From a virus: a stretch of DNA of 26,897 nt. The translations under genes were made by a program, and so were the position numbers. The notes beneath the pieces were generated by a model. That model was not told where the DNA came from and made no database searches. It saw only the letters and a program-made list of their open reading frames with translations. This document shows positions 1 to 26,897 of this stretch, one piece after another (the first letter of the stretch is position 1; every line of letters begins with the position of its first letter). Where the stretch lies: positions 1 through 26,897 of the IMG/VR virus record IMGVR_UViG_3300029448_000051; one strand, written 5' to 3'.

Positions 1-111
1 GAAATGTTCTAAATGGATGTAAGTAATAAACTGAGCTTATTGTTACTCTTATGGATTTTAGACAAAGTAATTATGTTAATTATGTTATGTTTAGTCAAAT
101 AATGGAGATAA
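1..111. other. Non-coding leader upstream of the first gene
   Basis: All three forward frames are closed by stops within the first 26 bases, so at most a few codons of an upstream gene could be present. The stretch is very AT-rich and contains two overlapping copies of taattatgtt (68-77 and 77-86). A weak promoter-like pair, TAGACA (59-64) and TATGTT (81-86) with 16 bases between, precedes the first gene. AT-rich DNA gives such pairs by chance, so I do not call a promoter. GGAG at 104-107 is the probable ribosome site for the gene at 112. Confidence 0.4.
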
Positions 112-474
112 ATGGAACAAGAAGTTATAGAAAATTTGATAGGTCAATACGGCTGGATGGCTGTAATAGGCTTCTTTTTCCTAATAGGACGTAACACAAT
201 TGAGTCTCTTATAGAGGCTATTAAAGTTTTTGCTGGTGATGATTTAAATACTGATGATGTTATAATTTTTGATAGTAGACCAGCAAGAGTAGTAAGAGTA
301 GGATTTTGGAAAACAATATTATTTGTTTACGAAGTAGGTTGCAGTAACGGAAAAGCATATGTAAAAGGTGGAAATAAGGTAGCTATACAAAATGATAAAC
401 TAAAAGATCATATGATAGAAAAACCGCTTCCAATGTTAGACTTAAAGAAGTGGGATAATTGCGAAGATGATTGA
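112..474 (+). CDS. Small membrane protein with MscS-like beta domain
   Basis: A 120-aa protein. Residues 13-26 (GWMAVIGFFFLIG) form one hydrophobic membrane segment. Residues 28-41 look like a short amphipathic helix, followed by a soluble part (about 43-105). This part reads like the beta domain after TM3 of MscS mechanosensitive channels: an acidic GDD (42-44), a strand with D49-D54, a short RPARVVRVG (56-64) before an aromatic/T segment, a glycine pair (86-87), then VAIQNDKL (90-97), comparable to the MscS 'IPNxxL' element. It is far shorter than MscS (about 286 aa) and has only one visible TM helix, so it would be a minimal domain, not a normal channel. The start is supported by GGAG at 104-107. 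The MscS comparison is by eye and tentative. The gene overlaps the next by 8 bases and leads a group of small membrane-protein genes. Confidence 0.6.
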   Translation: MEQEVIENLIGQYGWMAVIGFFFLIGRNTIESLIEAIKVFAGDDLNTDDVIIFDSRPARVVRVGFWKTILFVYEVGCSNGKAYVKGGNKVAIQNDKLKDHMIEKPLPMLDLKKWDNCEDD

Positions 475-562
475 GTTTATTATACAGTTAGGACATTTTT
501 TACTAGGATTTATAATAACATTTTTTGGAGGATTATATATAATGGGGTATTTAGATGAATGA
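467..562 (+). CDS. 31-aa single-span membrane peptide
   Basis: A short gene embedded between two neighbours, sharing 8 bases with the end of the upstream gene (467-474) and 8 with the start of the downstream one (555-562). The product is almost entirely hydrophobic: residues 4-28 include FIIQLGHFLLGFIITFFGG and end in the acidic tail LDE. This fits one membrane-spanning helix. It lies in a cluster with a membrane protein upstream and a holin-like peptide downstream, which suggests envelope permeabilisation or a virion membrane function. No family is recognised. Support is the tight overlap arrangement and the composition. There is no strong SD, so expression probably depends on coupling to the upstream gene. 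Confidence 0.5.
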   Translation: MIEFIIQLGHFLLGFIITFFGGLYIMGYLDE

Positions 563-734
563 TACATTAAAGATTTTAGGCAATAACCCTGAAATAGGAA
601 TTACGACAACAATTGGAACAGGGTTAATACAATGTCTAAATGTATTAAATCCAATACTAACATTAGTATCTTTGATAATAGGTATTTCAATAGGTGCTTT
701 AACATTATACAAATTAATAAAAGGAGGTAAATAG
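555..734 (+). CDS. 59-aa holin-like membrane protein
   Basis: The product is a 59-aa peptide with a polar, glycine/threonine-rich N-terminal half (residues 1-26). A strongly hydrophobic helix of about 19 residues follows (34-52, LTLVSLIIGISIGALTL), ending in a positive tail KLIKGGK. Small size, a single or paired TM and a lysine tail match phage holin-type peptides, but many short virion membrane peptides look alike, so the role is inferred. Start ATG 555 overlaps the upstream stop. The stop TAG (732-734) shares its last base with the GTG start of the next gene, and the SD of that gene (AAGGAGG, 721-727) lies inside this coding region. Both features show coupled translation. Confidence 0.55.
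   Translation: MNDTLKILGNNPEIGITTTIGTGLIQCLNVLNPILTLVSLIIGISIGALTLYKLIKGGK
721..727 (+). promoter_or_regulatory. Ribosome binding site that sets a GTG start
   Basis: AAGGAGG lies inside the last codons of the upstream gene, six bases before GTG 734-736. The next in-frame ATG (codon 4, 743-745) is too distant for this SD, and the paralogue at 1226 also begins M-A-T, so GTG is chosen as the start. Confidence 0.75.
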
Positions 735-1207
735 TGGCTACAATGACAGTAAGTATTAAAGAAGCTGTAACCATTAATGGTAAAGACCAAGGTGGAACTT
801 ATGCTGGTTTTACTACAACAATAACACAAGTAGAAAAAAGACTGCTTAATGCTACAACTACAGAAGTAACATTGTATGAAACTGCTGCGGCACAAAATGA
901 TGCAGAGGACCAAGCATATGGAGGAGCTGCTTGGGATCATGATTCAGTAAAGTATGTAAGAATAAGTAATTTAGCAGGTAGTAGTAATTTTATATACATT
1001 ATTGTTCAAAACAGTGCTAGTGATGAAGCAGTTTTTAAAATTTACGGAACAGAATCATTATTGCTATATAGGCATACAGGAACATTTGAAGCTGTAGCAG
1101 GTGCAGCAACTGCAAGTAATGTAGCTGATATTCAAAAAGTAAGTATACAAGCTGATACATCTACACAAGCAGTTGAATTATTTCTTGCTAGTAATGATGC
1201 AGCATAA
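734..1207 (+). CDS. Phage structural protein, paralogue A (decoration/minor capsid type)
   Basis: A 157-aa Ala/Thr/Ser-rich acidic protein predicted to be mostly beta strand. The N-terminus (xVSIKEAVTINGKDQGGTYxxF) matches that of the next gene almost residue for residue. Both then share TQV (about 30-33), a TEVxLYxTA block, a xSxKYVRIxN block near the middle (about 73-82), an ExxLL element, and a C-terminal ELFLAS/EVFIAS end. Short proteins with this NGKD opening recur among virion genes of marine phages. A capsid-surface decoration or head-tail role is plausible but is inferred from position and composition. It starts with GTG, fixed by the SD at 721-727. Confidence 0.65.
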   Translation: MATMTVSIKEAVTINGKDQGGTYAGFTTTITQVEKRLLNATTTEVTLYETAAAQNDAEDQAYGGAAWDHDSVKYVRISNLAGSSNFIYIIVQNSASDEAVFKIYGTESLLLYRHTGTFEAVAGAATASNVADIQKVSIQADTSTQAVELFLASNDAA

Positions 1208-1225
1208 TTAAAGGAGAATAGATAA

Positions 1226-1693
1226 ATGGCAACATTAAATGTGACTATAACAGAGTCATGTACATTAAACGGTAAAGATCAAGGTGGAACATATAGTAGT
1301 TTTAGCAATGCAAGTATTACACAAGTTACTAAAAAAATAGTTAAATGTTTACAAAATACAGAAGTAGCGTTATATAAAACTGCAGATGGATTAGCTGATG
1401 CAACTGGAGCTGCTACATACAAAGAAGGTTCTATAAAGTATGTAAGAATAACTAATAACGCATCTAGCAATTATGTTTTGTTAATGCTAAAAAACATTGC
1501 TAATGAAGAAGTGTATTATAAATTAGGAGCAAAAGAATCATTTTTATTACACTCACATGATGGAGCTTTAGCTGTTGGTGGTGATACTGATGACCCAGCT
1601 GTTGATGCTAATGATGATGATATAGAACTTGTAGTAGCAGAAGCTAAAGATGGTGCATCTGAGCTTGAAGTATTTATAGCAAGTATAGATTAA
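1226..1693 (+). CDS. Phage structural protein, paralogue B
   Basis: A 155-aa protein and tandem paralogue of the preceding gene: both have NGKDQGGTY at residues 14-22, TQV, TEVxLYxTA, SxKYVRIxN and ExFLLxxxxG. The C-terminal quarter is more acidic than in copy A, with a run of Asp from about residue 122 to 134. The arrangement indicates duplication followed by divergence, giving two related virion subunits or two surface variants. SD AAAGGAG (1210-1216) lies nine bases before the ATG, and the gene has its own short intergenic space, so it can be translated independently. A structural role is inferred from family type and location. Confidence 0.65.
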   Translation: MATLNVTITESCTLNGKDQGGTYSSFSNASITQVTKKIVKCLQNTEVALYKTADGLADATGAATYKEGSIKYVRITNNASSNYVLLMLKNIANEEVYYKLGAKESFLLHSHDGALAVGGDTDDPAVDANDDDIELVVAEAKDGASELEVFIASID

Positions 1694-1722
1694 AATTAAC
1701 ACTAAATAAAAAAGGAGAAACA

Positions 1723-1857
1723 ATGCCATACGGAAAAGGTACATATGGAAGTAAAGTAGGAAGGCCTTCTAAAAAGTCTAAAATGATGGGCAAGAAAAAG
1801 GCTATGAAAAAGAAACCAGGTTATAACATTACACGTAACATAGGTGGCGGTTATTAA
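1723..1857 (+). CDS. 44-aa highly basic Gly/Lys peptide
   Basis: Begins MPYGKGTYGSKVGRPSKK and continues through KKKAMKKK to a glycine-rich end GGGY. About a third of the residues are Lys or Arg and none is acidic, so it should bind nucleic acid or an acidic protein surface. SD AAAGGAG (1711-1717) is placed five bases before the ATG, and the stop overlaps the next start (TAATG), so it is very probably translated. Similar tiny MPYGKGTYG-type peptides occur near structural genes of marine phages. Possible roles are a packaged DNA-condensing peptide or a capsid cement peptide. No function is established. Confidence 0.6.
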   Translation: MPYGKGTYGSKVGRPSKKSKMMGKKKAMKKKPGYNITRNIGGGY

Positions 1858-2051
1858 TGATTGGTCAAAAATTAATAGTAAATATGATTATTAAGCAAGT
1901 AATAAAAGCAATCAAAAAAGCGTCTGATAAAGAAATAGCAAGTGATCATGAAAAGAGAATTGTCAAGTTAGAAAAAGATTCACATCCACCACAAGAATAT
2001 GTCTGTTGTAAAGACTGTGGTTGTAGAATATCAAAAACAAACAATAAATAA
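1857..2051 (+). CDS. 64-aa peptide with C-terminal CCxxCxC cluster
   Basis: The start overlaps the preceding stop (TAATG at 1855-1859). Residues 1-21 form an amphipathic, lysine-rich helix (IIKQVIKAIKK). A charged helix/coiled-coil piece follows (22-41), then an LEKDSHPPQEY linker, then four cysteines at 50, 51, 54 and 56 (CCKDCGC). That is half of a zinc ribbon, so metal binding would need dimerisation or an extra ligand such as H31 or H43. Small proteins ending LEKDSHPP...CxxC are seen in marine phage structural cassettes, usually unnamed. The function is unknown. Confidence 0.6.
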   Translation: MIGQKLIVNMIIKQVIKAIKKASDKEIASDHEKRIVKLEKDSHPPQEYVCCKDCGCRISKTNNK

Positions 2052-2062
2052 AGGAGAACACA

Positions 2063-2212
2063 ATGATGTCATTTATTACAAGTAATTGGGAGTATGTATT
2101 ACTAGCTCTATACGTAATAGAAAAAGTAGTAAAACTTAGTCCCTCTAAAAAAGACGATGTAATATGGGATATGGTTTTAAAGCCAATTGTTGACAAAATA
2201 AAATCTAAATAG
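2063..2212 (+). CDS. 49-aa membrane-associated peptide
   Basis: The product is 49 aa. An N-terminal hydrophobic helix (about 10-23, YVLLALYVIEKVV) follows FITSNWE. Then come KLSPSKKDD and an amphipathic tail ending PIVDKIKSK. This 'NWEYVL...EKVVKLSPxKxDD' pattern is a recurring type of small phage membrane protein near structural or lysis genes. A holin or virion membrane role is possible but unproven. SD AAGGAG (2051-2056) supports ATG 2063, although ATG 2066 is also possible. The stop TAG overlaps the SD of the next gene (AGGAGG, 2211-2216). Confidence 0.6.
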   Translation: MMSFITSNWEYVLLALYVIEKVVKLSPSKKDDVIWDMVLKPIVDKIKSK

Positions 2213-2220
2213 GAGGACTA

Positions 2221-2349
2221 ATGTCTTTAGTAAAGAATATAAATAAAAGAAAGAAAGCAGGCACTAGTCGTTCTAAAAAAAACACAACTATTTCCAAAAC
2301 AGCTTATGCTAATATGAAGCGTAATTGGGGAAAGAAGAAGAAGAAATAA
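2221..2349 (+). CDS. 42-aa highly basic Lys-rich peptide
   Basis: Begins MSLVKNINKRKKAGTSRSKK and ends in a run of six lysines after the single Trp (W36) and G37. It has no acidic residue. It is a second tiny polycation in the cassette, not obviously homologous to the one at 1723. SD AGGAGG (2211-2216) lies four bases before the ATG. The stop overlaps the start of the large tail gene (TAATG, 2347-2351), and the lysine-coding AAGAAG run doubles as a purine-rich leader for that gene. Nucleic-acid binding or virion packing is inferred from composition only. Confidence 0.6.
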   Translation: MSLVKNINKRKKAGTSRSKKNTTISKTAYANMKRNWGKKKKK

Positions 2350-5300
2350 TGCCAAAAAAGACATGGAATATTAAATCTTTTGCAAAGGGAATGAACTTTA
2401 AAAACACTAGCAAAGATATAGAGCCAGAAGGCTTTGAATTCTCTAACAACTATATATCTTTTAGTGAAGGTAGTATATCTACTGAAGGTTTATTTGATAA
2501 TGTTCCAGGTCTAAGTCACGATGTTGGTTGTTTTCAAGAGAACTTATCTTTTCAGGGGACATCAAACTTATATAAAGTGTTCCCTGAAATGGGGTTTAGA
2601 AGATTTGGAAGAGCTCAATATGCATCTAGTGGTACTAAGTGGAAAGAAGAAGGAAGTACAAATGATGATTTTACAGTAGCTCATGGATTAGATGTAGGTT
2701 TGAAAATTGTTATTATATCTTCAGGAGATCATATTGTTTCAGATAGTGGAAGTAGAAATGCTAGTCTAATTAGCACAACAGGAGTTGTAAGTAATGTTAT
2801 TGATTATAATGAATTTCAAATAGCAGAGTTAGGAGTAACACCTGATGATGGAGATGAAATATTTTATGCTATATTTTCAGACTATGATACTGATTTATAT
2901 TTAAATAGCAATCCTAGTGTTTCTATGAATGAAAACAAATTTTTATTTAGAGGAAGTCAAGGGAAATTTGGTATATATAACATAGGGCAATACAAAGGTT
3001 GGTTTGGTAGAACTATTGATAGTAATGTTAATGCATTTGGAAATGATAGTTGGTTTTTTGATTCACGCTATTTGTGGGATACTCAACAACATTCAAGATA
3101 TGGTTTAGAATCAGAGATTTCAAGCACATTAATAAATGATGCATTTTATGAAGGAAATGTTTTTAGATTATCTTTAGAAAGCCCTAATCAGTATTATGGG
3201 GGGAGATGTAAAAGGCCAGTAGGTTTATATGGAATAGATAGAAGACAGCATAGATTTTCAGAAGGAGAATCTGTAATTTTTAAAGGATGGTATCCATTAC
3301 GTTCACATTGCTTAGCTCCTCACGAATATCATAGATTAGATGATTTAACTACTGAAGATACAAGTGGCAATACAGATTCATCTAACGATTTAACATTTTA
3401 CAAAGGCGGTGGTACTATTGCGGTAGATGCTAATGCTGGAACTACAGATTTATTAGCAACTGCTGCTGGAGACCCTACAGGTCCTGCAGGTTATAATTAT
3501 CCTGCATCTGGTCCTCTTGTTAATCAGGTTGCCATGTCTATTGCTCATGGAGAAGGAACTTCTTTAGATGCTCCAGGAGATTGGCAGTTTACTACAGGAA
3601 GTGTACATGAAAAATTAAAATTTGGAATATCTTTTATATATGATACTATTCAAGATGAATTTGGATTAGAGTCATCTATATCTCCAATTACAAACACTGA
3701 TGGAAGTGATGGTTGGGTAAGTATGTCTGGAGATAGTCCAACTGTAGATAAGGCTTTAATATTGTGGTATTCTTTTTATAGAGGTGAAAATAATTTTATC
3801 GATAATCAAAATATGATGTTTGCAGATTCCTTAGAGTCTGGAGTAGCATCTCCAGCAGTTTCTAGTATTGGAGAATTTAGAGGTTCTGGAATGAACAATG
3901 GTTATTCTAATAGTAAATGTTGGAATCCTCGAATTGTAGGAGCTAGAATATATCTAATGGGAGATTTATCAGGTAAAGATGCAGATGGTTACAATGAATT
4001 TCAAGAGCCTTTATTTTTAGCTAAAATTGATTTTGGTGCTAATAAATATGGTCAATCACATGACAATATTCAATCTTCAGCTTGGACTAACAATAGCAAT
4101 AACGCTACAGGCGTATGGGGACAACAAATAGTTATTCCTGGTGTTCCTGTATTAACATATAAACTAATGAATGGCTATGATTATGATGATAGTATACATT
4201 CTTGGTATAAAACATCAGCTATTGTAAATAGAAAATTATATGCAGGTAATGTATCTTATTTTGATACAACAGAAGTAGATTGGGAAAAAAGAAAGCCAGT
4301 TAATAAACCTGATAGAATTTTAGTATCACCTACTAATAAGTTTGATATTTTACCATCTAAAAACTATCTAGACGTTATGATAGGCGATGGTCAAGATATT
4401 GTCAAGCTTCAAGCATTTAATTCTGAATTATTAGTTTATAAAAATGATGATATGTTTATTATTAATTGTGAAGGTGAGTATGAAATATTAGGGTCTACAA
4501 ATTACAATATGGGTGTTAGTGACTCAATGAAAGTTACTAAAACACCTAATGCTATATATTGGATAAATGAAAGCGGAGTATGGGGATATGATGGAGAAAA
4601 TGCTATCTCAAATATTATTCAAGAGACAATGGACAGTCAACAATGGTCTAAAGAAATATACAGTGAATCTAGTTTTATAGAGTATGAACCTAAGCTATCA
4701 ATGTTATTTATATTTACACGCTACCAAGGAGAAAACTATAGTAGTTCAATGAATCCTAGTAATATATTATGCATTAGCACTACAAACGGTTCTATTTTCT
4801 TTAAAGGAGAATTAGCTATTAATAATTTAAATGCTATACCGTCTGGTTGTATAGTAGCTGATAATAGTTTATATACAGCAGTATCTAGTGGTGTTAATGC
4901 TAATCAAGGATTATTAAATGTTTCTAATGTTACATCTCATGCTATTCCTGTTAGACAGTCTGGTATATGGGAATTTACTCTAGATATAGCAGGAGCTAAT
5001 GATTATCAGTTTGTTGGAAATGAGTATAAAAGACTTATAGTTAGATATAGATCTAGCGAAGTTTCTGAAGCTGATAATTGGGATGCTGTTAATAGTAATG
5101 ATTTTGCAGTTCCTAATATAAGTGATCCATCAGTTACTACGATAGAAGAAATTCAAAATTTAATTAACATACAGTTAGACCATTTTAATACTAGTGTTAA
5201 TAATTCGGTGTCTACTGACACTCATCCACTCGGTTCTACTCCTGAATATGCAGATATATATGAATGGAACTTAGATGCGTCTATTGTAGATAATGGTCTA

Positions 5301-6317
5301 GGTGGTTGGTTAGTTACTTATTATTTATATTTAACAGCTAAAGTTTTAGGAGCTACTAATAATTTAACCGATACAGGTTCTGGTGCAGCACTATTAGCAG
5401 CTAATGCTACAAATAGTGTATGGGGTGATACTGCTGTAGCTTTTTCTTCTACTTCTGACCCAGCAAATTGCAGAGTATCTGCTGCTAATACGTCATCTTT
5501 TCAACAAATTCAACATATAGATGGAGCTGATGTTACTAATGGAGTATGGAACATATTTATCAATAGAAATAATAGTACGCATACAGGAGAAGCTTTTGCA
5601 TTAAGAGCTAGATTAAACGATACTGATACTGCTACTTCTGAAATAGATGAAACTAGTTTTTATTATACTACTAGTGCTGATGGAAGCGGTAATGATGCAG
5701 TTAATAGTACTAGAGCTACAACAGGATTTAGAGATGCATTAGCATCAGATGAATTTTGGAGTACATATTTTACAATAGGAGCAATTACTACTGGTGATCA
5801 AACTGCTGTTACTGGATTAGCCGCTGTAGGTAGTGATCATTATCAATACTTTACTATAACAGCTAAAGGAGATAGTTTTCCTACTTCTAATTTTGAATTA
5901 ACATTTATTGAATCTTCAGATACTGGAGGCAAGCTATATAAATTTAATCCTCAAGCAAAACATCAAACTCAAAATCAATTAATTACTAAAACTATAGATT
6001 TTGGTCAACCAGGGGTTAGAAAAAAAGTATATAAGGCATATGTTAGCTATAAAACTGGAGCTGTTCCAGCAGATAACATTACAGTAGAATATATGATTAA
6101 TGGAAATGGAACCTGGAATACTGCAGTCTTAAAAAACGGAAACAATGAAACAGTAAGTATTGTACCAGCTTCTACTGAATGGAGTAGGTTTACAATAGAA
6201 GAAAATACTACTACAAGAACAAATAGCATATATTCTATACAATATAAAATCAATGGTTCTAGTTATGTAGAAATTGATGATATGAGTATCATATACAGAG
6301 AAAAACCTGCAAGATAA
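2349..6317 (+). CDS. Tail nozzle/muzzle-type beta-propeller protein (T7 gp12-like) with large insertion
   Basis: A 1322-aa protein. Start ATG 2349 overlaps the previous stop; an upstream in-frame TTG (2325) would lie inside the lysine-rich gene and is rejected. Residues 656-757 show propeller-blade character (KLQAFNSELLVYKNDDMFII, then GSTNYNMGVS, IYWINESGVWGYDG), typical of T7 gp12-like tail tubular proteins B and crAss-phage 'muzzle' proteins. A later blade begins SLYTAVSSG (near nt 4870) and appears to resume at GGKLYKFNP (residue 1193). The C-terminal module (about 1210-1322) has TKTIDFGQPGVRKKVYKAYV and ends with IDDMSIIYR, a common finish for these proteins. Between the blade parts lies about 320 aa of Ser/Thr/Asn/Asp-rich beta sequence. 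T7 gp12 is about 790 aa, so this one is greatly enlarged. The role inferred is closure of the tail end and attachment of fibres. Confidence 0.7.
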   Translation: MPKKTWNIKSFAKGMNFKNTSKDIEPEGFEFSNNYISFSEGSISTEGLFDNVPGLSHDVGCFQENLSFQGTSNLYKVFPEMGFRRFGRAQYASSGTKWKEEGSTNDDFTVAHGLDVGLKIVIISSGDHIVSDSGSRNASLISTTGVVSNVIDYNEFQIAELGVTPDDGDEIFYAIFSDYDTDLYLNSNPSVSMNENKFLFRGSQGKFGIYNIGQYKGWFGRTIDSNVNAFGNDSWFFDSRYLWDTQQHSRYGLESEISSTLINDAFYEGNVFRLSLESPNQYYGGRCKRPVGLYGIDRRQHRFSEGESVIFKGWYPLRSHCLAPHEYHRLDDLTTEDTSGNTDSSNDLTFYKGGGTIAVDANAGTTDLLATAAGDPTGPAGYNYPASGPLVNQVAMSIAHGEGTSLDAPGDWQFTTGSVHEKLKFGISFIYDTIQDEFGLESSISPITNTDGSDGWVSMSGDSPTVDKALILWYSFYRGENNFIDNQNMMFADSLESGVASPAVSSIGEFRGSGMNNGYSNSKCWNPRIVGARIYLMGDLSGKDADGYNEFQEPLFLAKIDFGANKYGQSHDNIQSSAWTNNSNNATGVWGQQIVIPGVPVLTYKLMNGYDYDDSIHSWYKTSAIVNRKLYAGNVSYFDTTEVDWEKRKPVNKPDRILVSPTNKFDILPSKNYLDVMIGDGQDIVKLQAFNSELLVYKNDDMFIINCEGEYEILGSTNYNMGVSDSMKVTKTPNAIYWINESGVWGYDGENAISNIIQETMDSQQWSKEIYSESSFIEYEPKLSMLFIFTRYQGENYSSSMNPSNILCISTTNGSIFFKGELAINNLNAIPSGCIVADNSLYTAVSSGVNANQGLLNVSNVTSHAIPVRQSGIWEFTLDIAGANDYQFVGNEYKRLIVRYRSSEVSEADNWDAVNSNDFAVPNISDPSVTTIEEIQNLINIQLDHFNTSVNNSVSTDTHPLGSTPEYADIYEWNLDASIVDNGLGGWLVTYYLYLTAKVLGATNNLTDTGSGAALLAANATNSVWGDTAVAFSSTSDPANCRVSAANTSSFQQIQHIDGADVTNGVWNIFINRNNSTHTGEAFALRARLNDTDTATSEIDETSFYYTTSADGSGNDAVNSTRATTGFRDALASDEFWSTYFTIGAITTGDQTAVTGLAAVGSDHYQYFTITAKGDSFPTSNFELTFIESSDTGGKLYKFNPQAKHQTQNQLITKTIDFGQPGVRKKVYKAYVSYKTGAVPADNITVEYMINGNGTWNTAVLKNGNNETVSIVPASTEWSRFTIEENTTTRTNSIYSIQYKINGSSYVEIDDMSIIYREKPAR

Positions 6318-8107
6318 TGAAAATGAAGTCTAGGTATAATAATTCTTTAAATAGAAAATCTTATTTAAATAAAGGTGTTCCTTCTAATGCTGAAGGAAGA
6401 AATGGAGACTCCTTATTATGCTTATTAAATAAAGGCGTAGTTTTATGTTATAAAATAGAAGGTCAATGGAGAGAATTGGCATTTTTTAGAGATATAGACA
6501 TAACACTTAATAAGATGTCTTTAAATGAATTAACTATATCAAGTTTAAAACCAATAAGTAGTGATACTGATAAGTTTTTAATGTCTGACAATGGAACTAT
6601 TAAGTATGTTACAGGTGCTAATTTATTATCTTATATAGGTGGTTCAAGTACTACAGGAACAGTAACATCAGTTGGCACTACAGGAACAGTTAATGGATTA
6701 ACATTAACAGGTACTGTAACTACGTCAGGCAATCTTACATTAGGTGGTACACTTGCTATTAATAATGGAGATTGGAGTGGTACAGATTTAGCAGTTGCAA
6801 ATGGAGGAACTGGAGCATCTGATAGCAATGCTTGGTTAAATAGTAGAATTACAACTAATGCAAATGGTAGTTTAAATTATGATGCTACAGGAGCTACAGC
6901 TGTTAATCATAATAGTTTAACAGGTTATGATGCTGATGAGCATATAGATTGGACAAGTGCTAGTGCAGGAACTATAGACGCTTCTAATTATACAAACACA
7001 ACTTACAGCGTAATGGCATCTGGTAATTCTTATGCAGCTGGATTAGTTGCAGCAGGAAGTGGAACTCATAGTAATCAATTTCTTAGAAAAGATGGAACTT
7101 GGGTTGTTCCTGAAAATGATAACACGAATCAATTAACAACATTTACAGTATCCGCCACAACTGATAGTAATGCAACAACAATATCTCAAGGCGATGATTT
7201 AATGTTTACTGCAGGTACAGGGATTACTTGTGAAACCACAGCAGATGGAACAGTTACTATTACTAATACAGTATCTGCGCCAACTAATTACGTAACAAAC
7301 GATGCAAACGATGAAATGGCAGGCAGCTTAACTTTAAAAAAAGTAGCTGATGATGCTACAGGAAGAAGTTTAGTAATTGAGAAGCATAGAGCAACTGCTA
7401 CAACAGCTAATGATGATGATGTAATAGGGCAAATAGAATGGAAAGCATATAATGATGCAGGAACTCCTGAACTTGGTACATTTGCAGCAATAAAAACAAC
7501 TGTTGTAGATGCTTCTAATGCAAGTGAAACAGGAATGATTGAGTTTCAAGTATTAGGGACACACGAATTTTCTGATGATAATACACCTGTTACTGCATTA
7601 AAACTAACAGGTATTAGTGGTAATTATGAACATGCAGATGTTCAGATAGGAACAGGATTACCATCAACAATAACAGGTTTATGTAGCACTGTTGACCTTA
7701 GAATGTATACAGCATACGATAGAGGTAGAATACTTTTAAAACCTGCAAACCCTACTGCTAGTACAACTGCTTCAATAACATTAGAATCACATGGAGATGC
7801 AGATGATTTATTTAAGATTGAAACAGCTACAACAGGTGTAACGACTATATCAACAGTTGATGATGGAGGTGCAGCAGCTCATATAAAATTTGAACCTGAT
7901 GGTAGTTTTTTAATTAAAGAAACAGCATCAGCAGGTGCTTCTGTTGCAGCATATGGACAATTATGGGTTAAGAGTGATACACCTAATGAGTTATATTTTA
8001 CTACAGATGCAGGGAATGATATACAGATTACAAGTGGAACATCTATGGCAGGTGGTGGAGGAAGTAGTGGTTTAAATTCAATAATAGCAGCAATGGTATT
8101 TGGATAA
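6317..8107 (+). CDS. Tail fibre protein
   Basis: A 596-aa trimeric-fibre type protein. Near residues 112-170 it has fibre shaft repeats built on TGTVTSVGT...GLTLTG...TSGNLTLGG, then VANGGTGAS (about 160-168) and a downstream GSGTHSNQFLRKDGTW element. These are signatures of phage tail fibres and adhesins. The C-terminal part ends with GQLWVKSDTPNELYFTTDAG (about 550-570), a motif very frequent at the end of marine phage fibres, then a Gly-rich stretch GGGGSSG. The start overlaps the upstream stop (TAATG, 6315-6319). A second ATG two codons on (6323) cannot be excluded. It probably attaches to the nozzle made by the preceding gene and recognises host surface sugars or proteins; receptor specificity cannot be read from the sequence. 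Confidence 0.8.
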   Translation: MKMKSRYNNSLNRKSYLNKGVPSNAEGRNGDSLLCLLNKGVVLCYKIEGQWRELAFFRDIDITLNKMSLNELTISSLKPISSDTDKFLMSDNGTIKYVTGANLLSYIGGSSTTGTVTSVGTTGTVNGLTLTGTVTTSGNLTLGGTLAINNGDWSGTDLAVANGGTGASDSNAWLNSRITTNANGSLNYDATGATAVNHNSLTGYDADEHIDWTSASAGTIDASNYTNTTYSVMASGNSYAAGLVAAGSGTHSNQFLRKDGTWVVPENDNTNQLTTFTVSATTDSNATTISQGDDLMFTAGTGITCETTADGTVTITNTVSAPTNYVTNDANDEMAGSLTLKKVADDATGRSLVIEKHRATATTANDDDVIGQIEWKAYNDAGTPELGTFAAIKTTVVDASNASETGMIEFQVLGTHEFSDDNTPVTALKLTGISGNYEHADVQIGTGLPSTITGLCSTVDLRMYTAYDRGRILLKPANPTASTTASITLESHGDADDLFKIETATTGVTTISTVDDGGAAAHIKFEPDGSFLIKETASAGASVAAYGQLWVKSDTPNELYFTTDAGNDIQITSGTSMAGGGGSSGLNSIIAAMVFG

Positions 8108-8116
8108 GGAGAATAA

Positions 8117-8509
8117 ATGGCAAATGTAAATTTAGTAAGCACAACATCAATATATGCAGGTAATGCAGGTTGGAATTTATCCAATACTTTAACTGCTACA
8201 TTATTAACTGTTGATGCTGAACATTTAGTTAAAATTAATAGAATTACTTGTGCTAATGTAGATGGAAATTCGCAAGCAGATTTAAATTTATATATAGATG
8301 GATTAGGTTCTGGAGCGTCAGGAGTAACTACTACAGGAGCAGATACTACTGTATATTTAGCTAAAACAGTATCAGTTCCAGCTGATTCTACTTTAGTTAT
8401 ATTAGATACACCTATATATTTAATGGAAGGTGATGTACTTAAAGGAGGAGCAAGTGCTACAGGTGATTTAGATTTATTTATATCATATGAAGTATTTGAC
8501 GATGCATAA
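8117..8509 (+). CDS. 130-aa beta-rich tail/virion structural protein
   Basis: The sequence is hydrophobic/Gly/Thr-rich and alternates in a beta-sandwich manner: LVSTTSIYAGNAGWNLS at the start, a central HLVKINRITCANV strand pair (about 39-51), LNLYIDGLG, and YLMEGDVLKGGASATGDL near the end. The layout (surface loop, LxLYID, then MEGDxLxxGA) is that of small trimer-forming phage fibre/decoration proteins common in marine phage tail regions. SD AAGGAG (8106-8111) is six bases before the ATG. The stop overlaps the start of the next gene (8507-8511). It most likely forms part of the fibre assembly; the exact role is not recognised. Confidence 0.6.
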   Translation: MANVNLVSTTSIYAGNAGWNLSNTLTATLLTVDAEHLVKINRITCANVDGNSQADLNLYIDGLGSGASGVTTTGADTTVYLAKTVSVPADSTLVILDTPIYLMEGDVLKGGASATGDLDLFISYEVFDDA

Positions 8510-9369
8510 TGGCTAAATGGAATGGAAATATTATTAGTAAAGATGCTAGGTATAGAACTCAAACTGTTAACCAAGCAAGAGGTATTTATAATTTAGATGA
8601 ACAATTTATGCATCAAGGAAATACTAATTGGCCTATGCCTGCTACAGGGTTAGGTGATGATGCAGGTTACTGGTTTAGCGATTTAACAATTATAGAAACA
8701 ACAACTTCTGCTGATAATAGTGATAATTATAGTTTTGCTACAACTTCATTGCCAGCAAGTGCGTCTCAAGGAAGAGTGTATCTTGCAGTACAAGTAACAG
8801 CTAATACTACATTTTATAATGATTTTTGCATTGGATGGGTTCAAATACCACATGATAATGGAAATAGTTTAAATACTACTGGAGATGCATCTACTAATGT
8901 TGATTGGCAAATGGATACTTCTGGAACTAGTTGGCAACGTGGTTCAGCAGTTACATCTTCAAATGATACTTTATCATCTGTTTCTGGATATACTTGGACT
9001 AATATAGCTAATGGAAGTACTGTTAATAGATGGAATAGAGCAACAAGTACAGGAAGTCAAAGAACAGGAGCTCAAGGTGGTATGTCTGAAGGGAGTGGAT
9101 TTAATTTGATGGATGAAACATCATTTTTTACAGTTCCAGGAAATAATCCTACAAGTGTAGAACAAACTAATAGTTCGTATTATATATATACAGAAACAAG
9201 TGGAGCTAATCAAGGCAGTATTATTTGGTGTAGAAGCCCTGAAGTAACATTAACAGGCAGTAATCATGTTTTAGTAGTAGCATACCATGCTTGCACAAGC
9301 TCAGGTGGAATAGGTATGACAAATACAACTTCTGAAAAATTATTAAGAGGATGGTGGCAAGAATCATAA
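8509..9369 (+). CDS. Putative tail fibre/adhesin protein
   Basis: A 286-aa protein opening MAKWNGNIISKDARYRTQ, with 'GIYNLDEQF' near residue 25. This type of attachment head is frequent in short phage tail fibre proteins. The rest is Ser/Thr/Asn/Gly-rich beta sequence with many aromatic residues and GSGF/GGMSEGSG loops (about 188-198). Residues 225-265 (YYIYTETSGANQGSIIWCRS and following) look like the closing strands of a jelly-roll receptor-binding tip. There are only a few cysteines (for example C108, C240 and C262) and no signal peptide. Translation is coupled to the previous gene by TAATG. Receptor binding is inferred from composition and neighbours. Confidence 0.6.
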   Translation: MAKWNGNIISKDARYRTQTVNQARGIYNLDEQFMHQGNTNWPMPATGLGDDAGYWFSDLTIIETTTSADNSDNYSFATTSLPASASQGRVYLAVQVTANTTFYNDFCIGWVQIPHDNGNSLNTTGDASTNVDWQMDTSGTSWQRGSAVTSSNDTLSSVSGYTWTNIANGSTVNRWNRATSTGSQRTGAQGGMSEGSGFNLMDETSFFTVPGNNPTSVEQTNSSYYIYTETSGANQGSIIWCRSPEVTLTGSNHVLVVAYHACTSSGGIGMTNTTSEKLLRGWWQES

Positions 9370-9665
9370 TGAAAGCATCTGATATAATAATGAGTCAATC
9401 TAACAATACTACAAGTTTAGATTTTAGTGCATTTAGTTCTATGCAAGAAAATGATTATTTAGAATTAAATATTAATAGCATATCAATAAAATTAAATGTT
9501 AGTAGTAATATGTCTACAAATGATTTTACAGAATGGTTAGCTAGTAATTGTAATAATAATTATGATTTTTATAGCATAGCAACTGCTAGTAGCAATAATG
9601 CTATCTTAAGCATAGTAAATAAAACATCAGATCAATTGAGTGTTGATTATGATTTTAACAGATAA
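9369..9665 (+). CDS. 98-aa Asn/Ser-rich hypothetical protein
   Basis: I start it at ATG 9369, which overlaps the preceding TAA (9367-9369) like most junctions here. An in-frame ATG at 9351 would overlap the adhesin gene by 19 bases and is less likely. The protein is rich in Asn, Ser and Ile with alternating beta-type strands (YLELNINSISIKLNVSS, NNAILSIVNKTS) around a short helix (TNDFTEWLASNC). It has no TM segment, metal cluster or recognised motif. It closes the fibre group and precedes a 71-bp gap, so it is probably an accessory fibre or chaperone-like protein. The function is unknown. Confidence 0.5.
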   Translation: MKASDIIMSQSNNTTSLDFSAFSSMQENDYLELNINSISIKLNVSSNMSTNDFTEWLASNCNNNYDFYSIATASSNNAILSIVNKTSDQLSVDYDFNR

Positions 9666-9670
9666 AAGTA

Positions 9671-9699
9671 TTGCATATATTGTATAGATATAATATATT
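9671..9699 (+). promoter_or_regulatory. Candidate sigma70-like promoter
   Basis: The 71-bp gap between fibre genes and ejection-protein genes (9666-9736) is the longest non-coding space after the start of the window. It holds TTGCAT (9671-9676) and TATATT (9694-9699) separated by exactly 17 bases, and it is followed 25-31 bases later by the SD AGAAAGG (9724-9730) and ATG 9737. AT-rich sequence makes such matches easy by chance, so this is a weak call. A phage-specific promoter could also sit here. Confidence 0.35.
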
Positions 9700-9736
9700 A
9701 CATAGATTAAAAATGTTATTTTTAGAAAGGTAAAGT

Positions 9737-10591
9737 ATGGCAAAGTATCGTTTTGGTGGTGGAGCAAGTGCAGGTGATGTTCTATTGGCCGTAGATAAAT
9801 CAAGAGAAGATTATAAAGAATTAAAGGCTTATGAAGATTATTTAGCAAAACTAAGAAGAGATGCTAAAAAGAAAAAAAAGAGTGGATTATTAGGATCTGT
9901 TCTAGGAGCTGTTATTGGATTTGCAACAGGTGGTATAGGAACTGCTTTACTTGGATACGGAGTAGGAAAAGGAGCTGGTACTGCTGCTGAAGCTTTTAAT
10001 GATTTAGATAAAAGTAAAAGAGAATTAAATAAACATGTTTGGAAGGGTGGCAAATTTAATCACAAAAGAACTACTTCATTGCGAGATATGTTAAAAGAAG
10101 ATGCTAAAGAACAACAAAAAGCTGATTTAGTAAATGTTGCTTTAGATGTTGGAACAGCTGCAGTGGGATTTAAGGGAGCAGGAGGTCCTTTAAGCGAAGC
10201 AGCAAAAAAAGAATGGGGTGATTTAACATTTAGGGAACAATTAAAAACTTTAGTTTCTCCTGATAAAATGGTAAATGCTAGAGTAGATGAAATGGGAAAA
10301 GATGTACTAAGTCAAGAAGGTCAAGCTACATTAACTGAAATGTTAGAACCTAAAAATTTATTTGGAGGTAGTTTTACTCCTTTTAAAGGAGGAGCAGTAA
10401 GAACTATTTTTGATATGGCAGGTATGAATCAAGCAGTAGGTAAACAAACTGCTACTGATATAGGCAAACTAGCTGCATTAATTAATGCTAGAGAAAGTCT
10501 AGGAAGAGGTGACACTGACTTATCTCAATATTTATTACAGACTTTTTATAATTCTGATGGAAGTTCAAAAAAAGAAATTACACCGAGGTAA
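9737..10591 (+). CDS. Gly-zipper internal virion/ejection protein (T7 gp14-like in type)
   Basis: A 284-aa protein. Residues 18-48 are a charged, lysine-rich helix ending KKKKK. Residues 49-80 are a glycine-zipper hydrophobic hairpin (LLGSVLGAVIGFATGGIG, then LLGYGVGKGAG), the kind of segment that inserts into membranes in small podovirus ejection proteins such as T7 gp14. A second helical, Ala/Gly-rich segment is at about 132-150 (VNVALDVGTAAVGFKGAGG). SD AGAAAGG (9724-9730) supports the start. It opens the block of internal-protein genes after the candidate promoter. It probably travels in the virion and helps form the channel across the host envelope; homology to gp14 is by character, not alignment. 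Confidence 0.6.
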   Translation: MAKYRFGGGASAGDVLLAVDKSREDYKELKAYEDYLAKLRRDAKKKKKSGLLGSVLGAVIGFATGGIGTALLGYGVGKGAGTAAEAFNDLDKSKRELNKHVWKGGKFNHKRTTSLRDMLKEDAKEQQKADLVNVALDVGTAAVGFKGAGGPLSEAAKKEWGDLTFREQLKTLVSPDKMVNARVDEMGKDVLSQEGQATLTEMLEPKNLFGGSFTPFKGGAVRTIFDMAGMNQAVGKQTATDIGKLAALINARESLGRGDTDLSQYLLQTFYNSDGSSKKEITPR

Positions 10592-10594
10592 ATA

Positions 10595-11341
10595 ATGCCA
10601 GATTTTGAAGAAGGTTTAATAGATTTAAGCTGGGACTCTGATACACAGGAATTTTCTAATACAGCAAATACTGTTGATATAGGAGAAGCGTATTATAATT
10701 TAGATCCTTCTGCAAATACAGGCTCTAGTATGTTTTGGTATGATATATTACAATCTTATTTACCAAATGAATCTGGTACTCAGTATGAAAGTTTATATCA
10801 TTATAATGAATTTATGAATAACTATAGTCAATATTTACCTGATAATTATCAACTAGGAACATCTAGATTAGAAAGAGGTAATAGATTATCTCAGCAGGGT
10901 AAAAATATATTACATAATGAATCAGTTAATGCAGCTTCTTCTGAAAGATTTAAAGGTGGAAGTAGTGGATTTGCTTCAAGTGGAATGCAAAATCAAATTG
11001 GTTCAGACATTTGGTCTAATTACACTAATGCAGCTATAGCTAGGAATATGAATCAAGAAGAAATGCAAGAAGGAGTATATTCAGAAATGGGTCAATCTGT
11101 GTTAAATCAAATGGCAAATATGAGTGAAGATGGTTATTTTACTAATGAAGATTCTGATTTTAACGCAGAGGCTTATAATCAGTTAAGCGATTCGGAAGGA
11201 CTTAATACTCCAGAAAGTTGGAATGAATATTGGGAAACTACTGAAGGTAATGAATGGATAAATACAATGCAAGATTTTTGTAGTAACCCTGATAATCAAG
11301 GTTCTGAATACTACAGTATGTGCTCTGGGTTAGGATTTTAA
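10595..11341 (+). CDS. Acidic internal virion protein, paralogue A (SGF motif)
   Basis: A 248-aa, strongly acidic protein (Asp/Glu/Asn/Ser-rich). Three parts are visible. An N-terminal region holds the block SYLPNESGTQY...NNYSQYLP (54-82). Two long helices (about 91-118 and 131-175) are joined by the hairpin GGSSGFASSG (121-130). The acidic C-terminus contains several Trp/Tyr residues and two cysteines (near 229 and 243). The next gene repeats the same order, so the two are tandem paralogues. Helix-SGFxxS-helix hairpins resemble those in podovirus ejection or internal proteins. GAGG (10585-10588) before ATG 10595 is the likely SD. An ejection role is inferred. Confidence 0.55.
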   Translation: MPDFEEGLIDLSWDSDTQEFSNTANTVDIGEAYYNLDPSANTGSSMFWYDILQSYLPNESGTQYESLYHYNEFMNNYSQYLPDNYQLGTSRLERGNRLSQQGKNILHNESVNAASSERFKGGSSGFASSGMQNQIGSDIWSNYTNAAIARNMNQEEMQEGVYSEMGQSVLNQMANMSEDGYFTNEDSDFNAEAYNQLSDSEGLNTPESWNEYWETTEGNEWINTMQDFCSNPDNQGSEYYSMCSGLGF

Positions 11342-12399
11342 TGGCTAAACCTGACGATAATTTTACACCAGACCCAACAGGACAATCTTTATGGTCTCAA
11401 TTATTACCTTTTTTATATGATAGTGAAGAAGGGACAATGTATAATCCTGAGTCTTGGCTTGCAGAGTATGGACAATATCTAACTCCTTACGACCCTGAGC
11501 CTGATTCAGTTATTATGGACTCATTAAAGCTAGCTAATCAAGATGCTCAAAATGCTCAATTAGAAAACATTGAAAACATTAGAGCTGGTATTGGATTATC
11601 AGGATTTGATGGTTCATATCTTGGTGATAGAGCAAAATTAGAAAGAGACAAATTTTCATTAGAATTACAAGCTAATTATTCTAACGCTTTATCAGAACAA
11701 AGAGCAGGATTACAAAACTGGCAAAATACTTTATACTCTGATTTAATTAATTTAGGTAATATGGATGCTTTTAATACAGAGAATGTTGAGCAAATAAGTA
11801 ATCAAGATGAAATAGATTACTGGATGGCAGGAGATTATTTACCTCAAAGAGAAGAAGAATTGTTTAGTGCTCCATGTCAATGTCCAGATGGTGGTACGTC
11901 TGTTGCTTGTTGCGATAGTTATGACGATATAGATTACTCACCAGACCCTGCATATAATTATCCTGGAATGGGCTCACTTGAAAGTATGTCTTTTGAGGAA
12001 ATGCAAGAATATTATATGAATAACGATGTTTATGACTCAGAATATGGAGCAAACTTACAATCAATGGTTGATAATTATGGTGGTTCAGAAAACATGCAAG
12101 ATTGGTATAATCAAGCATATAACATGTTTGGTGATTGTGTAGCTGGTTCTCAAACAGAAACAGATTTACAAAGTTGTTATGATATATATGAAAATAGTTA
12201 CCAGTCTGAAATTAATACTATCCAAACTAATGCACAAAGTTTTGCAGAACAACAAGCATATGAAAATTCTTTATTAGAAGATGAGCAACAAGGCCAAGAT
12301 GTAGACATATCTGAAGAAATAGGAGATGATGCAATTGGCGAGATGAGTGATGACGATGATTACAATTATGATGATTATGATGTAGGTGATTACAGTTAA
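11341..12399 (+). CDS. Acidic internal virion protein, paralogue B with Cys cluster
   Basis: A 352-aa protein started at ATG 11341, which overlaps the upstream stop (TAATG); an in-frame GTG at 11320 would lie inside the upstream gene. It repeats the plan of the previous protein: LLPFLYDSEEGTMY...EYGQYL (21-47), then helices flanking GIGLSGFDGS (83-92). A region not seen in copy A follows, with cysteines 179, 181, 190 and 191 in CQCPDGGTSVACC. A long Asp/Glu/Tyr/Asn-rich C-terminus ends in an extreme acidic tail (about 330-352, mostly Asp and Tyr). The Cys group could bind metal or form disulfides in the virion. Probably an ejection or core protein. Confidence 0.55.
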   Translation: MAKPDDNFTPDPTGQSLWSQLLPFLYDSEEGTMYNPESWLAEYGQYLTPYDPEPDSVIMDSLKLANQDAQNAQLENIENIRAGIGLSGFDGSYLGDRAKLERDKFSLELQANYSNALSEQRAGLQNWQNTLYSDLINLGNMDAFNTENVEQISNQDEIDYWMAGDYLPQREEELFSAPCQCPDGGTSVACCDSYDDIDYSPDPAYNYPGMGSLESMSFEEMQEYYMNNDVYDSEYGANLQSMVDNYGGSENMQDWYNQAYNMFGDCVAGSQTETDLQSCYDIYENSYQSEINTIQTNAQSFAEQQAYENSLLEDEQQGQDVDISEEIGDDAIGEMSDDDDYNYDDYDVGDYS

Positions 12400-12998
12400 T
12401 GCATAGTAAAAAACATAATTACAAGATAGGTTCTGGAGAAGGTATGTTTGAGACTAATGCATATAGAAAAAGGCCTACTTATGAAAGAGTTAATAGTTTT
12501 TTAGATGAAATGGGTTCTGATTTTTCAGACCATAATGTGTATTTATGGGGCTCTTGGCCTGATAAAAAACAAACTTGGGATGTAGATTTTTTATTAGAGA
12601 ATCCAGGAGAATTAGACTATGAGCAAATGGAAACTATTTCTAAAAATGCTTTAAAGTCTAGTTTAAACAACAATCAATTTCTTGCTGACGTTGGATATAC
12701 AAATAGGCCTATTGTGCCATTTAATAACTATAGGGATATGTATGCAAGGGGTAAACAACAATCTGCCCATAATGGCTATGTATTTGGCGATAAATGGATG
12801 GTTGATGATAAGTTATACAAAGATAGAACTAAATTTAAAAATGGAGTAGTAATACCAAAATCAAATAATATATTACAGGTTAATAGTTTGATGCCTTACC
12901 CTAAAATGATTAATGCTATAGAAAATAATCAATATGATAAGTATTATGCTAATAAACCTATATTAATTAAAAATAGAAAGAAAAGTTATGGGATATAA
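12399..12998 (+). CDS. Nucleotidyltransferase-fold-like protein (GS...DVD motif)
   Basis: A 199-aa protein. Residues 46-66 read NVYLWGSWPDKKQTWDVDFLL: a strand, G51-S52, eight spacer residues, then D61-V62-D63 in a second strand. This is the core pattern of the DNA polymerase beta-type nucleotidyltransferase superfamily (hG[GS]x7-13Dh[DE]h). A helix (70-89) then leads to the strand FLADVGY (94-100), whose D97 is well placed for the third metal-binding carboxylate. The C-terminal half (about 105-199) is basic and carries no recognised domain. Translation is coupled by TAATG at 12397-12401. It lies among internal virion protein genes, so it could modify nucleic acid or protein in the virion or infected cell, or be an inactive relative. 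The substrate is unknown. Confidence 0.55.
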   Translation: MHSKKHNYKIGSGEGMFETNAYRKRPTYERVNSFLDEMGSDFSDHNVYLWGSWPDKKQTWDVDFLLENPGELDYEQMETISKNALKSSLNNNQFLADVGYTNRPIVPFNNYRDMYARGKQQSAHNGYVFGDKWMVDDKLYKDRTKFKNGVVIPKSNNILQVNSLMPYPKMINAIENNQYDKYYANKPILIKNRKKSYGI

Positions 12999-14445
12999 AC
13001 AGGCTTACGATTTACATGTAAAAAAATTAGCTAATGATCCATTGAGCGTAGCCTTAGATGCATTATATAATATCTCTAGTGCTAAATACAAAGCAGATGA
13101 TAGCATAAGACAAGAACGAGAGATAGAAGAAAAATTTAATAGAAATTTAAGAAGCACAGAAATTAGTAGATTGTCTAGTGCAAACCCAGATATATCTGTA
13201 ACTGATTTTGGAAATCCTATATATAATGAAAGTGATTTTAACGATTATAAAAATGAAATAATAGAAAAGAAAAATTTAAACAAGATGGGCAGTCAATACA
13301 ATCCTATCGATGGTGTTATGTCAAAAGAAGCACAACAAGACATGTTTACTTATGGAGACACTAGATATAGCTTAGATGATACAGAAGGCATATTATCTCA
13401 AGAAGATTTATTTAATTATGATGCTTGGTTATTAGGAGAAAATGGTTACGGAAGAGATGTTGCAAGAAAACATAACCATAGTGGCATTCTATATGAAACT
13501 GTTGAAGATACTGAATCTGCTTACTATGGTAAGTATATATTAGATCAAGGTGATTATTTTGATTTAAGAGAAAAAGGATTATTGTCAGATATGATACCAG
13601 ATGCTTCAGGTAATTATATACTAGATGAACAAACAAGAAATGGTATTATAAAAAAATATAATTATTGGAGAGAAGGATTTGTTTCTTCTAGGTCATTACC
13701 TAATAAAAGTCAATTATCAAATTTAATATCAGATGAAAATACTAGAGATTTGCAATTTGAAAATGATTTAAGAGAAAATAAGAAATATGAAGGCGTGTTT
13801 GATCAATTAGATAATTGGAAAAATATACTCAATCCAAATACAGATGGACCTAGTATTATAGATGAAAATGGTGACTTTTCAGCAGACTATTTAGTTGATG
13901 GTGAACTTGTAAATGAAGCAATCAAACCAAAAGAGTTTATGGAAAGATACCCACTAGTATACAATTGGATGAAGAGTAATTTTACTATTGAATCATTATT
14001 TCAAGACATTAGTAGTAATGAAGACTTACAAACGCAATTAGCAGAAATACCTAATATTAAAGAGTATTTTTATCATTTATTTGGTCAGTTACAAAGTGTA
14101 GAGAGTGAAAGAAGAAAAGCAGGAATAGGCGTAAGTCAATATCAACATTTAAATAGTTCAATGATTATGGGCGAAGCTAGAGATAATGTGTTAAATGATT
14201 TAACTTCTAGCGAACTATTTAATGGTGCTCTTTATGATGAAAAAAGATTTAATGCATTAGATGCTTCTGAAAAGAAACTATTAATATCAAGATTGCGTGA
14301 CTTAGAAGCTCAGTATGCTGATAGAAATAGTTTAAATTATAGTCCAAACTCATTGCAGTTTTTATCTTTATATGGCTATGGAGATGGAGCAACTATGCCT
14401 GGTGCAGCTTTGTACAATCTAACAAAAGAATTGAGAGGTAAATAA
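12988..14445 (+). CDS. 485-aa putative internal virion protein, unrecognised
   Basis: The start overlaps the upstream gene by 11 bases (ATGGGATATAA). The protein is charged, mostly helical and without TM segments. Features visible: a lysine-rich N-terminal helix (about 5-55), a coiled, highly charged stretch near 40-60 (RQEREIEEKFNRNLR), an acidic mid-region rich in Asp/Tyr (100-230), and C-terminal helices (about 330-430) with long EKKLLISRLRDLEAQY. No catalytic motif is seen. It is set between ejection-type genes and the giant polymerase gene, so a virion core or ejection role is most likely. The comparable slot in T7 is held by gp15, but no sequence similarity to gp15 is evident. Confidence 0.55.
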   Translation: MGYKQAYDLHVKKLANDPLSVALDALYNISSAKYKADDSIRQEREIEEKFNRNLRSTEISRLSSANPDISVTDFGNPIYNESDFNDYKNEIIEKKNLNKMGSQYNPIDGVMSKEAQQDMFTYGDTRYSLDDTEGILSQEDLFNYDAWLLGENGYGRDVARKHNHSGILYETVEDTESAYYGKYILDQGDYFDLREKGLLSDMIPDASGNYILDEQTRNGIIKKYNYWREGFVSSRSLPNKSQLSNLISDENTRDLQFENDLRENKKYEGVFDQLDNWKNILNPNTDGPSIIDENGDFSADYLVDGELVNEAIKPKEFMERYPLVYNWMKSNFTIESLFQDISSNEDLQTQLAEIPNIKEYFYHLFGQLQSVESERRKAGIGVSQYQHLNSSMIMGEARDNVLNDLTSSELFNGALYDEKRFNALDASEKKLLISRLRDLEAQYADRNSLNYSPNSLQFLSLYGYGDGATMPGAALYNLTKELRGK

Positions 14446-15875
14446 TGGCAATGGATGACGAAATACAAGAATTGTTTAATGTTGCAGAGATTGAAACTCT
14501 TGGTGAATCTAAAATGGATAGTACTAAAAACGCTGAACTAGCAGAAGTAAATAGATTAGCTAAAATAGATAGTTTAATACAAGATAGTACTGACCAAGTT
14601 ACAAAACATTTAAAAGATTATACTACAATAAAGGAAATAAATTTACTAGATAGTCAATTTAAAGATGAACAACCAATGTCTATATTGTTTACTAATGAAG
14701 ATTATCAAGGTAGAAGTGAAGCAGAATTATATTCTTTATTAGAAGAAATGGTTGTGCATGAATCTACTACAAATGTTACGGATGATTATAAAAGATTTAA
14801 TGTCCTTAGAGAAGATTTAGTGAACGTACACAGTCCTTATCAATCTGCTTTTACAGGAGGAACTTCTGACGCTGGATATGGCAATATGGTTCAAGGTACT
14901 ATACCAGGAGAAACGTCACCTAGAGATATATCAGAAGATGATTCTTTAATTAATATAGGTAGTTATCTTCAAGGAGCTAATAGTATTGATGAAATGTGGC
15001 CATCTGACACTAAGCATAAAACTACTGGTGGTGCATGGTATGAATTAGGAGGTTTAAAAGGTGGAGGAGTTATGTTAGACCAAGATGAATTTTGGGAAAC
15101 AGACCCTCATGACTTTAGAAGTGCTACTATAGCTAGAATGGTTGCAAGTGATCAAGGTATTAGAGATTTAGTTTTAGGAAGTCATAAATTTAATCAAACA
15201 ACAAATAAGCATGAAATAACTGGTGGTATACTAGAGTTAATTAAATCTTTCGGATTGACTGGAGAATCTAATACTTGGGAAAGTATGAAAGAATTTGTTG
15301 GATTTAGGTCTAATGCTATGAAAATAGTAGATATGGCTTTAGAATCTAAAAAAGCAGGTAGAGATTATTTTTTAACTGGTAATTACAATAGTGAAAACAG
15401 TCCATTTGAAGTAGGAACACGATACCATCGCTCTGGAATTAGTAGAGAAATGCATGATAGGCTATCTAAGTATCCTGAATCTCAAAGAAAAATTATATTA
15501 GAAACATTACAAGATGCTGTAGATACAATATATGCTAAAGGATTAGCAATTGAAAAGCATGCTAATAATCTTGTAGATGAGTATGAGTCTTATGCTAAAA
15601 AGTTTCCAAATCAAAAAGGTTTAAATTCTACACTTCAAACTAATACTGCAAATAAAGATTTAGCTAAAGCTCAGCAATATAAATCTGATTTAGTTAATTC
15701 TATTGATGCTTATAAAAGTGTCTCAGGAAAAGATTTTGATGTTTATGAAGCATTAAATGCTCTATCTATGACACAATTAAATGAAGAGTTAGATAAGATT
15801 CCAGATGAGTCAAGAACACAAGCTGTTGATGATTACCTAATACAGTTAACCGAAAATACAGGCGCAGCATACTAA
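14445..15875 (+). CDS. 476-aa putative internal virion protein, unrecognised
   Basis: Starts at the TAATG overlap at 14443-14447; ATG 14451 is an alternative two codons on. Residues 1-85 are helical and acidic with repeated short EIxELF/AEVNRLAKID-type stretches. The middle has a Gly-rich patch (GGAWYELGGLKGGGVMLDQ, about 193-211) followed by DEFWETDPHDF. The C-terminal third (about 320-476) is long amphipathic helix, likely coiled coil. There is no membrane segment or catalytic motif. It ends 10 bases before the giant polymerase gene and is probably co-translated and packaged with it. No function can be assigned from sequence alone. Confidence 0.55.
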   Translation: MAMDDEIQELFNVAEIETLGESKMDSTKNAELAEVNRLAKIDSLIQDSTDQVTKHLKDYTTIKEINLLDSQFKDEQPMSILFTNEDYQGRSEAELYSLLEEMVVHESTTNVTDDYKRFNVLREDLVNVHSPYQSAFTGGTSDAGYGNMVQGTIPGETSPRDISEDDSLINIGSYLQGANSIDEMWPSDTKHKTTGGAWYELGGLKGGGVMLDQDEFWETDPHDFRSATIARMVASDQGIRDLVLGSHKFNQTTNKHEITGGILELIKSFGLTGESNTWESMKEFVGFRSNAMKIVDMALESKKAGRDYFLTGNYNSENSPFEVGTRYHRSGISREMHDRLSKYPESQRKIILETLQDAVDTIYAKGLAIEKHANNLVDEYESYAKKFPNQKGLNSTLQTNTANKDLAKAQQYKSDLVNSIDAYKSVSGKDFDVYEALNALSMTQLNEELDKIPDESRTQAVDDYLIQLTENTGAAY

Positions 15876-15881
15876 GAGGAG
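15876..15881 (+). promoter_or_regulatory. Ribosome binding site of the giant RNAP gene
   Basis: GAGGAG sits directly after the upstream TAA and four bases before ATG 15886. It is one of the clearer SD sites here and fixes the start of the 2875-aa protein independently of coupling. Confidence 0.7.
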
Positions 15882-15885
15882 AAAT

Positions 15886-18800
15886 ATGAGTCTAGAACAA
15901 GATTTAGCTCAATTTTTGGCTAGAGATGAGAAAAGAAAAACTCAGCTAGGACAATTACCACAAGGATCATCTACTGATCAAATACTTCAACAAGAAGAAT
16001 TACCAGTTCAAAATTCAGTTTATTCTAATGCGTTAATGAATAGTGCTGTAAATGCAGATAGAGGTCCTTTAGCAGAGTTTGTAGGTGAAATGGCTTGGGG
16101 TTTTGCTGATGAATATACTTTAGGTGGTCTTGGCATGGCTGAAGAATATGATTGGCTTGAAAGGTCTACAGGTTCAGAGAAGCCACAAGAACTGTTAGAA
16201 GGTTTTAGAGACTTAGCACAAGGCGGTAAAAGATTAGTTGACCCTTTAACAGGTGAGTCTTTTAGACCAGGGCCTGAAAGTTTTGCAGGAAAACTAGGTG
16301 GCGGTATAGGTGTAGTAGGTGGTTTTATATCAGGTGCTCCAGCAAAAATATTAAAAGTTGGTGGAAAAGCATTAACATGGGCTACTGCAAAAGCTGGCAG
16401 AAAAGCAACCTTTGCTAAGACTTTAAAAAATATACAAAAAGCTACTACTCCTTTAACAAGCTCTGACCCTGCTGCCCAAATTTTTAATAATGCTTTACAA
16501 GGCGGAGTTTCAAGAGCTGTTATTAATGCTGCTAAACCAGGAATTTTAAATAATACAGATAATTTTGTAGCACATGTTAGTTCAGGGATTAAAGGAAGTA
16601 TAGATGAAGCAGTAGAATCTGGTTTATTAAATAGAAAAACTGCAGAATCTATCGGTGATGTTTACACTAAGTATTTATCAGATAGACCTCTAACTTCTAT
16701 GATAGATTATTTTACAACAAATGCTACAAATTCTAGGTTAGCATATACAGTTGGTGCTATAGTTCAAGAAGGCTTGCAGTTTGGTATATTAGATGGTATT
16801 AGAGCTGGAGTGCATGTTGGATTTGGCTTAGATGATAAAAATCACCATGAATATGATTTAATGGAACCTGTATGGGGTTTAGGTATTGGTGGTGCATTTG
16901 GTGCTTTAAAATGGATGAGACCTGCAGGTAAATCTGCATCAGGTCAAATAGACTTTAAATCAGGTATAAGGGGTCAATTAGCTACAAGTTCTAAATTACT
17001 TAAAAAAGATAGCTACCAAACTTTAAAAACTAAAACTGAAGCTCTTGGAGCTGATGCTAAGGTCTTAGGTCAGCAAGTACAAACTGTAAAAGTTTTAGGC
17101 AAAGACTATTCATTTGATATGACTAGTGTTGAATCTGAAGTAGTAAGAATATTAGATGCAGCAGGTTTAAAAGCAACAAGTCAAGCTAAAGGAGATTTAG
17201 TAAGAGAAGTATTAGCAAAAACTTCTAATAAGTATGGTAAAGAATTAATTAAATGGGCTGGTAAAAATGAATGGGCTAATGTTGCTGAAAATTGGCCTAA
17301 GATGGTTTTAGGTGCAGGTATTATGAATGCTAGACTATACTACGATATGTATAATGGAGAAAATGTTGGTACCGATGATTTAATGGTTAATGTATTATTA
17401 GGAGCTTATCTTAATAGACGTGGTACACCAAGAAGAACAGATATGTTTCCAGAGCAAATACAAAGATTGCGTTCTGGGTTACATACATTAGGTGTTTTAC
17501 CTCCTGAGTACATTCGAACTAACCCATTTAGAGTTATGCCTACATTAGACCCAGCTAGAAGCAGCTCAATGAATCCTTTTGCATCTGATATAGAATTAAA
17601 TAAAATTGTAGCTCATGCTGAAAAACTTGGTTTTACAACAAATAATTTCGATAAGATAGACACTCCAATTAGTAAAGAAACTTCTCCAGGAATGTTTGAC
17701 TTTACAACAGGCTATGGAAAAAGATCTGTAAATCAGTCTGGAGAACCTTTACCATTGTTTCATGAATTCTATAGATTTTTAGAAGGAGCTGCAAATAAAA
17801 AGTATGTTAAAAATTTAGACAATATTTCTGAATCAGCAGCAAAAGAAATAGAAACAATGCTTCAAAAGAAGTTTAAAGATGAAGCTGATATGAAAATGTA
17901 CATGCGTAAAGTTGTTGATAATGCTGGTGATAGATTTGAAAACGAAATTGTAGGTGCAACTGTAGATATGATGAAAGTATTAGGTCAAATTACAGGTGGT
18001 AAAGGTGATGGTACTATTGGTAAAATACCTTCTACAATTACAATTAGTGAAACTATTATTAAAGCTGCAGAAGAAGGTAAGCTTCATAATTATATAGAAG
18101 AGTTTAGAGGAGTACAAAATCAAGCTGATGCTTTAAGAAATTTATTAAAAAAAGCTAACATTATGGTTAATACAACTTTTGAATTAATGAGAGCTAATAA
18201 AAAAGAAACTGACCAAGCATATATTATTAAAGATTTTGCTCAAATTAAAGCAATGAGAGATGTTATAAACAATAGAGAAATTGCTATTAATAATGAGTTA
18301 GGTATTAAAAATGATGCAAGTAATAGATTCCAATTTGAAAATGCTTGGCAAATGACTACATATTTAAAAAATAGAATAATGAACAAGAAAGCTAGTTCAT
18401 TTTCTAAATTACTAGATAGAAACTTAGAAGTTAATCAAGATGTATTTCAAGCATTGTTAGATTCTGGATTATTACAAGCAGATGGTTTAAATTTAAATCC
18501 TAGAAGAATTGGAAGTCTTGAACAAGTAAAGCTTGTAGACAATAATTTTGTTTCCATTAAAGACCCTAAACTTGTTGGTGATAGTCAAATGTTTTTAAAT
18601 TCTATATTAGAAGTATTAGGAGCAAAAGGACAATATGGTGTATCAGAAGCTCCTGTTAATATTACAGTATCTCAAATACAAAGATTAAAATCATTCTTAA
18701 ATAGCAAAGGTCTTAATGTAGATCCTGCATCTTTATCTATGTTCTCTACAGAAACAGTAAGAAGAATAACATTTCAAAACTTTAAAGATTCTAAATTAAC

Positions 18801-21800
18801 TCAAGAAAATGTAGGTGTTTTTCAAGCTTTATCTTCTTTAGGTGGATTAGAAGACACTGGTCAAAAGTTTCATTTAATGAAATATAGTAGAATTAAAGAT
18901 GGAAGACCAGTAGGAATATTAGCAAGTAAAATAGCTTATGAAGGTTCTACTGAATCAATCAAAGAAATTGTTAAAGAATATAATTCTTATGTAGAGTCAA
19001 TGAAAACTAATGGAAAAGTACAAGGAAAGAATGAAAGTTTTGTATCCGAAGGTCAAACATTTACTATTACAAATGAAAATACTTTTTTAACTATTCAATC
19101 ATTATTATATGATTCTATACATAAAACTAATGGTAGTGCTAGAAAAGAACTTATGGATTTTATGCTTTCAGATATAAGCAAAAGTAAAGCAAAAGATGCT
19201 ACGCTTACATTTATGTCTGCTTATCCTGAAAAAACGTCTAAATTAATCAAATTAATGATAAATAATGGTACTTTAGAACTTAAAAAGAATGACGGAAGTC
19301 TTGATGGCACATATGAGTATTATGTTAATAAGGAGAAATTTGGAAGAAAAGATATACAAGACAAAATAATCAGTTTTATAGAAAGATATGGTATTAATCT
19401 TGATACTTTAGAAGTTATGACATCTAATGCTGAAAAACATTTAGAAACTTATCTAGAAAATACATATGGAGTAGGAGATCATAAAGCTGGTATTACAGTA
19501 GACAAGTTTTTCCAATCTTATTTACCAAATAGTCAAAGAAGTCCTGAAAAAATGAATGATTATTTAACTGATAAACTTTTTGATATAAATAATAACTTTA
19601 GAGGTTATGAAGCTATCAATGATATTATGACTGAAATGACTATTCCTAGAGGTAAAGAACAAAGAGCTTATAATGATATTATACAAATATTATCTAATAA
19701 GATTCAAGGAAGCACAAAGAAAGTATTTTACTTTTCTGATGGTGAAGTTAAAGTTAAGGACACAGATTTAGCAACTTATAAAACTCCTTATTTTACTATG
19801 TTAGATAAATTAGGTATTAAATATGCTCTAGTTGATGGCATGTCACATGATTGGGTTTTACATCCAGATACTAATAGACTGTTATATCAACCATTAGATA
19901 TATTTCAAAATGAGTCTAATATCATAGGAAGAGCAGATAAAAGAATGATTCAACAAAGACGTGAATTGTTTATGGATATGTTATCTAAAAAAACTGATAT
20001 AGAAGGTTTTGAATCAGGTTTAACTATGATTGATATGCCTGGATTAAAAATGTCATTAGCTGTAAGTAAAGCAGATGTTAATGCTATTAAAACAGCTTAT
20101 AATGAAATGTACACTAGACAAATTAAAAACACAGAAGAGGGTAGTTTAAGTAGAAAGAAATTAGAGTTTTACAAAAAAAGATTAGAAGAAAGTGTAAGTG
20201 TAGATGATTTAGCAAATCCTATGGCATTACAAATGATGATTGCAGAATCTATGTTTGTAGGAGCTAATAAGAATGAGTTTATTAAATATCTTGAAATGGG
20301 TCCTGGTAATGCTGATTTAAATAAAATGTTTGTTGGTAGACAAAAGTTATTTAATACAATGAAATTTAAAAGATTAGATAAAGATTTATTACAAGCAATG
20401 CAAGAGTCTAATATGTTTAGTAATTCTAGCTCAGAGTATAGACTTTTAGACAAATATATTAAAAAGAATAAAGTTGGAGTTACTGTTTTTGATGATAGTT
20501 TAGGTAGTTTTAATCTTAAACAATTATTTGAAGCAGAAAATGGAACAGGTTCTTGGCAAAAATATTACGGAGATAGAGCTAAAGAATCTTCTCATGATAG
20601 TATTAGTTTTATATCTAAAGAAATGGCAGATTTTTTAGGAATAGCATATGGAGCTCCAGGTTCTAGGGTTTTTAAACCAGTCATTAGTTCTCAAGGAGAA
20701 GGAAATTTAATGTATGGTAAAACAGAATTTGTTTATGACCCTAAAATGGATGCGGTATTTAAAGCAAATCCAGGTTTAGATATATTAATGGCTGCTAGTG
20801 CAGAGAAATTAAAATTATATCAAAATAAAGATTTAAATAATGTTGCAAGTGAAATGTTGCAAGTAGAAAGAGAGTCGTTTTATACTACAGGAAAATTTAA
20901 TAGTAATAAAATTATTGATATACCTTTAGAAGCAATAGGTATACAGAAAATACCTGATCACTATACTCCAGGTAAAATATCACCTAGTGTTCTTAATACT
21001 CATACAGATATTGATTTAGGTAAAAATCTATACAATGATTATTTTGCTGACAATTTAGCTAGAGCTTCAAAAAATATAACTGAAATATTGAAAAATCCAT
21101 TCATTGAATATGAAATGATGAAACGTATAAAAGAAGGACAAACTACTGGTAAATATGAAGATTTAGAATTGCTAGACAGTTATGATGCTAATAGTAGTTT
21201 GCAATTAGAATGGTTAAAAACTAGTCCTTATGCTTCTATTGATGTATTTGGACCTGGTGCTAAAATGAATCCACTAAAAGCAAGGTATTTAGACCAAGCA
21301 ATGGCACCTAGTACAGAGTATATGTTTAATAACAAAAGATATAGATTTGGTGGTAAATCTACCATCATGCAAGATATGAATACAGCTTTAAAAGGAACTA
21401 AATTTAATCCAGAAACAGGAGAAATAGAGCGTTATGGAGAGATTATGCTGCCATATGATATAGGAGCAGAAGGTATAGATTTTGCTAGACGTAATTATGA
21501 TGTTAGAGTTATTAATAACAAAACTAATAAAGTAGAAAAAGCAGAAGATATATTTAACAAACTTGGCGGTTCAAAAACTTTTACATATTCAGATATTATG
21601 CAAAGTGCTAAACCTTTAGAAGCATTGTTTAATGTGTTTGAAAGAGGTGCTTTAAAAGATTATGATATTGCAATATCTACTATGAGATTTCCAAGAACAA
21701 GACCTAATGATTTAGCTTTATTAAGATTAAGAGGATTTAATGATAAAGGTTCTGGCAATGTAACTAAAGTAAATCCGTTTGATGTATATAATATATTTGA

Positions 21801-24513
21801 AGGTGATTATGATATTGATGCAGTAGATTTTACTTGGGCTGGTAGTAAATCTTGGTATGAAAATATTAAACGTGCTAACAAAGTATTTGTTCCTACAGCA
21901 GATGCAACTAAAACTAGTGAAATATTACCTGAAATTGAATTAGGTTCATTAAATCCTGAAAAAGCTAGCAGAGAATGGAATGCTTTAAATGGAAATCAAA
22001 GAGCTTTATCTGGAGCTAGAGGATTAGTCCAGGCTACTTCGGCTTTAGTAAAACACGCAGATAATATTGCTGCTACTAAACTAAATCCAGATAGAAGTAC
22101 TAGAAAGGTTTTATTAAGAAATCCTAATAAGAAGGAAGGAGAAATAGGTTATTGGGAAGTAGAAATGGATTGGAATAATGGAGATTTTCATTTAAGACAA
22201 GCATTAGAAGGCCAAGTATTACTAGATGCCTCTTCTCCTGATCCTACTTTATTAAACAAAGTTAAAGATTGGAGATATGATTTTCTATTTCCTGAATATA
22301 ATGTTGACCCATTACTAAATAAAACTCTGTCTAAAGACAATTTTATAAATACAGATGGTTCATATAATACAACAAATTTAAGAGCTTTTATTAATGGTAA
22401 AAAGAATAGTGATGGCGAGTATGCTAATCATAGAGTAAGGTTATTTAGAAGATTTGAGTATGTATCAGAAAATGGCAATCTTGTTAAAAAAGAAGTTAAA
22501 TTACAAGAGCTAGATAAAGATTTAATTAAAAATATATTTAGTGAATACTCTAAACTATTAGAAGTAAGTCCTGGTAGAAAAGTTTATGGCAATAATGGTA
22601 GTAGTAAAAATGCAAATTATGAAGATATATTAATTAGAGGAGAAAGATACTTTACTAACGCTAAAAACTTTAGAGGCAATCAATTTAATAAAATCAACTA
22701 TAAGAAAGAATTTGACGAATTTCGTAAAACTGAATATTATAAATACAGTCAAAGTGTTAACTCTATGCTAGGTAATCAATTTATGGATTATTTTGCTCCT
22801 AAATCATTTAAATATACAGATGCTAAAGGCAATGTTAAATATGATAAAAAGAAAAAGTATGCTACTAAGTCTCCATTTGCTTCTGGAGTTGAACAAAATA
22901 TGAGAGATAGGTATGACGGTGTTCAGGGAGGTGTAGTAGAAAGATCTATAAGAGAAATATATATGAAAGACCCTCTTAATACATTACATACAGACACTAA
23001 AGTTTTAACTAAAGATTCTTTTATTAGACAAGAAAATCTTGCAAATGAAATACTGCATAATGATAATATGAGTATTCAAGAAATGAATAACTTTATACCT
23101 CAATTAATAGGCAATATCAATAAAGATATATCAACTATTAAAAGATTGCAATATCAATGGGTTCAGTTAAATAAAAGTAGATTTAAAGGCAAAAAAGCCA
23201 AGATGGATGAATTGAATAGACAAATTGCAGAATTAAAAGAAAAAATTAAACCTTTATTAGGTAAAGCTTATTGGAAGAGTAGAAAAATAAAAGATGCTGA
23301 CAGGTTTAACTTAGTAGATATATCAAGTGATAAAAATATTATTGATGGAACAGTACAGTATTTTACACTAGGTAATTTAGCTAGAGCTTTTCCTATGAAT
23401 AAAAATGCTTTTGGTTTTAAATCAGACCTTAAAGAATTGAGAACTTTCATAGGTTCTAATTATGCTGGTCAAAGAGATTTGTGGGGATATGGTAACTACG
23501 GAAGAAAAACTATTGCTACTGATGAAGTTAAACAAAGAATGTCTGAAGTTAGAAATACTAAAGAAATAGAAACAAGAGCAGATGAAATGCTTGCTAAGGC
23601 TGTTTCTAAGCATGGTATTGCATTTTTATGGGAATTTGCTATGCCAAGCTCAACTAGCATGGAAAATAAAATAGGAGTATTTAATGGTAATGTTATGCCT
23701 GTTGCAATTAATCCTAGTGGTAATTATAAAAGAGCTATTAGGTATCTATTAAAAGGCAAAACAGGACAATTAGACCCATCGGTATACCAAAGAACTAGTC
23801 GAGATCAATTTAAAGCTGTTTTAGAAGGATTAGCTGAAGTTGATTTTACTTGGAGAAGATTTTTTAATGGTCAAAATAATTTTATGCCTCTTGATGCAGC
23901 AGAAGTATCTAAATTAATTACATATCAAATGCCTAAATACTCTTGGAAAATGAATAGCATGTTCAGTAAATATACAGATATTAAATCTGATAAAGAGTTA
24001 AGTCAATTTAATCCATTTGGAATGGGTAAAAAATATGATATGAATATTGCTTTCTTTAGATCTTTATCTAACTTGGATAAATCTGTAAATGGAAAAACTT
24101 TTGAAGACGGAACTAGTATACTCTCTTATACTAATCAATTAATGATGGAAAATGGTTATCTTACTCCACAAAAACATTTAGCTCTTATGGCTGATATAAG
24201 CACTAAATTAGGACCTATGATGGAAAGAGTATTTCCTAGTACTGTAGATATACATACAGGCGTTGCTCAACCATTAAGACCTTTTGATATGTTAAACAAT
24301 CCTATGTATATTTTACTAGGTGGAAGTCATATGAGTGGTTCTGGTATGAGTTTAGACCCTTGGAAATCAATGAGTCCATATGAAAAATCATCTGTTAATA
24401 AAATGTTACGACAAGTAAATGATATGAAGAATACAAAAAAAGATGTTTGGCATGAGTCATTTTTTGAAACTGATTTAAGATTAGATGTTAATAAAAAACC
24501 AGAGGAGTGTTAA
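15886..24513 (+). CDS. Giant virion protein with a single-chain, two-barrel (DPBB) DNA-dependent RNA polymerase core
   Basis: A 2875-aa protein. The N-terminal part (1-350) looks like an ejection or polyvalent protein: FADEYTLGGLGMAEEY (73-88), a Gly-rich hydrophobic segment (137-165), and further Gly/hydrophobic stretches (286-310, 326-343). Residues 350-1500 are largely helical and unassigned. The polymerase core follows. Barrel 1: D1571 (HDSISFIS), then K1597 (VFKPVIS), G1611-K1612-T (YGKTEFVYDP) and D1632...S1638-x-x-K1641. Barrel 2: R1934-x-P1936, L1948-R-G1950-F, N1963-P1964, then D1974-Y-D1976-I-D1978, matching the order R-x-P...G...hP...NADFDGD of cellular beta'. The order beta-like then beta'-like on one chain is that of crAss-like phage virion RNAPs, YonO and QDE-1. 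Residues after 2010 (ALSGARGLVQATSALVKH) may hold the bridge-helix area; this is a guess. The role inferred is injection with the DNA and transcription of early genes. Confidence 0.75.
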   Translation: MSLEQDLAQFLARDEKRKTQLGQLPQGSSTDQILQQEELPVQNSVYSNALMNSAVNADRGPLAEFVGEMAWGFADEYTLGGLGMAEEYDWLERSTGSEKPQELLEGFRDLAQGGKRLVDPLTGESFRPGPESFAGKLGGGIGVVGGFISGAPAKILKVGGKALTWATAKAGRKATFAKTLKNIQKATTPLTSSDPAAQIFNNALQGGVSRAVINAAKPGILNNTDNFVAHVSSGIKGSIDEAVESGLLNRKTAESIGDVYTKYLSDRPLTSMIDYFTTNATNSRLAYTVGAIVQEGLQFGILDGIRAGVHVGFGLDDKNHHEYDLMEPVWGLGIGGAFGALKWMRPAGKSASGQIDFKSGIRGQLATSSKLLKKDSYQTLKTKTEALGADAKVLGQQVQTVKVLGKDYSFDMTSVESEVVRILDAAGLKATSQAKGDLVREVLAKTSNKYGKELIKWAGKNEWANVAENWPKMVLGAGIMNARLYYDMYNGENVGTDDLMVNVLLGAYLNRRGTPRRTDMFPEQIQRLRSGLHTLGVLPPEYIRTNPFRVMPTLDPARSSSMNPFASDIELNKIVAHAEKLGFTTNNFDKIDTPISKETSPGMFDFTTGYGKRSVNQSGEPLPLFHEFYRFLEGAANKKYVKNLDNISESAAKEIETMLQKKFKDEADMKMYMRKVVDNAGDRFENEIVGATVDMMKVLGQITGGKGDGTIGKIPSTITISETIIKAAEEGKLHNYIEEFRGVQNQADALRNLLKKANIMVNTTFELMRANKKETDQAYIIKDFAQIKAMRDVINNREIAINNELGIKNDASNRFQFENAWQMTTYLKNRIMNKKASSFSKLLDRNLEVNQDVFQALLDSGLLQADGLNLNPRRIGSLEQVKLVDNNFVSIKDPKLVGDSQMFLNSILEVLGAKGQYGVSEAPVNITVSQIQRLKSFLNSKGLNVDPASLSMFSTETVRRITFQNFKDSKLTQENVGVFQALSSLGGLEDTGQKFHLMKYSRIKDGRPVGILASKIAYEGSTESIKEIVKEYNSYVESMKTNGKVQGKNESFVSEGQTFTITNENTFLTIQSLLYDSIHKTNGSARKELMDFMLSDISKSKAKDATLTFMSAYPEKTSKLIKLMINNGTLELKKNDGSLDGTYEYYVNKEKFGRKDIQDKIISFIERYGINLDTLEVMTSNAEKHLETYLENTYGVGDHKAGITVDKFFQSYLPNSQRSPEKMNDYLTDKLFDINNNFRGYEAINDIMTEMTIPRGKEQRAYNDIIQILSNKIQGSTKKVFYFSDGEVKVKDTDLATYKTPYFTMLDKLGIKYALVDGMSHDWVLHPDTNRLLYQPLDIFQNESNIIGRADKRMIQQRRELFMDMLSKKTDIEGFESGLTMIDMPGLKMSLAVSKADVNAIKTAYNEMYTRQIKNTEEGSLSRKKLEFYKKRLEESVSVDDLANPMALQMMIAESMFVGANKNEFIKYLEMGPGNADLNKMFVGRQKLFNTMKFKRLDKDLLQAMQESNMFSNSSSEYRLLDKYIKKNKVGVTVFDDSLGSFNLKQLFEAENGTGSWQKYYGDRAKESSHDSISFISKEMADFLGIAYGAPGSRVFKPVISSQGEGNLMYGKTEFVYDPKMDAVFKANPGLDILMAASAEKLKLYQNKDLNNVASEMLQVERESFYTTGKFNSNKIIDIPLEAIGIQKIPDHYTPGKISPSVLNTHTDIDLGKNLYNDYFADNLARASKNITEILKNPFIEYEMMKRIKEGQTTGKYEDLELLDSYDANSSLQLEWLKTSPYASIDVFGPGAKMNPLKARYLDQAMAPSTEYMFNNKRYRFGGKSTIMQDMNTALKGTKFNPETGEIERYGEIMLPYDIGAEGIDFARRNYDVRVINNKTNKVEKAEDIFNKLGGSKTFTYSDIMQSAKPLEALFNVFERGALKDYDIAISTMRFPRTRPNDLALLRLRGFNDKGSGNVTKVNPFDVYNIFEGDYDIDAVDFTWAGSKSWYENIKRANKVFVPTADATKTSEILPEIELGSLNPEKASREWNALNGNQRALSGARGLVQATSALVKHADNIAATKLNPDRSTRKVLLRNPNKKEGEIGYWEVEMDWNNGDFHLRQALEGQVLLDASSPDPTLLNKVKDWRYDFLFPEYNVDPLLNKTLSKDNFINTDGSYNTTNLRAFINGKKNSDGEYANHRVRLFRRFEYVSENGNLVKKEVKLQELDKDLIKNIFSEYSKLLEVSPGRKVYGNNGSSKNANYEDILIRGERYFTNAKNFRGNQFNKINYKKEFDEFRKTEYYKYSQSVNSMLGNQFMDYFAPKSFKYTDAKGNVKYDKKKKYATKSPFASGVEQNMRDRYDGVQGGVVERSIREIYMKDPLNTLHTDTKVLTKDSFIRQENLANEILHNDNMSIQEMNNFIPQLIGNINKDISTIKRLQYQWVQLNKSRFKGKKAKMDELNRQIAELKEKIKPLLGKAYWKSRKIKDADRFNLVDISSDKNIIDGTVQYFTLGNLARAFPMNKNAFGFKSDLKELRTFIGSNYAGQRDLWGYGNYGRKTIATDEVKQRMSEVRNTKEIETRADEMLAKAVSKHGIAFLWEFAMPSSTSMENKIGVFNGNVMPVAINPSGNYKRAIRYLLKGKTGQLDPSVYQRTSRDQFKAVLEGLAEVDFTWRRFFNGQNNFMPLDAAEVSKLITYQMPKYSWKMNSMFSKYTDIKSDKELSQFNPFGMGKKYDMNIAFFRSLSNLDKSVNGKTFEDGTSILSYTNQLMMENGYLTPQKHLALMADISTKLGPMMERVFPSTVDIHTGVAQPLRPFDMLNNPMYILLGGSHMSGSGMSLDPWKSMSPYEKSSVNKMLRQVNDMKNTKKDVWHESFFETDLRLDVNKKPEEC
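21805..21819 (+). other. Codons of the predicted RNAP catalytic loop D-x-D-x-D
   Basis: Encodes D1974-Y-D1976-I-D1978, preceded by YNIFEG and followed by AVDF. In the family the three aspartates hold the catalytic Mg2+ ion. Cellular enzymes have DFDGD; here Ile replaces Gly between the second and third Asp. The call rests on the motif plus the matching upstream R-x-P and N-P positions, not on an alignment. Confidence 0.75.
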
Positions 24514-26897
24514 ATGGGTTGTATGCCATCAAAAAGACATCAGGATATATATAATTTAGGTAAAAAGTTTATGAATGAACCTGAAGTTAAAGCTATATTT
24601 CAAAATCCTAGTGAACTTGTATATAAAAAATACCATCAAATGTTTGGATTTAAACCTAGTGAGTGGAAAGCATTCCAACCTACAGGTGCAGATGTTCGTA
24701 AGTTTAAACAAGAAATGAAGTATATGCTTAAACAGATTAAAAAAGACAAAATAGGTGGTGTGCTTGCATCTAATATATATACTACTTCAGGAGTAGTAAG
24801 ACGTAATCCTATATTGGCTACATTGTATGATGGCTTTTTAAATGTTAATCATGCATTTAAAGGTAGACAAATTATTGGAGACCAAGATTTTAGTAAGATT
24901 TTAGGTTCTTTAAAAAACGAAGCTACTGTTACAGGTATGTTATCAGAATCTGGTACTTTTAAAAAGGCAACTAAGAGAGCAAAAGATTTAGAATCTAACA
25001 TAGAAAGACTTTTAGTTGATGAACAAAACAATATCCCAGGAACAGATAAAAAATTAGCAGCAGCTATGGGTAAATTAGATCAATTCTTGTCTAAAGGAGA
25101 AGGGAAAATATTTAAAGATTTTGTAGAATTAATAGAATCTAAAGACAAAGGCTTAAGGTCTATTCCTGCAGTTCAAGATATAGTAAAAGATAGATTAGGT
25201 AAGAATTTAAATTCTGGTAATATTAAAGATATTAAAAATGCTATTATTAACTCAGGCATTACACAATCTGCTAATATGCAAAATGCATTAATTAAGTATG
25301 TAGATGTTATGCATTCTCAGTATAATATATTAACTAATGGAGTCAATGCATACATTAAAGGTCAACAAGCTGCATTATTAGCTAAAGGTATTACTGATGT
25401 AAAAGCATTAGAAGAAGTTAGAGTTAAGTTATTAGAAAAGTTTTTACCAGATGAAAAAGCTGGTTATTTCCCTCACTTTAGATATGATTTGAATTCTTTA
25501 TTTTTAGATAATTTAATGCCTAAAATACAGAAGCTATCAGAAAGTACAGAAATGGGAAAACAAGGCGGAATAGATGCCGCTATTAAAGAATTAGACGTAT
25601 ATGTATCTTCAAGAGTGAAAAAGAGAACTAAAAACTTAGATAGTAAAATGTATTCTATGAATTTTCCAGTAGTTGTTAAAAGATATATGGATGAAATAAA
25701 TAGATTTAACTTTGTTGCACACACACAGCAATATACTATGGAATCTTTAATGCAAGCAAAAAAAGCTTTTAAACAAGGTAAAGATTTAGAAGGTTATGGG
25801 TCTCAGTTAGTTGAAATGATTAAAGATTTAAATCAAGCACAGATGGGGACTAAAGATATTAGAAGTGATTTTTTTAGAAATAGTAGTAGAGCTTTACTTA
25901 ATTTAGAATTTGTATCAAAACTTGGTTTTAACATGAGATCTGCTGCTAGAAACGCTACTCAAGGACTATTAAACTTTGTAGAGTTTGGTAGTTTAAATAT
26001 GAAAAAATCTCGTGACTTCTATAGAGATGAGCAAATGTCTCGTTTAGTAGATAAAGCTATGGATGAGTCTGGTATAAGATTTACAGAATTAACTCCTGAA
26101 CAATTAGAAATTGCTGGTAAAAATGTATTTAATGAAAGAGTACAGTTTGACTCTGGTGGTGAGATAACATTTAAAAACCCATCTAAAATGTCACAGTTTG
26201 CTGATTTAACTGGAAGACTTGCGAGTGTTTCTGGTGGAAAAACATTAGTCCCTTATTTAAATATGAGAGGTATAGAAAACGCTAATAGAAGGTATACATA
26301 TCGTTTAGCTTTTTCTAAAATGTATTCTGATTTAAAGACAAACGATGGCTTTAGACAAGTTATGATTGAACAATTTCAAAAAACTAGAAAACGTGATATA
26401 TCATCTAAAGAATTTGATGCAGAGTTATTTAAAAGGTCTAAAAACTATGCTGAAAGAATGACTACTGCTTTACATTTTGATTATTCTACTGTATCTAAGT
26501 CTAAATTAATGCGTTCTCCTGTTGGTAGGTTTATGTTTCAGTTTCAACATTATGCTCATAAGTTTGCTGAATATAATTTTGGTATTATGAGAAATGCAAA
26601 AAATTCATTAATGGCTGGAGAAGTAGGTTTTAATACTGAATTAGGAAAAGCCTATAGAATGGGATTAGTATATGCAATAGGCCCAGCTATGATTAGTGCA
26701 ATTACTAAAAATGATTGGTTTAGAATGATTCAACATGATACAGCTTCTAGAATATCTCAATGGTGGACTTTATTTACTGGTGATGAAGAAGATTTTCAAA
26801 ACGCTACATATGGCAGAGGAGCTATAGGTGCATTATTTGGATTTCCAGTATTATCTGATGCTTTAGCATTAGGCGAGTTATCAGAACTTTGGGATCT
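24514..26897 (+). CDS. Second giant internal virion/ejection protein, 3' end beyond the window
   Basis: The reading frame is open from ATG 24514 to the last base: 794 codons with no stop, so the true protein is longer. GAGGAG (24502-24507) lies six bases before the ATG, which immediately follows the RNAP stop. The N-terminus is MGCMPSKRHQDIY. The protein is mainly helical and basic. Notable blocks are LGFNMRSAARNATQGLLNF (470-488), RSPVGRFMFQFQHYAHKF (about 667-684) with the aromatic AEYNF, and a hydrophobic segment MGLVYAIGPAMISAI (716-730). The 'LGFNxRxxxRNxxQ' helix and FxFQFQHY block are of the type found in giant phage ejection/polyvalent proteins, possibly the LPD group; this is from memory, without a search. 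The M-G-C start has no signal peptide, so it is not a lipoprotein signal. It probably acts with the RNAP as part of the injected core. Confidence 0.65.
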   Translation, partial: MGCMPSKRHQDIYNLGKKFMNEPEVKAIFQNPSELVYKKYHQMFGFKPSEWKAFQPTGADVRKFKQEMKYMLKQIKKDKIGGVLASNIYTTSGVVRRNPILATLYDGFLNVNHAFKGRQIIGDQDFSKILGSLKNEATVTGMLSESGTFKKATKRAKDLESNIERLLVDEQNNIPGTDKKLAAAMGKLDQFLSKGEGKIFKDFVELIESKDKGLRSIPAVQDIVKDRLGKNLNSGNIKDIKNAIINSGITQSANMQNALIKYVDVMHSQYNILTNGVNAYIKGQQAALLAKGITDVKALEEVRVKLLEKFLPDEKAGYFPHFRYDLNSLFLDNLMPKIQKLSESTEMGKQGGIDAAIKELDVYVSSRVKKRTKNLDSKMYSMNFPVVVKRYMDEINRFNFVAHTQQYTMESLMQAKKAFKQGKDLEGYGSQLVEMIKDLNQAQMGTKDIRSDFFRNSSRALLNLEFVSKLGFNMRSAARNATQGLLNFVEFGSLNMKKSRDFYRDEQMSRLVDKAMDESGIRFTELTPEQLEIAGKNVFNERVQFDSGGEITFKNPSKMSQFADLTGRLASVSGGKTLVPYLNMRGIENANRRYTYRLAFSKMYSDLKTNDGFRQVMIEQFQKTRKRDISSKEFDAELFKRSKNYAERMTTALHFDYSTVSKSKLMRSPVGRFMFQFQHYAHKFAEYNFGIMRNAKNSLMAGEVGFNTELGKAYRMGLVYAIGPAMISAITKNDWFRMIQHDTASRISQWWTLFTGDEEDFQNATYGRGAIGALFGFPVLSDALALGELSELWD

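Follow-up and report, generated by a model that had tools for sequence, protein, structure and literature searches.

A probable single-chain two-barrel RNA polymerase with a long, apparently composite N-terminal extension in a small unclassified phage

The window analysed here, a stretch of 26,897 nucleotides from the 55.6-kb IMG/VR virus record IMGVR_UViG_3300029448_000051, contains a gene, P0001, formed by one uninterrupted ORF of 2,875 aa that begins with ATG (Table 1). Its product is probably a single-chain two-barrel RNA polymerase, for which all domain boundaries given below are estimates. Residues 1-1568 make up the front of the protein, directly ahead of the two-barrel core, and 1,973 residues precede the metal triad. 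The best reading of this arrangement, which we hold with somewhat more confidence than doubt, is that P0001 is an injected virion polymerase whose front is composite, with an N-terminal leader, an unassigned middle and the lobes of the enzyme itself. Full-length relatives of P0001 have 2,874-2,901 aa; the relatives found are unclassified viral contigs and two BFVD models.

Table 1. Features of the P0001 region; coordinates are those of the window.
Feature	Residues of P0001	Position	Strand	Basis or remark
P0004, 485 aa		12988..14445	+	located upstream, retained in relatives; candidate co-ejected protein
P0003, 476 aa		14445..15875	+	adjoins upstream; kept in relatives; candidate co-ejected protein
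P0001: N-terminal extension, probable two-barrel RNA polymerase core, C-terminal region	1-2875	15886..24513	+	ORF and relatives
Gly/Ala-rich, ejection-like leader (putative)	51-350	16036..16935	+	composition against shuffles
Conserved N-terminal block	451-650	17236..17835	+	constraint near that of the catalytic core
Middle part	651-1280	17836..19725	+	conservation lower; largely helix in an AlphaFold model of low confidence
Likely polymerase start (N-terminal lobe/duplex-binding helix)	1281-1584	19726..20637	+	suggested by spacing only
First barrel (DPBB-B), candidate	1585-1650	20638..20835	+	K1597 and K1612
Second barrel (DPBB-A), candidate	1930-1990	21673..21855	+	metal triad at 21805-21819
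Conserved stretch	1991-2175	21856..22410	+	place of bridge helix/trigger loop; putative assignment
C-terminal region	2251-2875	22636..24510	+	conservation peak at 2701-2775
P0002 family gene, ~800-920 aa		24514..26895	+	directly 3' of the polymerase ORF

The assignment to the polymerases rests on the catalytic motifs and their spacing, which are of the two-barrel type. The GDYDID motif (D1974/D1976/D1978) is invariant in all nine relatives that cover this region, down to about 20% identity, and K1597 and K1612 are invariant in 6/6, forming a K-x14-K pair (15 residues apart) with the same spacing as in gp66 of phage phi14:2. The candidate first barrel is 60-73% identical to those of P0010 and P0011, and the dN/dS values show strong purifying selection on the core. 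When the family profile was aligned by hhalign with seven crAss-type RNAP cores, the best match covered residues 1932-1983 and placed the two DxDxD motifs opposite each other (E 0.06 at full length, 0.0023 in a restricted comparison), and its score was equalled by one of 200 column shuffles of the shorter region. A profile of three close relatives only picked a different region (1154-1264), and DPBB-B alone found no match among the crAss-type cores (E 0.42). Searches by phmmer, hmmsearch and tblastn gave no significant match to any RNAP, and tblastn of P0001 against phages returned nothing at E 10. PF00940, the T7-like catalytic domain, had no match in the record, nor in any of the controls, which makes this search uninformative.

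Domain parsing from predicted structure, suggested in the preliminary description of this DNA, yielded two AlphaFold models of poor quality (mean pLDDT 46.3 and 46.5, with both barrels below 50), and because of this the domain boundaries are offered as estimates and the ejection role as a proposal. Neither model had a Foldseek match in the PDB reaching E 0.001, and no row stood out in VIA-align, which was run with the core model; the missing polymerases among the fold-search rows are not evidence against a polymerase. The N-terminal model recovered two relatives from BFVD, at 74% and 14% (E 3e-6 for the latter), and a pattern scan of genome contigs gave 44 matches, none of them to a relative.

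The start of the protein is enriched in glycine and alanine. In P0001 the peak lies at position 120, where 32 of 100 residues are G or A, a value equalled by 1/1000 shuffles; the corresponding numbers are 3 per 1000 for P0007 and 0 for P0010, P0011 and P0013. The peaks begin at residues 64-120 in all five members tested in this way, and an N-terminal peak is present in all six full-length members. Among the comparison proteins, gp66 has no such peak (666/1000 shuffles); one is present in the polymerase chain of Fpv2 (7/1000) and in gp67 of phi14:2 (8/1000). The first 350 residues had been described as Gly-rich and hydrophobic, and only the compositional half of this holds: their top 19-residue Kyte-Doolittle mean of 1.27 was matched by 1241/2000 shuffles, and the N-terminus contains no transmembrane-grade segment. 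By eye, the N-termini of P0001, gp67 and Fpv2 look alike (EG, about 40 residues, GGxFG), which is a resemblance only. Homology to gp67 and Fpv2 was rejected, as the hhalign scores of 15.2 and 17.9 compare with means of 17.4 and 17.1 for shuffled targets (60 each). Six members had no PHROGs match above chance, and hhalign found no significant similarity to the giant proteins that ICP2, PA11 and ICBM2 carry inside the virion. The ejection module that had been proposed thus has no profile similarity to known ejection proteins; an ejection-type leader nevertheless fits the Gly/Ala-rich start, the position of the gene and, by analogy, the precedent of the N4 virion RNAP (vRNAP).

The most conserved part of residues 1-1568, overlooked in the preliminary description, is the block at 451-650. 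Residues 451-600 are 57-60% identical to P0010 and P0011, and among eight segments the whole block ranks lowest in dN/dS for two of the three pairs compared and third lowest for the remaining one.

Position 20590 (residue 1568), where the non-catalytic sequence had been said to end, lies about 30 residues before K1597, the first barrel motif, in agreement with a long sequence ahead of the core. Pfam, PHROGs, the PDB sequences and a set of 50,697 phage records contain nothing that resembles this stretch. Residues 350-1500, described as helical and devoid of known motifs, indeed gave only chance-level or repeat-artefact rows in Pfam, PHROGs and PDB sequences; their helicity comes from the low-confidence model. 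Matches of the N-terminal profile to PPR-repeat PDB entries (E to 9e-12) were rejected, since they correspond to one 33-residue helical hairpin whose score is summed over designed repeats at about 5 bits each. HTH_60, STAND and similar Pfam rows were dropped as below cut-off.

Whether the extension is unusually long depends on the enzyme chosen for comparison. The active fragment of gp96 of Thermus phage P23-45 begins 452 residues before DxDxD (PMC10770324), and by this measure P0001 carries far more than is needed, as had been claimed; by that of the crAss-like enzymes, with 1,360-1,480 residues or more, it does not. The triad is preceded by 1,360 residues in gp66, about 1,482 in crAss001 gp50 and 3,221 in Fpv2, so that P0001 is longer here than the first two and shorter than the third. 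Because long N-termini are usual for such polymerases, only about 500-600 residues of P0001 are truly extra, and these correspond roughly to the part with ejection-type features. Instead of one module of 1,500 residues there are probably at least two parts, a leader of about 600 residues and a remainder of which residues 651-1280 are about as long as the N-terminus of a crAss-type RNAP. Measured by spacing against gp66 and P23-45 gp96, the enzyme's own N-terminal lobes probably start somewhere in residues 1280-1530, and the final few hundred residues of the N-terminal stretch are probably part of the enzyme.

A less likely, though serious, alternative counts residues 350-1500, wholly or for the most part, as enzyme, in the form of lineage-specific RNAP lobes, clamp or cleft-blocking parts, with only a short leader. 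The 2,180-aa gp66, solved as one chain (PDB 6vr4), reaches its first barrel only after about 1,000 residues, a relative, cr50_1, can be aligned with it back to residue 406 (tblastn) or 201 (blastp), and the dN/dS of residues 651-1560 of P0001 is close to that of the core. However, profile comparison of residues 650-1570 with crAss-type RNAP N-termini gave no match, and the gp96 fragment would place the core start near 1520 (PMC10770324). It is improbable that the N-terminal part reads promoters or DNA in place of a sigma factor. None of the proteins annotated here was identified as homologous to a transcription factor, and an HTH_60 row occurs in three of nine members (best E 0.02), but this row is far under the curated cut-off and lies at residues 1154-1198, residues 51-350 are Gly/Ala-rich, and reading of the intergenic stretches did not establish an early promoter motif. 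A dead or incidental polymerase, that is a giant structural or pilot protein with barrel relics, would suit the extreme sequence divergence and the position among candidate virion genes, but is very improbable in view of the invariant triad and the selection on the core.

The polymerase gene sits among candidate late virion genes. It is joined to P0002 by TAAATG, and several relatives have a TAATG overlap at this junction. The only blastp match between the record's ORFs of 60+ aa and the portions of phi14:2 and crAss001 used for comparison linked P0004 to phi14:2 gp68, encoded two genes upstream of gp66 (E 2e-4); the profile comparison did not support it (E 0.069 over 39 columns), and we regard it as chance. 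The MCP had no phage match at E 0.001, and TerL is nearest to Zobellviridae (~25%).

As proposed for P0001, gp66 and its Crassvirales relatives are single chains with two barrels and a long N-terminus, and gp66 shares the D[FY]DID triad, the upstream R-x-P element and the K-x14-K pair. Its gene lies among virion proteins, as that of P0001 appears to, and crAss-type RNAPs are described as virion components in PMC10172136 and PMC7886860. Beyond the motif, however, there is no significant sequence similarity, and profile comparison aligns nothing outside the motif region. P0001 has about 610 residues more ahead of the triad, crAss-like phages have about 100 kb, and the Gly/Ala-rich stretch, which in P0001 is within the polymerase chain, is in the neighbouring gene (gp67) in phi14:2. 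The giant structural protein of Flavobacterium phage Fpv2 (ANB40355.1, 4,401 aa) combines a Gly/Ala-rich front, peaking at 366, with the two-barrel RNAP motif DYDID (at 3222) in one chain, as P0001 does, but is far longer, and hhalign detects no N-terminal homology. In P23-45 gp96 a two-barrel virion RNAP is also fused to a delivery-related protein, as would be the case in P0001, but there the RNAP comes first in a tape measure of 5,002 residues, and only 326 residues precede the minimal active fragment. The N4 vRNAP (gp50, ~3,500 aa) is injected and has the NTD-RNAP-CTD layout proposed for P0001; its lipid-binding NTD of ~900 residues precedes the RNAP domain, according to PMC12633501, and has a proposed role in ejection and membrane insertion. 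As its catalytic domain is T7-like and that of P0001 probably two-barrel, any likeness would be convergent.

In the injected-polymerase reading, P0001 would be packaged in the virion, enter the host with the DNA and transcribe early genes, working as the N4 vRNAP does but on a crAss-type core. Residues 1 to ~650, comprising the Gly/Ala-rich stretch and the conserved block, would be a leader outside the enzyme that most likely places the protein in the virion, guides its passage through the tail and touches the membrane or co-ejected neighbours, as proposed for the N4 NTD. Residues 650 to ~1280 would be a separate part, followed by the polymerase's N-terminal lobes. More tentatively, and with rather less confidence than doubt, we suggest that a two-barrel lineage in small unclassified phages reached the N4 layout independently, as one injected chain; residues 1-650 would then be a new ejection module, with 451-650 in docking or pore formation, and, among crAss-like phages, leaders would move between a separate neighbouring gene (gp67 in phi14:2) and the polymerase chain (here and in Fpv2).

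With P0001 the two-barrel polymerases would gain a divergent branch, and it looks like an ejection-aided polymerase layout, known from a few other phages, occurs here in a new family. How a polymerase of >300 kDa passes through a narrow phage tail and still functions beyond it is named as an open question for N4 in PMC12633501. If the proposed reading is true, a second, apparently unrelated type of polymerase with a separable leader would allow the parts that serve delivery to be distinguished from those of the enzyme, and this in a compact 55-kb phage.

The stretch under study, residues 1-1568, lies inside a single unbroken ORF encoding P0001, a protein of 2,875 aa; the roughly 1500 residues reported ahead of the RNA polymerase core are real and were correctly placed. 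The window covers bases 1-26,897 of a virus record of 55,595 bases. The terminase large subunit, portal and major head protein are encoded in the rest of it (L006/L007, PHROGs). The terminase is closest to those of Zobellviridae and similar phages (~25% identity), and the head protein had no match among phage records at E 0.001.

Positions of the features (window coordinates unless a locus is named)
Feature	Position	Strand
P0004, upstream neighbour	12988-14445	+
P0003, upstream neighbour	14445-15875	+
P0001 ORF	15886-24513	+
Polymerase/downstream gene junction	24490-24516	
Downstream gene family	24514-26895	
Run of N (assembly gap within downstream gene)	L006, near 2385	
Leader of DnaB/primase-like gene	L006:7745-7897	-
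Leader of DnaB/primase-like gene	L024:16915-17046	-
Leader of DnaB/primase-like gene	L029:17694-17788	-
ThiF-/JAB-/ubiquitin-like proteins	L006:9002-12203	-

Judging from its motifs, the P0001 core is very probably an RNA polymerase. GDYDID is invariant in all nine family sequences covering that place, within R-x-P...D...G...GDYDID; the matching elements are R-I-P...SDFDIDK in gp66 of Cellulophaga phage phi14:2 and R-T-P...LDYDIDK in the polymerase chain of Flavobacterium phage Fpv2. Upstream of the triad, K1597 and K1612 are invariant (6/6), and gp66 has a lysine pair of the same spacing (gp66 comparisons are based on its sequence and on papers other than its structure paper). When the profile of the full family (2,875 residues) was compared with seven crAss-type cores, its best local alignment fell on the GDYDID place, in register (E 0.06; E 0.0023 when limited to 1900-2000). 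For family region 1400-2250 the score of 29.7 was exceeded by one of 200 column-shuffled targets (30.6; shuffle mean 17.2). Against a polymerase count four results: a three-sequence family profile picked a different region, an HMM of the crAss-type cores found nothing, the part with the first barrel candidate (DPBB-B) alone did not match those cores, and AlphaFold modelled residues 1150-2349 unreliably (mean pLDDT 46.3). According to a passage of PMC10770324, likeness between two-barrel-type polymerases is frequently undetectable outside the DxDxD region.

In P0001, 1,973 residues precede the first triad Asp, and the five further full-length relatives have 1,973-2,001, compared with 1,360 in gp66, 1,486 in crAss001 gp50 (from the ORF segment; ~1,482 from the annotated start) and 3,221 in Fpv2. 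In several Crassvirales the polymerase lies within 13-14 kb ORFs. A long N-terminus is therefore the rule for such polymerases, and the preliminary description, which took the extension as unusual, over-read it in part: what stands is a surplus of ~490-610 residues over gp66 and gp50. For P23-45 gp96, a passage of PMC10770324 gives 778 residues before the triad, the first 326 dispensable.

Residues 451-600 share 57-60% identity with P0010 and P0011, compared with 60-73% for DPBB-B and 24-52% for the remaining 75-residue windows ahead of it. In three pairs, dN/dS of 451-650 was 0.066, 0.137 and 0.269, compared with core values (residues 1561-2110) of 0.125, 0.202 and 0.247; it stayed below 0.45 in all segments. 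The entire N-terminus is therefore maintained coding sequence, not filler.

The start of the chain had been described as Gly-rich and hydrophobic, and only the former held. Residues 131-350 contain 14.1% Gly and 11.8% Ala, and the richest 100-residue span (32 G+A, from residue 120) was equalled in 1/1000 shuffles; in four other relatives tested the figures were 3, 0, 0 and 0 per 1000, and P0008 peaks at 31 from residue 66 (a count without shuffle comparison). The stretch is not markedly hydrophobic, its top 19-residue mean (1.27) being equalled by 1241/2000 shuffles. Unlike P0001, gp66 has no such peak (666/1000 shuffles reach it), whereas the adjoining gene product gp67 (8/1000) and Fpv2 (7/1000) do.

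P0004 and P0003, both medium-sized genes, and a downstream gene for 800-920 aa are kept in relatives, an order that appears to resemble ejection operons. The preprint PMC12633501 describes N4 vRNAP as NTD, polymerase and CTD in one chain, with an NTD that inserts into nanodiscs; it proposes that this domain contributes to an inner-membrane channel, the polymerase refolding in the cytoplasm. Part of PMC10172136 describes crAss001 cargo proteins, including polymerase-associated ones, as virion-stored and proposes that they are partly unfolded at ejection. By analogy, P0001 and its neighbours would be packaged in the head late in infection; on adsorption the P0001 leader might enter first, or dock on co-ejected proteins and membrane, the remainder following in pieces, and the chain would refold inside the cell and transcribe early genes. 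Of this proposal, our data support only the polymerase signature and the maintenance of the leader; the putative sequence of events is taken over from N4 and crAss001.

At the junction, the stop codon of the polymerase ORF either touches or overlaps the ATG of the following gene, and the last polymerase codons contain GGAG, which resembles a Shine-Dalgarno site; in most relatives the C-terminal residue of the polymerase, directly before this junction, is Cys. Most downstream family members start M.C.PSK, and the stretch GRFMFQFQHY is invariant. Elsewhere, a conserved leader upstream of a DnaB/primase-like gene has complementary ends ATAAGGGG...CCCCTTAT and conserved inner blocks ACTGGTCCT.TAAGTCC and GGCAAAGGAATATGTGAG; it matched no Rfam family at threshold. 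L006 also encodes, close together, what we take from sequence appearance to be ThiF-like, JAB-like and short ubiquitin-like proteins, to which PHROGs gave no function; the ThiF-like one is present too in L003, L004, L029 and L032.

Searches of Pfam, PHROGs (best E 0.082) and PDB sequences gave no match to P0001, and neither did 50,697 phage records at E 10. IMG/VR scans yielded five other full-length relatives of 2,874-2,901 aa (P0007, 75% identity; P0008, 76%; P0010, 43%; P0011, 44%; P0013, 45%), partial ones (P0012, 52%; P0014, 28%; P0015, 20%) and C-terminal pieces (L003, L004), and BFVD holds two nameless relatives; the family therefore already exists in databases, without a name. No description was found in the open-licence literature on virion/two-barrel RNAPs and crAss-like, flavobacterial and marine phages (subscription papers were mostly outside this scope), which is weak evidence of novelty. 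P0001 probably represents a new family within a known kind of injected polymerase, and its putative N-terminal leader of ~600 residues merits study, most of all block 451-650.

Follow-up and report, generated by a model that had tools for sequence, protein, structure and literature searches.

A giant protein of 2875 residues, encoded by the penultimate gene of a late structural operon, is probably (about 0.8) a single-chain two-barrel DNA-dependent RNA polymerase (RNAP) of the gp66/QDE-1 type that is made late, packaged, injected and used to start early transcription. The virus record has 55,595 bases, and the window, which is the whole stretch of DNA analysed here (26,897 nt), covers its first half. 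The core of the protein, at about residues 1284-2478, is predicted from a structural model to share the fold of the virion RNAP gp66 of phage phi14:2, and its catalytic residues are absolutely conserved across the family (Table 1).

Table 1 Features of the giant RNAP gene and its neighbours (window positions, all on the + strand)
Feature	Position	Basis
Late gene of 485 aa ahead of the RNAP gene; product possibly a cargo or ejection protein	12988..14445	inferred from position
Late gene of 476 aa adjoining the RNAP gene on its upstream side; product possibly a cargo or ejection protein	14445..15875	inferred from position
Giant ORF, 2875 aa, probable single-chain two-barrel RNAP with large N-terminal extension	15886..24513	ORF translation, homologues
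N-terminal extension, residues 1-1283, mostly alpha-helical in the model	15886..19734	AlphaFold2
Modelled RNA polymerase core, residues 1284-2478	19735..23319	AlphaFold2, Foldseek
Basic motif, consensus K-x-x-K-R-x-K-L, here G1484-R1485-Q-K-L	20335..20385	family consensus, alignment
First barrel (DPBB-B type): S1568, D1571, G1589, K1597, K1612, K1641	20587..20865	conservation, gp66 alignment
Second barrel (DPBB-A type): R1934-x-P1936, D1942, G1957, N1963, Asp triad	21658..21885	conservation, gp66 alignment
Putative metal-binding triad D1974-Y-D1976-I-D1978	21805..21819	invariant 71/71
Candidate bridge helix, two consecutive helices, residues 2024-2061	21955..22068	position only, inferred
Conserved downstream gene, possible partner of the RNAP	24514..26895, cut by window end	adjoins giant gene

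Relatives of the giant protein

As a query against IMG/VR, the giant protein retrieved only two relatives, at 75-77% identity. BLAST against 50,697 phage records gave no match, and neither did tblastn of five family members against phage records, in which cultured phages were unmatched; a scan of genome contigs for relatives found none. Since the giant protein itself found few relatives, the portal protein of the same phage, a bait blind to the RNAP motif, was used instead, and it recovered at least 221 relatives among IMG/VR contigs. In all 15 examined records of this set with a length of at least 36 kb, a giant protein is encoded whose Asp triad, DxDxD, stands at the corresponding position. 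Complete copies are about 2870-3060 aa long; one other is truncated by the end of its contig, and runs of N lie at or near the breaks in another two. Three further scans with sub-family alignments added about 110 loci, nearly all of which are matched by a whole-protein hidden Markov model, mostly over most of the length. Across the relatives, the homologues span about 2750-3210 aa, and 19 of the 25 records checked in the wider RNAP family encode a P22-type portal.

Two apparent variants were set aside. A two-subunit RNAP in loci L100 and L101 was dropped because runs of N lie at or near each break. Such runs split the giant gene or its neighbour into seemingly separate genes in these two loci and in L004 near 2490-2530, where the gene that follows the giant in the present phage is disturbed in the same way. 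A 104-kb contig (IMGVR_UViG_3300030451_002683; G051, loci L165 and L212) carries two different giant RNAPs and could be taken for one phage with two such enzymes, but it also holds two portals and is thus probably two phages joined in assembly. Separately, a roughly 4400-aa 'structural protein' of Flavobacterium phage Fpv1 (L231) matches gp66 (E 6e-22) and contains DYDID. The Fpv1 record does not assign the phage to Crassvirales, and Fpv1 is likely another carrier of a virion-type RNAP.

Conservation of the catalytic residues

The initial annotation picked out D1571, K1597, G1611-K1612, R1934, P1936, G1950, N1963-P1964, D1974, D1976, and D1978 as marks of two catalytic barrels, and all of these residues are at the positions it gave. 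A DxDxD motif is expected by chance about 0.7 times in a protein of 2875 aa with 6.3% Asp, so the motif in a single sequence proves little and its conservation carries the evidence. We counted conservation over 71 non-redundant cores with identities down to about 12%. The cores were excised around D-x-D-x-D, so this step would have overlooked any member lacking the triad, a bias that does not apply to the 15 records selected through the portal.

Nine residues are invariant in 71/71 cores: K1597, K1612, K1641, P1936, D1974, D1976, D1978, G1851, and D2114. Conservation of the three Asp residues among relatives, a test set beforehand, is therefore complete. D1537 and D1966 (each 70/71) and N1963 (69/71) are near-invariant, and G2046 is retained in 59/71. 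An alignment of 15 rows leaves just 32 near-invariant window columns, among them D1537, S1568, K1597, K1612, K1641, P1936, N1963, D1966, and the Asp triad. While the two lysines, P1936, N1963 and the triad of the earlier list stood, four of its residues vary: position 1571 is Asp in 56 cores and Asn in 15, position 1934 is Arg in 62 and Ala in 9, G1950 is Gly in only 43/71, and P1964 is Pro in only 5/71. The conserved glycine is G1957 (65/71), and the third invariant lysine, K1641, was absent from that list. Two hallmarks of two-barrel RNAPs are found, namely an invariant DxDxD in DPBB-A and conserved lysines (K1597, K1612, K1641) in DPBB-B.

The triad itself occurs elsewhere in the family as DFDGD, DYDGD, DFDLD, DYDAD, and others, and its surroundings vary (EGDYDVDK, QDADFDLDKS, HQRDFDGDH). 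The latter two recall the cellular NADFDGD, and each of the DADFDLD and HQRD types groups in a supported clade.

Predicted structure of the core

AlphaFold2 modelled residues 1284-2478 with the family alignment at a pLDDT of 83.9 and a pTM of 0.81, and this confident model bears out the proposed kinship in fold. In a Foldseek search of the PDB, the top match was 6VR4, the phi14:2 virion RNAP (E 1.5e-9, probability 1.00), followed by five QDE-1 chains (5e-6 to 2e-5) and then by cellular RNA polymerase large subunits (7e-4 at best). The best matches among viral models were unnamed proteins, one of them 75% identical, and then crAss proteins. The model is consistent with a two-double-psi-barrel fold, with the barrels assigned through the fold match. 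The whole chain superposes only loosely on 6VR4 (TMq 0.33, rmsd 20 Å, 1332 columns), so the comparison is limited to the core; such a low TM-score is expected for a flexible multi-domain chain over 1300 columns. Directly after DPBB-A, two helices assigned by DSSP (model residues 741-759 and 761-778) form the candidate bridge helix.

The high rank of QDE-1, which copies both RNA and DNA, would suit a primase or an RNA-templated polymerase of the QDE-1 type instead of a promoter-driven DNA-dependent enzyme. However, the closest match is a DNA-dependent virion RNAP, and the early block has its own gene for a primase/DnaB-type helicase, while the giant gene sits in the late operon. We consider the primase or RNA-templated reading very improbable.

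Profile comparison with crAss-type RNAPs

We used hhalign to compare residues 1480-2160, as a profile, with a profile built from eight crAss-type RNAPs. The match is significant (P 6e-7, Prob 92) and places the DxDxD motif on gp66 D1361-D1365. Taken singly, the DPBB-A part scored 4e-5 and the DPBB-B part 1e-3; none of 60 column shuffles reached the score of either barrel, and the reversed profile came nowhere near. The full core gave one colinear alignment of 844 columns covering both barrels, which are arranged in one chain with B before A.

In the profile comparison, D1571, G1589, K1597, K1612, and K1641 match the crAss invariants D962, G980, K1012, K1027, and K1065 of gp66, and R1934, P1936, G1957, D1974, D1976, and D1978 match R1322, P1324, G1345, D1361, D1363, and D1365. 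Both the Lys and the Asp groups proposed at the outset thus fall on conserved crAss positions. The spacings in the giant protein and gp66 are 18 and 18 residues (D-G), 15 and 15 (K-K), and 38 and 37 (P to the first D of DxDxD). The basic motif that precedes DPBB-B aligns with the invariant K893-R894 of gp66.

Of the relatives that had been named, gp66 is supported by both profile and fold and QDE-1 by fold, but YonO, as a single sequence, has no detectable match. The single sequences of P23-45 gp96 and gp64 also gave no hhalign signal. No alignments were built for these three proteins, so the null matches are not counted against a relationship. The Foldseek ranking and hhalign, which favours a family with an alignment, place the giant protein closer to the gp66/QDE-1 clade than to other RNAPs.

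These comparisons also bear on whether the motif is a chance occurrence in a structural (ejection) protein that lacks polymerase activity. The chance expectation for DxDxD given above leaves room for this reading, as do the searches at sequence level: Pfam and PHROG scans and PDB sequence searches with protein and profile returned nothing relevant, and RNA polymerase chains were unmatched in a sequence-profile search of the PDB. It is already contradicted by the 71/71 invariance, the structure match, and a profile match beyond shuffles, and we regard it as scarcely credible.

N-terminal extension

Residues 60-1255 were modelled with a pLDDT of 81.8 and a pTM of 0.66. The extension matched no PDB entry at E <= 0.001 and has no known fold. 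Its conserved segments rich in Gly and Ala lie near residues 130-165 and 325-350, and the hydropathy of the giant protein revealed no classical transmembrane helix. The predicted helical fold and the Gly/Ala-rich stretches are compatible with a role in ejection.

Genome setting

The podovirus-type structural setting proposed earlier is supported: besides a terminase, the record encodes a portal of the P22 type (PF16510, E 7e-56) and a capsid protein of the SU10 type (PF17236, E 3e-21). The giant gene lies between large virion-type genes, among virion and cargo genes. In the relatives listed, the order is a gene of about 300-510 aa just before the giant, the giant, a gene of 875-971 aa directly after it, and then genes on the opposite strand. 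In close relatives, an ORF of comparable size precedes the giant, as the 485-aa gene does here. The opposite strand of the record encodes a DnaB-type helicase (primase/helicase, early block) and an Erf-type annealing protein. A promoter search of the early region found no excess of sigma70-like sites (75 observed, 81.6 in shuffles) and no convincing repeated motif, a result that is neutral on host transcription.

An active two-barrel RNAP could also be made late and transcribe phage genes in the producing cell without entering the virion, like gp64 or the non-virion enzymes of jumbo phages. Two-barrel RNAPs kept out of the virion are encoded by some phages (PMC10770324), and packaging is here proposed from gene position and precedents. 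On the other hand, the giant gene is the penultimate gene of the late operon with large virion-type neighbours, its product has a helical extension of 1280 aa, and no second RNAP candidate was seen among the ORFs of the record. P23-45 gp64 is far smaller (616 aa) and is encoded outside the structural block. We therefore consider a non-virion enzyme unlikely and favour a virion RNAP.

Several other genes were observed. Two adjacent, similar proteins of 155-157 aa (window 734-1207 and 1226-1693), which start with TVSIKEAVTINGKDQGGTY and NVTITESCTLNGKDQGGTY, look like a small late protein duplicated in tandem. A late-operon gene (L005:12605-13411, +) has a weak match to calcineurin-like phosphoesterases (E 0.006, below the cut-off), and phi14:2 likewise has a calcineurin-like phosphoesterase (g075) among its structural genes. 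In the early block of L004 (G000:24400-42000), three ubiquitin-pathway-like matches are found on the minus strand (9116-9778, 9778-10704, 12102-12317): a protein resembling ThiF/E1 (PF00899, E 6e-16), a Prok-JAB match that is weak (E 0.004, below the cut-off), and a ThiS/ubiquitin-like protein of 71 aa whose E value (4e-4) falls just short of the cut-off. They may form a phage ubiquitin-like conjugation set. A spore-photoproduct-lyase-like radical SAM protein is also encoded on the minus strand (L004:4517-5380; PF20903, E 1e-24), with a possible role in the repair of DNA photodamage.

Comparison with known polymerases

The phi14:2 gp66/Crassvirales virion RNAPs share with the giant protein both barrels in a single chain, a common order of the D-G-K-K-K and RxP...DxDxD residues at equal or nearly equal spacing, and a late-block gene near large virion proteins. 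In contrast to this likeness, pairwise BLAST detects no similarity to gp66, and the present protein has the additional N-terminal extension. Crassvirales genomes are about 100 kb, whereas the records here are about 55 kb, and the MCP, portal and TerL of the present phage are not of the Crassvirales families: the head and terminase PHROGs are phrog_11589, 6547, and 6681 in phi14:2 and phrog_1328, 156, and 38, with P22_portal and SU10_MCP, here. QDE-1, a eukaryotic RNAi polymerase that is the second-best fold match (E about 1e-5), is a cellular RNA/DNA-templated enzyme without a phage structural extension.

The N4-type virion RNAP, a member of the T7 superfamily of about 3500 aa that is injected by a podovirus, resembles the giant protein as a large podovirus polymerase but has an unrelated fold. 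The independence from T7/N4 polymerases that the initial annotation proposed rests on the fold and on a PF00940 (N4/T7-type RNAP) search of 10 genomes of the lineage, which gave no match and whose positive control was silent too.

P23-45 gp96 is likewise a two-barrel RNAP inside a giant structural protein, as PMC10770324 describes. Unlike gp66, neither gp96 nor gp64 was among the 50 fold matches listed. The P23-45 RNAP is N-terminal in the tape measure of a long-tailed phage, whereas the present core occupies the C-terminal half in a phage with a P22-type portal.

Proposed role in infection

Packaging in the virion and early transcription by the giant RNAP are suggested by gene position and by the crAss and P23-45 precedents, which make an injected, early-acting RNAP the simplest reading. 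Mass spectrometry of crAss virions detected the RNAP-associated proteins, whose proposed route is ejection ahead of the DNA followed by refolding inside the host (PMC10172136). In P23-45, a two-barrel vRNAP fused within the tape measure protein transcribes the pre-early genes (PMC10770324). The annotation of the phi14:2 record is likewise a precedent for a virion RNAP.

By analogy, the giant RNAP would be made late and loaded into the capsid as cargo alongside its neighbours. It would then be ejected into the host, where the helical N-terminus may aid packaging, ejection, or membrane passage. After refolding inside the host, the enzyme would begin to transcribe the opposite-strand early genes independently of the host RNA polymerase. 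At the active site, D1974, D1976, and D1978 would hold Mg2+, and K1597 and K1612 of the other barrel may act on the nucleotide and the RNA end, as in two-barrel RNAPs.

Discussion

Injected two-barrel RNAPs are known in crassviruses, jumbo phages, and P23-45, and the kind of enzyme described here is thus not new. What appears new is its occurrence in the present lineage with P22-type portals. We found no such RNAP for this lineage in the literature consulted; the supplementary survey of PMC10770324 may list the family, so only the occurrence of the enzyme in this lineage is put forward as new.

We also lean, with less assurance than for the enzyme itself, towards a broader reading. A broad, uncultured, non-crassvirus lineage with P22-type portals would carry a crAss/QDE-1-type RNAP as virion cargo in essentially every member, and injected two-barrel transcription would be general among tailed phages, exchanged or inherited across very distant lineages. 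The present lineage widens the family of single-chain RNAPs, which includes the RNAi polymerases. About 70 diverse sequences define a minimal active site, and members with the cellular-like DFDGD motif are on offer for biochemistry. Our results suggest that phages of a large, distinct group supply their own enzyme for transcription instead of using that of the host, and we predict that infection by this lineage would begin without the host RNA polymerase.
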